Of a stretch of DNA of 64,000 bases, positions 1 through 64,000 are shown piece after piece. Source of the stretch: Agromyces agglutinans (GTDB lineage Bacteria; Actinomycetota; Actinomycetes; Actinomycetales; Microbacteriaceae); the NCBI RefSeq assembly GCF_009647605.1, contig NZ_WJIF01000006.1, forward strand, positions 139,068 to 203,067, given 5' to 3'. The notes beneath the pieces were generated by a model. The model worked only from the letters and a program-made list of their open reading frames with translations, was not told where the DNA came from and did not search any database. Made by a program: the position numbers and the translations under genes. Numbering within the stretch: position 1 is the stretch's first letter; each line of letters begins with the position of its first letter.

Positions 1-99
1 ACGGTCGTCGGACTCGCGGTGCCCGAGGGCGCGAGCGCGGAGACCGCCGACCCGGAGGACGCCGAGGTCGAGTTGTGGTTGGAGATCCTCCGGGATTGA
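1..99 (+). CDS. C-terminal end of an unidentified protein (partial)
   Basis: An open frame runs in from the left edge and stops with TGA at 97-99. It gives 32 residues ending in VELWLEILRD, an acidic tail. The codons are GC-rich in the third position, as expected for a real gene here, and a strong hairpin follows 58 bases after the stop. The visible piece is too short to name a family. Confidence 0.6.
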   Translation, partial: TVVGLAVPEGASAETADPEDAEVELWLEILRD

Positions 100-156
100 A
101 CGGACGGCAGCGCCGAACTGTCGCCCGGGCCGCGGAGATCCGCCCGGGAACGGAGA

Positions 157-183
157 GAGGGCCGGTCGATACGACCGGCCCTC
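157..183 (+). terminator. Strong hairpin, likely terminator of the upstream gene
   Basis: GAGGGCCGGTCG (157-168) pairs perfectly with CGACCGGCCCTC (172-183) around a 3-base loop. No long T-run follows (only TCATCAAG), which is common for actinobacterial terminators. It lies between the gene ending at 99 and the convergent carboxylase genes, so it could act in both directions. Confidence 0.75.
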
Positions 184-385
184 ATCAAGCCCGAGTCACG
201 GCGACAACCCGAATATCGCCCTGACTCGCCCCTTGTTCAGCGGGCCGGTTACCCATCCGGCTCCGCGAGCGGTCCTCTTGGAGGAGTCGCTATACCCATA
301 TTGGGGGACTTGCGAAGCCTCGACCAGTCGTCATTTCGGGGGACAGACGGGGGACCGGCAGCGGACCGCGGGCGGTCGCGCCGGG
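184..385. other. Intergenic stretch with no recognised gene
   Basis: No convincing coding frame is seen between the hairpin and the end of the convergent epsilon subunit gene. Around 290-310 there is a short AT-richer patch (CTATACCCATATT) that could include a -10 element, but no gene start follows it in a sensible position. Confidence 0.5.
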
Positions 386-607
386 TCAGCGGCCGAGGCT
401 GTTCCAGCGTCCGGGCCCCGCGGTGAGGGGCATCCGGATCGCGCCGCCGGCGCGCACCCAGCGCCGATCGTCGCGCGACGGTGCGGCCTCGGTCACCGCG
501 GGCGCCGCCGCAATCGCCGCGGCGAGCACCGCGGTCGTCGCGGCCGCCTCCTCGGCGTCCACCGGGGTGAGGAATCGGATGTCGGGGAACTGCGGTTCGT
601 CGGTCAT
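386..607 (-). CDS. accE: Acyl-CoA carboxylase epsilon subunit
   Basis: A 73-residue protein encoded 8 bases downstream of the carboxylase beta subunit gene. Actinobacterial acyl-CoA carboxylases carry a small epsilon subunit that strengthens the alpha-beta complex. Members are short, begin with a strand such as IRFLTPVDAEE, follow with an Ala-rich helix, and end with a Trp-containing segment; here that is RRWVRAGGAIRM and GRWNSLGR. Size, position and these two segments all fit. The sequence is weakly conserved in the family, so the name rests on context as much as on similarity. Confidence 0.85.
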   Translation of the reverse strand: MTDEPQFPDIRFLTPVDAEEAAATTAVLAAAIAAAPAVTEAAPSRDDRRWVRAGGAIRMPLTAGPGRWNSLGR

Positions 608-615
608 GGCAGCCC

Positions 616-2217
616 CTACAGCGGGATGTTCCCGTGCTTCTTGGGAGGCAGGCTCGCGCGCTTGGTCCGGAGCATCCGCAGCGCCTTCACGACCGAGACG
701 CGCGTGGCGGCCGGTTCGATGACGCCGTCGAGCTCGCCGCGCTCAGCGGCGAGGAACGGGGATGCCACGTTGTACGTGTACTCGTTCGCGAGCTGCGTGC
801 GCACCGCGGCGACGTCTTCGCCGGCCTCCTCGGCGCGCTTGATCTCGCCCCGGTAGAGGATGTTCACGGCACCCTGGCCGCCCATCACCGCGATCTCGGC
901 GGTGGGCCACGCGAGGTTGATGTCGGCTCCGAGCTGCTTGGACCCCATGACGATGTACGCCCCGCCGTAGGCCTTGCGCGTGATCACCGTCACGAGCGGC
1001 ACGGTCGCCTCGGCGTACGCGTACAGCAGCTTGGCGCCGCGGCGGATGACGCCGGTCCACTCCTGGTCGGTGCCGGGCAAGTAGCCGGGCACGTCGACGA
1101 GGGTCAGGATCGGGATGCCGAATGCGTCGCAGAAGCGCACGAACCGCGCGGCCTTCTCGCCCGCCGCGATGTTGAGCGTGCCCGCCATCTGGCTCGGCTG
1201 GTTCGCGATGATGCCGACCGACCGGCCCTCGACCCTCGCGAAGCCGATGACGATGTTCGGCGCGAACAGCGGCTGGACCTCGAGGAAGTCGGCGGCGTCG
1301 ACGATGCCCTCGATGACCGTGCGCATGTCGTACGGCTGGTTCGTCGAGTCGGGGATGACGTGGTCGAGTCGGCGGTCGTCGTCGGTGATCTCCAGCTCGG
1401 GTTCGGCGTCGTAGACCGGCGGCTCGGAGAGGTTGTTGTCGGGCAGGAACGAGATCAACGTGCGCGCATAGTCGAGCGCGTCCGACTCGTCGCTCGCGAG
1501 GTAGTGCGCGACGCCGGAGACGGCGTTGTGCGTGAGCGCGCCGCCGAGCTCCTCCATGCCCACGTCCTCGCCGGTGACCGTCTTGATGACGTCGGGTCCG
1601 GTGACGAACATCTGGCTGGTCTTGTCGACCATGATCACGAAGTCGGTGAGCGCGGGGGAGTACACGGCGCCGCCGGCTGCGGGCCCGCAGACGATCGAGA
1701 TCTGCGGGATGACGCCGGATGCCGCGGTGTTGCGGCGGAAGATCTCGCCGTACTTGCCGAGCGCGACGACCCCCTCCTGAATGCGGGCGCCGCCCGAGTC
1801 GAGGATGCCGATGATCGGCACGCCGGTCTTCAGCGCGAGCTCCATGACCTTGATGATCTTCTCGCCGGCGACCTCGCCCAGCGAGCCGCCGAAGATGGTG
1901 AAGTCCTGCGAGTACACCGCGACCTGGCGGCCGTGGATCGTGCCCGTGCCGGTCACCACCGCGTCGCCGTACGGGCGCTTGGCGTCCATGCCGAAGGCGT
2001 GCGTGCGGTGGCGCACGAACTCGTCGAGCTCGACGAACGAACCCGGGTCGAGCAGTTCGGCGATGCGCTCGCGGGCGGTCATCTTGCCCTTGGCGTGCTG
2101 CTTCTCGATCGCGGCCTCGCCAGACGCCGTCACGGCTTCGTGGTAGCGCTGCTTGAGGTCGGCGAGCTTGCCTGCGGTCGTGGAGAGGTCGGGGCCGTCG
2201 AGGGTCGGTTCGGTCAC
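616..2217 (-). CDS. accD: Acyl-CoA carboxylase beta (carboxyltransferase) subunit
   Basis: Carboxyltransferase half of acetyl/propionyl-CoA carboxylase, which moves the carboxyl group from carboxybiotin to the acyl-CoA and supplies malonyl- or methylmalonyl-CoA for lipid synthesis. Crotonase-fold motifs are clear: GGARIQEGV in the N-terminal half, and [16 protein letters not shown] followed by [14 protein letters not shown] in the C-terminal half. From the GTG at 2217 it has 533 residues, the usual length. An upstream in-frame start at 2286 lies inside the probable -10 of the divergent promoter, so the GTG is preferred. It is probably cotranscribed with accE, and the biotin ligase gene starts divergently 104 bases away. 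Confidence 0.95.
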
Positions 2218-2282
2218 GCGCTTCACTCTACCGGCGCCCGATATGCGCACTTCGTTGACGGTTTCCGACAAATCCCGCACGG

Positions 2283-2291
2283 ACACTAGCC
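2283..2291. promoter_or_regulatory. Overlapping divergent -10 elements for accD and birA
   Basis: ACTAGCCT gives TAGCCT on the plus strand (2286-2291), about 30 bases ahead of birA. The overlapping ACACTA (2283-2288) reads TAGTGT on the minus strand, ahead of accD. One short site may therefore serve both the biotin enzyme and its ligase. No convincing -35 was seen for either. Confidence 0.5.
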
Positions 2292-2321
2292 TGAATCCGA
2301 CACGGGCGCGGGAGGAGCGGC

Positions 2322-3176
2322 ATGGAATGGGAGCGGTCGGCCGAGGTGGTGCCGAGGCTGGAGTTCCTCGAGCAGGCGGGTTCGACGAACGACGAGCTGC
2401 GCCGGGCGATCGAGACCGCTGAGGCCGCGGACTGGCCGCACGGCTCGGTGATCTTCACCGACGACCAGACCGCCGGCCGCGGGCGGCTCGGACGCACGTG
2501 GCTCGCGCCGACCGGCAAGACCCTCGCGATCTCGCTCGTGCTGCGACCCGACGGCCCTGGCGGCGTCGCATTGCCGGTCGAGTCGTTCGGGTGGCTGCCG
2601 CTCATCGCGGGAGCCGCCATGACCGAGGCCGTGCGGGGCGCCGTCGCCGCGGCATCCGAGGTCGGCGACGCCGTCGACGAAGGCGAGGTCGACGCCTCGG
2701 GCGGGCTCGAGGTGACGCTCAAGTGGCCGAACGACGTGCTCGTATCGGGCTTCAAGGTCTGCGGCATCCTCTGCGAGCTGCTGCCCGACCGCGGCGCCGT
2801 GATCGTCGGTGCCGGCCTGAACCTCACCCTCGACGAGCACGACCTGCCCACGCTCACGTCGACCTCGTTGCTGCTCGCGACCGGTCGACGCCCCGACGCC
2901 GACGCGGTGCTCGCCGACTACCTGCGACGGCTGCTCGAGATGGTCGCCGTGTTCGCGGCGGCGGGGGGCGATGCGGCGGCCGCCGGCATCGCCGACCGGG
3001 TCGCGTCGCTCTGCGGCACGATCGGCTCCGAGGTGCGCGTCGAGCTTCCGGGCGACCGGCTGCTCGTCGGGACTGCCGAGCGGATCGACCGCGACGGCCG
3101 GCTCATCGTGCGCGATCGCGCGAATGACGAGCCGCAGGCTGTCGCGGCCGGGGATGTCACGCACCTGCGCTATTAA
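2322..3176 (+). CDS. birA: Biotin--[acetyl-CoA-carboxylase] ligase
   Basis: Activates biotin with ATP and joins it to the target lysine of the carboxylase biotin carrier domain. The protein has 284 residues. Near residues 48-58 is the biotinyl-AMP loop [12 protein letters not shown], and near 128-145 the [19 protein letters not shown] segment with the conserved lysine. There is no N-terminal helix-turn-helix, so this is the group I enzyme that does not repress transcription. GGAGG lies 6 bases before the ATG. Divergence from accD ties ligase supply to its substrate. Confidence 0.95.
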
Positions 3177-3183
3177 TGGGCGT

Positions 3184-3795
3184 ATGAGTCCTGCCCCGGC
3201 CGCCGATCGGGTTGCGTCGAACCCGGCGCAGCCCCACGGAGCGGCTGCGCCTGCCCCGGCGTCCGGCGCCGGGCCGGCCGCCGAGCGCGTCGTGGCACGC
3301 CTGCGCCGGCACGGTCGCGTGCTCATCCTGCCCGCGCTGCTGTTCATCGCCGTCGCGGGCGGCACGGCTTACGCGGTCGCGTGGTTCCCCGATCTGTGGC
3401 AGCGCGTGGCGGTCGCGTCGGCCGCGCTGCTGATCGTGCTGCTCGGCTGCCTGCTGCCGTTCCTCGCGTGGCTCACGAGGCGCACGACCGTGACCACGCG
3501 ACGGATCATCGAGCGATCCGGGGTCTTCGTGCGCGTCCGCCGCGAACTGCTGCTCACCCGCGGCTACGACCTGACCGTGCGGCAGACCCCCGGCCAGCGG
3601 ATGTTCGGCTCCGGCGACGTGCGCATCAACACCGGACACGACCGCCCCTTCGTGCTTCGCGACGTGCCGCGGCCCGCGATGGTGCAGGCGGCGCTCAACG
3701 AACTGATGGGCAGCACGCAGTCGATCATCGCCGAGCATCGCCGCGCCGAGCAGTCCATCGGCGAGGGCGACACGGTCGTCTGGGGCACTCGCTAG
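3184..3795 (+). CDS. PH-domain (bPH2-like) membrane protein
   Basis: A 203-residue protein starting 7 bases after birA. Residues 1-35 are Ala/Pro-rich. Two hydrophobic helices near 45-65 and 75-95 form a hairpin in the membrane. The part from about residue 100 (VTTRRIIERSGVFVRVRRELLLTRGYDLTVRQTPGQRMFGSGDV) has the TxxRI, R-G-F and G-x-GDV pattern of bacterial PH domains of the YdbS/YdbT type. Such proteins are common beside birA in actinobacteria. Its function is not known. Confidence 0.8.
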   Translation: MSPAPAADRVASNPAQPHGAAAPAPASGAGPAAERVVARLRRHGRVLILPALLFIAVAGGTAYAVAWFPDLWQRVAVASAALLIVLLGCLLPFLAWLTRRTTVTTRRIIERSGVFVRVRRELLLTRGYDLTVRQTPGQRMFGSGDVRINTGHDRPFVLRDVPRPAMVQAALNELMGSTQSIIAEHRRAEQSIGEGDTVVWGTR

Positions 3796-3896
3796 CGAGC
3801 CGGGCGTCTTCTGTCGTGCGTGGCCGGCCGCGGGAGCGCGTACAGTGGTCGGGCGGCATGCGCGGACCCCGGGCGCTGCTGCGAGAGAGGTTCGAC

Positions 3897-4736
3897 TTGG
3901 ACGAGTGCATCCACGGTTTCGACGACGGCCTGTGTGCCATCTGCTTCCCGCCGAAGCAGCCCGAGGGAGCCGATGGGCAGCCGATCGCGCCGCGCCGGTC
4001 GACGCGCCCGGCGGGTGAGTCGGTCGCGCGCACCGCTGCGCGGGCCACGCGAGCGCCCGCCGCGAAGGGCTCGCGCGCCCTCACCGAGCCGCCGATCGAC
4101 GCGGGCACGATGCGCGTCTACCACGCGACGCACCTCGACAACCTCGCCCGGATCCTCGGCGCGGGTGCGATCCTCGCCGACGCGGGCGCCACGCCGGCGA
4201 CCCCGGTCGTCGACGTCGCGGCTCCGGCCGCTCGCGCCTTCCGCCGGGAGGCATCCTTCCGCGAGGGCGCGCCGATCGCCGCCTACGTACCGTTCTTCCT
4301 GAGCACCGAGGCGCACCTATGGGCGGCCGTGCGCGACGGCGAGCCCGACCCCAGGATCACGCCGGGCGACGACGGCGAGCCGCGCGTCGCCGCCGACTTC
4401 GTGCTGCTCGTCAGCTCCGCGGGCCAGGCAGTCGGCGCCCGCGCCGCCGTCGACGGCCAGGTCGTCGTCTCCACTGCCGACCCCGCGCTGCCCGGTGCCG
4501 AGGCCGCGATCGGGTGGACGGACGTCGAGCGCATGCTCCGCCGGCTCTCCCTCGACGACGAGGGCCTCACCGCCGCCGAGTTCCTCGTCCGCGACGAGGT
4601 GCCGCTCGAGCGCATCCAGGTCATCGCCGTCGCGAACGACCGCGTGCGCGACCGGGTGCGCGCGGCGATCGCCGCCGTCGGCGTGAAGACGCGCGTCGCG
4701 GTCTACCCGCCCTGGTTCCTGCCGACGCCGGTCTGA
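3897..4736 (+). CDS. DarT-like ADP-ribosyltransferase with N-terminal CxxC module, no partner
   Basis: DarT enzymes ADP-ribosylate thymidine in single-stranded DNA and are normally held in check by the macrodomain antitoxin DarG. In this 279-residue protein residues 72-83 (RVYHATHLDNL) match the NAD-binding opening with His76 and His79, residues 130-134 (YVPFF) match the conserved YVPFY, and Glu228 in AEFLVRDEVPLERI sits where the catalytic Glu is expected. Residues 4-17 (CIHGFDDGLCAICF) form a separate Cys/His cluster joined by a basic linker. The TTG start is chosen because GAGAGG lies 7 bases upstream; an ATG at 3858 is only about 5 bases past the expected start of transcription from TACAGT (3841-3846). 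No darG is adjacent. Activity on DNA is inferred. Confidence 0.75.
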   Translation: MDECIHGFDDGLCAICFPPKQPEGADGQPIAPRRSTRPAGESVARTAARATRAPAAKGSRALTEPPIDAGTMRVYHATHLDNLARILGAGAILADAGATPATPVVDVAAPAARAFRREASFREGAPIAAYVPFFLSTEAHLWAAVRDGEPDPRITPGDDGEPRVAADFVLLVSSAGQAVGARAAVDGQVVVSTADPALPGAEAAIGWTDVERMLRRLSLDDEGLTAAEFLVRDEVPLERIQVIAVANDRVRDRVRAAIAAVGVKTRVAVYPPWFLPTPV

Positions 4737-5332
4737 GGCGTCTCGCCCGACCCGGGCCGGGTGCCGCGCCGCGGCGTGGCATCCGTACCGGGCTGTTCGA
4801 ACAGCGTTCGCTGGGCCTCCTCGACGCGCGCCGTATTCGAGAGCCCGTCGGCGCGGTGGTGGCCGAACACCCAGTAGCGGTAGAGCAGGAACCGGAACAC
4901 CGTGCCGAGCGCGAGCCCGATCACGTTCGACGCGAGGTTGTCGGCGAGCAGGCTCGTGAACCCCAGGACGTGGTGGCTGATCCACAGGCACAGCAGCGAG
5001 ATCGCCATCCCGCCGAGCGAGACGACGACGTACTCGGCGAACTCGCCGAGGTAGTTGCGGCGGCGGTGCTTGCGGAACGTCCAGTACCGGTTGCCGATCC
5101 AGTTGCAGACGATCGCCACGCTCGTCGAGATCGTCTTCGCACCGATCGCCGACTGCGCCCAGCCGTCGGCGCCGAACGCCCCGAGTCGCAACGCGTTGAA
5201 GAGGGCGACATCGATCACGAGACCCACGAGTCCGACGACGCCGAACTTCAGCGCGTACGCGAGCAGTCCGTCCCACGCGCGGCGGAGGAGGCCCGCGAAC
5301 CGGCCCGGCGAGGCATCCGTCTGCTGGGTCAC
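4703..5332 (-). CDS. GtrA family membrane protein
   Basis: A 209-residue protein with four hydrophobic helices between about residues 25 and 150. It carries GtrA hallmarks: KFGVVGLVGLVIDVALFNAL, CNWIGNRYWTFRKHRR and FRFLLYRYWVF. GtrA proteins are thought to flip polyprenyl-linked sugars or help membrane glycosyltransferases. The tail after residue 160 is hydrophilic and variable. The GTG start sits 6 bases after a TATCAT -10, so the message is probably leaderless. The 3' end overlaps the convergent DarT-like gene by 34 bases. Confidence 0.9.
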   Translation of the reverse strand: MTQQTDASPGRFAGLLRRAWDGLLAYALKFGVVGLVGLVIDVALFNALRLGAFGADGWAQSAIGAKTISTSVAIVCNWIGNRYWTFRKHRRRNYLGEFAEYVVVSLGGMAISLLCLWISHHVLGFTSLLADNLASNVIGLALGTVFRFLLYRYWVFGHHRADGLSNTARVEEAQRTLFEQPGTDATPRRGTRPGSGETPQTGVGRNQGG

Positions 5333-5338
5333 CGGGCA

Positions 5339-5344
5339 ATGATA
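5339..5344 (-). promoter_or_regulatory. -10 element TATCAT for the GtrA gene
   Basis: On the minus strand TATCAT is followed by TGCCCG and then the GTG at 5332. A gap of 6 bases between -10 and start codon implies transcription begins at or next to the start codon. On the plus strand, TAGACT at 5363-5368 is a candidate -10 for purK. Confidence 0.55.
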
Positions 5345-5434
5345 GCCGCGACGACCGCCGCCTAGACTGGATCCGGCGCGATCGCGCCCTGCCCGAACGG
5401 CGGGCGGACCTCGGAACGGAAGCAGGGCGAACGG

Positions 5435-6565
5435 GTGCGAGTCGGAGTGATCGGCGGCGGACAGCTGGCCAGGATGATGATCCCCGCGGCCATCGAACTC
5501 GGCGTCGACCTGCGCGTGCTCGCCGAGACCGACGGCATGTCGGCCGCGATCGCGGCCGAGCGCGTCGGCGACTACACGGATGCCGCGACCGTGCTCGACT
5601 TCGCGCGAGGCGTCGACGTGGTGACCTTCGACCACGAGCACGTGCCGCAGGACGTGCTCGCCGCGCTCGTCGACGCCGGCGTGCCCGTGCGACCGGGTCC
5701 GCACGCGCTCGCGGTGGCCCAGGACAAGCTCGTCATGCGCGAGCGCCTCTCCGAGCTCGGCCTGCCCGTGCCCGACTGGGCGCGCGTCGAGGACGCGGAC
5801 GGGCTCGACGCCTTCATCGCCGAGCACGGCGGCGCCGCGGTCGTGAAGACGCCACGCGGCGGATACGACGGCAAGGGCGTGCGCGTCGTGCGTTCGGCTG
5901 CCGAGGTCGCCGAGTGGTTCGCGACCATCGCCGAAGACGGCCGGCCCGGCGCGCTGCTCGTCGAGGAACTCGTCGACTTCCGGCGCGAGCTCGCGCAGTT
6001 GGTGGCGCGCCGCCCGAGCGGCGAGATCGCGGCGTGGCCCCTCGTCGAGACCCTCCAGGTCGGCGGCGTCTGCAGTGAGGTCATCGCCCCGGCGCCGCAC
6101 TCCGCGGGCCGCGTCGCCGACGTCGCCTGCGACATCGCCATGGCGGTCGCCGAGGGGCTCGACGTCACCGGCGTGCTCGCCGTCGAGCTGTTCGAGACCT
6201 CCGACGACCGCGTGCTCGTCAACGAACTCGCGATGCGCCCCCACAACTCGGGCCACTGGTCGATGGACGGCGCCACCACCGGGCAGTTCGAGCAGCACCT
6301 GCGTGCCGTGCTCGACCTGCCGCTCGGCGGCACCGGCACGCACGCCGAATGGTCGGTCATGGTCAACATCCTCGGCGGCCCCGAGGTGGGCACGCTCGCC
6401 GAACGCTACCCGGCCGCCCTCGAGGGGCACCCGACCGTCAAGCTGCACAACTACGGCAAGGCGCCCCGGCCCGGTCGCAAGGTCGGTCACGTCACCGCCG
6501 TCGGCGACGACCTCGACGAGGTCGTCTACGAGGCGCGCGCGGCGGCGGCGGTGTTCCAGGACTGA
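5435..6565 (+). CDS. purK: 5-(carboxyamino)imidazole ribonucleotide synthase
   Basis: ATP-grasp enzyme that carboxylates AIR to N5-CAIR in purine synthesis. The 376-residue protein begins [15 protein letters not shown], the family signature, and continues with the ATP-grasp parts [13 protein letters not shown] near residues 133-145 and [28 protein letters not shown] near 260-290. It starts at GTG 5435. The partner mutase purE follows 88 bases later behind its own promoter. Confidence 0.97.
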
Positions 6566-6566
6566 A

Positions 6567-6605
6567 GGATGCCGCCGCGGCGACCGGGCGAGGACGGCAG
6601 CATCC
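6567..6605 (+). terminator. Imperfect hairpin after purK
   Basis: GGATGCCGCCG (6567-6577) can pair with CGGCAGCATCC (6595-6605) with one mismatch around a 17-base loop. It starts just after the purK stop and comes before the purE promoter. There is no T-run, so it may end, pause or only stabilise the message. Confidence 0.4.
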
Positions 6606-6640
6606 GAGTGGCGTTCCGGAATTCTCCCAGCGGTCGGCCG

Positions 6641-6646
6641 TACACT
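6641..6646 (+). promoter_or_regulatory. -10 element TACACT for leaderless purE
   Basis: TACACT is followed by seven bases and then the GTG start of purE at 6654. This spacing places the transcription start on or next to the start codon. purE, and the overlapping LCP gene, can therefore be transcribed independently of purK. Confidence 0.65.
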
Positions 6647-6653
6647 TCATCGA

Positions 6654-7160
6654 GTGACTGAGACGAACCAGACCCCGCTCGTCGGCGTCGTGATGGGCTC
6701 CGATTCCGACTGGAACGTCATGCGCGAGGCATCCGAACTGCTCGAGCAATTCGGCATCGCGCACGAGGTGGAGGTCGTCTCGGCCCACCGCACGCCCGAC
6801 AAGATGATCGCCTACGGCAAGCAGGCCGCCGGGCGCGGTCTTCGCGTCATCATCGCCGGTGCCGGCGGCGCCGCGCACCTGCCGGGCATGCTCGCCTCGG
6901 TCACGACCCTGCCCGTCGTCGGCGTCCCCGTGCCGCTCGCGCGGCTCGACGGCCTCGACTCGCTGCTCTCGATCGTGCAGATGCCCGCGGGCATCCCCGT
7001 CGCGACCGTCTCGATCGGCGGGGCACGCAACGCCGGCCTCATCGCCGCGCGCATCCTCGGGGCGTCCGACCCCGCGATCGCCGAGGCGCTCGCGCGCTAC
7101 GCCGACGACCTCGCGGCGCTCGTCGAAGAGAAGAACGAACGGCTGAAGCAGTCGCGATGA
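6654..7160 (+). CDS. purE: 5-(carboxyamino)imidazole ribonucleotide mutase
   Basis: Converts N5-CAIR to CAIR, the step after PurK. The 168-residue length and motifs are typical: [13 protein letters not shown] near residue 10-20, [12 protein letters not shown] near 40-50, and [13 protein letters not shown] near 70-85. The GTG start has no Shine-Dalgarno sequence and lies 7 bases behind TACACT, so leaderless translation is likely. Its last codons overlap the next start as ATGA, suggesting coupled translation of the LCP-family gene. Confidence 0.97.
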
Positions 7161-8521
7161 CTCTCGCCGCCAGCCCGATCCGGTACCCGGACCAGACCTC
7201 GCGACCGCTCATGACGCGGCGCGCGTGGTGGCTCGTCGTGCTGAACTTCCTGATCCCCGGCGCCCCGCAGGTGCTCGCCGGCAATCGCAGGCTCGGCCGG
7301 TTCGGCCTCGGTGCGACGCTCGTGCTGTGGACGCTGCTCGTGGTCGCGCTGGTCGTGTGGATCGTGTGGCCCGCGACGCTGTACACCGCCGTCTCGCAGG
7401 CCTGGTCGCTCTGGCTGGTGGCCGCGGTGATGGCGTTCTACGCCGTGCTGTGGGTCGTGCTGACGTTCGACACCCTGCGCCTCGTGCGGCTGGTCCGCAC
7501 GACCCCCTCGGCCCGCGGCTGGATCGCCGGCCTCACGACGATCCTGATGGTCGCCCTGTCGGGCGGCGCGGCCTACGGCGCGTACTTCGCCGTGACGGCG
7601 AGCGGATTCCTCTCGTCGGTCTTCGTGACCGGGCCGAGCGCCCCGCCCGACGCGAACGGGCGGTACAACATCCTCCTGCTCGGTGGCGACGCCGGTCCCG
7701 ACCGCGACGGCCTCCGGCCCGACAGCATCCGTGTCATGAGCATCGACGCCGACACCGGACAGGCGGTGACGATCGGGCTGCCTCGCAACATGGAGGACGT
7801 GCCGTTCCCCGAGGATTCGCCGCTGTACGCGGTGTACCCCGAGGGCTACGGCTCCATCGACGGCTGCGAGGTCGACGTGTGCATGCTGAACTCGATCTAC
7901 ACCGAGGTCGAGCTGAAGAGCCCCGAGATGTACCCGGACGCCGTCGCGGACGGCAGCGAACCGGGCATCGAGGCGATGCGGGATGCCGCGGAGGGCATCA
8001 CCGGCCTCGACATCCAGTACTACGCGCTCATCGACATGGCGGGCTTCCAGCAGCTCATCGACGCGCTCGGCGGGGTCACGATCACCGTTCCCGAAGACGT
8101 GCCGATCCACGCCGACGAGACGTTCACGACGGTCGCCGAGTGGATTCCCGCGGGGGAGCAGCATCTCGACGGATACCACGCGCTCTGGTACGCCCGGTCG
8201 CGGCATGGGACCAGCGACTACGACCGGATGGCCCGCCAGCTGCAGATCCAGGAAGCCGTGCTCGCGCAGTTCAATGCCGCGAACGTGCTCTCGAAGTTCC
8301 AGGAGATCGCCGCAGCGGGCGCGCAGGTCGTGAAGACGGACATCCCGCAGTCGTCGCTGGGCTACTTCGTGAACCTCGCCGGCAAGACGAAGGAGCTCCC
8401 CGTCGTCGACGTCGAGCTCGTGCCCGACAACGGGTTCGACCCCGAGGATCCCGACTACGAGTACGCCCGGCAGCTCGTGCAGCAGGCGGTCGTGCCGCCG
8501 ACGGAGGAGCCGGCGGAGTAG
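7157..8521 (+). CDS. LytR-CpsA-Psr (LCP) family glycopolymer transferase
   Basis: LCP proteins transfer lipid-linked glycopolymers such as teichoic acids, arabinogalactan or capsules to peptidoglycan outside the membrane. The 454-residue protein has several hydrophobic helices in residues 20-155. The extracellular LCP domain starts near [11 protein letters not shown] (residue 170), with [11 protein letters not shown] and IGLPRNM supplying the Asp and Arg residues that bind the pyrophosphate. [17 protein letters not shown] near 345-360 is the C-terminal Arg cluster of the family. It overlaps purE by 4 bases and is the first surface-glycan gene beside the central locus, so it is a good candidate to anchor that product. 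Confidence 0.93.
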
Positions 8522-8603
8522 GCTGCGCTCTCGCTGGGTCGGTTGCTCGGTCGGCGGCGGGTGCCTCGCGGTTGGGCTGGCTCGTCTGCGGGCGGATGCC
8601 TCG

Positions 8604-9740
8604 TCAGAGGTCGGCGTGCAGCTGCCAGGTGCGCTCGGCGGAGTCGCGCCAGGTGAACGCCCGTGCGCGGTCCTCGCCGGCGATGCGCAGGCGTCCGGCG
8701 AACTCGCGGTCGCGGACGACGTGCGCGATCGCCGCCGCGAGCGCGTCGGCGTAGTCGCCGGCGTTCCCGATCGGGACCGCGACCCCCGCACCCGACGCCA
8801 CCTCGGCGTACGCCGGGATGTCGGAGTGGATGACCGGCGCGCCCACGCTGAACGCCTCGATCAGCGACGTCGCCGACCCCTCGTCGTGGCTCGGCGCCAC
8901 GAACGCGAGCGCGCCGGCGAGGACGACCGCGAGGTCGGCGGGTTCGAGGTCGTCGAAGTGCTGCACGCGATTCGCCGCGATGCCGTACTCCTCGGCGACG
9001 GTCGCGAGATGCTGCTCACCCCAGCTGTCGGGGCCGCTCACGACCGCCGGCACTTCGGGCATGCCGGGCCGACCGAGCGCCGCGAGCACGTCGACGAGAC
9101 CCTTGCGCGGCTCGAGGGTGCCGGGCACCACGAGGTACTCCGTCGGCAGTCCGAGCCTCGCGATCCGCTCGGGCGCGTCGCGCCCGACATGCAGACCCGA
9201 ACGCGCCGCGGTCGGGATGACCCGCACCCGGTCGCCGAAGTCGCCGACCAACGCGAGCCGCTCGGCGAGTGCATGGGTCGGCACGACGATCGCGTCGGCG
9301 TGCTTCTGCGCGCGCTTCAGCATCGCCTTCTGCCACGAGACGGATGCCCCGGTCATCGCCTCGGGATGGCTCCACGCGAGCAGGTCGTGCACGGTCACCA
9401 CGACCTGGTCGCCGTTCTCGCGTCGGTGCTTGCGCAGGGGAGCGAACAAGCCCGGTGCATGGATGAATCCGCCACCCGGCGAGGTCGTGATGCCCAGCTG
9501 CCACGCTGCGGCGAGTTCGCGCCGGGCCAGGGACGTCTTGTACAGGTCGCTCAAGCCGGGGAGTTCCTGCCGGATCCGCTCGTAGTCGGGCTCGGGCGAC
9601 GACGACACGATGCCCGCGACCTCGCAGCCGGCCGGCGCGGTTGCGATCAGGGCCCGCCCGAGGTCGGCGGTGTATCGCCCGAGCGGACCGGCCACGGGCG
9701 CGACGAGCTGGTCGACGATGAAGCGCAGGGTGGTGGTCAC
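8604..9740 (-). CDS. GT4-type glycosyltransferase
   Basis: A 378-residue GT-B glycosyltransferase using an NDP-sugar donor. The N-terminal domain has the GPLGRYTADLGRAL loop, and VTVHDLLAWSHPEAM with VVPTHALAERL follows the pattern of group 1 enzymes. The C-terminal donor domain has VVPGTLEPRKGLVDVLAAL and ends in APSHDEGSATSLIEAFSVGAPVI, with the E-x7-E motif in slightly changed form. The GTG at 9740 is preferred because GAGGAG lies 4 bases upstream. Acceptor and sugar are unknown; its place at the locus edge fits extracellular polysaccharide synthesis. Confidence 0.88.
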   Translation of the reverse strand: MTTTLRFIVDQLVAPVAGPLGRYTADLGRALIATAPAGCEVAGIVSSSPEPDYERIRQELPGLSDLYKTSLARRELAAAWQLGITTSPGGGFIHAPGLFAPLRKHRRENGDQVVVTVHDLLAWSHPEAMTGASVSWQKAMLKRAQKHADAIVVPTHALAERLALVGDFGDRVRVIPTAARSGLHVGRDAPERIARLGLPTEYLVVPGTLEPRKGLVDVLAALGRPGMPEVPAVVSGPDSWGEQHLATVAEEYGIAANRVQHFDDLEPADLAVVLAGALAFVAPSHDEGSATSLIEAFSVGAPVIHSDIPAYAEVASGAGVAVPIGNAGDYADALAAAIAHVVRDREFAGRLRIAGEDRARAFTWRDSAERTWQLHADL

Positions 9741-9798
9741 GTGGCTCCTCGACTGCACGGGCGGGGACGAATGTCACCCTATCGGGGGGTGCCGGAGG

Positions 9799-10707
9799 TC
9801 AGGTGATGAGACGCCGCAGCCAGGCCGGGATCATCCCGCGTCGACGGATGAGCCCGTGGAAGGTACCGACCGAGATGGCGAGCAGTTGCGCCAGGCGCTG
9901 GGGACCGCTCACGATCGAGGTGATCATGCCGCCGGTCTCGCGCTTCGCGACGGCCAGTACCCATCGTGGCCGCTTGCGTGCGTTGCGGAAGATCAGGTCG
10001 ATGTTGTTCCGGGCGATGTAGTAGCGCCGGAACGGCGAGTGGTACTGGTACGTCGCGATGCGGCCGTCCGGATGCCGCATCGGGATGCCGAAGGGTCGCA
10101 GCTCGGCCCGCCTGCCGATGGCGTGGCGGATGTCGGTTCCACGCGCGATCGCGATGCGGAAACCGTGGTCGCGGACGCGCAGGCAGTACTCGGTGTCTAC
10201 CGTGTCGATGACCAGCCCTTCGTCGAACATTCCGGCCGTCTCGAGGCACTCACGGCTGATGACAAAGCCCGTCTGGATCGCCTCGGGAACGAGGCCGAAG
10301 CCTTCGGGGGAGGTCCAGGTCGGCAGGGCGGGAGCGCCGTTGACCCGGTCCACGCAGACGATGCCGATATTGGTGACGGGGTTGGCGGATTCGAAGACGG
10401 CGAGGGCCGTTGCGACGTACTCGAGCGGCAGCACGGTGTCCTGATCGAGGTTCACCACGAAGTCGGCACCCTGATCCAGCGCCATGCGGACGCCCTCGTT
10501 GAGAGCGCCCGCGATGCCGCGATTGCGATCGAGGCGGACGACGATGTGCCCGTCGTCCGAGATGCGGCCCAGGACTGCATCGGCCGCCGCGCCCGAACCG
10601 TCGTCGACGACGATGACGCGCTCGACTTGCGCTGCCAGCTTCGCGAGACGCTCCTGCACGTCGTCGTCGGGGTGATACGTCGGGACGATGGCGATGACCC
10701 GCGCCAT
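9799..10707 (-). CDS. GT2 rhamnosyltransferase-like glycosyltransferase
   Basis: A GT-A enzyme of 302 residues. It begins MARVIAIVPTYHPDDDV, has the nucleotide-binding VIVVDDGSG and FVVNLDQDTVLPLEY (the DQD form typical of WbbL/RfbF-like rhamnosyltransferases), and an acceptor region ISRECLETAGMFDEGLVIDTVDTEYCLRV. The ATG at 10707 is chosen because a more upstream ATG is only one base beyond the -10 element. dTDP-rhamnose made by the nearby rfb genes is the probable donor, which is an inference from family and context. Confidence 0.88.
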   Translation of the reverse strand: MARVIAIVPTYHPDDDVQERLAKLAAQVERVIVVDDGSGAAADAVLGRISDDGHIVVRLDRNRGIAGALNEGVRMALDQGADFVVNLDQDTVLPLEYVATALAVFESANPVTNIGIVCVDRVNGAPALPTWTSPEGFGLVPEAIQTGFVISRECLETAGMFDEGLVIDTVDTEYCLRVRDHGFRIAIARGTDIRHAIGRRAELRPFGIPMRHPDGRIATYQYHSPFRRYYIARNNIDLIFRNARKRPRWVLAVAKRETGGMITSIVSGPQRLAQLLAISVGTFHGLIRRRGMIPAWLRRLIT

Positions 10708-10752
10708 CACCGGTCGAGTCGGACGCTCACGGGGACGGCTCGGCGCGGGCAT

Positions 10753-10759
10753 TAGGCTA
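10753..10759. promoter_or_regulatory. Overlapping divergent -10 elements (TAGGCTA)
   Basis: TAGGCT on the plus strand (10753-10758) and TAGCCT on the minus strand (10759-10754) are the same seven bases read both ways. They would serve the coiled-coil/glycosyltransferase pair on the right and the rhamnosyltransferase-like gene on the left. Confidence 0.5.
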
Positions 10760-10792
10760 GTTTACGACCGCCGCCGAGAGGAACGAACACCG

Positions 10793-11077
10793 GTGCCTTC
10801 CGACCTGAAATCCACGTGGCCAGATGATGCCCGCGACGTGCGTCCGACTCGCGAGCAGCTGCTCGCGGAGGAACGGCTCGCCTTCACCGATCGGATCATC
10901 GGGCTCGAGGAGCAGGTCAAGGAGCTTCGCCGGGAGTCCATCTCCGGCCCGAGCGAAGCCGTGGCCGTCGAATCGAATCTCGCAGCGCTCCAGTCGTCGA
11001 CGACGTGGAAGGTCGGGCGGGTCGTGATGCTGCCCATGCGCGCCTTGCGTGTGATCAAGCGGCGAGTGCTGCGTTGA
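10793..11077 (+). CDS. Small coiled-coil protein of the glycan locus
   Basis: A 94-residue protein with no family name I can give. GAGAGGAA lies about 10 bases before the GTG start. Residues 20-50 form a charged helix (REQLLAEERLAFTDRIIGLEEQVKELRRE) with coiled-coil spacing. The C-terminus reads SSTTWKVGRVVMLPMRALRVIKRRVLR, a basic amphipathic end very like that of the methyltransferase at 14579-15499 (SSTSWRVTRPLRSLGTRLQ). Its stop overlaps the TTG of the next glycosyltransferase. It may be a membrane-tethering subunit of that enzyme. Confidence 0.7.
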   Translation: MPSDLKSTWPDDARDVRPTREQLLAEERLAFTDRIIGLEEQVKELRRESISGPSEAVAVESNLAALQSSTTWKVGRVVMLPMRALRVIKRRVLR

Positions 11078-12585
11078 GCGCGATCGACGCGGAGCTGGCC
11101 GCACGCATCGAAGTCTGGATCGAAACCGCGGGAACCCCGTTCGACTCGGTGGAGGCGTCGATCGCGTCGGTGCGGGCAGCGGGCGTTCCCGGCAGCGCGA
11201 TCCGACTGCTACTCGGATCAGGGTCGGACGTGCGCGACGAGCTGAGCTCCCTCGCCGCGGGCGCCGGCATCGAGACGATGTCGGATGCCGCGGCTGCACT
11301 CGACGCACGACTGGGTGAGATGAGCGCCGACACGGTGTTCATCGTCCGCTGGGGAACGGTCACGCCCGACGTCGTGCACTCGGCCGTCGGCTTCCTCGAC
11401 CGGAACCCCTCGCTCGGCCTCGCATACGGCGACTCGGTGACGCCCTCGGGGATCCCGCTGCTGCGGCCGGCGGCATCCCCCATCCGCCTCCGGAGCAACG
11501 ACTACCTCGGGCCGATCGTCGTGGTCCGTACGGCCGCCCTACGCGCCATCGGAGGCTTCCGCGTCGAGGCCGAGCGGGCGCATGTTCTCGACATCGCGCT
11601 CCGGCTCGACGAGGCCGGATGGGCCTTCGGATTGCTGCCGTTGGTGCTCTCGACCGAAGAACTCGCACGCAAGGACTTCGCCGAAACCGCGCTCGCCCAG
11701 GAGCGGGTGGTCCGCTCGGCGCTCGAGCGCGTCGGCGTCGGCGCCACCATCGAGGAGGTCGAGCCGTTCGTTCGGCGCGTGAGGTACGAGATCTCCGGCG
11801 AGCCGCTCGTGTCGATCGTCATCCCGACGCGGGGAGGCGCTGCAGAGATCGCGGGACGGCATCGCGTCCTCGTCGTGGAGGCGATCCGCGGCATCGTGGA
11901 GCGTTCGAGCTATAGCAACCTCGAGTTCGTCGTGGTGGCCGACGACGTCACCCCCGACTCGGTGATCCGGGAACTGCGCGAACTGTGCGGCGACCGTCTG
12001 CGTCTGGTGCTCTGGGACGCGCCGTTCAACTTCAGCGCCAAGATGAATCGCGGTGCCGTCATGGCCTCCGGCGAGTACCTCCTCCTCCTGAACGACGACG
12101 TCGAGGTCGTCACCGACGACTGGATCGAGACGATGCTCGGGCTCGCCCAGCAGCGTGGCGTCGGCATCGTCGGCTCGCAGTTGTATTTCGAGGACAGCAC
12201 CATCCAGCACGCCGGCCAGGTGTACACCGGAGGGGTTGCCGGTCACGCCGCGTTCGGTTGGGTCGGCGGGCGCGACGACTCGATCAAGTCCATGATCACC
12301 GATCACGAGGTGTCCGGGGTGACGGCCGCCTGCGCCATGATCGCCCGTGACCTCTACTTGGAGGTGGGAGGCTTCACCCTCGAGCTTCCCGGCAACTACA
12401 ACGATGTCGACCTGAACATGAAGGTGCGGCAGACGGGCCGCTCGGCAGTGTTCACGCCGTGGGCGCGGCTCTATCACTTCGAGTCGAAGACGCGGGATCC
12501 GCGGATCCTGCCCACCGACCTCGAGACGCTGCAGGCGCGCTGGAAGCGACGGATGCAGGTGGAACTCTACTCGCGGATGCTCTGA
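11074..12585 (+). CDS. Two-domain GT2 glycosyltransferase, N-terminal domain degenerate
   Basis: A 503-residue protein with two GT-A-like halves. The second, from about residue 245, is a normal family 2 domain: VSIVIPTRGG, NRGAVMASGEYLLLLNDDVEVV with a DDD-type motif, VTAACAMIARDLYLEVGGF and NYNDVDLNMKV. The first half repeats the end of the fold (VFIVRWGTVTP, LGLAYGDSVTP, VVRTAALRAIGGF) but lacks a clear opening nucleotide-binding segment and DXD, so it is probably inactive or binds the acceptor. The TTG start overlaps the preceding stop (TTGA), so translation is probably coupled to the coiled-coil protein. Confidence 0.83.
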   Translation: MSAIDAELAARIEVWIETAGTPFDSVEASIASVRAAGVPGSAIRLLLGSGSDVRDELSSLAAGAGIETMSDAAAALDARLGEMSADTVFIVRWGTVTPDVVHSAVGFLDRNPSLGLAYGDSVTPSGIPLLRPAASPIRLRSNDYLGPIVVVRTAALRAIGGFRVEAERAHVLDIALRLDEAGWAFGLLPLVLSTEELARKDFAETALAQERVVRSALERVGVGATIEEVEPFVRRVRYEISGEPLVSIVIPTRGGAAEIAGRHRVLVVEAIRGIVERSSYSNLEFVVVADDVTPDSVIRELRELCGDRLRLVLWDAPFNFSAKMNRGAVMASGEYLLLLNDDVEVVTDDWIETMLGLAQQRGVGIVGSQLYFEDSTIQHAGQVYTGGVAGHAAFGWVGGRDDSIKSMITDHEVSGVTAACAMIARDLYLEVGGFTLELPGNYNDVDLNMKVRQTGRSAVFTPWARLYHFESKTRDPRILPTDLETLQARWKRRMQVELYSRML

Positions 12586-12601
12586 CCGAGCTCCCGGCAC
12601 G

Positions 12602-14487
<1,886 letters not shown>

Positions 14488-14578
14488 CTATCGATGCCCG
14501 GCTGGGAGGCCTCTGCTCCTATCCGATCGGCTCAGGGATCAGTAGGCTGACACGACCCGAGCAAGGAAGCAGGATCGA

Positions 14579-15499
14579 ATGTCCACGAGTCTGGACCGAG
14601 ACGTGCGGACGGCTGCCCCGCCGTTCTGGCTGTCGCCGACCGCGTACTGGCAGCCCGAACGGATCGTGACGTCCGCGTGGCTGGGACACGCCCCGTTCGC
14701 GTTCTGGTTGATGGATGCGTTGCGCCCGCGGGGTGTCGTCGAACTCGGCACCCACTACGGGTTCTCCTGCTTCGTCTTCGCGCAAGCGGCGAAACGGCTC
14801 GGGTCGACGACCGCGATCCGCGCGCTCGACAGCTGGGAAGGCGATGACCAGGCCGGGTTCTACGGCGAGGAGGTGTACGCCTCCGTGGCGGACGTCGCGC
14901 AGCGGGAGTATCCCGAGCTCGTCACGCTCATGCGGGGCTGGTTCAGCGAGACGCGAACCCTCGTCGCCGACGACTCGGTCGACCTGCTCCACATCGACGG
15001 CAGGCACAGCTACGACGACGTCTCCGAGGACTACGAGCAGTGGCGGAGCACGGTCCGCGACGGGGGCGTCATCCTCTTCCACGACATCGCCGAGACTGAG
15101 AACGGGTTCGGCGTCTGGCGCCTCTGGGAGGAACTCAGCACGAAGTATCCATCGTTCGCCTTCGCGCACAGCCACGGGCTCGGGGTGCTCTCGGTGGGGG
15201 AGCCGCGCTCCGGAGCGATCGCCGACCTGTTCGCCGCCGACGACGAGACCGCGGCCGCGATCCGACGCGACTTCGAGGAGCTCGGTCGACGAATCGAACG
15301 GCTCGCCTGGTTGGAGGCGAAGCCGGCCGAGGTCGACTCGCTTCATGAGGTGGTCGCGATGCTTCAGGGGCGGACCGCGGACCTCGAGCACAAGATCGCG
15401 GAGCGGGACCGCGAGGTCGCGGAGATCCGCTCGAGCACGAGTTGGCGCGTGACTCGTCCGCTCCGTAGCCTCGGAACCAGGCTGCAGCGGCGCGGATGA
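14579..15499 (+). CDS. Class I SAM-dependent methyltransferase with C-terminal coiled coil
   Basis: A 306-residue protein. Residues 45-60 (GVVELGTHYGFSCFVFAQ) are the SAM-binding loop, DLLHIDGRHSYDDVSEDYEQW near 140-160 is the acidic core of the Methyltransf_24 type, and ILFHDIAE follows. Residues 240-290 form a helical coiled-coil stretch, ending in SSTSWRVTRPLRSL, which resembles the end of the small protein at 10793-11077. It is likely to cap or decorate the glycan by O-methylation; the target is unknown. TAGGCT at 14543-14548 is a candidate -10. Confidence 0.83.
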   Translation: MSTSLDRDVRTAAPPFWLSPTAYWQPERIVTSAWLGHAPFAFWLMDALRPRGVVELGTHYGFSCFVFAQAAKRLGSTTAIRALDSWEGDDQAGFYGEEVYASVADVAQREYPELVTLMRGWFSETRTLVADDSVDLLHIDGRHSYDDVSEDYEQWRSTVRDGGVILFHDIAETENGFGVWRLWEELSTKYPSFAFAHSHGLGVLSVGEPRSGAIADLFAADDETAAAIRRDFEELGRRIERLAWLEAKPAEVDSLHEVVAMLQGRTADLEHKIAERDREVAEIRSSTSWRVTRPLRSLGTRLQRRG

Positions 15500-15525
15500 C
15501 GAGCTCGAACGCCGCCCATCGCCGG

Positions 15526-15531
15526 TAGGCT
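15526..15531 (+). promoter_or_regulatory. -10 element TAGGCT for rfbC
   Basis: TAGGCT is followed by eight bases and the GTG at 15540. No Shine-Dalgarno sequence is seen, so the rfbC message is probably leaderless. It also marks rfbC-rfbA as a unit separate from the methyltransferase upstream. Confidence 0.6.
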
Positions 15532-15539
15532 TGGTGTCC

Positions 15540-16148
15540 GTGCAGATCCGCGAACTGAAGATCCCCGACAGCTACGAGCTCACGCCCAAGCAATTCGGCG
15601 ACGACCGCGGCGTGTTCCTCGAGTGGTATCGCTTCGACCGGCTCGAAGAGGCCGTCGGCCACCGGCTCGAGCTGGCACAGGCGAACACGTCGGTTTCCAA
15701 GCGCGGTGTGGTCCGCGGTATCCACTTCGCCGACATCCCGCCGAGCCAGGCGAAGTACGTCACCGCGACGCATGGGTCGGTGCTCGACTTCGTGATCGAC
15801 ATCCGCGTCGGCTCACCGACGTTCGGCGAATGGGACTCGGTTCTGCTCGACGACGTCGACCGGCGAGCCATCTACATCGCCGAAGGTCTCGGACACTGCT
15901 TCGTCGCGCTCACGGATGACGCAACGGTCAGCTATCTCGTGACGTCCCCGTTCAACGCCGAACGCGAGCACGGGGTGAACCCGCTCGACCCCGAGATCGG
16001 GCTCGACTTCGGCATCGCTGCCGACGAGCTCCTGCTGTCGCCGAAGGACACGGCGGCACCGAGCCTGGCCGAGGCCGCTGCATCCGGTCTTCTCCCGACG
16101 TGGGAGGCCGCTCGCACGTTCTACTCCGCACTCGACGAAGGGCGCTGA
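15540..16148 (+). CDS. rfbC: dTDP-4-dehydrorhamnose 3,5-epimerase
   Basis: Epimerises dTDP-4-keto-6-deoxyglucose at C3 and C5. The 202-residue cupin has DDRGVFLEWYR, KRGVVRGIHFAD with the catalytic His, VLDFVIDIRVGSPTFGEW and IYIAEGLGHCFVAL. The GTG at 15540 is preferred over one at 15534 because it lies at the expected transcription start behind TAGGCT. rfbA follows 3 bases after its stop. Confidence 0.95.
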   Translation: MQIRELKIPDSYELTPKQFGDDRGVFLEWYRFDRLEEAVGHRLELAQANTSVSKRGVVRGIHFADIPPSQAKYVTATHGSVLDFVIDIRVGSPTFGEWDSVLLDDVDRRAIYIAEGLGHCFVALTDDATVSYLVTSPFNAEREHGVNPLDPEIGLDFGIAADELLLSPKDTAAPSLAEAAASGLLPTWEAARTFYSALDEGR

Positions 16149-16151
16149 TCC

Positions 16152-17021
16152 ATGCGCGGCATCATCCTCGCCGGTGGTTCCGGCACGCGACTCTGGCCGA
16201 TCACCAAGGGCATCTCGAAGCAGCTGATGCCGATCTACGACAAGCCGATGATCTACTATCCGCTGTCGACGCTCATGATGGCGGGCATTCGTGAGATCCT
16301 CATCATCACCACGCCCGAGTACAACGAGCAGTTCAAGGCGCTGCTGGGCGACGGGTCGCACCTCGGCATCGATCTCCAGTACGCGGTCCAGCCGTCGCCC
16401 GACGGCCTCGCGCAGGCCTTCATCATCGGCGAGGAGTTCATCGGCGATGACAGCGTGGCACTGGTGCTCGGTGACAACATCTTCCACGGCACGGGCTTGG
16501 GCTCCGCACTCCGCAGCAACACCGAGATCGACGGCGCGCTGATCTTCGCCTACCAAGTCAGCGATCCCACGGCGTACGGCGTCGTGGAGTTCGACGCCGA
16601 GGGGCGCGCGATCTCGATCGAAGAGAAGCCAGCGGCACCGAAGAGCAACTTCGCCGTGCCGGGCCTGTACTTCTACGACAACGATGTCGTCGAGATCGCG
16701 AAGACGATCGAGCCGAGCGACCGGGGCGAGCTCGAGATCAGCACCGTCAACGAACGGTATCTCCAGCAGGGCAAGCTGCGCGTGCAGGTGCTCGATCGTG
16801 GAACGGCTTGGTTGGACACCGGAACCTTCGAATCCATGATGCAGGCGTCCGATTACGTGCGCGTCATCGAGGATCGCCAGGGGTTCAAGATCGGATGCAT
16901 CGAGGAGATCGCCTGGCGAGCCGGATGGCTCGAAGACGACCAGCTCGTGCAGCTGGCGCAACCGCTGCTGAAGAGCGGCTACGGGTCGTACCTGCAACGG
17001 TTGGTGGGTCCGCTGCGCTGA
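16152..17021 (+). CDS. rfbA: Glucose-1-phosphate thymidylyltransferase
   Basis: First step of dTDP-rhamnose synthesis: joins dTTP and glucose-1-phosphate. The 289-residue protein begins [20 protein letters not shown] with [18 protein letters not shown], the nucleotide-binding signature, and has [11 protein letters not shown] with the metal-binding Asp, then [20 protein letters not shown]. With rfbC, rfbB and rfbD the pathway is complete within 4.5 kb. Confidence 0.97.
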
Positions 17022-17043
17022 GGCGCTCGGCAGTGAGGCGCTC

Positions 17044-17898
17044 TCAGTGGAGGCGTCGCGCGAGACGCTCGCGGAGCCGGAGGCCGAGGGCGAGGCTCGC
17101 CCGGACCGGCCACCAGCGCAGTCCGGGGTAGGTCTTCGCGATGAAGCGCTGAGCACTGCGATGGTGGGCAGCGATCATCGCCGAGGACTCTGCCGATGTC
17201 GAGTGGCCCCCTGTGTGGACGACGCTCGCGGTGGGCGTGAAGCGGTTCCGCCAGCCGGCGCGACCGAGTCGGGCGCCGAAGTCGACGTCTTCGAAGTACA
17301 TGAAGAATTCCGAGTCGAAGCCGCCGATGTCATCGAATGCGGAGCGACGAACGAGCAGGCACGCCCCCGACAACCATCCGGCGTCGCGCTCGTGGTCGAC
17401 GGCGTTCGCGGCGTGATACCGCCGAGTCCACGGATTCGCCGGCCAGACCGGTCCGAACACGGCGTGACCGGTGCCGACCCCGAGGCCGGGGACGGGGCGT
17501 GCCGACGGGTAGGCGGTGCCGTCTTCGTTCCGGATGAGGGGACCGACGGCACCGATCCGCGAATCCGCGTTCGCGATGGCGACCATCTCATCGATCGATC
17601 CCTCGTCGAACACCACATCGGGGTTCGTCACGAGCAACCATTCGACCCCGTCGGGGATACCCCGTACGACCTCGTTCACGGCACCGCCATAGCCGAGATT
17701 GCCCGGCATCGCCCGGTAGTCGGCTCCCGCGCGTTCGGCGACGTCCTTCGCGTCATCGGTGCCGGGGAGGTTGTCGGCGACGAACGAGAGCACCGGTGCG
17801 TCACTCGCGCGTGCGACGCTCGCGAGCATCGCCTCGAGCGCGTCGGCCGACCGGTAGGTGACCGTGACCAACGCGACCATGGGAGCGACGGTCATCAT
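17044..17898 (-). CDS. GT2 glycosyltransferase of rhamnosyltransferase type
   Basis: A 284-residue GT-A enzyme: MVALVTVTYRSADALEAML opens the fold, PGNLGYGGAVNEV and WLLVTNPDVVFDEGS (NPD in the DXD position) follow. LSGACLLVRRSAFDDIGGFDSEFFMYFEDVDFGARL is the acceptor signature common in rhamnosyltransferases. Its ATG overlaps the stop of the ABC ATPase gene, placing it as the third gene of an exporter operon. It probably adds rhamnose or another dTDP-sugar to the exported chain. Confidence 0.88.
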   Translation of the reverse strand: MMTVAPMVALVTVTYRSADALEAMLASVARASDAPVLSFVADNLPGTDDAKDVAERAGADYRAMPGNLGYGGAVNEVVRGIPDGVEWLLVTNPDVVFDEGSIDEMVAIANADSRIGAVGPLIRNEDGTAYPSARPVPGLGVGTGHAVFGPVWPANPWTRRYHAANAVDHERDAGWLSGACLLVRRSAFDDIGGFDSEFFMYFEDVDFGARLGRAGWRNRFTPTASVVHTGGHSTSAESSAMIAAHHRSAQRFIAKTYPGLRWWPVRASLALGLRLRERLARRLH

Positions 17899-19121
17899 GC
17901 CCGGTCGATCGAGACAGTCCCGCGGGCTTCGAATTGCACGAGGCCGGCGCCGTACGGATCATCCTCGAAATCGAGGTGACCGGCCGGGTCCAGCAACGCG
18001 ATCGGCTCGCCGTCGACCGTGGTGGCTCCGGCTGAGACGACCAGGCGGTTGATCCCGAAGTTGGTGTCGGGCAGTTCGAATCGGACGGCGTATCGACCCG
18101 GGCTCGTCGGCAGGATCATCCCGAGCCCCTCCGAGTTGAGCCGGTAGACGGCATTGCCGATGGTCGAACTCAGCGTGAATCCCGTGATCCACTCAACGGG
18201 CCGCACCACGTCGACGTGGATGGTGATGGCGACGTCGGTGCCACGTCGGATGGGCGCGCCATCGAACGCCTGACCGTCCGCGTGCTCGATCGAAACCGAG
18301 TTGACGACGATCGGGGGAGCGGTGTCCGCTCCTGCCGCTGCCTGCTCTCGCTCCTCGGCCGCGACGCGATCTCGCTCGTACCCCTCGCGGAGCGTCCTGA
18401 TTCCGGCGCCGACGTCCCCATCGTGGACCACCCGGCCGGCGTCGAGGACGACGGCGCGCGTGCACACATCGGCGACCTGTTCCGCGGAGTGGCTCACGAG
18501 GACGATCGTCCGGCCCTCCTTCTGGAACTGCCGGATCTTGTTCATGCACTTCAACTGGAACGGCTCATCGCCGACCGCGAGCACCTCGTCGACGAGGAGG
18601 AGATCGGGATCCGAGTGTACGGCGACGGCGAATGCCAGGCGCACGTACATGCCTGACGAATAGAACTTCACCTGGGAGTCGATGAAGTCTCCGATGCCGG
18701 AGAACTCGACGATGTCATCGAACACCGCGTCGGTCTCGCTGGTGGACATGCCCAGGATCGCAGCATTGAGGTAGACGTTGTCGCGCCCGGTGAGGTCGGG
18801 GTGGAAGCCGGCACCCAGTTCGAGCAGTGCCGCAACTCGACCCCGCCGGTAGACCTCACCCGAGCTCGCCTCGATGATCCCACCGATGACCTTGAGCAAC
18901 GTGCTCTTGCCCGAACCGTTGTGTCCGATCAGCCCGACCGTCTCGCCGAGACGGATCTCGACATCGACGTCGTCGAGGGCGAGGAACTCGTCCCGCGATC
19001 GAGCGCGGTTCCGCCAGTAGAGGAGACGGTCCTTCAGCGATTTGTCCTTGTGCAGGACGAACCGCTTCGACACGTGGGAGACGACGACGAGTGCCTCGGC
19101 CGTGGAGTCTGTGATGGTCAT
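17895..19121 (-). CDS. wzt: Polysaccharide ABC exporter ATP-binding protein (Wzt-like)
   Basis: ATPase of a Wzm/Wzt-type exporter of undecaprenyl-linked glycans. Residues 60-75 hold the Walker A LIGHNGSGKSTLLK. The family signature is YSSGMYVRLAFAVAVHSD, and Walker B is LLLVDEVLAVGDEPF. Beyond residue 265 a separate beta-rich domain runs to 408, in the position of the Wzt C-terminal carbohydrate-binding domain. In O9a-type systems that domain recognises a chain-end cap, so export here may depend on a terminal modification. The ATG overlaps the permease stop. Confidence 0.92.
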   Translation of the reverse strand: MTITDSTAEALVVVSHVSKRFVLHKDKSLKDRLLYWRNRARSRDEFLALDDVDVEIRLGETVGLIGHNGSGKSTLLKVIGGIIEASSGEVYRRGRVAALLELGAGFHPDLTGRDNVYLNAAILGMSTSETDAVFDDIVEFSGIGDFIDSQVKFYSSGMYVRLAFAVAVHSDPDLLLVDEVLAVGDEPFQLKCMNKIRQFQKEGRTIVLVSHSAEQVADVCTRAVVLDAGRVVHDGDVGAGIRTLREGYERDRVAAEEREQAAAGADTAPPIVVNSVSIEHADGQAFDGAPIRRGTDVAITIHVDVVRPVEWITGFTLSSTIGNAVYRLNSEGLGMILPTSPGRYAVRFELPDTNFGINRLVVSAGATTVDGEPIALLDPAGHLDFEDDPYGAGLVQFEARGTVSIDRA

Positions 19122-20032
19122 AGTTCCTGTGCGAAGTTGCTCTGGAGGCGGGAGAAGATGCGCTGGCCGATCCAGAGCAGGACGATCCCGACGATGAGCG
19201 CGATGCCCATGTCGAGTGCGAGATTCGGCGGCCAGTACTGTTCGGGGTCCGTCGTTCCCGCGAGCCACATCGCCTTCTGCATCCCCAAGACGGCCAAGGT
19301 GATCGGGTTCGCGAGGTACAGCTGCTCGATCCACGTGCCACCGATCGCCTCGTGCACGAAGCCCGCGGAGTACACGATCGGCGACGCCCAGAAGAGAATG
19401 AGGAGCAGGATCTCGACGAGGTGCTGGACGTCGCGGAGGTAGACGTTCAAGGCCGAGAGCACGAGTGCGATCGCGGTGGCGTACACGAGGATGATCGCGA
19501 TGCTGAGCGGCAGGTAGCCGAGATCGGCGTGCCACGGGAACTGACCGAGCACCGCCGTCGCCAGCACCAGGATGCCGAACTGGATCACGAAGTTGAAAAG
19601 TGCTGCACCCACCGCGGCGAGGGGGAAGATCTCGCGTGGCAGGTAGACCTTCTTGACGAGACCCCCGTTCGCGACGATCGACGTCGTCCCGGCGCTGATG
19701 ATCTCGCTGTAGAGACTCCACGCCGTCAGCCCCGTGAAGACGAAGATCGCGAACTCGGGAATGGACCGGGCTGCGCCGAGGAACTGGCCGATCGCCACGA
19801 AGTAGATCACGAGCTGTGCGAGGGGACGCATCAGCGACCACACGACGCCGAGGCTGCTGTTCTTGTACTTCGCACTGATCTCTCGGCTGATCAATCGGCC
19901 GAGCAGTTCGCGTCGACCGAAGACCTCGGTGAGCGATGCCCAGGTCCCGCGGCCGAGGGATGCGTCGCGGCCGATCCGCTGCAGCGGGTCACGGACGGTT
20001 CGGACGCCGTCGGGACGCGGGGATTCTTGCAT
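19118..20032 (-). CDS. wzm: Polysaccharide ABC exporter permease (Wzm-like)
   Basis: Membrane subunit of the exporter, 304 residues, ABC-2 type, with about six hydrophobic helices from residue 65 to 290. The cytoplasmic lead-in LISREISAKYKNSSLGVVWSLMRPLAQLVIYF is the classic opening of O-antigen and teichoic acid permeases, and ALNVYLRDVQHLVEILLLILFWASPIVY is the conserved central loop. GAGAG lies before the ATG. TAGGAT on the minus strand (20071-20066) is the probable -10 for the wzm-wzt-glycosyltransferase operon. Confidence 0.93.
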   Translation of the reverse strand: MQESPRPDGVRTVRDPLQRIGRDASLGRGTWASLTEVFGRRELLGRLISREISAKYKNSSLGVVWSLMRPLAQLVIYFVAIGQFLGAARSIPEFAIFVFTGLTAWSLYSEIISAGTTSIVANGGLVKKVYLPREIFPLAAVGAALFNFVIQFGILVLATAVLGQFPWHADLGYLPLSIAIILVYATAIALVLSALNVYLRDVQHLVEILLLILFWASPIVYSAGFVHEAIGGTWIEQLYLANPITLAVLGMQKAMWLAGTTDPEQYWPPNLALDMGIALIVGIVLLWIGQRIFSRLQSNFAQEL

Positions 20033-20065
20033 GAATGGCTCTCTGGTCGTTCGGGGGACTAGAGC

Positions 20066-20152
20066 ATCCTACCGAGCGGCGCCGACGAATCCCCGCTGGA
20101 CCTGCGGGGCCCGCACGGCGGTGCTTGCGTGCGAGGGCGGATCGGATACTCT
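20066..20152. promoter_or_regulatory. Divergent promoter region between wzm and the LGFP-repeat gene
   Basis: On the minus strand TAGGAT (20071-20066) is about 34 bases before the wzm start. On the plus strand TACTCT (20147-20152) is about 42 bases before the LGFP-repeat gene. The -10 boxes are well separated here, unlike at several other divergent junctions in the window. Confidence 0.45.
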
Positions 20153-20193
20153 GAGCGCGGGCGCCGCTTCGGGGAGCGGGCGGGCCCGGGGGG

Positions 20194-22788
20194 ATGCACT
20201 TGCGAGGATTGCTTCGACGCATCGGGGCGTTGCTGGCCATCGGGGCGATGGTGGGAACGATGACAGCAGTGCTGTCCACTGGTACGGCCCCGCCGTCCGC
20301 CAGGGCTCTCAGCGGCGCCGATTTCGATCCCGGCAACATCATCAGCGACGGCAACTTCTACAACGGTTCAGCGATGTCGGAGGCGGAGATCCAGCGATTC
20401 CTGGAGAGCGTCGTCGGATCCTGCGCGAATTCGAACTGCCTCGCCGCGTACCGAGCGGACACGCCGACACGGACGTGGTCCTTCGGCACCTGCGGCACCT
20501 ACCACGGAGCGCCCGCTGAATCGGCGGCCCGGATCATCTTCAAGGTCCAGCAGGCCTGCAACCTCAGCGCGAAGGTCATCTTGGTCACGCTCCAAAAGGA
20601 GCAGAGTCTCCTGACGAATCGTGCGCCATCGGATGGCGTGATGCGGAAGGCCATGGGATACGGATGCCCGGATACGGCGGCGTGCGACTCCACTTACTAC
20701 GGCTTCTTCAACCAGGTGTTCGCCGCGGGTCGCCAATTGACGTGGTACGGAAACCCGGGGGGTTCGTTCACCTACATCAAGGTGGGGGCATACAACTGGA
20801 TTCGCTACAAGCCTGATGCATCGTGCGGCTCCAAGAGTGTTCTCGTGAAGAACCGGGCGACCGCAGCCCTCTACTACTACACGCCGTACACCCCGAACGA
20901 TGCGGCTCTCGCCAACCTCGGTGGCACCGGCGACGACTGCAGCGCCTACGGCAACCGCAACTTCTGGGTCTTCTACAACAACTGGTTCGGCCCCTCTGCC
21001 GGCCCCGACGGCCGGACGTTGATCGCCGCGGAGTACAGTGCGCAGGGCGGGCCGGGCGGCCACCTCGGCCAGCCGATCACCGAGGTCGTGGTCATCCCGC
21101 AGAACGGCGGAGGGCTGGGCCAGGCGTTCCAGAACGGCTCCATCTACTGGACGCCGGCGACGGGAGCGCTGACCGTGCGGGCCGGGCCCCTGCGTGATTA
21201 CTACTTCCAACTCGGCGGCGCGGCCGGGCCCATGGGATGGCCCATGCTGAACCAGCAGTCGATCCCTGACAACGGTGGCGGTCTCGGTCAACTCTTCACA
21301 GGAGGATCGCTCTACTCGTCGCCCGCGGGAACGTTCCTCGTCAAGGATCCCATCCGCGGCGGCTATTTCGAGCAGAACGGCGCCGCCGGACCCATGGGTT
21401 GGCCCGTCGCCGACCAGACGTGCGGCCTCCCCCTGGGTGCCTGCGGCCAGCGCTTCGCAGCCGGCGAGGTCTTGTGGACTCCGGCCGGTGGCGCCCACTC
21501 GATCTGGGGCGCGATCCGTGCGGGGTTCGTCAAGGCAGGTGGGATCGGCGGCGCATGGGGCGCTCCGACGAGTGCACTTGTCACGCTCGGGGGCGGTGCG
21601 GGGGTGGGGCAGGCCTTCGCTCGCGGCTCCGCATACGCGACGGGTTCGATCGCGTACTTCGTGGACGGGGCCATCCGGGACCTGTACTTCGCTCACGGAG
21701 GGGCGACCGGCAGACTCGGGTTCCCGACGAATGCGGAGTCGTGCCGCGCTGACGGCACGTGCGTTCAGGAGTTCCAGTTCGGGGTGATCACCGCGCCACC
21801 GACCGGCCCGGCGAGAATAGCAGCGCCGGACATCGACGCCCAGCATGCTGCATTGGGAGGCGCGACTGGCGTCCTCGGACGCCCCTCCGGACTGATGGTG
21901 TACTACCCGTACGGCGGCGGAGGGCTGGCACAGGGCTATACCGGAGGGGCGATCTTCCGGAAGAACGGACTCGGTGCCTTCGGAGTCTTCGGCCCGGTCC
22001 GGGACGGGTACTTCGCCAACAACGGTGCTGCCGGTCCGCTCGGATGGCCGACCGGCCAAATCGTCTGCGGCACTCCGGTCGGTGCTTGCTCGCAGACGTT
22101 CGAAGGCGGCGTCGTCCTCTCGAACAGTGCAACGGGTGCGTTCGCGGTCCGGGGAGCGATCCTCGAGGCCTACGCGCAGTCCGGCAGTGGTGGCGGCACC
22201 TGGGGCTGGCCGGTCACGCACACCGTTCCCCTACCCGGCGGCTGGGGGCAGGCCTTCACCGCCGGTTCCGCGTACGCGTTCGGGAATGAATCGGCCATCT
22301 TCGTCTCCGGCGCCATCCGAGACACCTACTTCCGCGTCGGAGGCGCGACGGGCCCGCTCGGCTTTCCGGTGACGACCGCGGCCTGCGGTCTGCCTGGTGC
22401 CGGATGCGAACAGGCCTTCCAGAACGGATCCGTCTACTGGAGCCGAGCCACCGGCGCCCACTCCGTCACTGGGCAGTTTCTCGTGGCGTACCGCGTTGCG
22501 GGCGGGCCCCTCGGCGCATGGGGCTACCCGCTGACATCGGAGGTAGCGCTTCCGTACCGTGGTGGCGGGACAGGTCAGGCCTTCCAGGGTGCGTCGATCT
22601 ACGCTTCCACCTCGACCGGAGCGCAGTCAGTCGCCGAGCCCATCCGTGCCCATTATTTCGCGCAGGCAGGCGCGGCTGGACCGCTGGGCTTTCCGACCGG
22701 CCCGGTTTCGTGCTCCCCGAACGGTTGCGCGCAGTCGTTCCAGGGTGGCGCCATCAGAACGGACGCGTACGGAGCGCTCCTTCCCTGA
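20194..22788 (+). CDS. Secreted LGFP-repeat protein with lysozyme-like N-terminal domain
   Basis: An 864-residue exported protein. Residues 1-39 form a signal peptide (RRIGALLAIGAMVGTMTAVL, cleavage probably near SARALS). Residues 45-270 form a domain with GNIISDGNFYNGSAMSEAEIQ, AAYRADT and a helix KVILVTLQKEQSLLT. The Glu in QKEQS sits as in lysozyme-like glycosidases, and there are several Cys pairs. From about 285 to the end I count 11 LGFP-type units (HLGQP, PMGWP, RLGFP, PLGFP and others), repeats known from cell-wall proteins of mycolic-acid bacteria. It is divergent from the exporter genes and may bind or trim the wall where the glycan attaches. Enzyme activity is inferred. Confidence 0.82.
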   Translation: MHLRGLLRRIGALLAIGAMVGTMTAVLSTGTAPPSARALSGADFDPGNIISDGNFYNGSAMSEAEIQRFLESVVGSCANSNCLAAYRADTPTRTWSFGTCGTYHGAPAESAARIIFKVQQACNLSAKVILVTLQKEQSLLTNRAPSDGVMRKAMGYGCPDTAACDSTYYGFFNQVFAAGRQLTWYGNPGGSFTYIKVGAYNWIRYKPDASCGSKSVLVKNRATAALYYYTPYTPNDAALANLGGTGDDCSAYGNRNFWVFYNNWFGPSAGPDGRTLIAAEYSAQGGPGGHLGQPITEVVVIPQNGGGLGQAFQNGSIYWTPATGALTVRAGPLRDYYFQLGGAAGPMGWPMLNQQSIPDNGGGLGQLFTGGSLYSSPAGTFLVKDPIRGGYFEQNGAAGPMGWPVADQTCGLPLGACGQRFAAGEVLWTPAGGAHSIWGAIRAGFVKAGGIGGAWGAPTSALVTLGGGAGVGQAFARGSAYATGSIAYFVDGAIRDLYFAHGGATGRLGFPTNAESCRADGTCVQEFQFGVITAPPTGPARIAAPDIDAQHAALGGATGVLGRPSGLMVYYPYGGGGLAQGYTGGAIFRKNGLGAFGVFGPVRDGYFANNGAAGPLGWPTGQIVCGTPVGACSQTFEGGVVLSNSATGAFAVRGAILEAYAQSGSGGGTWGWPVTHTVPLPGGWGQAFTAGSAYAFGNESAIFVSGAIRDTYFRVGGATGPLGFPVTTAACGLPGAGCEQAFQNGSVYWSRATGAHSVTGQFLVAYRVAGGPLGAWGYPLTSEVALPYRGGGTGQAFQGASIYASTSTGAQSVAEPIRAHYFAQAGAAGPLGFPTGPVSCSPNGCAQSFQGGAIRTDAYGALLP

Positions 22789-22859
22789 CCTCCCACGGTC
22801 TGTTGCTACGCTTGGGCCGGAGCGCCGGATGGCGATGCCCCAGATACGTTCGTGAGTCA

Positions 22860-24101
22860 ATGAGAATCGCAGTCGTCAACAACTTCTACCCGCCGCGACC
22901 CGGCGGTTCCGCACACCTTTCGCAGCATCTGGCTCGGGCGTATGCGGCCCGCGGACACGAAGTCCTCGTGCTGACCGCGACCTACGCTGATGCCCCGGTC
23001 GAGGAGGTGGTGGACGGCGTGCGGATCATCCGAATTCCTGCGTGGACCCTGCCCAAATCCCGTTTCGCGGCGAATTTTGACATCGGGTTCACCAGTTCGC
23101 CGAAGGCGAAGCGTCGCGTCTTCTCGGTACTCGACGAGTTCGCACCCGACGTGGTCCACCAGCATGGCCAGTTCTTCGATCTCACCTGGCTTTCGGGGTG
23201 GTGGGCCCGGAGGCGACGCATTCCCACGCTGCTCAGCATCCATACTCGTCTCGAGAGCCCCCTGAGCCGATTCAACTCGTTCATCTACGCGATGGCCGAC
23301 CGCCTGCTCGTCGTGCCGATGATGCGTATCCATCGCCCTCGGCTGGTGGTGATGGACATCCTCATGGACCGGTACATCGACCGCCGGTATCGAAGGGTCA
23401 TCAGCGGGAAGGTCGCCATCCCCGTCGGAATCGATCCGGAGGTCCTCAGGGGTGGTGACGCAGATATCGCGCGTCGAAAGCTCGGGGTGGCCGACTCTCC
23501 GATCATCCTCTCCATCGGTCACGTGATTCCGCAGCGAAGCCGCATCGCGCTGGTCAACGCACTTCCGCAGGTGCTCGCACGCTTCCCGAACGCGGTCGTC
23601 GTCGTCATCGGCGGTGTCTACCACGACGAGTTCCTGCGGATTGCTGAACAGCTGGGCGTCCGCGATGCCATCATCGCCCTCGGTGCCCAACCACAGGCGT
23701 CGATCCCCGACTACTTGGCGGCTGCGGACCTCGAGGTGCACGAGCTCGAGGGAAGCGGTTTCGGCACGGCGAGCCTTGAGGCGCTCGCGGTCGGCATACC
23801 GGTGGTCGCGGCAATCGAGTCCGACAATTTCTTGGATCTACGGATCGCAGACGGTCGCGAGCTCTACATCACTCCGCCCCTCGGCCCCGCCGATCCGCGT
23901 GCCGATCCCGCAGCTCTCGCGGACGTGCTCATCCGCATCCTCGAGGATCCGGTCGCCGCTCGTGCGGCCGTCGCCGACAACGCAAAGCGGTTCATCGACG
24001 ACCACTTCACCATCGACGCCGTCGCGACCCGCCATCTCGACGTGCTGCGCGAGATGACCGAGGCGCGTCAAGATCCGCGCAGAGTGCGAGCGGGAAACTA
24101 A
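22860..24101 (+). CDS. GT4-type glycosyltransferase
   Basis: A 413-residue GT-B enzyme starting MRIAVVNNFYPPRPGGSAHLSQHLA, the glycine-rich loop of PimA/GT4 proteins. VVHQHGQFFDLTWLS and LLSIHTRLESPLSRFNSF follow in the N-terminal domain. The donor domain has ILSIGHVIPQRSRIALVNALPQV and VHELEGSGFGTASLEALAVGIPVVAA with the E-x7-E motif (EGSGFGTASLE). TACGCT (22807-22812) is a candidate -10. The 3' end overlaps the convergent LpxD-like gene by 4 bases. Confidence 0.87.
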   Translation: MRIAVVNNFYPPRPGGSAHLSQHLARAYAARGHEVLVLTATYADAPVEEVVDGVRIIRIPAWTLPKSRFAANFDIGFTSSPKAKRRVFSVLDEFAPDVVHQHGQFFDLTWLSGWWARRRRIPTLLSIHTRLESPLSRFNSFIYAMADRLLVVPMMRIHRPRLVVMDILMDRYIDRRYRRVISGKVAIPVGIDPEVLRGGDADIARRKLGVADSPIILSIGHVIPQRSRIALVNALPQVLARFPNAVVVVIGGVYHDEFLRIAEQLGVRDAIIALGAQPQASIPDYLAAADLEVHELEGSGFGTASLEALAVGIPVVAAIESDNFLDLRIADGRELYITPPLGPADPRADPAALADVLIRILEDPVAARAAVADNAKRFIDDHFTIDAVATRHLDVLREMTEARQDPRRVRAGN

Positions 24102-24970
24102 CGCGTCGTCGTGCGAGCCGGGTTCCCGAGCACCTGGGAACCGGCCTCCACGTCGCGGAACACCACGCTTCCGATACCGACTCTGGCGCCCGCGCCGACA
24201 CGCACCCGGTCGATCAACATTGCGCCCGGCCCGATCCAGACATCATCCGCGATGTGTGTACTTCCAGCGAGGACCGCGCCCGCAGCGACGAACACGCGCT
24301 CGCCGAGCTGGCTCCCGTGGGCGATCATCACGTTGCAATCGAGTCGCGAGTCGGCGCCCACGATGGTGTGCCGCCGCTGGAAGCCGCGGCCGACTACCGT
24401 CAGCGAACCCACCTCGACACCCGCCCCGATCCTGGTCTCACCGTCGTGGACGACGGAAAGCACACCGCGCGAGGTTCGCTTGTGCTCGAAGCCGCTCGTG
24501 CCGATCACCGCACCGGCGCGGATGACGGCACCCTCCTCGATTCGCGACGATGCGAGAATTGTGGCGTTCGCCTCCACGACGACCCTCGCAGCGATCTCCA
24601 CACCATGAGGGTCGACATGCGCGGTCGGATGTACGGAAGCGTCGTGCGCGATCGTTGTCGCGGGCGCCGCTTCCGATGCAGAGGCGGCGAGATGATTATG
24701 CAGTGTGTAGAAGTGCCATCGCGGATCGTTCACGACCACGATCTGGACGTGGTCGGCAACCTTCTGACGCACGCCAGCCTCGATCTCCGGGGCGACGAGG
24801 AGCACCGCGAGCGACGGGTTCGCCGCGGCGCCCTCGAGGAATCGGAGGTCGTCGAGGAAGCTGAGAATCGAACGACCCGGATCGTTCCCGGCGAGGTCGA
24901 GCGACTCGACGGCGAACTCCGTCCTGGACTCGGTGCCGGTAGCGAGCAGGAAGTCGTTCTCGGTGATCAT
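24098..24970 (-). CDS. LpxD-like left-handed beta-helix acyltransferase
   Basis: A 290-residue protein laid out like LpxD: a globular N-terminal domain (residues 1-105, ending RWHFYTLHNHLA) followed by about ten hexapeptide coils to residue 280. MIAHGSQLGERVFVAAGAVLAGSTHIADDVWIGPGAMLIDRVRVGAGARVGIGSVVFRDVEAG keeps the catalytic-type His in IAHGSQLG. LpxD adds a 3-hydroxyacyl chain from acyl-ACP to an amino sugar; sugar N-acyltransferases of NeuD type share the fold. The next genes on the other strand encode an ACP and a KASIII enzyme, which suggests an acyl-ACP donor. The ATG lies 6 bases after TAGAAT (24982-24977), so it is probably leaderless. Confidence 0.8.
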   Translation of the reverse strand: MITENDFLLATGTESRTEFAVESLDLAGNDPGRSILSFLDDLRFLEGAAANPSLAVLLVAPEIEAGVRQKVADHVQIVVVNDPRWHFYTLHNHLAASASEAAPATTIAHDASVHPTAHVDPHGVEIAARVVVEANATILASSRIEEGAVIRAGAVIGTSGFEHKRTSRGVLSVVHDGETRIGAGVEVGSLTVVGRGFQRRHTIVGADSRLDCNVMIAHGSQLGERVFVAAGAVLAGSTHIADDVWIGPGAMLIDRVRVGAGARVGIGSVVFRDVEAGSQVLGNPARTTTR

Positions 24971-24976
24971 CGTCCG

Positions 24977-25048
24977 ATTCTAGGTCGGAAGGAATTCGGC
25001 GCGGACGAGGTATTCTCGTAGGCGTTGTTCCGCGGGGCCGGCCCGCGG
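24977..25048. promoter_or_regulatory. Divergent promoters and leader hairpin before the ACP gene
   Basis: ATTCTA (24977-24982) gives TAGAAT on the minus strand for the LpxD-like gene. TATTCT (25011-25016) is a plus-strand -10 for the ACP and KASIII genes. The roughly 60-base ACP leader contains CCGCGGG (25030-25036) pairing with CCCGCGG (25042-25048) around five bases, about 23 bases before the GGAGG ribosome site. Confidence 0.5.
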
Positions 25049-25082
25049 CGATGGAATCCCATTTACCCCGACGGAGGCCTAC

Positions 25083-25310
25083 GTGCTCAGCAGCACCGAT
25101 CTCAAGAAACTGATCGACGACGCCCTCGGAGGCGAGACCCCGGTGGGGCGCCCTTCCGATCGAGATTGGGACTCACTCGACCAACTCGAGATCACCACGC
25201 ACCTTCACGACGAGCTCGGCGACCGTGTGAACGAGATCGAAGGGCTGAATTCCTTCGAGACGTTCGATCAGCTGGTCTCGATCCTCCGGGCGGAGGGATT
25301 CGTTGAGTAG
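25083..25310 (+). CDS. Acyl carrier protein
   Basis: A 75-residue ACP with the phosphopantetheine-attachment motif DWDSLDQLEI, Ser31 being the modified residue. The acidic four-helix pattern and length are typical. The Asp-Ser-Leu is preceded by Trp-Asp rather than the more usual Gly-Xaa, which marks specialised ACPs rather than the housekeeping AcpP. GGAGG lies 6 bases before the GTG. It overlaps the KASIII gene by 8 bases, so the two are a dedicated pair within the glycan locus. Confidence 0.88.
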   Translation: MLSSTDLKKLIDDALGGETPVGRPSDRDWDSLDQLEITTHLHDELGDRVNEIEGLNSFETFDQLVSILRAEGFVE

Positions 25311-26271
25311 ACGGTGGGTGTATGGTCCGGCGAAGGCACTCGGGAGCGTCGAAGTCGATGTAGCCGAGTTGCTCGAAGCCCACGGCCCGGTTCGCCCTGG
25401 CTTCCTGGAGAAGACCGGTTTCCGCAAGCTCTACGCGACGGCAGACGACGAGTCCGCGGTCGACCTTGGAACCGACGCGGCGCGATCCCTCGATCCGGAG
25501 TGGTGGGTGCCGGTCGTGGACGGACTGATCCATGTCTCGTCGACGGGCAGCCTCGTCGCACCGGGAAACGCGCACCTCCTGCACGAGCGGCTCGGCCTGC
25601 CGCGAGAGATCTTCCTGCTCGACGTCAACGACGCGTGCACCGGTTTCGTCCGTTCGCTCGTCGTCGCCGACGCCCTCATCGAGTCCGGAGCGGTCTCGAC
25701 GGTCATGATCGTCGCGGCGGACACGTATACGAAGCTCTACGACGACAGTGAGCTCAAGGTGTCGCCGCTCTTCTCAGACGGCGCGAGCGCGTTGATCCTC
25801 AGCGGGCAGCCGCTGGCCGATGTTCCGGAACACGTCCCGGCCTACGAATGGGAGATTCTCGCGACATCGTTCCTCTCTGAAGGTGTCCATGCCGGTGAGT
25901 TGTGCATCACGCACGACCGGGATCGGGCTTCCGGTCACCTCACCATGAACGGCGGCGCGGTGTTCAACTTCGTCCTCCGCAATCTCGGGGGCGTTCTGAC
26001 CCGACTCCGCGATGACGCCGGTATCGAGGAGGAAATCGAGATCGACTGGTACGTGCATCAGGGATCGCGGGCGGTCGTGAACGCCGTGGAAAAGGCGCTC
26101 GGGGCGGCGCCCGATGCACTTTTCCGGTCTTCCGAGTATGGCAACGTCGTCCAGAGTTCGATTCCGTTCCAACTGGCGGATGCCCCCGCTTCGGCGGAGA
26201 CCATCGGTCTCGTCGGCTTCGGCGTCGGCCTCACCATGGCGGGAGCACTCGTCCGCCAGGTGCGAATCTGA
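25303..26271 (+). CDS. 3-oxoacyl-ACP synthase III-like protein
   Basis: Thiolase-fold condensing enzyme, 322 residues. The triad is visible: Cys112 in NDACTGFV, His252 in YVHQGSRAVVN, and Asn281 in EYGNVVQSS. FSDGASALIL and the C-terminal VGFGVGLTMAGALV match FabH. KASIII joins an acyl-CoA starter to malonyl-ACP. In polysaccharide loci, such enzymes with their own ACP supply short 3-oxo- or 3-hydroxyacyl groups for amino sugars, which is my reading here. The TTG start overlaps the ACP end, with GGAGG upstream. Confidence 0.87.
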   Translation: MSRRWVYGPAKALGSVEVDVAELLEAHGPVRPGFLEKTGFRKLYATADDESAVDLGTDAARSLDPEWWVPVVDGLIHVSSTGSLVAPGNAHLLHERLGLPREIFLLDVNDACTGFVRSLVVADALIESGAVSTVMIVAADTYTKLYDDSELKVSPLFSDGASALILSGQPLADVPEHVPAYEWEILATSFLSEGVHAGELCITHDRDRASGHLTMNGGAVFNFVLRNLGGVLTRLRDDAGIEEEIEIDWYVHQGSRAVVNAVEKALGAAPDALFRSSEYGNVVQSSIPFQLADAPASAETIGLVGFGVGLTMAGALVRQVRI

Positions 26272-26289
26272 CGCTCCCCACGAACTGAA

Positions 26290-26322
26290 GACGGTTCCCG
26301 GCGCCTGGCGTCGGGAACCGTC
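26290..26322. terminator. Bidirectional terminator hairpin
   Basis: GACGGTTCCCG (26290-26300) pairs perfectly with CGGGAACCGTC (26312-26322) around an 11-base loop, followed by CGGGTTTCTC. It lies between the convergent KASIII and deacetylase-like genes, 18 bases after one stop and 15 bases from the other. Confidence 0.8.
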
Positions 26323-26337
26323 CGGGTTTCTCGGCCC

Positions 26338-27117
26338 TCACGCGCTGTGGCGCAGTTCGCGCGAGCTCCTGGTACGCACCGCGAGGTCGGCGAGCGGGGT
26401 GCCGAATTCGAATGCGCCGGTTCCGGACGCGGAGACGAGGTCGGCGAGGAACGTCGCCGCACCCGGGCCGCGGTGGAGGTAGTCGATGGCATCCGACGCG
26501 CGGGCACGCCGAACGTCCCCCCCGTGGAAGCTTCGGAGCGCGTGGTAGTTGACGGGCGTGGCGCTGTTGAGCGCTACGTGGATGGGGTGAAGATCGACGA
26601 TGGTCAGTTCGTCGAGGCTGTCTCGCTCGGCGAGGAAGGCGTGACCATCCCAGCGCGGGGCGGGTGCGAAGAACTCGAGGTCGTCCTCCCAGACGTACGG
26701 CGCGCGGGCGAGTGATCGCCCGTGGTCGAGTGGAAGCTCCGAGACCGTTACGTCCGTCAGGTCGCGCACGTACAGGCTCGAGTCGAGGACCACGGGGCTG
26801 TGATCCACGACCGCTTGCAGGATAGGCGTGGATTGCACGAGGCAGTGCGTTCGCATCGTGAGAGCTTCCGGCACAATACGCATGCATTCCGCGATCACCG
26901 AGACCGGGTCGGCGCCGTGGCTCGACCCCGGCTGGAAATTCGGGTGAATGCCAAGGTCAACCAGGTCGGGGTGGCGGCGCAGTTCATCCAGCATGTCGCT
27001 CTCGTGCGTGATGAACCACGTCGAACGGACGCCACCCTCGAGAAGAGTGTCGAGTAGGCCGTGCATCGCCCAGTCGGGCGCCCAATCTACGTCGATCGTC
27101 ACGAAGACCTCATGCAC
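26338..27117 (-). CDS. WbmS-like polysaccharide deacetylase family protein
   Basis: A 259-residue protein with NodB-fold features: FVTIDVDWAPDWA (Asp9 and Asp11 in the metal-binding position), STWFITHESDML, and LGIHPNFQPGSSHG with His58. This arrangement fits the WbmS branch of polysaccharide deacetylases, first named in a Bordetella O-antigen locus, rather than classical chitin deacetylases. It has no signal peptide, so a cytoplasmic sugar substrate is likely. GGGAGG lies 9 bases before the GTG. A role in removing an N-acetyl group before re-acylation by the neighbouring enzymes is an inference. Confidence 0.75.
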   Translation of the reverse strand: MHEVFVTIDVDWAPDWAMHGLLDTLLEGGVRSTWFITHESDMLDELRRHPDLVDLGIHPNFQPGSSHGADPVSVIAECMRIVPEALTMRTHCLVQSTPILQAVVDHSPVVLDSSLYVRDLTDVTVSELPLDHGRSLARAPYVWEDDLEFFAPAPRWDGHAFLAERDSLDELTIVDLHPIHVALNSATPVNYHALRSFHGGDVRRARASDAIDYLHRGPGAATFLADLVSASGTGAFEFGTPLADLAVRTRSSRELRHSA

Positions 27118-27173
27118 TGTGCTCAACCTCCCGGTTCGCGCCGTTCCGATTCGGCCACAAAGCGGGCCCACCG

Positions 27174-27180
27174 TAGAATA
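27174..27180. promoter_or_regulatory. Overlapping divergent -10 elements (TAGAATA) and a long leader
   Basis: TAGAAT (plus, 27174-27179) and TATTCT (minus, 27180-27175) share the same bases. The minus side would serve the deacetylase-like gene with a leader of about 50 bases. The plus side would give the membrane protein gene a leader of about 215 bases; a second plus-strand candidate, TAGGCT at 27272-27277, would shorten it to about 120. I see no coding frame or known riboswitch in that leader. Confidence 0.5.
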
Positions 27181-27402
27181 GCCGCTGGCGCCTGAGGAAT
27201 TGCGATATGACTCGCGCTGTTGGCGTCCAGGCTGCGATTCGTCGCATCTCAGGCGCTGGCGCGGCCGTTGATAGGCTGTCCCGACGCCATCGTTCGGACG
27301 CTGATCAGCGGGCGGAATCGGGTAACGATCCCTCGTCGAATCGACGGCCGCCGCCGTGTTACTTCCGGATCTGTGTCGATGGGTCCGTGACGAGAGGAAG
27401 AG

Positions 27403-28884
27403 ATGAGCTCCACGGACCCGACGAAGAGCGCGGGCCTGCCCGAGTACCCGTTCGAAGAGGACAGTTCGCGTGAAGCGAATCCCACTCGGCGAGGCCTGCA
27501 TCGAATCGGCGTGGCGGTGAGCCGGCGCGGAAACTTGCTCTCCGCCATCGTGGCCTCCCTGATCGTGGCCTTCTACGGTGTGTCCCTGGCCATCGTCGCT
27601 GTGGACGGCCACCCCATGTCATGGCTGGACGAGCACGTCCACTTCGATACAGCGGTGAAGCTCCATGACGGCCGACTCTCGTACCAGGGTGCGCTCTACG
27701 AGCAAGAGGTCATCGACGAGTGGACCTGTGGCGTCGGCCATCAAGCCGGTCCCCTCGAACACGGCTGCGGCGATGCCCGGCTGGATTCATCCGACATCAC
27801 CTCGGGCACCTACACCACCGGTTACATTCACTACCCCACGTACTTCCTCGGCGCTGAGGCCTTTCGCGCCATCGTCGGCAGTCACGGGCCGTACGGTATC
27901 GACACCTATCGCCTGTTCAGTGCCGTCCTGATGACTCTCGGCGTTGCGGCATGCGGTGTTTTCGCATGGTTCCTCGGTCAGAAGCGGCTGGGTCTCATCG
28001 CCGCGGTGGCCGTGCCGTCAGCGGCGACCAGCATGACCGTGATGGGTGAGATGGTCACGCCGAATTCGACGACGCTGCTTGCGGGAGCCCTCATCGCAGG
28101 TACCGGCCTGCTCTGGATAAAGCGGGGAAAGGGCTTCGTCTGGCTGGCACTCGCTGCCGCGTTCGCCTCGGTGAACGTCGTCATCGCATCCCTACCGGTG
28201 GCCGCCTTCCTCTTCCTCATCGCGTGGGAACTCGTCTTCCGTCGCCGACGCCCGTCGCCATCAGGCCCGGGTTGTATCACCGCACGGTGGTGGCAACTGC
28301 TCGTGCTCGGGGCGATCGTCGTCCTTCCCGTCTTCATCTGGGGTCGGTACATCGCGGCAACGGCCACGCGGACTGCTGCCGAAGTCTACGGTCCCTACCA
28401 GATGAGCGGGTGGCGCAACGTCGCTGTTGGGGCGGTTCAGGAGTTGACCTCCCTGCACACGCCATGGACCGAATGGTCGGCAGGGCTCATCGCCGGACCG
28501 ACGACGCTCGCCGTCATCGGCCGCATCGCCGCGGCTGGGGTTCCCGTTGCGATCACCATCCTCGTATTCGGCGCCCTCGTCTGCGCCCTCCTGCGGATGG
28601 ACCTGACTGGAGGCCCGCGGGTCGGTGGGCGCGGGCCGTGGACGAACATTCATACGACCGCGCTCGGGGCGATCATCGCCATCATCACGTATCCGGTTGC
28701 GTTGCGAATCTCGAACGCCCTCACGTACGGGGTCGACTACCCCGTCGTGGCGCGCTACTCGATCACCTTCGCGCCGATCCTGGTCTTGCTCGTGCTGTTG
28801 CTCGCGCCGAGTCGTGGCTACCGCGCGCTTCTGATCGTCGTCGGGCTCATCGGGACGTTGGGCGCGGTCGCGGTCTGGATCTGA
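27403..28884 (+). CDS. Polytopic membrane protein, GT-C-like
   Basis: A 493-residue protein with about ten hydrophobic helices from residue 45 to the C-terminus. The first large outside loop has SWLDEHVHFDTAVKLHDGRLSYQG, resembling the acidic DE...H loop of GT-C glycosyltransferases and DUF2142 proteins, and continues with IHYPTYFLGAEAFRA and EMVTPNSTTLLAGAL. GT-C enzymes use polyprenyl-phosphate sugars outside the membrane. GAGAGGAAGAG precedes the ATG. It resembles the protein at 38877-40427 in layout but not closely in sequence. Function is inferred. Confidence 0.75.
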   Translation: MSSTDPTKSAGLPEYPFEEDSSREANPTRRGLHRIGVAVSRRGNLLSAIVASLIVAFYGVSLAIVAVDGHPMSWLDEHVHFDTAVKLHDGRLSYQGALYEQEVIDEWTCGVGHQAGPLEHGCGDARLDSSDITSGTYTTGYIHYPTYFLGAEAFRAIVGSHGPYGIDTYRLFSAVLMTLGVAACGVFAWFLGQKRLGLIAAVAVPSAATSMTVMGEMVTPNSTTLLAGALIAGTGLLWIKRGKGFVWLALAAAFASVNVVIASLPVAAFLFLIAWELVFRRRRPSPSGPGCITARWWQLLVLGAIVVLPVFIWGRYIAATATRTAAEVYGPYQMSGWRNVAVGAVQELTSLHTPWTEWSAGLIAGPTTLAVIGRIAAAGVPVAITILVFGALVCALLRMDLTGGPRVGGRGPWTNIHTTALGAIIAIITYPVALRISNALTYGVDYPVVARYSITFAPILVLLVLLLAPSRGYRALLIVVGLIGTLGAVAVWI

Positions 28885-28975
28885 TGGTGTGAGGTACGCG
28901 ACTGGTCGACGCCTGGGGCCGCTGTACGCAACTCCGCGGTTCATCGCCAGTGCAGAGCAGCCCCACGAGCCACTG

Positions 28976-29027
28976 CACCCGTCCCGGGCGCGATGCACGA
29001 CCACCCGTCCCGGGCGCGATGCGTGAC
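28976..29027. repeat. 26-base tandem duplication
   Basis: The 21-base stretch at 28976-28996 (beginning CACCCGTCCC) is repeated exactly at 29002-29022, giving a 26-base period with a nearly identical spacer. It lies between two convergent genes just before the L-2-hydroxyglutarate oxidase stop. It looks like a simple local duplication; no function is evident. Confidence 0.8.
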
Positions 29028-29043
29028 CAGCCCGCCTCGACGG

Positions 29044-30258
29044 TCAGGGCCGCGGGAATCCGGCTCGGTTGTCGGGCTCGAGTCCGGCCAGGCGGCAGAT
29101 GTGCGCTGCGATCTCGAGCGACGCGGTCGCGGCAGGCGACGGCGCGTTCAGCACGTGGACCTGGTGCGGCGCCTGCTCGATCAGGAAATCATCGACCAGC
29201 GTGCCGTCACGACGAATCGCCTGCGCACGCACGCCGGCATCGGCGCGAACGAGGTCGGCCTTGTCGATCGCCGGCACGAGTCGAGCCAAGCTCGCAGCGA
29301 ACACGTCCTTCGACAGTGATCGACGGATCTCCGCCATGCCGACGGCGATGTTCTTCGAGGCCATCCGCAGGAACCCGGGATAGGTCAGATCGCCGAGCGC
29401 CTCGGAGAGGCGGATGTCCCGCCAGGTGTAGCCTTCGCGCGCGAGCGCGGTGACGGCGTTCGGGCCGGCGTGCACAGAACCGTCCATCATGCGCGTCAAG
29501 TGCACGCCGAGGAAGGGAAGGCCGGGATCGGGAACAGGGTAGATGAGCCCCTGCACGAGGTCGCGGCGCTCCGGGACGAGTTCGTAGTACTCGCCGCGGA
29601 ACGGGATGATCCTGGCCGAGGGGACAAGCCCCGCCATTCGCGCCACTTTGTCGCTGAGAAGCCCCGCACAGTTCACGAGCAGATCTCCCGAGTATTCGGC
29701 ATCGGAAGTCGCGACAACGACACCCCCGGGCCGCGATGTGACACTCACGACCTCGGCGGAGGTGTGGAGATCACCGCCGCGTTCGGCGACGAGTTCAGCA
29801 AGTCGACGGCAGACCGCGGCGTAATCGATGATCCCGGTGGACTCGATGCGGAGCGCTCCGACCGCAGCGACATGCGGTTCGTACGCTCGGGCGCCGTCCG
29901 CGTCCAACACTCGGAAGGGAACGCCGTTCGCCTCTGAGCGGCGCTCGAGTTCCCGAAGCGCGGGCAATTCCCGTTCCGACGTCGCCGCGATCAGTTTGCC
30001 GGTGTTCAGCCATGGGATGCCCTGCTCGGTTGCGAAGGCCTTCATCGAGCGGTTGCCTGCCGCGCAGAGGCTCGCCTTCAGGGATCCGGGTTTGTAGTAC
30101 GGTCCGGCGTGGATCACTCCCGAGTTGCGCCCCGTCTGGTGCACCGCCCAGTCCGGCTCCTTCTCGAGCACCGTGACCTGGTTGCCGAGCCGGGAGGCCC
30201 GCTCCGCGACGGCGAGGCCGACGATTCCGCCGCCGATGATGATGACGTGCGTGGACAT
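29044..30258 (-). CDS. lhgO: L-2-hydroxyglutarate oxidase
   Basis: FAD enzyme of the DAO family that oxidises L-2-hydroxyglutarate to 2-oxoglutarate. The 404-residue protein begins HVIIIGGGIVGLAVAERASRLG (FAD-binding GxGxxG). It has HQTGRNSGVIHAGPYYKPGSLKA, the distinctive LhgO segment, then CAGLLSDKVA, FRGEYYELVPE and VHAGPNAVTALAREGY near the end. Length and motifs are typical. It stands alone on this strand, and a metabolic gene is unexpected inside the glycan locus. GGAGG lies before the ATG. Confidence 0.92.
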   Translation of the reverse strand: MSTHVIIIGGGIVGLAVAERASRLGNQVTVLEKEPDWAVHQTGRNSGVIHAGPYYKPGSLKASLCAAGNRSMKAFATEQGIPWLNTGKLIAATSERELPALRELERRSEANGVPFRVLDADGARAYEPHVAAVGALRIESTGIIDYAAVCRRLAELVAERGGDLHTSAEVVSVTSRPGGVVVATSDAEYSGDLLVNCAGLLSDKVARMAGLVPSARIIPFRGEYYELVPERRDLVQGLIYPVPDPGLPFLGVHLTRMMDGSVHAGPNAVTALAREGYTWRDIRLSEALGDLTYPGFLRMASKNIAVGMAEIRRSLSKDVFAASLARLVPAIDKADLVRADAGVRAQAIRRDGTLVDDFLIEQAPHQVHVLNAPSPAATASLEIAAHICRLAGLEPDNRAGFPRP

Positions 30259-30304
30259 GATCCTCCGGGTCCGGCCGGCGAGAGGTCGGGGGCACGGCCT
30301 CGGC

Positions 30305-30311
30305 TACTATA
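30305..30311. promoter_or_regulatory. Overlapping divergent -10 elements (TACTATA)
   Basis: TACTAT on the plus strand (30305-30310) serves the aminotransferase gene about 50 bases on. TATAGT on the minus strand (30311-30306) serves lhgO. Both start regions carry good ribosome sites (GAGAGG and GGAGG), consistent with leaders of about 45 bases each way. Confidence 0.55.
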
Positions 30312-30360
30312 GACGAGGCCCGCCGCCCATGGTCGTGGCCGTCTACGAGAGAGGTTCAGA

Positions 30361-31500
30361 TTGGCCGATACGATCGCCCTCGGGCAGCCCACGGTCGGCG
30401 ATGAGGAGCTCGACGCCATTCGCGCCGTATTCGACTCCGGCTGGCTCTCGGGCGCAGGGCCAACCTGTCAATCCTTCGAGGCGCGGTTCGCAGCGGAGGT
30501 ATCCGGCACGGACCATGCACTCGCGACCAGCAACTGCGGCTCGGCCCTTCACCTGGGTCTCTCCGTCCTCGGTGCGGGCCCCGGCGACGAGGTCGTCGTC
30601 GGCGACTACACCTTCCCTGCGACAGGGCATTCGGTCGCTTGGACGGGTGCGAAGCCGGTGTTCGCCGACATCCGTCCCGACATCTGGAGTGCTGACCCGG
30701 CGTCCGTCGAGGCGGCCATCACGCCTCGCACTGTCGGCATCATCGCGGTCGACGTCTTCGGTCAGCCTGCCGACTACGACGAGCTCCGCGCGATCGCTGA
30801 CCGGCACGGCCTCTGGTTGATGGAGGACGCGGCGTGCTCCGCCGGGGCGACCTACAAGGGGCGCCAGGCGGGAAGCCTCGCGGATATCGCGACGTTCAGC
30901 TTCCATGGCCGCAAAGGCATCACCGCCGGCGAGGGAGGGGCGCTCACGACGAACGACGCAGACCTTGCCGCGCACGCGCGCAAGTTGCACACGTATGGCA
31001 TCGCGCCGGCCATTTCGCGTGAGGGCAGTACCGACCTGCCATTGCCCGTCTTCGACGAAGCGGGCTACAACTACCGCATGTCCGACTTGGCGGCGGGCGT
31101 CATGCTCGCCCAGCTCGACCGACTCCAGACGCTGCTCGCGAATCGACGCCGCGTCGCGGCGTGGTACGGGGAACTTCTTGCCGCTGTCGAGCAGGTGGCC
31201 GCGCCCGTCGCTCTCGACGACCGAGAGCACCCGTGGCAATCGTATGTGGTGACCCTCGCCCCCGAGGTCGACCGTGGTGCTGTCGCCGGCTACCTCCGCC
31301 AGCACGGCGTACAGTGCAACTTCGGGACGTATGCGTCGCACCTCCAGCCTGTGTACGGGTTCGAGGGGAGCTTGCCGGTCTCGGCAGACCTCTTCCATCG
31401 GCACCTGGCGATCCCCATGCACGCGAACCTCACTCAGAGCGAGGTCGAGCGGGTAGTCGCGACGCTGAAGGACGCACTGACCGCTGCCCGCAGCAACTGA
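30361..31500 (+). CDS. DegT/DnrJ/EryC1/StrS sugar aminotransferase
   Basis: PLP enzyme that aminates an NDP-keto-sugar. The 379-residue protein has TSNCGSALHLGLSVLGAG for the phosphate-binding region, Asp156 in LMEDAACS for the pyridine nitrogen, and Lys185 in FSFHGRKGITAGEGG for the Schiff base. NYRMSDLAAGVMLAQLDR follows as usual. The start is TTG with GAGAGG 6 bases upstream. It is followed by an NDP-sugar epimerase and an acetyltransferase on the same strand, a set that would make an N-acetylated amino sugar. The position aminated cannot be read from sequence. Confidence 0.9.
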   Translation: MADTIALGQPTVGDEELDAIRAVFDSGWLSGAGPTCQSFEARFAAEVSGTDHALATSNCGSALHLGLSVLGAGPGDEVVVGDYTFPATGHSVAWTGAKPVFADIRPDIWSADPASVEAAITPRTVGIIAVDVFGQPADYDELRAIADRHGLWLMEDAACSAGATYKGRQAGSLADIATFSFHGRKGITAGEGGALTTNDADLAAHARKLHTYGIAPAISREGSTDLPLPVFDEAGYNYRMSDLAAGVMLAQLDRLQTLLANRRRVAAWYGELLAAVEQVAAPVALDDREHPWQSYVVTLAPEVDRGAVAGYLRQHGVQCNFGTYASHLQPVYGFEGSLPVSADLFHRHLAIPMHANLTQSEVERVVATLKDALTAARSN

Positions 31501-31541
31501 CGCGCTGGAAACCCCGAACCCGATCAAGTAAGGAAACACCT

Positions 31542-32468
31542 GTGACTGACAAGAAGGTCTTCGTCGTCGGCGGAGCCGGATTCATCGGACTGCACGTCGT
31601 CGAGCAGCTGCTCGACGAGGGATGGAATGTCCGCATCTTCGACAACATGGTGCGCGGTGACCGTGACCGGGCCAACGAGCTCGTGAAGACCGGGCGAGTG
31701 GACGTCGTCGACCAGGACACCCGCAACGGCGCTGCCGTGTATGCCGCGATGAAGGGCCATGACTACGTCATCCACCTCGCGGCGGACTCGATCAATAAGA
31801 GCGTGGCCGACCCGTACTCTTCGGTCGACATCAACATCGTCGGCTCGCACAACGTGTTCGCCGCAGCCGCCGACCTGGGTGTCAAGCGCATCGTCGCGGC
31901 ATCCAGCGCATCGGTGTACGGCGACCCCGAGAAATTGCCCATGCACGAGGACGACAAGCTCAACCCGCTCACGCCGTACTGCATCGGCAAGCGCACGAAC
32001 GAGGACCTCCTGGGCTACTACGGGCGCAGCAAGGGTCTCAGCTGGATCGCACTGCGATTCTTCAACGTCTACGGCGAGGGCCAGAAGACCACGGCCTACT
32101 ACACCTCGGTGATCAATCACTTCGTCAACCGGCTGAAGAACGGCGAGCCCCCGGTGATCGACGGAGAGGGCAAGCAATCGATGGACTTCATCCACGTGAA
32201 GGACATCGCTCGCGCGGTCGTCCTCTCCTTGACCTCGGAGCAGGCGAACGTGCCGATCAACGTCGGTACGGGCATTGACACCACCGTCGCTGAACTCGCA
32301 GAAATCCTGATCGATGCGGTCGGTGTCGATGTGAAGCCGCAGTTCAACCCGCGGCCCGTTCTGGTGACGCGCCGTGCGGCGGACATCACACGAGCACGCG
32401 ATGTGCTCGGCTTCGAGGCGAGTATTCCAGTGCGCGATGGAATGACCGCGCTCGTGCGAAACGCCTGA
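31542..32468 (+). CDS. NAD-dependent NDP-sugar epimerase/dehydratase
   Basis: Extended short-chain dehydrogenase of 308 residues acting on a nucleotide sugar. FVVGGAGFIGLHVVEQL is the NAD-binding loop. HLAADSINKSVADPY, AASSASVYGDPEKLP and the YCIGK catalytic Tyr-x3-Lys follow. QSMDFIHVKDIARA and INVGTGIDTTVAELAEIL complete the family pattern, closest in feel to UDP-glucose 4-epimerase/WbpP types. AAGGAAA lies before the GTG. It probably works with the aminotransferase before it and the acetyltransferase 2 bases after it. Confidence 0.88.
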   Translation: MTDKKVFVVGGAGFIGLHVVEQLLDEGWNVRIFDNMVRGDRDRANELVKTGRVDVVDQDTRNGAAVYAAMKGHDYVIHLAADSINKSVADPYSSVDINIVGSHNVFAAAADLGVKRIVAASSASVYGDPEKLPMHEDDKLNPLTPYCIGKRTNEDLLGYYGRSKGLSWIALRFFNVYGEGQKTTAYYTSVINHFVNRLKNGEPPVIDGEGKQSMDFIHVKDIARAVVLSLTSEQANVPINVGTGIDTTVAELAEILIDAVGVDVKPQFNPRPVLVTRRAADITRARDVLGFEASIPVRDGMTALVRNA

Positions 32469-32470
32469 CC

Positions 32471-32920
32471 ATGACGACTGGGCTCCCCGAGAACGCGTAC
32501 AACCCGAACGCATGGATCGTCGGGGAGCCCATCGTCGGCCCGGGCACGTGGATCGGCGCGTTCACAGTGATCGATGGTTCCGGTGGGCTGCGCATCGGCG
32601 AGGGCTGCGACATCTCGTCCGGCGTCCACATCTACACGCATTCGAGCGCCCTGCGCTGCGTCTCGGGGCGAGCGTATCCCGAAGTCGATCGACGACCCGT
32701 CACCATCGGCGACCGGGTATTCATCGGTGCGAACGCCGTCATCAATATGGGCGTCACGATCGGAGACGGCGCGATCATCGGCGCCGGGGCCGTGGTAACG
32801 AAGGATGTCGCGGCGAAGACCGTGGTCGCAGGCGTTCCCGCGCGGGTGATCGGCCTGGTGGACCTGACCGACCCGGCCGTTCCGTCCATCCATCCGATGG
32901 ACGACGATGCTCCACGGTGA
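32471..32920 (+). CDS. Hexapeptide-repeat sugar acetyltransferase
   Basis: A 149-residue left-handed beta-helix protein of the WbbJ/maltose acetyltransferase type. The repeats run from WIVGEPIVGPGTWIGAF to VIGAGAVVTKDVAAKTVVAGVPARVIG; the loop GVHIYTHSSALR contains the likely catalytic His. It acetylates a hydroxyl or amino group using acetyl-CoA. It is the third gene of the aminotransferase-epimerase-acetyltransferase set, so N-acetylation of that amino sugar is a reasonable inference. Confidence 0.86.
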   Translation: MTTGLPENAYNPNAWIVGEPIVGPGTWIGAFTVIDGSGGLRIGEGCDISSGVHIYTHSSALRCVSGRAYPEVDRRPVTIGDRVFIGANAVINMGVTIGDGAIIGAGAVVTKDVAAKTVVAGVPARVIGLVDLTDPAVPSIHPMDDDAPR

Positions 32921-32952
32921 GCACGACCACGATCTGATCGATGTCGTTCGAC

Positions 32953-34974
32953 TCAGGACGGCGGGGTGACTTCGAAGATTCGGAACTCGCCAGTCCCGCC
33001 TTCGATAGTCCGTACCGACCGCAAACATTCCTGATCGATGTCGTCCATTGCGACGACGTACCGAATGTGCCTCTGCGCGACGGCATTGCACGAATCGAAC
33101 GTGGCAATCACCACATCCGGTCCGGCGGCGGTCACGACAGTCTCACCCGCCGCCGGCGTCCATGCCACAAGCCCGAGGCGGTCCCACGCGTCTCGATATT
33201 GAGCCTCCGGATCGATCATCCGCCACATCTCAGGCGTCGGTGACGACTGGTAACCCGAGAGTGCAGGTACCCCGGTTTCCGTCAGCATGGCGATCGCGGG
33301 ATCCCCCATCGCTATCCAGCGCCCCGGAGCAGCCTCCTGGATCTCGGTCACGGCCTGGGCGACGGGAGTGTCTCGAAGGTCGAACACGCCGGCTCGAAGC
33401 GGATTCACGCCGACGCCGGTCACGACCGACCCGATGAGCAGTGCAGCGACCCCCAAACGCGGGCGGGCGAGGAGGAAGGCGCCGATCGAGACGAGTACCG
33501 CGCCGAGTCCGAGGATCCACTCGCGATCAGTGTGGATGATCGGCGAGCCGGCGCTCACGAGGCGCTGAACGAGGAAACCGTAGACGACGACTGCCAGCCC
33601 CGCCGTGGTGAGCACGATTGGCCAAGGAAAGCGCCGCCGAGGAGCTAGCGCGGGAAGTGTACGGGTGATGAATACGGCGAGCATGACGAAGCTCAGCAGT
33701 CCAATGCCGATTCGCATCCGAGGCACGGTCGTGCGATCGAGGAAGACGAGTCTTGCCACGGCGTCCCACCCCGGCACCGTGTAGAACGCCAGGAATAGCA
33801 GCGCGACTACGAGCGTCGAGCCAGCGATCCAGTCACTGCCGCGGAGACCGCGTTCGCGAACCGAACGCATCCAGCCCCACGCGATCGGCACGGCGAGGAA
33901 TAGCCCCACGAGCACGAACGTGGATGCTTCCGACTCATTCGCACCGAGGATGCCTCCCTTGGCCTCTGCCATGCCGGTGGAAAACGGTGCTGCCAGCAGC
34001 GCCGTGGAATCCGCGATCGTGCCTGCGCCCGTGGCTTGGATTCGTTCCCCGGGATAGCGGGTGCCGAGGAATTGCTGCACTGATTCCAGACGCGTGAACA
34101 ACCAGATTGCGAGCACTCCGATGGCCGAAGCTGCGGCAGCCGCAAGCGGCAAGAGACGTCGGATCCGGACGCGGAGGGGCGAGTCGATCGCCGTCACGAC
34201 CACACCGACGCAGAACGCGATGGCCACCAGGGCGCACGGCACGATGAACGGCACGTAGATGAGCATGCCGACAGCGACGGTGAGGTAAGCGACGATGGCT
34301 GCGAGAACCAGGCCAGCGCGCGGACGCGACCCTCTGGTGAGCCAGACGCAAGCGGTCATCACGCAGAACGCCCAGGCCGGCGTCAATGACGTTGCCGAGA
34401 GATGCCACCACTGGATGAAGGGCGACAAGTAGAAGCTGATCGCGAGCGCCATCGCCATGACCGGGCGCTCCCGCATCAAGGTCAGGAAGAACGCGTAGGC
34501 GGCGCAGAGTAGGACGGCCGGCGGTAGCCACCACTTCAGAGCCATCGCGGCATCGAGCGGCAGGAATGAGAAGCCGACGAGTTCCGGCCGGAACACGACC
34601 GACCAGTCCAGCGAAGGCAGATCATGCTGGATGGTCGTGTTCATTCCCCCCGGGAGGACCGGGTTCACGACCGGGAGGCCGAGTTGGACCTGAGAGATCG
34701 TCCACACCGTCTGGACGTACCACTCGTCGCTGCGCACGGGGCGAGGCTCGCCTGCGATGGCGGAAGGGTCAGCGCCGTCGTAGAAGACCGGCCAGAGTAC
34801 TCCCGACGAACTGCCGGTGATGCCAAGGAATGTCAGTACCGCGAGCAGGAGCGCGATCACGGCCATCGGCCAGAGGAGGACTCCATACCGAGGTAGCCCG
34901 TCGGCGGGTGCCTCCAAGTAGGTCGTCCATCCAGCCACGCGCCGGCCCACGTCGAACCGTCGCCGGGACGTCAT
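32953..34974 (-). CDS. Large polytopic membrane protein with extracellular C-terminal domain
   Basis: A 673-residue protein with about twelve hydrophobic helices between residues 30 and 550. The first outside loop includes GEPRPVRSDEWYVQTVWTISQVQLGLPVVNP with an acidic DE pair as in GT-C and YfhO-like membrane proteins. From about residue 570 to the end is a soluble part (APGRWIAMGDPAIAMLTETGVPALSGYQSSP). I do not recognise a characterised family with certainty. A role in glycan transfer outside the membrane is likely from its layout. Its stop overlaps the dehydrogenase gene start only at the ends of the two proteins (4 bases). Confidence 0.72.
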   Translation of the reverse strand: MTSRRRFDVGRRVAGWTTYLEAPADGLPRYGVLLWPMAVIALLLAVLTFLGITGSSSGVLWPVFYDGADPSAIAGEPRPVRSDEWYVQTVWTISQVQLGLPVVNPVLPGGMNTTIQHDLPSLDWSVVFRPELVGFSFLPLDAAMALKWWLPPAVLLCAAYAFFLTLMRERPVMAMALAISFYLSPFIQWWHLSATSLTPAWAFCVMTACVWLTRGSRPRAGLVLAAIVAYLTVAVGMLIYVPFIVPCALVAIAFCVGVVVTAIDSPLRVRIRRLLPLAAAAASAIGVLAIWLFTRLESVQQFLGTRYPGERIQATGAGTIADSTALLAAPFSTGMAEAKGGILGANESEASTFVLVGLFLAVPIAWGWMRSVRERGLRGSDWIAGSTLVVALLFLAFYTVPGWDAVARLVFLDRTTVPRMRIGIGLLSFVMLAVFITRTLPALAPRRRFPWPIVLTTAGLAVVVYGFLVQRLVSAGSPIIHTDREWILGLGAVLVSIGAFLLARPRLGVAALLIGSVVTGVGVNPLRAGVFDLRDTPVAQAVTEIQEAAPGRWIAMGDPAIAMLTETGVPALSGYQSSPTPEMWRMIDPEAQYRDAWDRLGLVAWTPAAGETVVTAAGPDVVIATFDSCNAVAQRHIRYVVAMDDIDQECLRSVRTIEGGTGEFRIFEVTPPS

Positions 34975-35942
34975 TGTTCGACGTTGGCGGACGAGGCGCT
35001 CTTCAGCGATTCGACGATCCGGTGAGCCGGAAGAAGCGAGGCTCGTTCCGCATCCGCGTCCACGCGTCCTTCGATCAGGCCCACGAAGTGCTCGAGCTGG
35101 GCAGCGAGCGGTTCGCGGGCTGTCACCAACTCGGGGATTTCGATGACGGTCTGTTGTCGGTACCCGCGCCCTTCGGTGTCTGCGGCCTGGTCCGAGACGT
35201 GCCGGTATACGGTCACATCGCGGCGCAGCAGGTCGATTTCGATGAGCTTGTCGAGGTCATGAACGCTCATCGTCCGGATCTTGCGTTGCCCGACGCGACT
35301 TGCGGACACATGCGCGACTCGGCCGCCGTCGAATGTGAGGATGGCTTCTGCCACGTCCTCAGCGCCCGGAACGGACATCGGGTGGAACTGCCCCAGGGCG
35401 CCGGTGATGGCGCTCGGGTCGCCGCCGAGGAACCTGCTGGCGAGATCGACGTCGTGCACCAGCAGATCCCAGCCGACTCCGGTTCGAATGCGCGGAGCAT
35501 ACGGCGAATGCCGCGTCGCGGTGATGAACTTCGGATCGTCGACGAGGGCCTTCGCCGTCATGACCGCCGGATTGAATCTCTCGAGGAGACCGCACATCAG
35601 GGGCACCTGCCGCTGCGCGGCGAGATCGAGAACGGCGATCGTCTTCTCGAGGCTGTCGGCGACGGGCTTCTCGACGAGCAGCGGCTTGTCGGCTTCGAGC
35701 ACCGATCTGGCGAGGTCGAAGTGGGCTTCCGTGGACGCCGCGATGACAACGGCGTCGACGGTGTCGATGCGCGAGAGATCAGGGGCCCAGTCCGACCCGT
35801 AGCGGTCTGCGACAGCGCGGCCGACGTCTTCACGTCCGTCGACGATCACGGCGAGGTCCGCTTCGGCGGACTGCGCGATCACACGTGCGTGGAGCGAACC
35901 CATCGAACCGGCGCCGATGAGCATGATACGGGGCACTGCCAT
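34971..35942 (-). CDS. Gfo/Idh/MocA sugar dehydrogenase, GnnA/WlbA-like
   Basis: NAD-dependent oxidoreductase of 323 residues. MLIGAGSMGSLHARVIAQ is the Rossmann loop, the family motif EKPVADS has Glu91-Lys92-Pro93, and DLLVHDVDLASRFLGG carries His163 and Asp164 of the catalytic region. It is 2 bases downstream of a DegT aminotransferase. Such pairs oxidise C3 of a UDP-GlcNAc-type sugar and aminate it (GnnA/GnnB in lipid A, WlbA/WlbC-like in O-antigens). The start at 35942 is chosen because the fold begins there; the longer frame upstream is a shadow of the aminotransferase gene. Confidence 0.87.
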   Translation of the reverse strand: MAVPRIMLIGAGSMGSLHARVIAQSAEADLAVIVDGREDVGRAVADRYGSDWAPDLSRIDTVDAVVIAASTEAHFDLARSVLEADKPLLVEKPVADSLEKTIAVLDLAAQRQVPLMCGLLERFNPAVMTAKALVDDPKFITATRHSPYAPRIRTGVGWDLLVHDVDLASRFLGGDPSAITGALGQFHPMSVPGAEDVAEAILTFDGGRVAHVSASRVGQRKIRTMSVHDLDKLIEIDLLRRDVTVYRHVSDQAADTEGRGYRQQTVIEIPELVTAREPLAAQLEHFVGLIEGRVDADAERASLLPAHRIVESLKSASSANVEQ

Positions 35943-35944
35943 GT

Positions 35945-37048
35945 TCAGGCAGCTCCGATGACGTCGGCGACCGTCTCGACGATCTGGTCGAGATCGGAGT
36001 CGGTCAGGTGGGTATGGACCGGAAGGGAGACGACTTCGGTCACGATCCGTTCGGCGACGGGATACTCCTCGATGATGACGTCGTGGCGGTTGCGGTAGGG
36101 CTCGTAGTCGAACACGAGCTTCGGATAGTACACGCCGCATCCGATTCCGCGCTCGCCGAGCTTCGCAACGAACTCGTCGCGCTCGATGCCGGCCTCACGA
36201 GTCACGCGGACGGTGAACTGGTGCCAGACATGTCGACGGCCCTCGAGTTGTCGAGGCGGGATGATGCCCGGGACGGCGGCCAGACCTGCTGCAAGCCTGG
36301 TGGCGTTCGCGTGCCGCTTGACGACGACGTCGTCGTATCCGGAGAGCTGGGGAAGGCCGACCGCAGCCTGCAGATCGGTCATGCGCCAATTGTTGCCGGC
36401 GACCTCGTACTGGTACCTGGCGCGCATGCCCTGGTTGCGCAGCACGCGGAGTCGGTCTGCAAGCACGTCGTCGTCGGTCGTGACGATGCCGCCCTCACCG
36501 GTCGTGAGGTTCTTGGTCGCGTAGAACGAGAAGGAACCGAGGCCGAACGTGCCCGCGCCGCGACCCCGGTAGGTTGCGCCGTGCGCCTGCGCCGCGTCTT
36601 CGACGATCGCGAGGCCGTGCTCGGAGGCGATCGCCGTGATCCCGTCCATGTCGGCTGTCTGGCCGTAGAGGTGGACGGGCATGAGGACACGCGTTCGATC
36701 GCCGACCGTCGATCGAACGGAGGCGGCGGTGATGTTGAAGTCATCGTCCGAGATGTCCGCGAAGCGTGCCGTTGCGCCGGCAGCGAGGATCGCGTTCAGC
36801 GTCGCAACGAACGTGAACGGACTGGTGATGACTTCGTCGCCGGGTTCCAGGTCGAGCACAGCCAATGAGGCGATCAGCGAGGTCGTGCCGTTGTTGACGG
36901 CTACGGCGTGCTTCGCCCCGACGAGGTCCGCGAATCTCCTCTCGAACTCGGCGACTCGCGGGCCTTGGGCGATGCCGCCTGACCTGAGGGTCTCGAGGAC
37001 GAGGCGTTCGACCTCGGGTCCGAGTTCGACGACGGTGATTGGTATCAT
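35945..37048 (-). CDS. DegT/DnrJ sugar aminotransferase, GnnB/WlbC-like
   Basis: PLP aminotransferase of 367 residues starting MIPITVVELG. AVNNGTTSLIASLAVL is the cofactor phosphate site, Asp151 lies in VEDAAQAHGA, and Lys179 in SFSFYATKNLTTGEGG is the Schiff-base lysine, in the ATKN form typical of UDP-3-keto sugar aminotransferases. NNWRMTDLQAAVG and VWHQFTVRV follow. GGAG lies about 10 bases before the ATG, with TAGAAT on the minus strand at 37105-37100. It forms an operon with the dehydrogenase and the large membrane protein. Confidence 0.9.
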   Translation of the reverse strand: MIPITVVELGPEVERLVLETLRSGGIAQGPRVAEFERRFADLVGAKHAVAVNNGTTSLIASLAVLDLEPGDEVITSPFTFVATLNAILAAGATARFADISDDDFNITAASVRSTVGDRTRVLMPVHLYGQTADMDGITAIASEHGLAIVEDAAQAHGATYRGRGAGTFGLGSFSFYATKNLTTGEGGIVTTDDDVLADRLRVLRNQGMRARYQYEVAGNNWRMTDLQAAVGLPQLSGYDDVVVKRHANATRLAAGLAAVPGIIPPRQLEGRRHVWHQFTVRVTREAGIERDEFVAKLGERGIGCGVYYPKLVFDYEPYRNRHDVIIEEYPVAERIVTEVVSLPVHTHLTDSDLDQIVETVADVIGAA

Positions 37049-37099
37049 GAAGCCTGTTTCTCCGGTGGCAGCGTCCATGGGCGTCGATGCGCCCCGAAC

Positions 37100-37105
37100 A
37101 TTCTA
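37100..37105 (-). promoter_or_regulatory. -10 element TAGAAT for the aminotransferase operon
   Basis: ATTCTA on the plus strand reads TAGAAT on the minus strand, about 51 bases before the ATG at 37048. The overlapping TTCTAT (37101-37106) is a weak plus-strand candidate for the flippase-like gene. Confidence 0.5.
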
Positions 37106-37177
37106 TGGGCGTCTGCGGTGCCATTCGATCATGTCACTCTCTGCATGGGTCGCACCGGAGCCGAGACGGAAGTTGAA

Positions 37178-38188
37178 ATGCCTCGAAAGCCCTCGGTGTC
37201 GCCGAAGACGCTCCTGATCATCCGATATGCCCTCGTCATCGTCGTGGTCGGCTTCGCGGTCTACTACCTCGCCGGACAGTGGCAGGACGTGCAGGAGACC
37301 ATCGCGGTGATCTCCTGGCCGTCGCTCGCGCTTTCCCTTGCGCTCGTGTTGGTGGGGCTGGCGTTCGGAACGCTGAGCTGGGTCACCATCCTGAACGGCC
37401 TCGGCCCGAAGGTACCTCTGCTCCGGGCGTCGCAGGTGCTGCTCGTGGGACAGCTCGGCAAGTACGTTCCCGGCTCGGTGTGGTCGTACGTGATGCAGAT
37501 GGAGCTCGGCCGCCAGTACGGCATTCTTCGGCCCCGGGTCCTCGTCACCGCGCTGTACGCGGCGGGTATCGGTGTCGTCGCATCGCTGATCCTCGGCGGC
37601 CTGGCGTTGCCGGTCGTCGTCGAGGGTCATGAATGGACGCTCTGGCTCTTCGTGCTGTTGCCGATCGGGCTCGTGTGCCTGCACCCGCGAATCATGACCT
37701 GGCTCGCCTCTGCGGTCTTGAAGCTCTTCCGGCGACCGCCGCTGGAACACCGCGTCACGTGGCGGGCGGTGCTCGGTGCACTGGGCTGGTCGCTGCTTTC
37801 GTACGTCGCGTACGGCCTGCATCTGTGGGTTCTCGTCAATTCCCTCGTCGACCCCGACCTCGGGACGCTCATCCTCCTGACCGGTGCCATCTCGCTCGGA
37901 TTCACCCTCGGACTTCTCGCGTTCTTCCTGCCTTCGGGCATCGGCGTTCGCGAAGCGATCCTGATCGGCGCCATGGGCGTGCTCCTCACGGTGTCGCAGG
38001 CCACGGCGATCAGCCTGGTCTCGCGCATGCTCTTCACGCTCGGGGATCTGATCGCTGCCGGCGTCGCCATCGTGTTCGTATTGCTCATGCGGCGTCGGCT
38101 CGCGCGGGAGCAGCTGGAGTACCTCCGCGAGGAGGTTCGTTACGAGCACGGCAGATCGAGCGACGAATCGGTGGAGGCGCCGAAGTGA
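37178..38188 (+). CDS. Lysylphosphatidylglycerol synthase-type transmembrane (flippase-like) protein
   Basis: About 336 residues with eight hydrophobic helices. GQLGKYVPGSVWSYVMQMELGRQYG and FFLPSGIGVREAILIGAMG are the two signature loops of the LPG_synthase_TM/AglD-like family, whose members flip lipids or lipid-linked sugars. No lysyl-transferase domain is attached. The ATG at 37178 (MPRKPSVSPK) is favoured because residues before it are not family-like; starts at 37145 or 37118 cannot be excluded. The next gene overlaps its stop, linking it to the LpxA-like acyltransferase. Confidence 0.82.
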   Translation: MPRKPSVSPKTLLIIRYALVIVVVGFAVYYLAGQWQDVQETIAVISWPSLALSLALVLVGLAFGTLSWVTILNGLGPKVPLLRASQVLLVGQLGKYVPGSVWSYVMQMELGRQYGILRPRVLVTALYAAGIGVVASLILGGLALPVVVEGHEWTLWLFVLLPIGLVCLHPRIMTWLASAVLKLFRRPPLEHRVTWRAVLGALGWSLLSYVAYGLHLWVLVNSLVDPDLGTLILLTGAISLGFTLGLLAFFLPSGIGVREAILIGAMGVLLTVSQATAISLVSRMLFTLGDLIAAGVAIVFVLLMRRRLAREQLEYLREEVRYEHGRSSDESVEAPK

Positions 38189-38880
38189 ACACCATCCACC
38201 CCACGGCTGTGATCACCGGCGACGTGCGACTCGGCGAGCGCAATGTCGTCGGCCCGTTCGCGGTGATCACCGGACCGGTCGTGATCGGTGACGACAACTG
38301 GATCGGCGCCGGGGCGGTGATCGGCGCACCGCCGGAGGTGAGGTCCCATCCGCATCCGCGTGAGGAGGGCGAGCCGGCCGGCAACGGGGTCCGGATCGGC
38401 GACCGCACGACCATTCGCGAGTACGTGCAGATCCACCAGGGCTGGAAGTCCGAGACGCGCATCGGCGACGATGTGTTCCTCATGAACCAGGTGTATGTCG
38501 CCCACGACGGCGAACTCGGCGCCGGTGTCACCCTCGCGTCGAGTGTCCTGCTCGCGGGCCACGTCAGGATCGGAGCGGGTGCCAACCTCGGGCTGGGAAC
38601 GAGCGTGCACCAGTTCCGCGAGATCGGCCGCGGGTCCATGGTCGGCATGGGGTCGGTCGTGACGACGGACCTGCCGCCGTACGCGAAGGCCTTCGGAAAT
38701 CCCGCGCGGGTCCGTGGCGCGAACGTCGTCGGCATGGAGCGTTCGGGCGTGGAACCAGCGCTGACCGATGTGCTCGCCGTCGTCTACGCGGGCGGGGTCG
38801 CCGACCTCTCGAGCATTCCCGACCGTGAGATCCGTGTGGCGGTCGAAGCCTGGACGGCGCGTTCGGGAATCGCGCAGTGA
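38185..38880 (+). CDS. LpxA-like acyl-ACP--UDP-sugar acyltransferase
   Basis: A 231-residue beta-helix protein strikingly like LpxA, the first enzyme of lipid A synthesis in Gram-negatives. TTIREYVQIHQG (residues 75-86) matches the RIRESVTIHRG segment. His107 in YVAHDGELG is in the catalytic-base position, His126 is in LAGHV, His142 in TSVHQF, and ANVVGMERSGV supplies Arg186 of the GLKRRGF motif. The C-terminal helical part is shorter than in LpxA (about 262 residues). Its GTG overlaps the flippase-like stop, and GnnA/GnnB-like genes lie just upstream on the other strand. Acyl chain length and sugar are unknown. Confidence 0.83.
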   Translation: MNTIHPTAVITGDVRLGERNVVGPFAVITGPVVIGDDNWIGAGAVIGAPPEVRSHPHPREEGEPAGNGVRIGDRTTIREYVQIHQGWKSETRIGDDVFLMNQVYVAHDGELGAGVTLASSVLLAGHVRIGAGANLGLGTSVHQFREIGRGSMVGMGSVVTTDLPPYAKAFGNPARVRGANVVGMERSGVEPALTDVLAVVYAGGVADLSSIPDREIRVAVEAWTARSGIAQ

Positions 38881-40427
38881 GCGGCGGGCGCCGCAGCGGT
38901 CGTCACTCGCTCGCCTTCGTCCTTCCGTTCGCGATCACCGCGCTGTTCGGCATCCTCTGGGCGCTCGCCAGCCCCGTCTTCAGCATTCCCGACGAGAACG
39001 CGCACGCGACGAAGGCGATCGCGCAGGCGCGCGGCCAGATCGTCGGCTACACGCTTCCCGACGTTCGCCACATCGTCGTAGACCTCCCGGCGGGCTACGG
39101 CTACAGCCAGGATGTGCTGTGCTACGCGACGCATCCGGAGGTCGACGCCGGGTGCGCGCCCGAGTTCGGGGGAGCGGACACCCAGCCCTGGTTCAACACC
39201 TGGGTCGGCGCGTACAACCCCGTCTACTACTTCCTGATCGGCTGGCCGAGCCTGCTGATGGACGGATCGGCGGCCATCTACGGCATGCGCATCGCGAGTG
39301 CGCTGCTCTGCGCCGCGTTCGTGGGCCTGGGCTACTTCGCGGCGACGAGCGGCTCGCAAGCGCGATGGATGCCCGTCGGCATGGCGTTCGCCGCGGCGCC
39401 CATGACCGCGTACCTCTTCGGCGCGGTGAACCCGAACGGTGCTGAGGTCGCTGCGGCCGTCGCGCTGTGGGCCGCGCTGCTTCGATTGCTCGAGTCCTTC
39501 GATCGCGACGATCCGGGTCCGCTCGGTCTGCCTCGGGCGGGGTTGTGGGGCATCGTCGTCGCGGCGGCGGTCCTCCTCGTGAACGCGCGTGCCCTCGGTC
39601 CGCTGTGGTTGGTCGTCGTGGTCGCGGTCTGCCTCGTCGCCGTCGGGTGGCGCGCGACGCGGCGGCTGTTCACGACGGCGACGAGCTACGTGTGGATCGG
39701 TGCCGTCGCGGTCGGTGGACTCTTCTCACTGGGCTGGACGCTGTTCGGCGGCAGCCTCTCCAATCAGGCCGAGGCATCCGATGCGCCCCTCGTGAACGGC
39801 AGTTTCCTCCAAGGCTTCGCCTACATGATCCGAACGATGCCCGACCACCTGCAGCAGGCGCTCGGCTACTTCGGCTGGTTCGACATGCCGTTGCCCGTGT
39901 GGGTCTACTGGCCGATCGTCGGGGCCGTCACGGTGCTGCTCGTCCTCGGTCTCGCGGCGACCGGTCGTCGCTCGGCGGCGGTCGCCGTCGGCGTCGTGGC
40001 GGTCGCGCTGCTCGTGCCCGCGCTGGTACAGGGCTACAGCGTGCACCAGACCGGCATCATCTGGCAGGGCCGGTACGGGCTGTTCCTCTACCACGGCGTG
40101 CTCATCGTCGTGGCGTGGCTGCTCAGCCGCGACCGAGGCGCCGCTCGCATCGGATTCCTGGCACCGAGGATGACTCCGTTGCTGGGGGCGGCGCTCGCCG
40201 GGTTCGGCCTGCTCGCGTTCGCGCTCGTGCTGGTCCGTTACGTGATCGGGTGGGGCAGCCCGCTCGGCGAGATGCTCGCCGATCCGGGCTGGCAGCCGCC
40301 GGGCGGGTGGCCACTGCTGGTCGCCGCATACGCGGCCGTCAGTGCCCTCCTGGTCGTCGGAGTCTGGATGCACTCCCGCACCATCGCTCGCGGTGAGTCG
40401 ATGGCCCGGAGCGGTGCGGATGCCTGA
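38877..40427 (+). CDS. DUF2142-family membrane protein
   Basis: A 516-residue protein with about twelve hydrophobic helices. The first loop FSIPDENAHATKAIAQARGQIVG has the PDE-x-H motif of DUF2142, and VNPNGAEVAAAVALWAALL matches the second conserved block (NPN). These proteins share the GT-C layout and are usually found in glycan loci, so use of polyprenyl-phosphate sugars is likely but unproven. The GTG overlaps the LpxA-like stop as GTGA, and the stop overlaps the next glycosyltransferase start by 8 bases, giving a four-gene operon. Confidence 0.85.
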   Translation: MSGGRRSGRHSLAFVLPFAITALFGILWALASPVFSIPDENAHATKAIAQARGQIVGYTLPDVRHIVVDLPAGYGYSQDVLCYATHPEVDAGCAPEFGGADTQPWFNTWVGAYNPVYYFLIGWPSLLMDGSAAIYGMRIASALLCAAFVGLGYFAATSGSQARWMPVGMAFAAAPMTAYLFGAVNPNGAEVAAAVALWAALLRLLESFDRDDPGPLGLPRAGLWGIVVAAAVLLVNARALGPLWLVVVVAVCLVAVGWRATRRLFTTATSYVWIGAVAVGGLFSLGWTLFGGSLSNQAEASDAPLVNGSFLQGFAYMIRTMPDHLQQALGYFGWFDMPLPVWVYWPIVGAVTVLLVLGLAATGRRSAAVAVGVVAVALLVPALVQGYSVHQTGIIWQGRYGLFLYHGVLIVVAWLLSRDRGAARIGFLAPRMTPLLGAALAGFGLLAFALVLVRYVIGWGSPLGEMLADPGWQPPGGWPLLVAAYAAVSALLVVGVWMHSRTIARGESMARSGADA

Positions 40428-41601
40428 GCCCATGCGCGTCGCCATCGCCTACGACTGCCTGTACCCGGTTCACACCGGCGGCGGCGAGCGGGTCTACCGT
40501 CGGATGGCGGAGCTGTTCGTCGAGCGTGGCAACCATGTCACCTACGTCACGCGCTCCGACTGGGCGACGGATGCCGCTCCGCACGCGCCGTTCGACATCG
40601 CTGGGGTGTGGCGTGGCGACATCTACGACCCTGGCGGGACGAGGACGACGAGCAGCGCCGTGGGCTTCGCGTTCGGTCTCTTCCGTCATTTCGTCCGCCG
40701 GCGTCATTCGTACGACCTGGTCGTGGTCGCCGCGCTGCCGGTGCTCAATGTCTTCGCGGCCCGGTTCGCCCTCCTCGGTTCGGGAACGGTACTCGCGGTC
40801 GACTGGCTCGAGGTGTGGTCGTGGCGCAAGTGGCGAGGGTACGCCGGGGCCGTCACCGGGACGATCGCCTGGCTGCTGCAGTCGGCCGCGGTGCACGTCG
40901 GCCGTATCGTCACGGTCAACAGCGGGTTCACCGCGCGCCGGCTGCGGGGGTACCGTCGTCGCGTCGACCCGCTCGTGCTGGGGCTGGTCGACCTCGCATC
41001 CGACGAACCGCTCGCGACCACCGTCGCGCCGAAGGCACCGGCGGTGCTGTTCGTCGGGCGGCACATCGCTGACAAGCGGGTCGATGCGATCCCGGCGGCG
41101 TTGGCGCATGCCCGAACGACGGTGCCCCACCTCCGGGCGTTCATCGCGGGAAGCGGACCCGAGACGGACGCGGTGAGGCGTGCAGCCGGGGCGGCCGGCA
41201 TCGCGAACGAGGTGCACCTGCTCGGACGTATCGACGACGCCGAGCTCCGGCGCCGGTATCGCGAGGCGAGCGTCCTGGTCAACCCGTCGGCGCGCGAGGG
41301 CTTCGGACTCGTCGTGGCGGAGGCCGCGGCCGCTGCCACGCCGAGTGTGGTGGTCGCCGGGGAGGACAACGCCGCGGCGGAACTGGTCGTCGACGGCGTC
41401 AACGGCGAGGTCGCCGCGGACGCGTCGCCCCGCGTGCTCGGCGACGCCATCGCCCGCGTCGTCCTCGCCGGCGAACCGATGCGTCGGAGCACGCTGGCGT
41501 GGTTCGAGCAGGCACGGTCGGAGCACGGACTCGCCCGCTCGGTGGACGAGCTCCTCGCGCGCGCAGCGGCGCTGCGTGCCGGCCGCCGTCGTCGCGGCTG
41601 A
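40420..41601 (+). CDS. GT4-type glycosyltransferase
   Basis: A 393-residue GT-B enzyme: MRVAIAYDCLYPVHTGGGERVYRRMAELF opens the fold. The donor domain has VLFVGRHIADKRVDAIPAAL, AFIAGSGPETDAVRRAA and NPSAREGFGLVVAEAAAAATPSVV with the E-x7-E motif. GGAG lies 8 bases before the ATG at 40420; the ATG at 40432 is also possible. It ends the operon that includes the LpxA-like and DUF2142 genes, so it may act on the same intermediate. Confidence 0.87.
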   Translation: MPEPMRVAIAYDCLYPVHTGGGERVYRRMAELFVERGNHVTYVTRSDWATDAAPHAPFDIAGVWRGDIYDPGGTRTTSSAVGFAFGLFRHFVRRRHSYDLVVVAALPVLNVFAARFALLGSGTVLAVDWLEVWSWRKWRGYAGAVTGTIAWLLQSAAVHVGRIVTVNSGFTARRLRGYRRRVDPLVLGLVDLASDEPLATTVAPKAPAVLFVGRHIADKRVDAIPAALAHARTTVPHLRAFIAGSGPETDAVRRAAGAAGIANEVHLLGRIDDAELRRRYREASVLVNPSAREGFGLVVAEAAAAATPSVVVAGEDNAAAELVVDGVNGEVAADASPRVLGDAIARVVLAGEPMRRSTLAWFEQARSEHGLARSVDELLARAAALRAGRRRRG

Positions 41602-41646
41602 GCGAGCAGCGGTCGCGCTCGAGACGCTCCCGAAGCGCCGATCCTC

Positions 41647-42756
41647 TCAGCTGGCGGTCGTCGCGAGTTCCTCGGCGAACACCCGACGGGTGCCGGCCGC
41701 CGTGCGCTCCCATGAGAACTCGCTCGCTCGGTCGAGTCCGGCGCGCGACATCCGCTGGCGCAGCTTCGCGTCGCCGGTCACGTGCACGATCGCGTCGGCG
41801 AGCGCCTGCGCATCCGTCGTGTCGGTATAGATCGCGGCATCGCCCGCGATCTCGCGGATGACCGGGAGGTCCGATGCGATGAGCGGGCACCCTCGCGTCA
41901 TGGCCTCGAGTGCAGGAAGGCCGAATCCCTCGAACCGCGTGGGGAACACATAGGCGGTCGCGTCACGGTAGAGGCGGTCGAGTTCATCCGCGGTCACCCA
42001 CCCGCGCAGTTCGACGTGATCGGCGAGGCCGAGGCGCTCGACGTCGGCGCGGAGCGGGTCGTCGCCGTGGCTGCCGGTGATGACGAGCCTCGGCCGGTCC
42101 GGCTTCCGGATGGTCGCCAACGCCTCGAGGAGCCGGGGGAAGTTCTTGTGCGGCATCCGATTGCCGACCGACAGCAGGAGGTCGCCGCTCCGGCTCGACC
42201 CCTTCGCGGGCGCCGTGGCGCCCGACGCCGACCCTGCCAGCGGAACGACGTCGATGCGCGAGTCGGGAACGTGCAGGTATCGCCGGATGTCGTCAGCCGA
42301 CGACTCGCTCACCGTGAGCACGCGAGCGGCCGCCCGGGCCGCGAGGCGGTTCATCGTCCGAAGCACTCCCGCATAGGGCCCCGGCACGTACTCCGGGTGC
42401 CGGAACGGCAGGAGGTCGTGGATCGTGAGCACGACGGGGACCGCGGACCTCGCGGGCCCGAGGTTCGCCGGTGCGTGAATCAATGCCGCTCCGACGCGAC
42501 GCGCCGCACGCGAGACGGCGAACAGCTCGCCGCGCGCCCAGGCGACGCGATCCTCACCGCTGAGACCCGAGTCGATGACCGACCCGGGGAACCAGGGCGC
42601 GCCCGCCTCGACGAGTTCGGTCGAGGCGAACGCCGCGAACGCGAAGTCCGGATCGTCCTCCGTGTAACGCGAGTACAACTCCCGCACGTAGGACTCCATA
42701 CCTCCCTTGCGCCCGGTGAAGAACAGGAGGTCGACCAGCACCAGGGATCGACTCAC
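41647..42756 (-). CDS. GT4-type glycosyltransferase
   Basis: A 369-residue GT-B enzyme. Motifs: GRKGGMESYVRELYSRY in the N-terminal domain, LTIHDLLPFRHPEY and VSESSADDIRRYLHVP typical of mannosyl/rhamnosyl GT4 proteins, LLSVGNRMPHKNFPRLLEAL and VFPTRFEGFGLPALEAMTRGCPLIAS with E-x7-E. The start is GTG, overlapping the Wzx-like gene stop as GTGA. It is the last gene of a three-gene operon (glycosyltransferase, flippase-like, glycosyltransferase). Confidence 0.88.
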   Translation of the reverse strand: MSRSLVLVDLLFFTGRKGGMESYVRELYSRYTEDDPDFAFAAFASTELVEAGAPWFPGSVIDSGLSGEDRVAWARGELFAVSRAARRVGAALIHAPANLGPARSAVPVVLTIHDLLPFRHPEYVPGPYAGVLRTMNRLAARAAARVLTVSESSADDIRRYLHVPDSRIDVVPLAGSASGATAPAKGSSRSGDLLLSVGNRMPHKNFPRLLEALATIRKPDRPRLVITGSHGDDPLRADVERLGLADHVELRGWVTADELDRLYRDATAYVFPTRFEGFGLPALEAMTRGCPLIASDLPVIREIAGDAAIYTDTTDAQALADAIVHVTGDAKLRQRMSRAGLDRASEFSWERTAAGTRRVFAEELATTAS

Positions 42757-43925
42757 GACGGCCCTTCTTCCCGACGGCGACGGGCCCCGTTAAGGTTCTG
42801 CGCGAGCCGCGCGCGCCGTCCCCATTCGTAGACGATCGCCGAGATGAGCTCGGCGATGAGGAGTCCGGTGAACACGGCGGGCAGGCTCTGCATCGCGAGT
42901 CCGATGGCCGCGAACCCGAAGGTGACTAGGGACACCACTGCACGCAGGCCGGTCACGAGGCCGGCCTCGCCCATGCGCCGGAGCGCCGCGAACGGGATCG
43001 TCGTCGCGAGTGAGGCCGCTCGCCAAGCGCAGGCCAGCACGAGTGGGAGCAGCGTCGACTGCGACGACCAGGCCGAACCGAAGACGAAGTCGAACGCCCC
43101 CACTGCCTCGAGGACCAGCAACGCGACGAAGGCTGCGAGGACAGCTCCCGCGGAGACGAGGATGTCGAGCGTGGAGTGCTCCTTCAGGAGTCGGAGACGC
43201 AGGAAGTTCAGCGGGATCGCGAGCAGTCCCGAGACGGTGGCGAGCGCCGTGAAGACGACGGCATCGGCAGGGCCGAGAAACGCCAGGATCATGGCGTTCA
43301 GCAAGGGGTAGACCGCTCCGGTGATCGCCGTGTCGGCGACCACCCAGCCCAGGATGCGACCCTGCGGACGCGAAGCTCGATGGGCGACGGGGAGGCACCG
43401 CACGACGGTCGCGGCGAGGATTCCGGTCACCAGGGGCGTGAGCGCCCAGTCCGCACGTCCGAATGCGGCCAGCACCCCGAAGAGGGCGCCGGCACCGACC
43501 AGCACCGAGGCCCAGACCTCGCGCGTGTCGAGTCGTTCCGCGACGGAAACGCCTCGACCGACCTCGAGGCCGGCGATGAGGACGGGGAGGCAGATGCAGA
43601 GCACCAGCGCGTTCGGGCCGGCGATGACGAGCGCCACTCCGGCGACGATGGCGATCGCCGCGAGCCAGACGGGGAACACGACTCGCCGTTCGGTCGCCGC
43701 GGAGGACAGCCGCGACTCGACGATGACCGCGAAGGCGAGTTGTCCGACGAACGTCGCAACCATCACCGCCACCGCGATCACGCCCTGCTCGGCGGTGGTG
43801 AAGAGACGAGACGAGATCGAGACGGTCGCCGCGGGGATGACGGCGAGCGAGACGCCCCCGAGCAACGTGACGGCGCTCATCGTCGCACGACGCATGCGCG
43901 TCGGCCCCGGCAGGCCGGCGGTCAT
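42753..43925 (-). CDS. Wzx-like polysaccharide flippase
   Basis: A 390-residue membrane protein with about ten to twelve helices and no large loops, laid out like the MOP/PST flippases that move undecaprenyl-linked repeat units across the membrane. ISSRLFTTAEQGVIAVAVMVATFVGQLAFAVIVESRLSS is the usual first hairpin of oligosaccharide flippases (GLYFS...-like). It is slightly shorter than the common 410-480 residues. Stop and start codons overlap both neighbours, which are glycosyltransferases. The assignment rests on topology and context more than on strict motifs. Confidence 0.72.
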   Translation of the reverse strand: MTAGLPGPTRMRRATMSAVTLLGGVSLAVIPAATVSISSRLFTTAEQGVIAVAVMVATFVGQLAFAVIVESRLSSAATERRVVFPVWLAAIAIVAGVALVIAGPNALVLCICLPVLIAGLEVGRGVSVAERLDTREVWASVLVGAGALFGVLAAFGRADWALTPLVTGILAATVVRCLPVAHRASRPQGRILGWVVADTAITGAVYPLLNAMILAFLGPADAVVFTALATVSGLLAIPLNFLRLRLLKEHSTLDILVSAGAVLAAFVALLVLEAVGAFDFVFGSAWSSQSTLLPLVLACAWRAASLATTIPFAALRRMGEAGLVTGLRAVVSLVTFGFAAIGLAMQSLPAVFTGLLIAELISAIVYEWGRRARLAQNLNGARRRREEGPS

Positions 43926-44800
43926 CGGCTGACCGCCGTCGTGCGACCTGAACCGAGCGGCCGGCCGATCCAACCTTCGAATCGTCCGAGGAAGACCCAC
44001 CAGCCGTCGCCGGGTTCGTTCGTCGCCCGATGCCTCACGCCGAAGGCCAACCCTCCGCCCGTGAAGGCGAGGCGCCACCAGAGCGGATACCGCCAGCGCG
44101 CGACGACTCGGCCCATTCCACGGCCGTAGGCGCGGAGCTTGCGACGGCGTTCCGCATGAGACAGACCCGCGGCGTCGGTGATCCCGCCGACGGTGATCTC
44201 CGGGGGAAGCCACCGGAAGGAGGCTGCGACGGCGGGAAGACGCTCGCGGAGCCGCAGGAGGAGGTCCGTCGCTTCGCCCGCCTGCCACGGCGTATCCGCT
44301 CCGGTGCCGATCTCGACGTCGAAGCCGCCGACCTCGTCGAATACCGATCGCCGCACCAGCACGCCCATCTCGATGACCGTCCAGACGTTCCACCGATCGA
44401 GCGGCGTACCGGCCGCAGGCAGCGAGAACTTCGCACCGTGCTCGTCGACGACCGTGAGTGCCCCAGCCCGGAAGGCATCGGGGAGCGCACGAAGCCCTTC
44501 GATGCTGCGCGCGGGGAACCACGTCGAGTCATTCGGGAACAGCAGGAGCGGATCGCCGTCGGCGTTCAGCGCGCCGACGCCGACGTTGCGCCCTCGGGAG
44601 GCGCCGCGAGCCGAGGAGGTCACGATGACCGACGCCCCTGCGGCGTCGAAGCCCTCGACGAGCGACTGGATCGCCTCGTATTCGCCCTGGGCGACGATCA
44701 CCAGTTGGTCACGCGGCTGCAGGCGGCCGTCGAGCGATCGGAGGAGTCGCTCGATACGCTCGACCCTTCCGAGAGTCGCCACGATCAGCGCAAGATCCAC
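43922..44800 (-). CDS. GT2 glycosyltransferase
   Basis: A 292-residue GT-A enzyme: MDLALIVATLGRVERIERLLRSL opens the fold, SSARGASRGRNVGVGAL is the usual middle loop, and LLLFPNDSTWFP has PND in place of DXD. IEMGVLVRRSVFDEVGGFDVEIGTGADTPWQAGEATDLLLRLRE is a well-kept acceptor region. The GTG at 44800 lies about 10 bases after a TACAGA -10. It leads the operon with the Wzx-like and GT4 genes. Confidence 0.85.
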   Translation of the reverse strand: MDLALIVATLGRVERIERLLRSLDGRLQPRDQLVIVAQGEYEAIQSLVEGFDAAGASVIVTSSARGASRGRNVGVGALNADGDPLLLFPNDSTWFPARSIEGLRALPDAFRAGALTVVDEHGAKFSLPAAGTPLDRWNVWTVIEMGVLVRRSVFDEVGGFDVEIGTGADTPWQAGEATDLLLRLRERLPAVAASFRWLPPEITVGGITDAAGLSHAERRRKLRAYGRGMGRVVARWRYPLWWRLAFTGGGLAFGVRHRATNEPGDGWWVFLGRFEGWIGRPLGSGRTTAVSR

Positions 44801-44810
44801 AATGGATCAT

Positions 44811-44820
44811 TCTGTACGAT
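44811..44820. promoter_or_regulatory. Overlapping divergent -10 elements
   Basis: TCTGTA (44811-44816) reads TACAGA on the minus strand for the GT2 operon. TACGAT (44815-44820) on the plus strand is about 35 bases before the polyprenyl-sugar synthase gene. The two boxes share two bases. Confidence 0.45.
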
Positions 44821-44855
44821 GATGGGGCCCTTCCCCGCATCCGACAGGACCCGTC

Positions 44856-46028
44856 ATGACCACCTCGACCGAGGCGATCGAACTCTCGATCGTCATGCCC
44901 TGCCTCAACGAGGCCGAGACACTCGCCGTCTGCATCGACAAGGCGCAGGGCTACCTTCGTCGGAGCGGGGTCGTCGGTGAGGTCGTGGTCGCCGACAACG
45001 GATCGACCGATGGCTCGCAGGAGATCGCACGGGCGCACGGTGCGCGCGTGGTCGACATTCCCGTGAAGGGCTACGGCGCCGCGCTCATGGGCGGCATCGA
45101 GGCGGCGCGCGGTGACTACGTAATCATGGGCGACGCCGACGACTCGTACGACTTCTCGAACCTCGACCCGTTCGTCGGTCGCCTTCGAGCGGGCGACCAA
45201 CTGGTGATGGGCAACCGGTTCCAGGGCGGGATCGCCGAGGGCGCGATGCCGCCGCTGCACAAGTACCTGGGCAATCCGGTGCTGTCCTGGATCGGTCGGG
45301 TCCTGTTCCGCTCGCCGATCGGCGACTTCCACTGCGGTCTCCGGGGTTTCAACCGGCAGGCCATCCTCAACCTGCACCTGCAGACCACGGGCATGGAGTT
45401 CGCGAGCGAGGTCGTCGTCAAGTCCACGCTCGGCGGCCTGCGCGTCTCCGAGGTGCCGACGACCCTCGAGAAGGACGGCCGGAGCCGACCGCCGCACCTG
45501 CGGAGTTGGCGCGACGGATGGCGGCACCTGCGGTTCCTGCTCATCTTCAGCCCGCGCTGGCTGTTCCTCATCCCCGGCGCGGTCGCCTTCCTCCTCGGCT
45601 TCTTCGGGACCCTCGTCCTGGCCTTCGGCCCGATCGTCATCGGCGACGTCGGCATGTCCGAGATCACGCAGACGTACCTGGCTGCATTGGCCGTGGTCGG
45701 CTACCAGGCGATCGTGCTCGGCATCCTCACGAAGATCTATGCCCAGCATGAGGGCTTCAACATCCCGCGGTCTCGCAGTTTCGACCGGCTCGAACGCCGG
45801 ATCAGTCTCGAGAGCGGCGCCTTGGCCGGACTCGGCCTGTTCGTGGTCGGTCTCGTCATCGCCATCGTCCAGTTCTCGATTTGGGCTGGAACGGGGTTCG
45901 GGCCGCTCGACCAGAGTTCGGCGATCCGCGTGGCGATCCTCTCGGCACTCTTCATGATGCTCGGCGCGCAGACGATCATGGCCGGAATGTTCCTCGGCGC
46001 ACTCAAGGTCGGCCTCAGGAGGAATTGA
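44856..46028 (+). CDS. Polyprenyl-phosphate glycosyltransferase (DPM1-like GT2) with C-terminal membrane helices
   Basis: A 390-residue protein. Residues 1-230 are a GT2 domain: LSIVMPCLNEAETLAVCI, VVADNGSTDGSQEIA, GYGAALMGGIEAARGDYVIMGDADDSYDFS with a DADD motif, and DFHCGLRGFNRQAI. Residues 230-390 carry four to five membrane helices. Such enzymes make polyprenyl-phosphate sugars, the donors used outside the membrane by GT-C proteins. That would feed the several GT-C-like proteins in this locus. GT2 at 46032 follows 3 bases later. Confidence 0.9.
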   Translation: MTTSTEAIELSIVMPCLNEAETLAVCIDKAQGYLRRSGVVGEVVVADNGSTDGSQEIARAHGARVVDIPVKGYGAALMGGIEAARGDYVIMGDADDSYDFSNLDPFVGRLRAGDQLVMGNRFQGGIAEGAMPPLHKYLGNPVLSWIGRVLFRSPIGDFHCGLRGFNRQAILNLHLQTTGMEFASEVVVKSTLGGLRVSEVPTTLEKDGRSRPPHLRSWRDGWRHLRFLLIFSPRWLFLIPGAVAFLLGFFGTLVLAFGPIVIGDVGMSEITQTYLAALAVVGYQAIVLGILTKIYAQHEGFNIPRSRSFDRLERRISLESGALAGLGLFVVGLVIAIVQFSIWAGTGFGPLDQSSAIRVAILSALFMMLGAQTIMAGMFLGALKVGLRRN

Positions 46029-46031
46029 GCG

Positions 46032-47051
46032 GTGCCCGAACGCGGACCAGGTCGAGGCTCAATGCAGGTGCCACGCATCTCCGTCGCACTGGGCACGCAC
46101 AACGGCGAACGCTTCCTCGGCGAGCAGCTCCGGAGCATCCTCGATCAATCGCATCCTGTCGACGAGATCGTGCTCTCCGACGACGCGTCGCGCGACTCGA
46201 CGATCGGGGTCGCCGAGCAGGCGGTCGCAGCTGCCGGTGACGACGGCCGCCCCGTGCCGACGCTGATCGTGCTCCGGAACGACTCGCCGCTCGGCGTGAC
46301 GGGGAACTTTGCGCAGGCGTTGCAGGCTGCGACCGGCGATCTGATCCTGCTGTGCGATCAAGACGACCGCTGGCATGTCGATCGTGTCGCCGACGCGCTC
46401 GCCTGCTTCGCCACCGACCCTGAGCTCCAGCTCGTGGCATCCGATGCCCGGCTCGTGGACGAGCACGGCGCCCCCCTCCCGCATTCCCTCTTCGATACGC
46501 TCGGCATCGACGAAGGCCTGCTCGCCCGGATCGCGGCCGGAGGGGCATCGAGCGAACTCCTCAAGCGGAATCTGTTCACCGGGGCGACGATGGCGGTGCG
46601 CCGTGAACTCGTCGAGCGCGCCGCTCCGTTTCCTGCGAGCTGGGTCCACGACGAGTGGCTCGCGATCGTCGCATCGGTCACGGGCGGCCTCGTGGTGATC
46701 GACGCGCCCCTCATCGACTACCGGCAGCACGGCGGCAACCAGATCGGCGTCACCAAGCTCGAACTCGACGGCAAGCTGAGCCGGCTCCGCGAACCCCGGA
46801 GCGACCGCAACGCTCGGCTGCTGGCACGTGCCGAAGCGCTTGCCGCACGAGCGGCGGAATTCGCCCCGACCGATCAGCGATTCATCCGCGAGGTCGACGA
46901 GAAGGTGCAGCACGAACTCGTTCGCCGCGATCTTCCACGACGCCGCGTGCAGCGCATCGCGCCCGTGCTCGGGGAGTGGCGCACCGGGCGGTACTCGCGC
47001 TTCGGCTTGGGAGCGCAGGACGTCCTCCGCGACCTCGTTCAGCCGGTCTGA
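46032..47051 (+). CDS. GT2 rhamnosyltransferase-like glycosyltransferase
   Basis: A GT-A enzyme of 339 residues from the GTG at 46032, or 329 from the ATG at 46062, where the fold begins (QVPRISVALGTHNGERFLGEQLRSIL). IVLSDDASRDST and LILLCDQDDRWHVDRV (DQDD) are typical of the rhamnosyltransferase branch, with KRNLFTGATMAVRRELVE and HDEWLA in the acceptor domain. The last 70 residues are helical and charged. It is probably cotranscribed with the polyprenyl-sugar synthase before it. Confidence 0.87.
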   Translation: MPERGPGRGSMQVPRISVALGTHNGERFLGEQLRSILDQSHPVDEIVLSDDASRDSTIGVAEQAVAAAGDDGRPVPTLIVLRNDSPLGVTGNFAQALQAATGDLILLCDQDDRWHVDRVADALACFATDPELQLVASDARLVDEHGAPLPHSLFDTLGIDEGLLARIAAGGASSELLKRNLFTGATMAVRRELVERAAPFPASWVHDEWLAIVASVTGGLVVIDAPLIDYRQHGGNQIGVTKLELDGKLSRLREPRSDRNARLLARAEALAARAAEFAPTDQRFIREVDEKVQHELVRRDLPRRRVQRIAPVLGEWRTGRYSRFGLGAQDVLRDLVQPV

Positions 47052-47066
47052 CGACGACGACCGGTC

Positions 47067-48380
47067 CTAGAGTCGCTCGCCGGTCGCCGGCGCTGACACC
47101 CCCGGCCGGCTCAACGCATCCCGCCAGCTCATGTCCCTCGCCGCCTTCACCGCGCACACCACGAGCAGCATCCACCCGCCCTCGGTGATCGCGAAGCTCT
47201 CGGCGAAGCTGGTCACGGCGATGACCACGAGCATGAGCGCGGGCCACAGGTAGACGGGGCTTCGTCGCGACGAGGCGAGCAGCCAGGCGCGCACGAGGGC
47301 GACGAGGATGAGGGCGGCGAAGAGCAACAGCCCGATGACGCCGACCTGGAAGTACACGTCGATATAGGCGCTGAGCGCCGAGGCGTGGTCGCGTCCGGTC
47401 ATCTGCTCGACCCAGACGAACGGTACCCGGTCGGGCCACTCGCCGTACCAGCCCCAGCCCTGGAGCGGGTTCACGGCGAGGTAACGGGATGCCTCGCGCC
47501 AGACGTCGAGGCGGACGTCGAACTCGGCGCGCGCGTCGAGCAGCTCGATGATGCGCAGCCGCAGCAGCCAGGCCACGACGAGGATCACGAAGCCGGCGCT
47601 CAGGAGCCCGATCTGCCAGCGCCAGCGGGTTGCGGGCTGTGCACGGCGCAGGCCGTACAGCGCGGCGAGGGCGACGAGCGCTGCACCGAGCGAGATCCAG
47701 GTCGTCGGCGAGCCCGAGAGCACGACGCAGATGCCGGCGAGGGCCATCGACCCGAACGCCTTGGCGCGGTTCGAGATCTTCGTGCGCCACTCGACGATGA
47801 AGGTGAGCAGGGCGATGAGGGCGACGAACCCGAGCATGTTGCGGGTGCCGAAGATGCCCTGGACCGGCCCGAGGCGGGCGAGGTCGCCGGTGATGCCGAG
47901 GAAGGCGATCGGCAGGTCGAGCAGGATGCCCGAGAGGATCTCGAGGCCGAGCGAGACGCCGAGGAGGACCCGCATCACGTCCGCGAACGCGCGCACGATC
48001 TGGATCGTGTCGCGCATGAGCGCGATGTAGACGCCGAGCACGGCGAACGCGATGAGGTAGGCGACGCGGGTCGCCGTGAGCCAGCTCGTGTCGCTCCAGA
48101 TGACGGATGCCGCGCACCAGGCGAGGAAGACGAGGATGGTCAGCGGCAGGATGCCGTACCACTCGACCGCCCGCCACCTGGCCACCAGCGAGAGCCCCGA
48201 GAGCACGATGAGGGTCGCGAGCGCGGCGAGCAGCCCGGGCCAGCCGATGAGCGCGACGATCGCGTGCGTCGAGAACGCGAGGCCGACCGCGATCAGCGTG
48301 AGCGCCTGCGCGAATCGGGCCGACCCGACGGCGCTCCGCGTCGCCGTCCACAGGCGCGTGCCGCGCGGGTCGTCGGTCAT
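47067..48380 (-). CDS. O-antigen polymerase/ligase-like membrane protein (second of two)
   Basis: A 437-residue protein with about eleven helices and the large outside loop of Wzy/WaaL proteins: NPLQGWGWYGEWPDRVPFVWVEQMTGRDHASALSAYIDVYFQVGVIGLLLFAAL, with the His before the long loop end and the Q-x-G-x-x-G motif. GIFGTRNMLGFVALIAL and VVLSGSPTTWISLGAAL are the other conserved blocks. These enzymes join repeat units or attach finished chains to an acceptor. Its start overlaps the stop of a paralogue as ATGA. Confidence 0.87.
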   Translation of the reverse strand: MTDDPRGTRLWTATRSAVGSARFAQALTLIAVGLAFSTHAIVALIGWPGLLAALATLIVLSGLSLVARWRAVEWYGILPLTILVFLAWCAASVIWSDTSWLTATRVAYLIAFAVLGVYIALMRDTIQIVRAFADVMRVLLGVSLGLEILSGILLDLPIAFLGITGDLARLGPVQGIFGTRNMLGFVALIALLTFIVEWRTKISNRAKAFGSMALAGICVVLSGSPTTWISLGAALVALAALYGLRRAQPATRWRWQIGLLSAGFVILVVAWLLRLRIIELLDARAEFDVRLDVWREASRYLAVNPLQGWGWYGEWPDRVPFVWVEQMTGRDHASALSAYIDVYFQVGVIGLLLFAALILVALVRAWLLASSRRSPVYLWPALMLVVIAVTSFAESFAITEGGWMLLVVCAVKAARDMSWRDALSRPGVSAPATGERL

Positions 48381-49810
48381 CGGGCGCGGCTGGAGCGAGG
48401 CGAGAAGGGCGAGCGGGTCGAGCGGGGCGAGCCGGGCGAGCGCGTCGCGCCCGGGCGTTCGTCGGCGAGGCGCGGCCGCGCGTGCGGTGCGGGCAGCGGC
48501 TCGTGCTCCCACTGCCGGCGCTTGGTGGCCCACGCGATGGCCAACAGCAGGGCGAACCCGCCCTCGACGAGGATGCGGCTCTCGGCGAGGCTCTGGCCGA
48601 TGAGGGCGACGAGCAGGAGCAGCGGGATGAACGCGGCCGCGGTGTACGGGCGCGGTGCGCCCGTGGCATCCCTCGGCTGGTCGACGGCGAGGAACCACGA
48701 TCGCCACAGCGCGCCGATGACGACCGAGGCGAACGCGAGGACGCCGACGATGCCGAGTTGCACCCACACGTCGAGCCACGCGTTGTGGGCCTGCAGGTAG
48801 AACACGCCGTTGCGCTCCGCGAGCGTGCCGAACGGCTCGGCCCACGGCTGCCAGTAGCTCATCCATCCCCAGCCGAACCAGGGGCGTTCGCCGGCGAGGC
48901 CGATGACCGCGTTCCAGATGTCGAATCGGCCCGTGACGTCTTCGCTCTTGCCGAACGCCGCGAGCAGGGTGCCCCAGAAGGCGATGAGCAGGGCGACGGA
49001 TGCCACGAGCGCGAACCCTGCGGTCGCGTAGACGAGTCGCCGACGCTCGGGTCCGCGCCGGCGCGCCCAGATCGCGAAGCCGAGGGCGACCAGCACGAGC
49101 ACGCCGACGAGGGTCACCGTCGCCGAGCGCGTGAGCACGAGCATGAGGCCGGCGACGACGAGCCACGCGATGCCGCGGCCCCGGCGGATGCCACCCGAGG
49201 CGAGGAGTGCGCCGAACACGACGGCGCCGAGCAGCGCGACCATGCCCAGCAGGTTGCGGCTCGCGACGATGCCCTCGACCGGGCCGCCTTCGAAGAGCAG
49301 GGCGCGCGACCAGTAGAACGCCATCGGCACCCGCTCGCCGTCGGCGTAGGCCGCGGGATCGAAGTCGGGGAAGTTCGGCAGCACCGGCTCGCGAACGAAC
49401 AGCGCGACCCAGAGCTCGAACGCGATCGAGAGGCCGAGCACCCACTTGATCGCCGCCGCGAGGGCGCCGACGAACCGGTTCCAGTCGAGGCAGAGCACGA
49501 GCGCGATGCCGACGAAGGCGGTCACCAGCGTGGTCGCGACGCCGAGCACGGATGCCGCCGGATAGGCCGACCACGCGATCGAGAGGGTCGCGAGGCCGAG
49601 GAACGCGATGGTCGACTTCGGGACCCGTCGCCAGATCCACCGCGGCCGCGTCTCGAGCACGAGCCACACGGCGCCGACGAGCACCAGCACGGCCACCACC
49701 CCGAAGCCCCACCAGCCGAGGAGGTTCCGCCAGAACTGGCCCGCGAGCAGCGTGAACAGCGCGAACGTCGCGAAGGCGCCGACCAGGGCGCGGCGGCGGT
49801 CGGGGGTCAT
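48377..49810 (-). CDS. O-antigen polymerase/ligase-like membrane protein (first of two)
   Basis: A 477-residue paralogue of the following gene, with the same layout: GIVASRNLLGMVALLGAVVF, LVLTRSATVTLVGVL, and the outside loop RPWFGWGWMSYWQPW...FYLQAHNAWLDVWVQLGIVGVLAFASV with HN and Q-x-G-x-x-G. Its last 40 residues are a Pro/Arg/Ser-rich tail (SPRSTRSPFSPRSSRAR) from a degenerate short repeat near 48393-48470. Two tandem copies could divide polymerase and ligase roles, or act on two glycans. It marks the right end of the glycan locus. Confidence 0.87.
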   Translation of the reverse strand: MTPDRRRALVGAFATFALFTLLAGQFWRNLLGWWGFGVVAVLVLVGAVWLVLETRPRWIWRRVPKSTIAFLGLATLSIAWSAYPAASVLGVATTLVTAFVGIALVLCLDWNRFVGALAAAIKWVLGLSIAFELWVALFVREPVLPNFPDFDPAAYADGERVPMAFYWSRALLFEGGPVEGIVASRNLLGMVALLGAVVFGALLASGGIRRGRGIAWLVVAGLMLVLTRSATVTLVGVLVLVALGFAIWARRRGPERRRLVYATAGFALVASVALLIAFWGTLLAAFGKSEDVTGRFDIWNAVIGLAGERPWFGWGWMSYWQPWAEPFGTLAERNGVFYLQAHNAWLDVWVQLGIVGVLAFASVVIGALWRSWFLAVDQPRDATGAPRPYTAAAFIPLLLLVALIGQSLAESRILVEGGFALLLAIAWATKRRQWEHEPLPAPHARPRLADERPGATRSPGSPRSTRSPFSPRSSRAR

Positions 49811-49858
49811 GGGTCCAAGGCTATCGCGGGGCGACCCGCGGGCGACGTGCCGCGTCGA

Positions 49859-51040
49859 TCAGACGAACGCGGCCTCGCCGGTGATCGCCCGGCCCACGAT
49901 GAGCGTGTTCATCTCGCGCGTGCCCTCGTAGGAGTAGAGCGCCTCGGCGTCGGCGAAGAAGCGGGCGACGTCGTACTCGAGCACGATGCCGTTGCCGCCG
50001 CAGGCCTCGCGCGCCCAGGCGACGGTCTCGCGCATGCGCGAGGTGGCATACGCCTTGGCGAGGGCCGAGTGCTCGTCGCGCAGCTCGCCGGCGTCCTGCA
50101 GTTGCGACGCGCGCACGACCATGCCGAGCGAGGCGGTGATGTTGCCGAGGCCGTTGACGAGGTGCTCCTGGATGAGCTGGTGCGAGCCGATCGGCCGGCC
50201 GAACTGCTCGCGCTGCTTGGCGTAGGCGACGGCGGCCTCGTACGCGCCCACGGCGGTGCCGACGGCCGCCCACGCGACCTCGGCGCGGGTGGCGCGCAGC
50301 ACGGCCGCCGTGTCGCGGAACGAGTTCGCGTTCTGGAGCCGCAGCGATTCGGGCACGTGCACGTCGGTGAGGGTGATGTCGGCGTTCTGCACGGGCCGCA
50401 GGCTGATCTTGCCCTCGATCTTGGTGGCCGTGTACCCGGGCGTCGTGGTCGGCACGATGAAGCCCTTGACCTGGCCGTCGGCCTCGTCCTTCGCCCAGAT
50501 GATCGTGATATCCGAGAACGTGGCGTTCCCGATCCAGCGCTTGGCGCCGTTGAGGACCCACTCGTCGCCCTCGCGGCGCGCGGTCGTGCGCAGTCCCCGG
50601 GCCGAGTCGGAGCCCGAGAACGGCTCGGTGAGCCCGAACGCGCCGATGACCTCGCCCGACGCGAGCTTCGGGATCCACTCCTCGCGCTGCTCCTTTGATC
50701 CCGCGATCGAGATGGACCCGGTCGCGAGGCCGTTCTGCACGCCCACGAACGTGCCGACCGAGGCATCCACCCGCGCGAGCTCGAGCGCGACGAACCCGCG
50801 GAACACCGCGGAGTTCTCGAACGTCCTCGTCTCGTCCCACGCGTAGGAGAGCACGCCCAGGTCGGCGAGCGGCTGCACGATCTGCATCGGGAACTCGGCG
50901 CGCTCCCAGTAGCCGCCGATGATCGGCTTGACGTCGGCCTCGAGCCAGGCCCGCAACCGGGCGATCTCCTCGCGCTCGCGCTCGGTGAGCAGCGTGCTCT
51001 CGTACGAGTAGAAGTCGCTCGCGAGCGGTTCGAATGGCAT
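49859..51040 (-). CDS. Acyl-CoA dehydrogenase, glutaryl-CoA dehydrogenase-like
   Basis: FAD enzyme of 393 residues that oxidises an acyl-CoA. GAFGLTEPFSGSDSARGLRTTARR and NGAKRWIGNATFSDI are the flavin- and substrate-binding blocks. KQREQFGRPIGSHQLIQEHL and REACGGNGIVLEYDVARFFADAEALYSYEGTREMNTLIVGRAITG complete the family, the last with the catalytic Glu of YEGT in the glutaryl-CoA dehydrogenase position. The substrate is not certain. GAGGAG precedes the ATG, and TAGGCT on the minus strand at 51076-51071 is a probable -10. It divides the glycan locus from the manA gene. Confidence 0.88.
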   Translation of the reverse strand: MPFEPLASDFYSYESTLLTEREREEIARLRAWLEADVKPIIGGYWERAEFPMQIVQPLADLGVLSYAWDETRTFENSAVFRGFVALELARVDASVGTFVGVQNGLATGSISIAGSKEQREEWIPKLASGEVIGAFGLTEPFSGSDSARGLRTTARREGDEWVLNGAKRWIGNATFSDITIIWAKDEADGQVKGFIVPTTTPGYTATKIEGKISLRPVQNADITLTDVHVPESLRLQNANSFRDTAAVLRATRAEVAWAAVGTAVGAYEAAVAYAKQREQFGRPIGSHQLIQEHLVNGLGNITASLGMVVRASQLQDAGELRDEHSALAKAYATSRMRETVAWAREACGGNGIVLEYDVARFFADAEALYSYEGTREMNTLIVGRAITGEAAFV

Positions 51041-51145
51041 GGCAGCTCCTCTGCATCGACGGATGCCTCGAGCCTAGGTCGGGCGTCGCCCCGCGTTCGA
51101 AGCGGTTGGTAGCTTGGGACAAACCCGCCGAAAGGACCCTCGCGC

Positions 51146-52390
51146 ATGTTTGTGCCGATCCGCAACACGCCCCGCGACTACGCGTGGGGTTCGACCGACG
51201 ACATCGCCGGATTCCTCGGCACCCCGCCCTCCGGCGGACCCGAGGCCGAGCTGTGGCTCGGTGCGCACCCGGGCTCGCCGGCGGTCATCGCCGACCCGTC
51301 GCAGACGGGTGGCGCCGGAGACCTCGCCGAGTGGATCGCGGCAGACCCCGAGGCGGCCCTCGGCCCCGAACTCGCGGCCGACGGCGCCCGCCTGCCCTTC
51401 CTGCTGAAGCTCCTCGCGGCGGGCGGGCCGCTGTCGCTGCAGGCGCACCCGACGCCCGAGCAGGCCCGGGCCGGCTTCGCGCGCGAGGAGGCCGACGGCG
51501 TGCCGATCGACGCGTTCGACCGCAACTACAAGGACGCGTTCCACAAGCCCGAGCTCATCGTCGCGCTGAGCGAGACGTTCGACGCGCTGTCGGGGTTCCG
51601 CCCGCTCGACGAGGTCCGGGACATCCTCGCGGTGCTGCGGGCGACCGACGCCGCCGACGAGCGGCCCGAGCCCGGCGCGCTCGACCTGCTCGAGGGGCAT
51701 CTCGCCGACGACGGCCTCGAGGGCACCGTGGAGTGGCTGCTCCGCGACGGCCGCGGCGGCGACACGGGTCAGGCGACCTGGGTCGTCGAGCGGGTCGTGC
51801 GGCTGGCCGCGAGCGAGGCCGCGGCGGCATCCGTGCACGCGTTGTCGTTCGCGACGGTGGCCGACCTCGCGACGAGCTACCCGGGCGACCCCGGCATCGT
51901 GATCTCGCTGCTGCTGAACCGCGTGCGGCTCGCCCGCGGCGAGGCGCTGTACCTTCGCGCCGGCAACATCCACGCCTACCTCCGAGGGCTCGGCATCGAG
52001 CTCATGGCCGCGAGCGACAACGTGCTGCGCGGCGGGCTCACGCCCAAGCACATCGATGTGAGCGAGCTCGTGGACGTGCTCGACTTCACGCCCATCGCAC
52101 CGCCGCTGCTCGCGCCCGAGCCGGTCGCCCCGGGCGTCACCGCGTTCCGCCCCGATGTTCCCGACTTCGCGCTCTACCGCGTCGAGCCGATGACGGATGC
52201 CTCGCGCGTCGAGCTGACCGGACCGGCGATCGTGCTCGTCGAGGGCGATGGCGTCGAGATCACCGGCGAGCTCGGCCGGTCGTCGATCGGCCGCGGGGGA
52301 GCGGTCTACGTCACGCCCGACGAACGCGTGCTGCACGTGACCGGCGCCGGCGTCGCTTGGGTCGCGACGACGGGCACGCGGCCGGCGTAG
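51146..52390 (+). CDS. manA: Mannose-6-phosphate isomerase, class I
   Basis: Zinc enzyme that interconverts fructose-6-phosphate and mannose-6-phosphate. The 414-residue cupin has RNTPRDYAWGS at the start, SLQAHPTPEQA with the metal-binding Gln and His, NYKDAFHKPELIVAL with the metal-binding Glu, and LRAGNIHAYLRG with the third His. AAAGGA lies about 9 bases before the ATG, and TAGCTT (51110-51115) is a weak -10. With manB downstream it supplies GDP-mannose precursors. Confidence 0.95.
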   Translation: MFVPIRNTPRDYAWGSTDDIAGFLGTPPSGGPEAELWLGAHPGSPAVIADPSQTGGAGDLAEWIAADPEAALGPELAADGARLPFLLKLLAAGGPLSLQAHPTPEQARAGFAREEADGVPIDAFDRNYKDAFHKPELIVALSETFDALSGFRPLDEVRDILAVLRATDAADERPEPGALDLLEGHLADDGLEGTVEWLLRDGRGGDTGQATWVVERVVRLAASEAAAASVHALSFATVADLATSYPGDPGIVISLLLNRVRLARGEALYLRAGNIHAYLRGLGIELMAASDNVLRGGLTPKHIDVSELVDVLDFTPIAPPLLAPEPVAPGVTAFRPDVPDFALYRVEPMTDASRVELTGPAIVLVEGDGVEITGELGRSSIGRGGAVYVTPDERVLHVTGAGVAWVATTGTRPA

Positions 52391-52420
52391 GCCGCCGAGG
52401 CCGCCGAGGCCGCCGGGAGC

Positions 52421-53410
52421 TCAGCCGGCGACGGCCAGGTCGGCGCGCGACGGCTCGACTCGGGTGCGCACGCCGAACAGTCGTCGGTAGGCCGTCGGCG
52501 TCGTCTGCAGCACCTTCAGGAAGTGGTGGCGCATCACCGCGGCCTGCCCGAAGCCGGTCTCGCGCGCGACTTCCTCGAGCGTGAAGTCGGTCTCCTCGAG
52601 CAGTTGCTGGGCGCGCAGCAGTCGCTGCCGGTTGAGCCACGCGTTCGGCGTGGTGCCGGTCTCGGCGCGGAACTTGCGCGCGAAGGTGCGCGGCGACATC
52701 AGCGCCTTACGGGCGAGCAGGTCGACCGTGAGGTCCTCGTCGAGGTGCTCGACCATCCACTCGGTGATGCGCGCGAACGAGTCGCTGCGGCACTCGGCGA
52801 CCGGGGTCTGGATGAACTGCGACTGGCCGCCGTCGCGCTGCGGCGGTACGACCATGCGGCGCGCGATGATGTTCGCCGCCGACTGGCCGAGCTCCGTGCG
52901 CACGATGTGCAGGGCCGCGTCGATGCCGGCCGCGGTGCCGGCGCCGGTGACGATCCGCCCGTCCTGCACGAAGAGCACGTCGGGGTCGACCTCGGTGTCG
53001 GGGAACAGTTCGGCCATGCGGTCGGTGTACATCCAGTGCGTCGTCGCGCGGCGGCCGTCGAGGACGCCCGCGTGCCCGAGCGTGAAGGCGCCGGAACAGA
53101 CCGAGAGGACCCAGGCCCCGCGCGCGGCGGCGTCGCGGATGACCTCGAGGACGCGCTCGTCGGGCGGCGAGTCGATGAGGGAGGCCGGCACGGCGACGAG
53201 GTCGGCGGTGCGCGCGGCGTCGAGGCCCTCGTCGACGACGATGTGGAAGCCGAGCTTCGTCGAGACGGGGCCGGGGTCGGCGGCCACGACGTGGAAGTCG
53301 AAGGTCGGCCCGCCCTGTTCGGATCGGTCGATGCCGAACACCTCGCAGATGACGCCGAACTCGAAGGGCGCCATCTGGGGAAGGGCGATGCAGGCGACGG
53401 TCTGGAGCAT
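52421..53410 (-). CDS. GlxA-type AraC family regulator with DJ-1/PfpI domain
   Basis: A 329-residue transcription factor. Residues 1-190 are a DJ-1/PfpI-like domain: VACIALPQMAPFEFGVICEVFG, and VLSVCSGAFTLGHAGVLDGRRATTHW with the nucleophile-elbow Cys. Residues 215-315 carry two helix-turn-helix motifs of AraC type (LTVDLLARKALMSPRTFARKFRAETG, and LEEVARETGFGQAAVMRHHFLKVLQTTPTAYRR). AGAGAGG precedes the ATG at 53410. It probably responds to a small nitrogen compound or aldehyde. The adjacent intergenic region has several TGGCA sites that it may bind. Confidence 0.9.
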   Translation of the reverse strand: MLQTVACIALPQMAPFEFGVICEVFGIDRSEQGGPTFDFHVVAADPGPVSTKLGFHIVVDEGLDAARTADLVAVPASLIDSPPDERVLEVIRDAAARGAWVLSVCSGAFTLGHAGVLDGRRATTHWMYTDRMAELFPDTEVDPDVLFVQDGRIVTGAGTAAGIDAALHIVRTELGQSAANIIARRMVVPPQRDGGQSQFIQTPVAECRSDSFARITEWMVEHLDEDLTVDLLARKALMSPRTFARKFRAETGTTPNAWLNRQRLLRAQQLLEETDFTLEEVARETGFGQAAVMRHHFLKVLQTTPTAYRRLFGVRTRVEPSRADLAVAG

Positions 53411-53471
53411 GGCGGCCTCTCTGGTCGGTTCGCCGGCGCTGAACCCGGTGATGAAGGTGGTGGGAGGGTGA

Positions 53472-53545
53472 TTGGCAGGAATCATCCGTACAAGTGGCAC
53501 TCTGCCACTGTCGGCAGGATTTGGCAATCCGTAGCGTTTCTGCCA
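53472..53545. promoter_or_regulatory. Cluster of TGGCA half-sites with an inverted repeat
   Basis: TTGGCA (53472-53477), AGTGGCA (53493-53499) with TGCCACT (53503-53509) as a perfect 7-base inverted repeat, TCGGCA (53511-53516), TTGGCA (53521-53526) and TGCCA (53541-53545) crowd into 74 bases. They lie between the GlxA-type regulator and the small membrane protein, overlapping the latter's -10 (TAGCGT, 53532-53537). A regulator operator is the simplest reading. Confidence 0.5.
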
Positions 53546-53697
53546 TGGCTGAACTCATCCTCCTCGTGATCGTCGTCGCACTCACCGTCTCCGGTGCCGT
53601 CGCGACCCTCCGCCTCGTCTCGCACGACGGCTACGGCCTGCCCGAGGTGGGCGACCGGCTCCGGCACGTCGAGCACCGCACGCTCGCCGACGTGTGA
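53545..53697 (+). CDS. Small single-pass membrane protein
   Basis: A 50-residue protein MAELILLVIVVALTVSGAVATLRLV followed by a short polar tail RHVEHRTLADV. One hydrophobic helix occupies residues 3-24. TAGCGT (53532-53537) is followed by exactly seven bases and the ATG, so it is probably a leaderless gene. There is no recognisable family. It is divergent from the regulator gene and may be its target. Confidence 0.65.
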   Translation: MAELILLVIVVALTVSGAVATLRLVSHDGYGLPEVGDRLRHVEHRTLADV

Positions 53698-53776
53698 CCG
53701 GTGACCCGCGCCGCCCCTCCGCGCCGCCCGGTACGATCGGTGGGGCTCCGGAGGTGCCGGGGCCGGGAAGGCGGGC

Positions 53777-54739
53777 ATGAGCTGGCTGGTCACCGGGGGT
53801 GCCGGATACATCGGGGCGCACGTCGTGCGTGCGTTCCAGGCGAAGGGCATCGACACCGTCGTCGTCGACGATCTCTCGTCGGGGCGGCACGCCTTCCTCC
53901 CGGAGGGCACGCGGCTCGTGCAGGGCACCATCCTCGACGGCGCGCAGCTGCTCGAGACGTTCGAGCGGTTCCCCGTCACGGGCGTCGTGCACCTGGCCGG
54001 CTTCAAGTACGCCGGCGTCTCCGTGCAGCGGCCGCTGCACACTTACCAGCAGAACGTCACGGGCACCGCGACCCTCCTCGCCGCGATGGCGCAGGCCGGC
54101 GTCGAGCGGATCGTCTTCTCGTCGAGCGCCGCCGTCTACGGGACGCCCGACGTCGACCTCGTCACCGAGGAGACGTCGAAGCACCCCGAGTCGCCGTACG
54201 GCGAGTCCAAGCTCATCGGCGAGTGGCTGATCGCCGACCAGGCCCGTGCCACGGGGCTCGCGCACACGTCGCTGCGCTACTTCAACGTCGTCGGCTCCGG
54301 CTCCGACGAGGTCTACGACGTCAGCCCCCACAACCTCTTCCCGCTCGTCTTCGACGCGCTGCTCGACGGCCGCGTGCCCCGCATCAACGGCGATGACTAC
54401 CCGACGCCCGACGGCACGTGCGTGCGCGACTACATCCACGTCGCCGACCTGGCCGAGGCCCACGTGGTCGCCGCCGAGAAGCTCGACGCGGGCGAGCCGC
54501 TCGAACCCGTCTACAACCTCGGGTCGGGCGACGGCGTCTCGGTGGGGCAGATCATGCGGGCGGTCGCCGAGGTGACCGGCATCGACTTCACCCCCGAGAT
54601 CGCGCCGCGCCGCACAGGCGACCCGGCGCGCATCGTCGCGTCGGGCGAGCGGGCCGCGCGCGACCTCGGCTGGCGCATGCGGCACACGCTTGCCGAGATG
54701 GTCGAGAGCGCCTGGTCGGCCCGTCGCGCGAGCGCCTGA
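53777..54739 (+). CDS. galE: UDP-glucose 4-epimerase
   Basis: Extended short-chain dehydrogenase of 320 residues that interconverts UDP-glucose and UDP-galactose. MSWLVTGGAGYIGAHVVRAF is the NAD loop, VVHLAGFKYAGVSVQRPLHTYQQNV, IVFSSSAAVYGTPD and SPYGESKLIGE (Tyr-x3-Lys) follow. The substrate-binding RYFNVVGSGSDEVYDVSPHNLFPLVFDALLDG is GalE-like, as is GTCVRDYIHVADLAEAHVVA. It probably supplies UDP-galactose for wall and surface glycans. Confidence 0.92.
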   Translation: MSWLVTGGAGYIGAHVVRAFQAKGIDTVVVDDLSSGRHAFLPEGTRLVQGTILDGAQLLETFERFPVTGVVHLAGFKYAGVSVQRPLHTYQQNVTGTATLLAAMAQAGVERIVFSSSAAVYGTPDVDLVTEETSKHPESPYGESKLIGEWLIADQARATGLAHTSLRYFNVVGSGSDEVYDVSPHNLFPLVFDALLDGRVPRINGDDYPTPDGTCVRDYIHVADLAEAHVVAAEKLDAGEPLEPVYNLGSGDGVSVGQIMRAVAEVTGIDFTPEIAPRRTGDPARIVASGERAARDLGWRMRHTLAEMVESAWSARRASA

Positions 54740-54842
54740 GGCCCCCGCCGAGCGGCATCCGGATCACGACTCGGACACGCCCTCGGCGTGTCGCGCGCGT
54801 CGCCAAGCCTCGAGCGATGATCGAAGGTTTAGGGTTCGCGAC

Positions 54843-54872
54843 TTGACGCCTCCGAATTACACCGGTGTAATT
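54843..54872 (+). promoter_or_regulatory. Promoter of whiB with an 18-base perfect palindrome
   Basis: TTGACG (54843-54848) and TGTAAT (54866-54871) are separated by exactly 17 bases, a near-ideal primary sigma promoter. The perfect palindrome AATTACACCGGTGTAATT occupies 54855-54872, covering the spacer and the whole -10. A protein bound there would block polymerase. The palindrome is AT-rich compared with its surroundings. Confidence 0.75.
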
Positions 54873-54920
54873 GTCATGACACGCCCCCGTGGCGGTCGGT
54901 ACAACTGGGTGGGAGACGAT

Positions 54921-55238
54921 ATGGGCAATCCTGAATATCGTTCTGGGGTACCTGAGGATTGGTTCGTCGATCCGGTTCGCCTCGGCGTTCCGAGCGTTCG
55001 GGGGAACGTCGACGATGATCCGCTGGCCTGGCAGAGCGACGCGCTGTGCGCGCAGACCGATCCGGAGGCCTTCTTCCCCGAGAAGGGCGGATCGACCCGC
55101 GACGCGAAGAAGATCTGCACGGGCTGCGAGGTCCGTGCACGTTGCCTCGAGTACGCGCTCGCCAACGATGAGCGGTTCGGCATCTGGGGCGGGCTCTCCG
55201 AACGCGAGCGGCGCAAGCTCCGCAAGCGTGCCGGCTGA
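54921..55238 (+). CDS. WhiB family iron-sulfur transcriptional regulator (WhiB2/WhmD type)
   Basis: Actinobacterial regulator with a [4Fe-4S] cluster that binds the principal sigma factor. In this 105-residue protein the four ligands are Cys43, Cys66, Cys69 and Cys75 (ALCAQTDP, KKICTGCEVRARC), followed by the turn GIWGG at 87-91 and the basic end RERRKLRKRAG. The ATG at 54921 is chosen because GGGAG lies 5 to 6 bases upstream and the first possible ATG (54876) falls just before the expected transcription start. WhiB2 orthologues control septation and usually lie next to this glycosyltransferase, as here. Confidence 0.93.
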   Translation: MGNPEYRSGVPEDWFVDPVRLGVPSVRGNVDDDPLAWQSDALCAQTDPEAFFPEKGGSTRDAKKICTGCEVRARCLEYALANDERFGIWGGLSERERRKLRKRAG

Positions 55239-55347
55239 GCAGCACCGACGAGTCATCCGAGGGAAGCCCCGACGGGCGTCGCGTGCCGCGGACCGACCGG
55301 TTCGCGGCACGCCCGACGCAGACGGCGCCCGAGTGCGGCCTCGAGCC

Positions 55348-55353
55348 TAGAGT
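55348..55353 (+). promoter_or_regulatory. -10 element TAGAGT for the large glycosyltransferase gene
   Basis: TAGAGT is followed by seven bases (GGCCCCG) and the ATG at 55361, the leaderless arrangement seen elsewhere in the window. It argues against the in-frame start further upstream. Confidence 0.6.
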
Positions 55354-55360
55354 GGCCCCG

Positions 55361-58300
55361 ATGTTCCCTCGAGTCACCGCCATCCTCGTCGTGCACCGCG
55401 GCGGCGACCGCCTTCGGCGCACGCTCGCCGCCATCGACGCCCAGCAGCAGGCTCCCGACGAACTGATCGTCGTCCTCGACGACGCGGATGCCTCCGCCGA
55501 CGAGCTCATCCCGGAATCGGCGAGCCACGTCGTGCGCCTGTCGACGCGGGCCTCGTTCGGCGAGGCCGTGCGCGCCGCCGACCGCGTGCTGGAAGCCCCG
55601 GCCGACGAGCGTGCGGCGCTGTGGCTGCTCGCCGAGGACTCGGCGCCGGCGCCCGACGCGCTCGCCACGCTGGTCGCGACGCTCGAGACCGAGCGCTCCG
55701 TGGCGGTGGCCGGACCCAAGCTCATGCGCTGGGACGCCCCCGACCGCATCGCGCACCTCGGCCGCTCGATCACCCGGTTCGGCCGCACGATCGACCTGGT
55801 CGCCGACGAACTCGACCAGGGCCAGCACGACGAGGTCAGCGACGTCCTCGGCCTCGACCCGGCTGGGCTGCTCGTGCGCCACGCGGTCTGGCGATCGCTC
55901 GGCGGATTCGACCCCGGCCTGCCCGTCGCCGACGACGCCCTCGACTTCTCCCTGCGGGCGCGCCTGGCCGGCCATCGCGTGAGCGTCGTGCCCGCGGCCC
56001 GTGTCGACGTCGCGGAGACCGGCGTCGCGGGTCAGGCCGTCGGTCGCGGCCGCACGGCCCGGCGGGCCCGTCGCATCGCGCGGTCGGCCGAACTGCACCG
56101 GCGCCTCGTGTACGCGCCGGCCCTCGTGATGCCGTTGCACTGGCTCAGCCTCCTGCCCCTCGCGCTCGTGCGGTCGATCGGACTGCTGCTGCTCAAGGCG
56201 CCGGGCGCCATCGCAGGCGAGTTCGCCGCCGCGCTCGGCGCTATGTTCGCGTTCGGCCGGGTCGCGCGGGCGCGTGGAACCCTCCGCCGCGGCAAGACCG
56301 TCGGCTGGTCGGCGATCGCCCCGCTGCGGGTGCCGCCCGACGAGGTGCGGCGCCGGCGGCGCGCGGCCGCGGAGGCGAGGAGGGCGCGCGCCAGGGGCCG
56401 CTCGGAGGATCTGCAGTTCCTCGGCACGGGCGGTGGCTGGGTGCTGCTCGGCTCGCTCGTGGCATCCGTCGTCCTGCTGCCGTGGTTGCTCGCGGCGGCC
56501 GGCGTGGCCGGCGGTGCGCTCGCCCCGCTCTCGAGCGACCTCGGCGAGCTGTGGGCCAATGCGGCCTACGGCTGGCGCGACGTCGGCGCCGGATTCGTGG
56601 GAGCCGCCGACCCGTTCGCCGGCATCCTCGCGGTGCTCGGCTCGATCACGTTCTGGTCGCCGTCGTACGCGATGGTGCTGCTCTGGCTGATCGCCGTACC
56701 GGCCGCGGCGCTCGGCGCCTGGTTCGCGGCCTCTCGGCTGACCGAGCGCGGCGCCGTCCGCACGTTCGCGGCGATCGCCTGGGTCGCCGCACCGCCGTTC
56801 CTCGTCGCGATCGGCGACGGACGTCCGGGAGCCGTGCTCGCGCACGCCCTGCTCGGCTGGCTGGTCTTCGCAGCTCTCGGGGCGGCCACGAGCTGGGCCT
56901 CCGCCGCGACGGCGAGCCTGCTCTTCGCCGCGGTCGTCGCCGCGGCGCCGAGCCTCACGCCCGCGCTCCTGCTCGGCTGGGTCGTGGCGATGGCGGTGAG
57001 CGGCCGAGCCGCGATCCGGTACCTGCTCGTGCCCCTGCCCGCGCTCGCGCTCGCCGCGCCGCTGATCTGGGACCAGGTGCAGCGCGGAACGCCGCTCGGG
57101 CTGCTCGCCGACGCCGGCCTCCCGGTGCCGTCGGCCGTACCTGCGCCCGGATGGCTCGCGCTCGGGTTCCCCGGCGGATCGGACGGCGCGTGGGGCGTCG
57201 TCGTCTCGTGGCTCGGCTTCCCGTGGGAGCCCATCTGGCCGGCGATCGGCCTCGTCGCCCCGCTCGTGCTCCTCGCCGCGGCATCCGTGGCGGCAGGACG
57301 TCGGCGACTGCGCGCGGCCCTGCTCGCGCTCGCCGCGGCGGCGGCCGGCTTCGCGACCGCCGTCGCGGCGGCGCACGTCTCGGTGGCCACGACCGGTGCC
57401 GACGCCGTCGCCATCTGGACGGGCGCCGGCCAGAGCCTCGCCTGGTTCGGCCTGGTGATCGCCGCGGTCGTCGCGCTCGACGCGATGCGCCGCGGGGCGG
57501 CCGGCGTCGGCGCGATCGCCTGGATCGCGGCGGTCGTGCTGGTGCTGCCGCTCGCCGCCTCCCTCGTGAGCGGTCGCGTGCCGGTGGGGCCTGCAGCCGA
57601 GCGCGAACTGCCGGCCGTCGTCGTCGCCGAGGCCGACGACGACCCACGGGTGGCCACGCTGCGCCTCGCGCCGCTCGAGGACGGAAGCCTCCGGGCGTGG
57701 CTCGAGCACGGCGCCGGAACGACCCTCGACGACGCGTCGACGCTCGACGCGACGCGACGCGGCCTCACCGACGACGAGGAGCGGCTCGCCGAGCTCGCCG
57801 GCAACCTCGCCTCGCGGAGCGGATTCGACGCCGAGGCCGCCGTGACGGAGTTCGGCACGACGTTCGTGCTGCTCGCCCCCGGCGACGAGTCGGACGGACG
57901 CCGCGCGGCGGCGACCGCCGAGCGGGCCCGCGCCGCGCTCGACGGCAACGCCGCGCTGACACCGGTGGCCGAGACCGCATTCGGCACGCTGTGGCGGTTC
58001 CGGGACGCGCCGTCGCCGGCACCCGCCGCGGCGATCCCCGCCGACGCCGGCGGGTCGGCCACCGTCGTGTGGACCGTGGTGCAACTCGTCGTGCTCGGCG
58101 CAGCGCTCCTGCTGTCGATCCCCGCGGGTGTCGGGCGCGAGGCCGACCGACGTGCGGTCCGCGAGCCCCGCACGCGTCGTCCGCGGCGCCCGCGTCGGCG
58201 CACGGTGGTCGAGGTTCCGCCGGGCGCCGCCGATGCTCCCACCGAGCCGGATGCGCCGGTGGAGGAACCACTCGAGCCGGATGGGCCCGCCGAGGAGCCG

Positions 58301-58429
58301 GATGCGCCGGCGGAGCCGGATGGGCCCGCCGAGGAGCTGGACGCGCCGGCGGAACCGGACGCCTCCGATCGATCCGATCCATCCGAGCCCGAAGCCCCCG
58401 AAGCCCCGAAGGGAGACGACCGTGGCTAG
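55361..58429 (+). CDS. Large glycosyltransferase: GT2 domain plus membrane domain
   Basis: A 1022-residue protein. Residues 1-220 form a GT2 domain (VTAILVVHRGGDRLRRTL, ALWLLAEDSAPAPDAL, VLGLDPAGLLVRHAVWRSLGGFDPGLPVADDALDFSLRARLAG). Residues 260-800 hold about a dozen membrane helices, with a predicted cytoplasmic basic segment (RRRRRAAAEARRARARGRS) between. Residues 800-940 are outside, then one more helix and a Pro/Glu/Asp-rich tail. Such fusions are conserved beside whiB2 and DUF5719 genes in actinobacteria, and likely act in wall glycan synthesis. It starts leaderless at 55361 and overlaps the next gene by 8 bases. Confidence 0.87.
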   Translation: MFPRVTAILVVHRGGDRLRRTLAAIDAQQQAPDELIVVLDDADASADELIPESASHVVRLSTRASFGEAVRAADRVLEAPADERAALWLLAEDSAPAPDALATLVATLETERSVAVAGPKLMRWDAPDRIAHLGRSITRFGRTIDLVADELDQGQHDEVSDVLGLDPAGLLVRHAVWRSLGGFDPGLPVADDALDFSLRARLAGHRVSVVPAARVDVAETGVAGQAVGRGRTARRARRIARSAELHRRLVYAPALVMPLHWLSLLPLALVRSIGLLLLKAPGAIAGEFAAALGAMFAFGRVARARGTLRRGKTVGWSAIAPLRVPPDEVRRRRRAAAEARRARARGRSEDLQFLGTGGGWVLLGSLVASVVLLPWLLAAAGVAGGALAPLSSDLGELWANAAYGWRDVGAGFVGAADPFAGILAVLGSITFWSPSYAMVLLWLIAVPAAALGAWFAASRLTERGAVRTFAAIAWVAAPPFLVAIGDGRPGAVLAHALLGWLVFAALGAATSWASAATASLLFAAVVAAAPSLTPALLLGWVVAMAVSGRAAIRYLLVPLPALALAAPLIWDQVQRGTPLGLLADAGLPVPSAVPAPGWLALGFPGGSDGAWGVVVSWLGFPWEPIWPAIGLVAPLVLLAAASVAAGRRRLRAALLALAAAAAGFATAVAAAHVSVATTGADAVAIWTGAGQSLAWFGLVIAAVVALDAMRRGAAGVGAIAWIAAVVLVLPLAASLVSGRVPVGPAAERELPAVVVAEADDDPRVATLRLAPLEDGSLRAWLEHGAGTTLDDASTLDATRRGLTDDEERLAELAGNLASRSGFDAEAAVTEFGTTFVLLAPGDESDGRRAAATAERARAALDGNAALTPVAETAFGTLWRFRDAPSPAPAAAIPADAGGSATVVWTVVQLVVLGAALLLSIPAGVGREADRRAVREPRTRRPRRPRRRTVVEVPPGAADAPTEPDAPVEEPLEPDGPAEEPDAPAEPDGPAEELDAPAEPDASDRSDPSEPEAPEAPKGDDRG
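58274..58351 (+). repeat. 39-base tandem repeat in the glycosyltransferase tail
   Basis: Two in-frame units (58274-58312 and 58313-58351) encode EPDGPAEEPDAPA and EPDGPAEELDAPA, flanked by partial units (EPDAPVEEPL before, EPDASD after). The number of units could vary between strains without shifting the frame. Confidence 0.85.
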
Positions 58430-59876
58430 ACGACCACTCATCGGCGCTGGACTGCGCACCCTCGCCGCGGTCGGCGCGCTCGCGGCGGGCGGCGTCCTCG
58501 TCTTCGCCGGCCTGCAGGCCCCCTGGCCCGAGTACCGTGCCGACGCGGCATCCGTCGTCGTGGAGCCGGCGGAGAGCCGGCAGGTGCGCGTGTGCCCGGG
58601 GCCGCTGCTCGAACTCGCCGACGACGCGGCCGCGGCGACGAACGCGACCTCCTTCGGCTCAGCCGACCTCGTGACCGTGGCCGAACCGCCGAGCGCACTC
58701 GTCGAGGAGGCGCCGCTCGAGAACCCCGCCAATCGCGAGGCGGGCTCCGACGGCCAGGCCGTGGCCCTCGTCGCCGAACCGGGCGAGGTCGCGGCCGGGC
58801 TGCTCGCCGGCGCGCAGTCGCAGGAGGCCGAGACCGAGACGATCGCGGGCCTCGCGGTCGCCGCGTGCCGCGACGCCGTGGCCGAGTCGTGGCTCGTCGG
58901 CGGGTCCACGGCACTCGGACGCACGACGCTCGTGCTGCTCGCGAACCCGACCGACGTCGCGGCGACGGTCGACCTCCGGGTCTCCGGTGAGGCCGGAGCC
59001 GTCGACGCGCCGTCGGCACTGGGCATCCAGGTGCCGCCGTTCGAGCAGCGGGTCGTGTCGCTCGCGGGGCTCGCCCCGAACCTCGCGTCGCCCGTCGTGC
59101 ACGTCGTCGCGACCGGCGGCCGCATCGCCGCGAGCCTCCAGCAGACCGCGATCGACGGGCTGCTGCCGGCCGGAGTCGACCTCGTCGGCGCGACGGCCGC
59201 GCCCGCGCAGACGCAGCACATCACGGGCGTGCTCGTCGCGGAGTCGGGCGGCGTCGCCGTCGACGAGGACCACCTCGACGGCGACGGGTTCCCGGTGCTG
59301 CGCCTCTTCGTGCCGGGCGACGAGCCCGCTGAGGTCACCGTGGGCGTCGTCCCCGGGCAGGGCGGAGCGGGCACCACGATCGACGCCGAGCTCATCCCGG
59401 GCGAGGTCACCGACGTTCCGCTGGGCGAGTTGCGCGCGGGCACCTACACGCTCGACGTCGAATCGGATGTCCCGGTGGTCGCGGCGGCGCGCACGAGCGT
59501 CGCGCCCGTGCCGGCGACGGGCGACACGCAATCGCTCGGCGAGCCCGGCGACTTCGCCTGGTTCCCGGCGTCGTCGCCGCTGGCCGGCGAGATCGCGGTC
59601 GCGATCGCGGATGCCGCGTCACCCGTGCTGCACCTGTCGAATCCGACGGATGCCCCGGTCACGGCCATCCTCGACCTCGCGGGCTCGGAGCGCGAGGTGG
59701 AGGTCGATGCGGGCGGCGCGACATCCGTCGAACTGGACGGCGACGACGGCGCCGTCATCCGCGACGCCGACGGGCTGCACGCGTCTGTCGTGTACGACGG
59801 CGGCCGCACGATCGCGGCTGCTCCCGTGGAGCCGCCGGGGCCGCAGGACGCGCCGATCCGCGTCTTCCCGAACTGA
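58422..59876 (+). CDS. DUF5719 family secreted protein
   Basis: A 484-residue protein with an N-terminal signal anchor (TLAAVGALAAGGVLVFAGL). The rest is beta-rich and acidic with repeated TTLVLLANPTDVAATVDL, PVLHLSNPTDAPVTAILDL-type units. Actinobacteria keep this family directly after the large glycosyltransferase, so the pair probably works together outside the membrane; no biochemical role is known. GGGAG precedes the GTG, which overlaps the previous stop by 8 bases. Confidence 0.87.
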   Translation: MARRPLIGAGLRTLAAVGALAAGGVLVFAGLQAPWPEYRADAASVVVEPAESRQVRVCPGPLLELADDAAAATNATSFGSADLVTVAEPPSALVEEAPLENPANREAGSDGQAVALVAEPGEVAAGLLAGAQSQEAETETIAGLAVAACRDAVAESWLVGGSTALGRTTLVLLANPTDVAATVDLRVSGEAGAVDAPSALGIQVPPFEQRVVSLAGLAPNLASPVVHVVATGGRIAASLQQTAIDGLLPAGVDLVGATAAPAQTQHITGVLVAESGGVAVDEDHLDGDGFPVLRLFVPGDEPAEVTVGVVPGQGGAGTTIDAELIPGEVTDVPLGELRAGTYTLDVESDVPVVAAARTSVAPVPATGDTQSLGEPGDFAWFPASSPLAGEIAVAIADAASPVLHLSNPTDAPVTAILDLAGSEREVEVDAGGATSVELDGDDGAVIRDADGLHASVVYDGGRTIAAAPVEPPGPQDAPIRVFPN

Positions 59877-59895
59877 GCCGCCGCGCGGTCGCCCG

Positions 59896-60339
59896 TCAGA
59901 GGTGCCGGTACCGACCGGGCGAGAGCTCCCAGGGATCCTTGCCCAGCAGGTCGGCGACGGCGCGGTAGACGCACGACTCGACGAGCAGCTTCTCGTCGCG
60001 CTCCTCGCCCTCCTGCAGTCGGAGGAACCGCACGATCGGCAGCCGGTAGAAGATGATGCGACGCTCGTCGTGGTAGACCTTCCACCGGTCGACGTGGTCG
60101 TCGTGGATGGCCTCGGCCGGCCCCTGCGCGACCTCGAAGACGGCGTCCTCGAGTTCGGGCCAGAGGCTGCGCAGGTACGACGCGGTCGTCGCGATCGTCA
60201 GGTCGAACTCGTCGATGCGCGTGCGCAGCAGCGGCAGGTGCGGCCCGGTGACGGGCGAGCGGAGCCCGCGACCGTGCCGATCTCGGGCGAGTCGCCGCGG
60301 CGACCTCGGCGTGGACGCGACACGGCGTGGGCGGGGCAT
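59896..60339 (-). CDS. Zincin-like (metallopeptidase family) protein lacking HExxH
   Basis: A 147-residue protein with a basic N-terminus (MPRPRRVASTPRSPRRLARDRHGRG) and a C-terminal domain (FDLTIATTASYLRSLWPELEDAVFEVAQGPAE, then RRIIFYRLPIVRFL) like the actinobacterial metallopeptidase family next to DUF3499. Where a zinc helix HExxHH would be expected the sequence is LVESCVYRAVADLLG, with no His pair, so peptidase activity is unlikely. The ATG at 60339 lies exactly 7 bases after TACGAT on the minus strand, supporting a leaderless start. Confidence 0.75.
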   Translation of the reverse strand: MPRPRRVASTPRSPRRLARDRHGRGLRSPVTGPHLPLLRTRIDEFDLTIATTASYLRSLWPELEDAVFEVAQGPAEAIHDDHVDRWKVYHDERRIIFYRLPIVRFLRLQEGEERDEKLLVESCVYRAVADLLGKDPWELSPGRYRHL

Positions 60340-60346
60340 GCGATCC

Positions 60347-60375
60347 ATCGTAATGTCCACGCTCGTCGCTAGTCT
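60347..60375. promoter_or_regulatory. Divergent -10 elements between the zincin-like and DUF3499 genes
   Basis: ATCGTA (60347-60352) reads TACGAT on the minus strand, 7 bases before the ATG at 60339. TAGTCT (60370-60375) on the plus strand is 9 bases before the ATG at 60385. Both genes appear leaderless. Confidence 0.55.
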
Positions 60376-60384
60376 GTTCCTGCC

Positions 60385-60600
60385 ATGAGACGTTGTTCGC
60401 GAATCGCATGCACCGCCGAGGCGGTCGCGACGCTCACCTACGACTACGCCGATTCGCTCGCCGTGCTCGGCCCCCTCGCGCCGCGCCGCGAGCCCCACGG
60501 GTACGACCTCTGCGCGCGCCATGCCGAACGCACCTCGGCGCCGCGGGGCTGGCAGGTCGTGCGGCACCTGCCGCTCGGTGAGGTAGGTTTCAAGGCGTGA
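60385..60600 (+). CDS. DUF3499 family protein
   Basis: A 71-residue actinobacterial protein beginning [33 protein letters not shown] and continuing [24 protein letters not shown]. Cys4, Cys9 and the CxxH pair look like a small zinc site. Its function is unknown, but it is widely kept beside manB. It overlaps manB by 4 bases, so they are translated together. Confidence 0.9.
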
Positions 60601-62030
60601 ATTCGCCGAGCTCGACCCCGCATTCCGCCTCACTCGACGCCATCGTCAAGGCCTACGACGTCCGCGGCATCGTGGGCGAGGGCCTGACCGAATCGGTCGT
60701 CGAGGCGCTCGGGGCAGGCTTCGTCGACGAGGTCGGGGCCGCGGGCGGCCGGGTCGTCGTCGGCCACGACATGCGCGACTCGTCGCCGGGCTTCGCAGCC
60801 GCCTTCGCGCGCGGCGCGACCGCGCGCGGCGCCGACGTCGTCGCCATCGGCCTGTGCTCGACCGACGAGAGCTACTTCGCGTCGGGCTCGCTCGACGCGC
60901 CCGCCGCCATGTTCACGGCGAGCCACAACCCGGCCGCGTACAACGGCATCAAGTTCTCGCGCGCCGGGGCCCAGGGGATCTCGCTCGACACCGGCCTCGC
61001 GAGCATCCGCGACCGTGCCGCCGCCTTCCTCGAGCACGGCATCGAAACCGTCGCCGAGCCCGGCACGGTGACGAACGCCGACGTGCTCGCCGACTACGCG
61101 GCGTACCTGCGCTCGCTCGTCGACCTCGCCGGCATCCGGCCGCTCAAGGTCGTCGTCGACGCCGGCAACGGCATGGGCGGCCTCACGGTTCCGGCCGTGC
61201 TCGGCGAGGCCGCGGGGCTACCCGCGCTGCCGCTCGAGATCGTGCCCCTCTACTTCGAGCTCGACGGCACGTTCCCGAACCACGAGGCCAACCCGCTCGA
61301 GCCCGCGAACCTGGTCGACCTCCAGCGCGCCGTGGTCGAACACGGCGCCGACCTCGGCCTCGCGTTCGATGGCGATGCCGATCGGTGCTTCGTCGTCGAC
61401 GAGCGCGGGGGAGCCGTGAACCCCTCGGCCGTGGCCGCGATCGTCGCCCTGCGCGAGATCGCGCGCGTGCACGCTGCCGGCGAGACCGACGTCGACGTCA
61501 TCCACAACCTGATCACCTCGTGGGTCGTCCCCGAGACGATCGCGGGCGCGGGGGCGACGCCCGTGCGCACGCGCGTGGGCCACTCGCTCATCAAGGACCG
61601 CATGGCCGAGACCGGCGCCGTCTTCGGCGGCGAGCACTCGGCGCACTACTACTTCCGCGACTTCTGGGGCGCCGACAACGGCATGCTCGCCGCGATGCAC
61701 GTGCTCGCCGAGTTCGGCTCGCAGGAGGCGCCGCTGTCGGAGCTCGCCGCGCGGTTCACGCCGTACGCGATGTCGGGCGAGATCAACTCGACGGTCGACG
61801 ACGTGCCCTCGGCGTACACGCGCATCGTCGAGGCGTTCACCGGTCGCGCCGACTTCGACGAGTTCGACGGCCTCACCGTCACGGGCGTCACCGCCGAGAA
61901 CGAGCCGTTCTGGTGGTTCAACGTGCGGCCCTCCAACACCGAGCCGCTGCTCCGGCTGAACGTCGAGGGCGCCGACGCCCCGACCATGGAGCGCATCCGC
62001 GACGAGGTGCTCGCGCTCATCCGCGGCTAG
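60597..62030 (+). CDS. manB: Phosphomannomutase/phosphoglucomutase
   Basis: Converts mannose-6-phosphate to mannose-1-phosphate (and the glucose forms). The 477-residue protein has the active-site Ser in [15 protein letters not shown], metal-binding DGDADRCF, the sugar-binding [19 protein letters not shown], and the phosphate-binding [14 protein letters not shown] near the end. The start is GTG overlapping the DUF3499 stop. It works after ManA towards GDP-mannose. Confidence 0.95.
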
Positions 62031-62080
62031 GCCGAGGGCCTCCGCTGGGTCAGCCGGGTGCGGTCTGCGATGATTGCCAC

Positions 62081-63559
<1,479 letters not shown>

Positions 63560-63592
63560 CGGGCGCCGCCCCGGGGCATCCCGCCGGTCGGT

Positions 63593-64000
63593 TCAGCGAC
63601 GCGGGAAGCCGACCGGGGTGCCGTCGAGCACGGGCGCGAGCGCGTCGAGGCGCTCGCGCTCGAGCCGCAGGGCGGCGAGGTCGCGTTCGCGCCGCAGCGC
63701 GACCACGCCCGCGAGGAAGAGTTCGGCCGGAGCGTCGGGCACCGGCTCGACGTACGGCGCGACCTCGGCGGCGAGGGATGCCGCGACTCGGGCCCGGCTC
63801 GCCGGCACGAGGTGGCCCACGTTGGCGAAGAACGACGCGACCCGGCGCTCGAGCGTGTCGGGCAGTCGGCCCACGTCGGCGACCGTCGCCCAGCCGAGCA
63901 GCGCCGTGGGCACGCCGAAGGCCTGCGTGGGCACGCGCGGCGCGCGCTCGACCTGGGCGTGCGTGCCCGCGAGGAGATCGCCGAGTCGCTTCGACGACGG
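63593..64000 (-). CDS. RDD family membrane protein, C-terminal part (partial)
   Basis: The frame runs off the right edge. The visible 135 residues include SKRLGDLLAGTHAQVERAP, the end of an RDD domain (R-x-LGDLLAGT), and a helical tail VASFFANVGHLVPASRARVAASLAAEVAPYVEP with a charged end LRRERDLAALRLERERL. RDD proteins are membrane proteins of unclear function. The GTG at 63934 is internal, not the start. Confidence 0.85.
   Translation of the reverse strand, partial: PSSKRLGDLLAGTHAQVERAPRVPTQAFGVPTALLGWATVADVGRLPDTLERRVASFFANVGHLVPASRARVAASLAAEVAPYVEPVPDAPAELFLAGVVALRRERDLAALRLERERLDALAPVLDGTPVGFPRR

Follow-up and report, generated by a model that had tools for sequence, protein, structure and literature searches.

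An LpxA gene is taken to indicate lipid A; here an LpxA-like gene occurs in a Gram-positive actinobacterium. The gene in question lies in a 64,000-nt stretch of DNA (the window; positions are counted from its first letter), together with genes for a GnnA-like dehydrogenase and a DegT-type aminotransferase (Table 1). A sequence-only reading had described the three genes, an ATKN motif in the aminotransferase, and no LpxC, LpxB or LpxK in the window. All three genes are intact, with open frames at the coordinates given there, and the motif is present in the translation; neither LpxC nor LpxB was found genome-wide, while control genomes gave matches. The LpxA-like gene starts with a GTG that overlaps the stop of the preceding membrane protein gene; at its other end, its stop codon shares bases with the GTG that starts the next membrane protein gene.

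Table 1. Genes of the triad and its surroundings in the window.
Feature	Position	Strand	Remarks
LpxD-like transferase	24098..24970	-	separate module
ACP-like protein	25083..25310	+	separate module; DSLDQLE motif and length
KAS III	25303..26271	+	separate module
WbmS-like deacetylase	26338..27240	-	separate module
FAD oxidoreductase (LhgO-like, -) and aminotransferase / GalE-like / small hexapeptide trio (+)	29044..32920		Pfam
Large membrane protein (DUF7657/DUF7654)	32953..34974	-	PF24677 and PF24672; after dehydrogenase gene
Predicted GnnA-like UDP-GlcNAc 3-dehydrogenase	34971..35942	-	323 aa; Pfam GFO_IDH_MocA; closest to solved GnnA
DegT/DnrJ/EryC1 aminotransferase, putative GnnB role	35945..37048	-	367 aa; ATKN motif; PF01041
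LPG_synthase_TM (UPF0104-type) membrane protein	37178..38188	+	PF03706, 57.3 bits; start picked by eye; precedes LpxA-like gene
LpxA-like left-handed beta-helix transferase, putative 3-N-acetyltransferase	38185..38880	+	231 aa
DUF2142 membrane protein	38877..40427	+	PF09913, 146.7 bits; after LpxA-like gene

The triad of dehydrogenase, aminotransferase and LpxA-like genes is kept together across several groups of Gram-positive actinobacteria, with records from Microbacterium, Cryobacterium, Plantibacter, Geodermatophilus, Rhodococcus and Prescottella among others. All 23 actinobacterial loci whose LpxA-like match is strong, the window included, have it; no triad was present in the DNA fetched around any of 13 non-actinobacterial LpxA loci. 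(This count omits G073, whose LpxA-like protein matches at 45% and whose neighbours are weaker at 31% and 45%; G067, where the best match is LpxD-like; G437, with an LpxD-like match, a 56% aminotransferase and no GnnA match nearby; G493, a 3.3 kb contig without neighbours; and L062, which is partial.) The aminotransferase gene adjoins the dehydrogenase gene in 22 of the 23 triad loci; in L072 a glycosyltransferase-like gene lies between the two. The arrangement on the other side varies: aminotransferase and LpxA-like genes are directly divergent in 17 loci, separated by a membrane protein gene of the LPG_synthase_TM type in 5, and about 5 kb apart in 1. Of 150 relatives, the 11 with a dehydrogenase match (E 1e-40 or better) are also the 11 with a strong LpxA-like match (E 1e-70 or better), which argues for a grouping beyond chance among genomes that are not independent samples. 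One scan leans to close relatives, because its queries were exact peptides of the window protein.

The dehydrogenase (GFO_IDH_MocA, 70 bits) has GnnA as its closest solved structure both by sequence (7bvj, E 1.2e-24, with 7bvj and 7bvk ranking first) and by fold (7bvj, Foldseek E 2.5e-26, 26% identity), and WlbA (3o9z) is absent from its 39 structure matches at E 1e-3; these comparisons place it closer to solved GnnA than to WlbA. Its best NCBIfam model is the archaeal equivalog for UDP-N-acetylglucosamine 3-dehydrogenase, at 135.7 bits, below the cut-off of 450. Four other triad dehydrogenases score 125-139 bits with this model, and the non-triad proteins L025 (partial) and L026 reach 158.5 and 176.9 bits. 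EKP (91-93), D159 and H163 are invariant in 23 aligned dehydrogenase sequences. The aminotransferase (PF01041, 398.7 bits) would take the GnnB role. Among the best 60 of its 61 solved matches the nearest are perosamine synthases, and none of these 60, many of which bear only the family name, is called GnnB.

The LpxA-like protein has the left-handed beta-helix fold of LpxA, as modelled (best of five models; mean pLDDT range 88 to 59), with an equivalent of the catalytic His125. The LpxA residues listed in the sequence-only reading were recovered: the catalytic His (within VAHD rather than IAHD), LAGHV, VHQF and the Arg204 equivalent. Equivalents of His125, Asp126, His144, His160, Gln161 and Asn198 are kept in 20 of 20 aligned relatives and that of Arg204 in 19; the window protein has Tyr where E. 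coli LpxA has His122. Pfam assigns Hexapep and LpxA domain 2 (PF13720, 30.5 bits, cut-off 24.5, covering only positions 1-40 of 82), and the protein falls short of the LpxA equivalog cut-offs (178.5 versus 226 bits for NF003657; 164.4 versus 231.05 for TIGR01852). Compared with LpxA, the window protein and all 20 relatives lack one 18-residue coil (the place assigned to it depends on the alignment) and have a shortened C-terminal part. The group also carries Asn for Ile152, Leu or Met for Gly155 and, at the chain-length (ruler) position, Met in the window and 20 of 20 relatives, where E. coli LpxA has Gly173.

Some of these features recur in Pcryo_0615 (8e62), which is described, in the title of its entry, as an enzyme of a diacetamido-2,3-dideoxy sugar pathway in Psychrobacter cryohalolentis. 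The 18-residue gap is common to Pcryo_0615 and the LpxA-like group. At 15 sites that split this group (G073 left out) from LpxA, Pcryo_0615 has the residue of the LpxA-like proteins at 8 and that of LpxA at 1, while the other 6 match neither; 3 of the 8 shared states also occur in some LpxA proteins, namely Met at the ruler in P. aeruginosa LpxA, and Phe116 and Asn152 in a Legionella LpxA. In the tree, whose root is arbitrary, 16 LpxA rows form one side of a branch with 100/99 support, and 21 actinobacterial rows plus Pcryo_0615 form the other, so that the LpxA-like protein does not nest among the LpxA rows. The Pcryo_0615 branch is very long (2.79), and the tree program flags its attachment as possibly false. 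By whole-sequence score, LpxA (4eqy, 121.5 bits) comes ahead of Pcryo_0615 (111.9 bits), with WlbB at 36 bits; fold scores discriminate poorly (LpxD 22.6, WlbB 21.0).

Taken together, the missing coil, Met at the ruler and the comparison of sites weaken the case for a long-chain LpxA, and what the LpxA-like enzyme transfers is most likely a small acetyl group, not a fatty acid. The sequence-only reading, which had proposed a GnnA/GnnB/LpxA-like set making an N-acylated diamino sugar, is thus retained in part. A GnnA-type 3-dehydrogenase, an aminotransferase and an LpxA-fold transferase do occur together in a surface glycan cluster of bacteria without LpxC/LpxB, and the diamino-sugar half of the proposal stands; a long-chain acyl product is unlikely. 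That reading had named firm placement among acetyl-CoA-dependent sugar acetyltransferases as evidence against itself. For the acyl part, the agreement with Pcryo_0615 comes near to such a placement, but 3 of the 8 states are not exclusive.

The triad probably converts UDP-GlcNAc to UDP-GlcNAc3N and then to UDP-2,3-diacetamido-2,3-dideoxy-glucose (UDP-GlcNAc3NAc) for a surface glycan; the substrates, acyl donor, product and polymer are inferred. The GnnA-like enzyme would oxidise the 3-hydroxyl of UDP-GlcNAc, and the aminotransferase would then swap the ketone for an amine, giving UDP-GlcNAc3N. The LpxA-like enzyme would acetylate this 3-amine from acetyl-CoA using its His107/Asp108 pair, which corresponds to His125/Asp126 of LpxA, and a glycosyltransferase of the surrounding cluster would place the sugar in an exported surface polysaccharide.

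An enzyme that keeps the fold of LpxA and the conserved residues listed above, and scores best against it, might instead use acyl-ACP, moving a medium-chain (about C10) 3-hydroxyacyl group onto UDP-GlcNAc3N; the product would be an acylated diamino sugar, or a glycolipid, of a Gram-positive bacterium. Met by itself is compatible with a medium chain, because P. aeruginosa LpxA, which also has Met, has been solved as a product complex with a C10 hydroxyacyl chain (according to the title of 5dg3). However, the larger or different residues at Ile152, Gly155 and Gly173, the missing coil, the shortened C-terminal part, the greater number of group-specific sites in common with the N-acetyltransferase Pcryo_0615, and the absence of LpxC and LpxB make this unlikely. 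A uronic acid product is quite improbable as well, although GlcNAc3NAcA polymers are described in Streptomyces (PMC13274773) and the title of a 2023 Protein Sci. paper gives the Pcryo_0615 pathway sugar as a glucuronic acid. Such a WlbA/WlbB/WlbC-type route would act on UDP-GlcNAcA and yield a 2,3-diacetamido uronic acid of the kind present in the teichuronic acids of Streptomyces. The genome does encode one UDPG/MGDP-type dehydrogenase (the only PF00984 match), but it lies about 145 kb from the window; no relative of it was detected in the window or in the fetched DNA of the triad loci (E 1e-8), the one relative seen being in L026, a non-triad locus. The lack of a 6-dehydrogenase in the cluster lowers this route, and the closer match of the dehydrogenase to GnnA than to WlbA, as well as the low WlbB score of the transferase, also speak against it.

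The acyl group could also be a special short one, built by the ACP-like protein and KAS III encoded about 10 kb from the triad and moved to the 3-amine by the LpxA-like enzyme. The ACP-like protein has no Pfam or NCBIfam match, but DSLDQLE is present in all three copies; the KAS III carries Cys, His and Asn motifs, and in another genus (G067) the same set lies near GnnA-like and DegT genes. Against this, KAS III is found in only 2 of 11 triad genomes and is missing from the other 9 at E 1e-40, which rules out dependence of the triad on the module; in the three genomes with KAS III the module brings its own LpxD-like transferase and WbmS-like deacetylase; and in the tree the LpxA-like protein of the window is not grouped with that of G043. 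The idea is accordingly given a very small probability. The module itself is a better candidate for unusual acyl chemistry. The least probable proposal, a slim one, is a Gram-positive counterpart of lipid A acylation in which, without lipid A, a surface glycan would receive a 2,3-diamino sugar acylated on both nitrogens: the LpxA-like enzyme would acylate the 3-amine, the WbmS-like deacetylase would free the 2-amine, and the LpxD-like enzyme would re-acylate it from the dedicated ACP loaded by KAS III. Among the genomes searched, such a counterpart is possible in the window and G043 only.

The LhgO-like gene and the trio lie near the triad in the window, G037, G043, G048, G039 and G083, which represent one cluster type, and L045 has the trio without LhgO. 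(The LhgO name is given by resemblance; Pfam calls this oxidoreductase DAO. That an L-2-hydroxyglutarate oxidase might recycle NADH as a partner of the dehydrogenase is an idea only.) Six further genomes have close LhgO-like copies (63-82%), and five of these also carry the triad; in the sixth, G081, the copy is on an 11 kb contig without other window genes. More distant copies are common, bringing the total to 41 of 150 genomes with the own genome counted, and in G103 and G107 no other window gene is near the copy. Plasmid-borne hexapeptide genes of Paracoccus and Limimaricola, which sit in a 6-dehydrogenase / Gfo-Idh / DegT row, were considered as relatives of the LpxA-like gene. Their products share Glu73, Tyr122 and Thr134 with the LpxA-like protein, but they are somewhat nearer the window LpxD-like protein (85-89 versus 76-78 bits) and have Arg and Ser at two LpxA His positions, and for these reasons they were not counted. 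A Haloprofundus gene was also set aside, being LpxD-like and without 6-dehydrogenase / Gfo-Idh / DegT neighbours.

That actinobacteria conserve an LpxA-fold family which probably serves another purpose is a warning not to infer lipid A from LpxA alone. The family also raises, without proving, a possible common origin of LpxA and the sugar 3-N-acetyltransferases. If the triad acts as proposed, 2,3-diamino sugars would be expected in surface glycans of Microbacterium azadirachtae, Plantibacter and Rhodococcus strains. No published description of the triad set was found in titles and abstract openings, and a prior description is possible.

Among known systems, Leptospira uses a GnnA/GnnB/LpxA route to GlcN3N-containing lipid A. 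Published accounts place the same route in Acidithiobacillus, rhizobia and (by genome) Capnocytophaga. The window set resembles this route in its GnnA-type dehydrogenase, DegT aminotransferase and LpxA-fold transferase with catalytic His, but differs from it in the genome without LpxC/LpxB and in a transferase that lacks the coil, has a Met ruler and is shortened at its C-terminal part. Moreover, the triad genes are neighbours, whereas in phyllobacteria gnnA/gnnB lie apart from lpxA (PMC5644692). The WbpB/WbpE/WbpD (WlbA/C/B) enzymes and the Streptomyces utr teichuronic acid genes are like the triad in C3 oxidation, transamination and N-acetylation of a UDP-GlcNAc derivative, but WbpB/WbpE/WbpD acts on UDP-GlcNAcA after a 6-dehydrogenase (PMC10622841). 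WlbB is also a more distant hexapeptide protein by sequence than LpxA. In methanogenic archaea, a UDP-GlcNAc3NAc pathway employs a 3-dehydrogenase, a transaminase and an acetyltransferase on UDP-GlcNAc; its dehydrogenase model is the best NCBIfam match of the window dehydrogenase, yet below cut-off, and the likeness comes from the dehydrogenase only. Pcryo_0615 (189 aa) is shorter at its N-terminus than the window protein and reportedly works in the synthesis of a uronic acid, whereas the fetched DNA around the window-type sets gave no 6-dehydrogenase relative; it nevertheless has, like the window transferase, an LpxA-type helix, a PPE motif, Tyr122, the Met ruler and the 18-residue gap.

The dehydrogenase of the triad, all three genes of which are intact, has as its closest solved relative by sequence 7bvj, an entry whose title names the UDP-N-acetylglucosamine 3-dehydrogenase GnnA of Acidithiobacillus ferrooxidans, and the same entry is also the top structural match of its predicted model (pLDDT 92). 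Its top NCBIfam model is the archaeal UDP-GlcNAc 3-dehydrogenase, at a score well under the model's cut-off, and WlbA is not among its listed sequence matches to solved structures. The neighbouring aminotransferase plainly belongs to the DegT family, a placement that leaves its sugar specificity not readable from sequence. The LpxA-like protein is 70% identical to its counterpart in M. azadirachtae, its closest named match, which puts the genome near Microbacterium. These family placements suggest a route in which UDP-GlcNAc would be oxidised at C3, the product would be transaminated, and the resulting amino sugar would then be acetylated.

The sequence-only reading had proposed that the set makes an N-acylated diamino sugar in the manner of GnnA, GnnB and LpxA. 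Its first two steps, GnnA-like oxidation and transamination, are probably right, but the third, the LpxA-like step, is better taken as acetylation unless an assay shows otherwise. That reading had also excluded lipid A as the product, and here it was probably correct: neither LpxC nor LpxB is found in the genome (3.9 Mb) that holds the window.

The three genes travel together among actinobacteria. When 150 relatives were searched (the window genome included), the LpxA-like protein had matches in 13 genomes at E <=1e-15 and the GnnA-like protein in 11 at 1e-40; the latter are the 11 genomes with the strongest LpxA-like matches. Beyond these lie G073, a relative whose match is divergent and has weaker neighbours, and G067, a relative from another genus in which the match is an LpxD-like gene. 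Scanning named genomes turned up 23 loci (9 actinobacterial, 13 from other phyla and 1 partial): each of the 9 actinobacterial loci has both partner genes, and the 13 from other phyla have neither, within flanking DNA that for some extended only ~3 kb. Besides the triad of the window, 396 sampled genomes of the phylum yielded 3 more, together with 1 LpxD-like match and 1 match whose contig was too short for its neighbours to be assessed. Across the relatives, the named-genome scan and the phylum sample, the triad is present at a total of 23 loci. They are not independent of one another; two pairs of their LpxA-like proteins are more than 85% identical. At 17 of these loci the aminotransferase and LpxA-like genes are directly divergent, with a gap of ~0.1 to 0.2 kb; at 5 a membrane protein gene separates them, and at the one other locus they stand ~5 kb apart. 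(The LpxA on a plasmid record of Legionella adelaidensis, L082:4639-5406, has Phe116 and Asn152 in common with the actinobacterial LpxA-like proteins, and Asn152 might mark 3-amino substrates; Rhodobacterales plasmids carry a row of 6-dehydrogenase, Gfo/Idh, LpxD-like hexapeptide and DegT genes at L081:3383-7710 and L083:3323-7678.)

This region of the window is a large glycan cluster. It includes rhamnose genes and a Wzm/Wzt-type ABC exporter, named by resemblance and with the ATPase confirmed by Pfam, as well as an LGFP-repeat protein, several glycosyltransferase-like genes and an O-antigen ligase-like protein. In one type of cluster the triad has further companions, one of which, the GalE-like protein, is 80-94% identical in the five relatives of that type.

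Features of the glycan cluster in the window
Feature	Position	Remark
LGFP-repeat protein, 864 aa	20194-22788	adjoins the ABC exporter genes
LpxD-like transferase, ACP-like protein, KAS III and WbmS-like deacetylase	24098-27240	
LhgO-like FAD oxidoreductase with aminotransferase / GalE-like / hexapeptide trio	29044-32920	accompany the triad in one cluster type

Within the flanking DNA examined, none of the triads has a relative of the genome's 6-dehydrogenase close by, which speaks for a neutral sugar over a uronic one. Such a wall could plausibly hold a diamino sugar, since PMC13274773 describes glycans with 2,3-diacetamido uronic acids from the teichuronic acids of Streptomyces; the proposed Streptomyces route, like that of P. 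aeruginosa, has a UDP-sugar dehydrogenase among its enzymes.

An unusual acyl group would likelier come from the second module, which holds the KAS III, than from the LpxA-like gene, and this module may add such a group to an amino sugar. Its KAS III retains the Cys, His and Asn motifs. All four genes of the module are also found in G043, another of the relatives, and in G067, where they lie near GnnA-like and DegT genes. The module is rare: KAS III matches at 1e-40 occur in only 3 of the 150 relatives (the window genome, G043 and G067), and at 1e-45 in the window alone among the 396 genomes of the phylum. At a locus from another genus (L026:5296-12186), 6-dehydrogenase, GnnA-like, DegT-like and hexapeptide genes adjoin the WbmS/LpxD-like/ACP/KAS III module, an arrangement that suggests a 2,3-diamino sugar as the substrate of the acyl module. 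For Aeromonas, PMC7874193 describes a flagellar glycan island with an ACP and fatty-acid-type enzymes. The triad itself is a new variant of diamino-sugar pathways that are already known.
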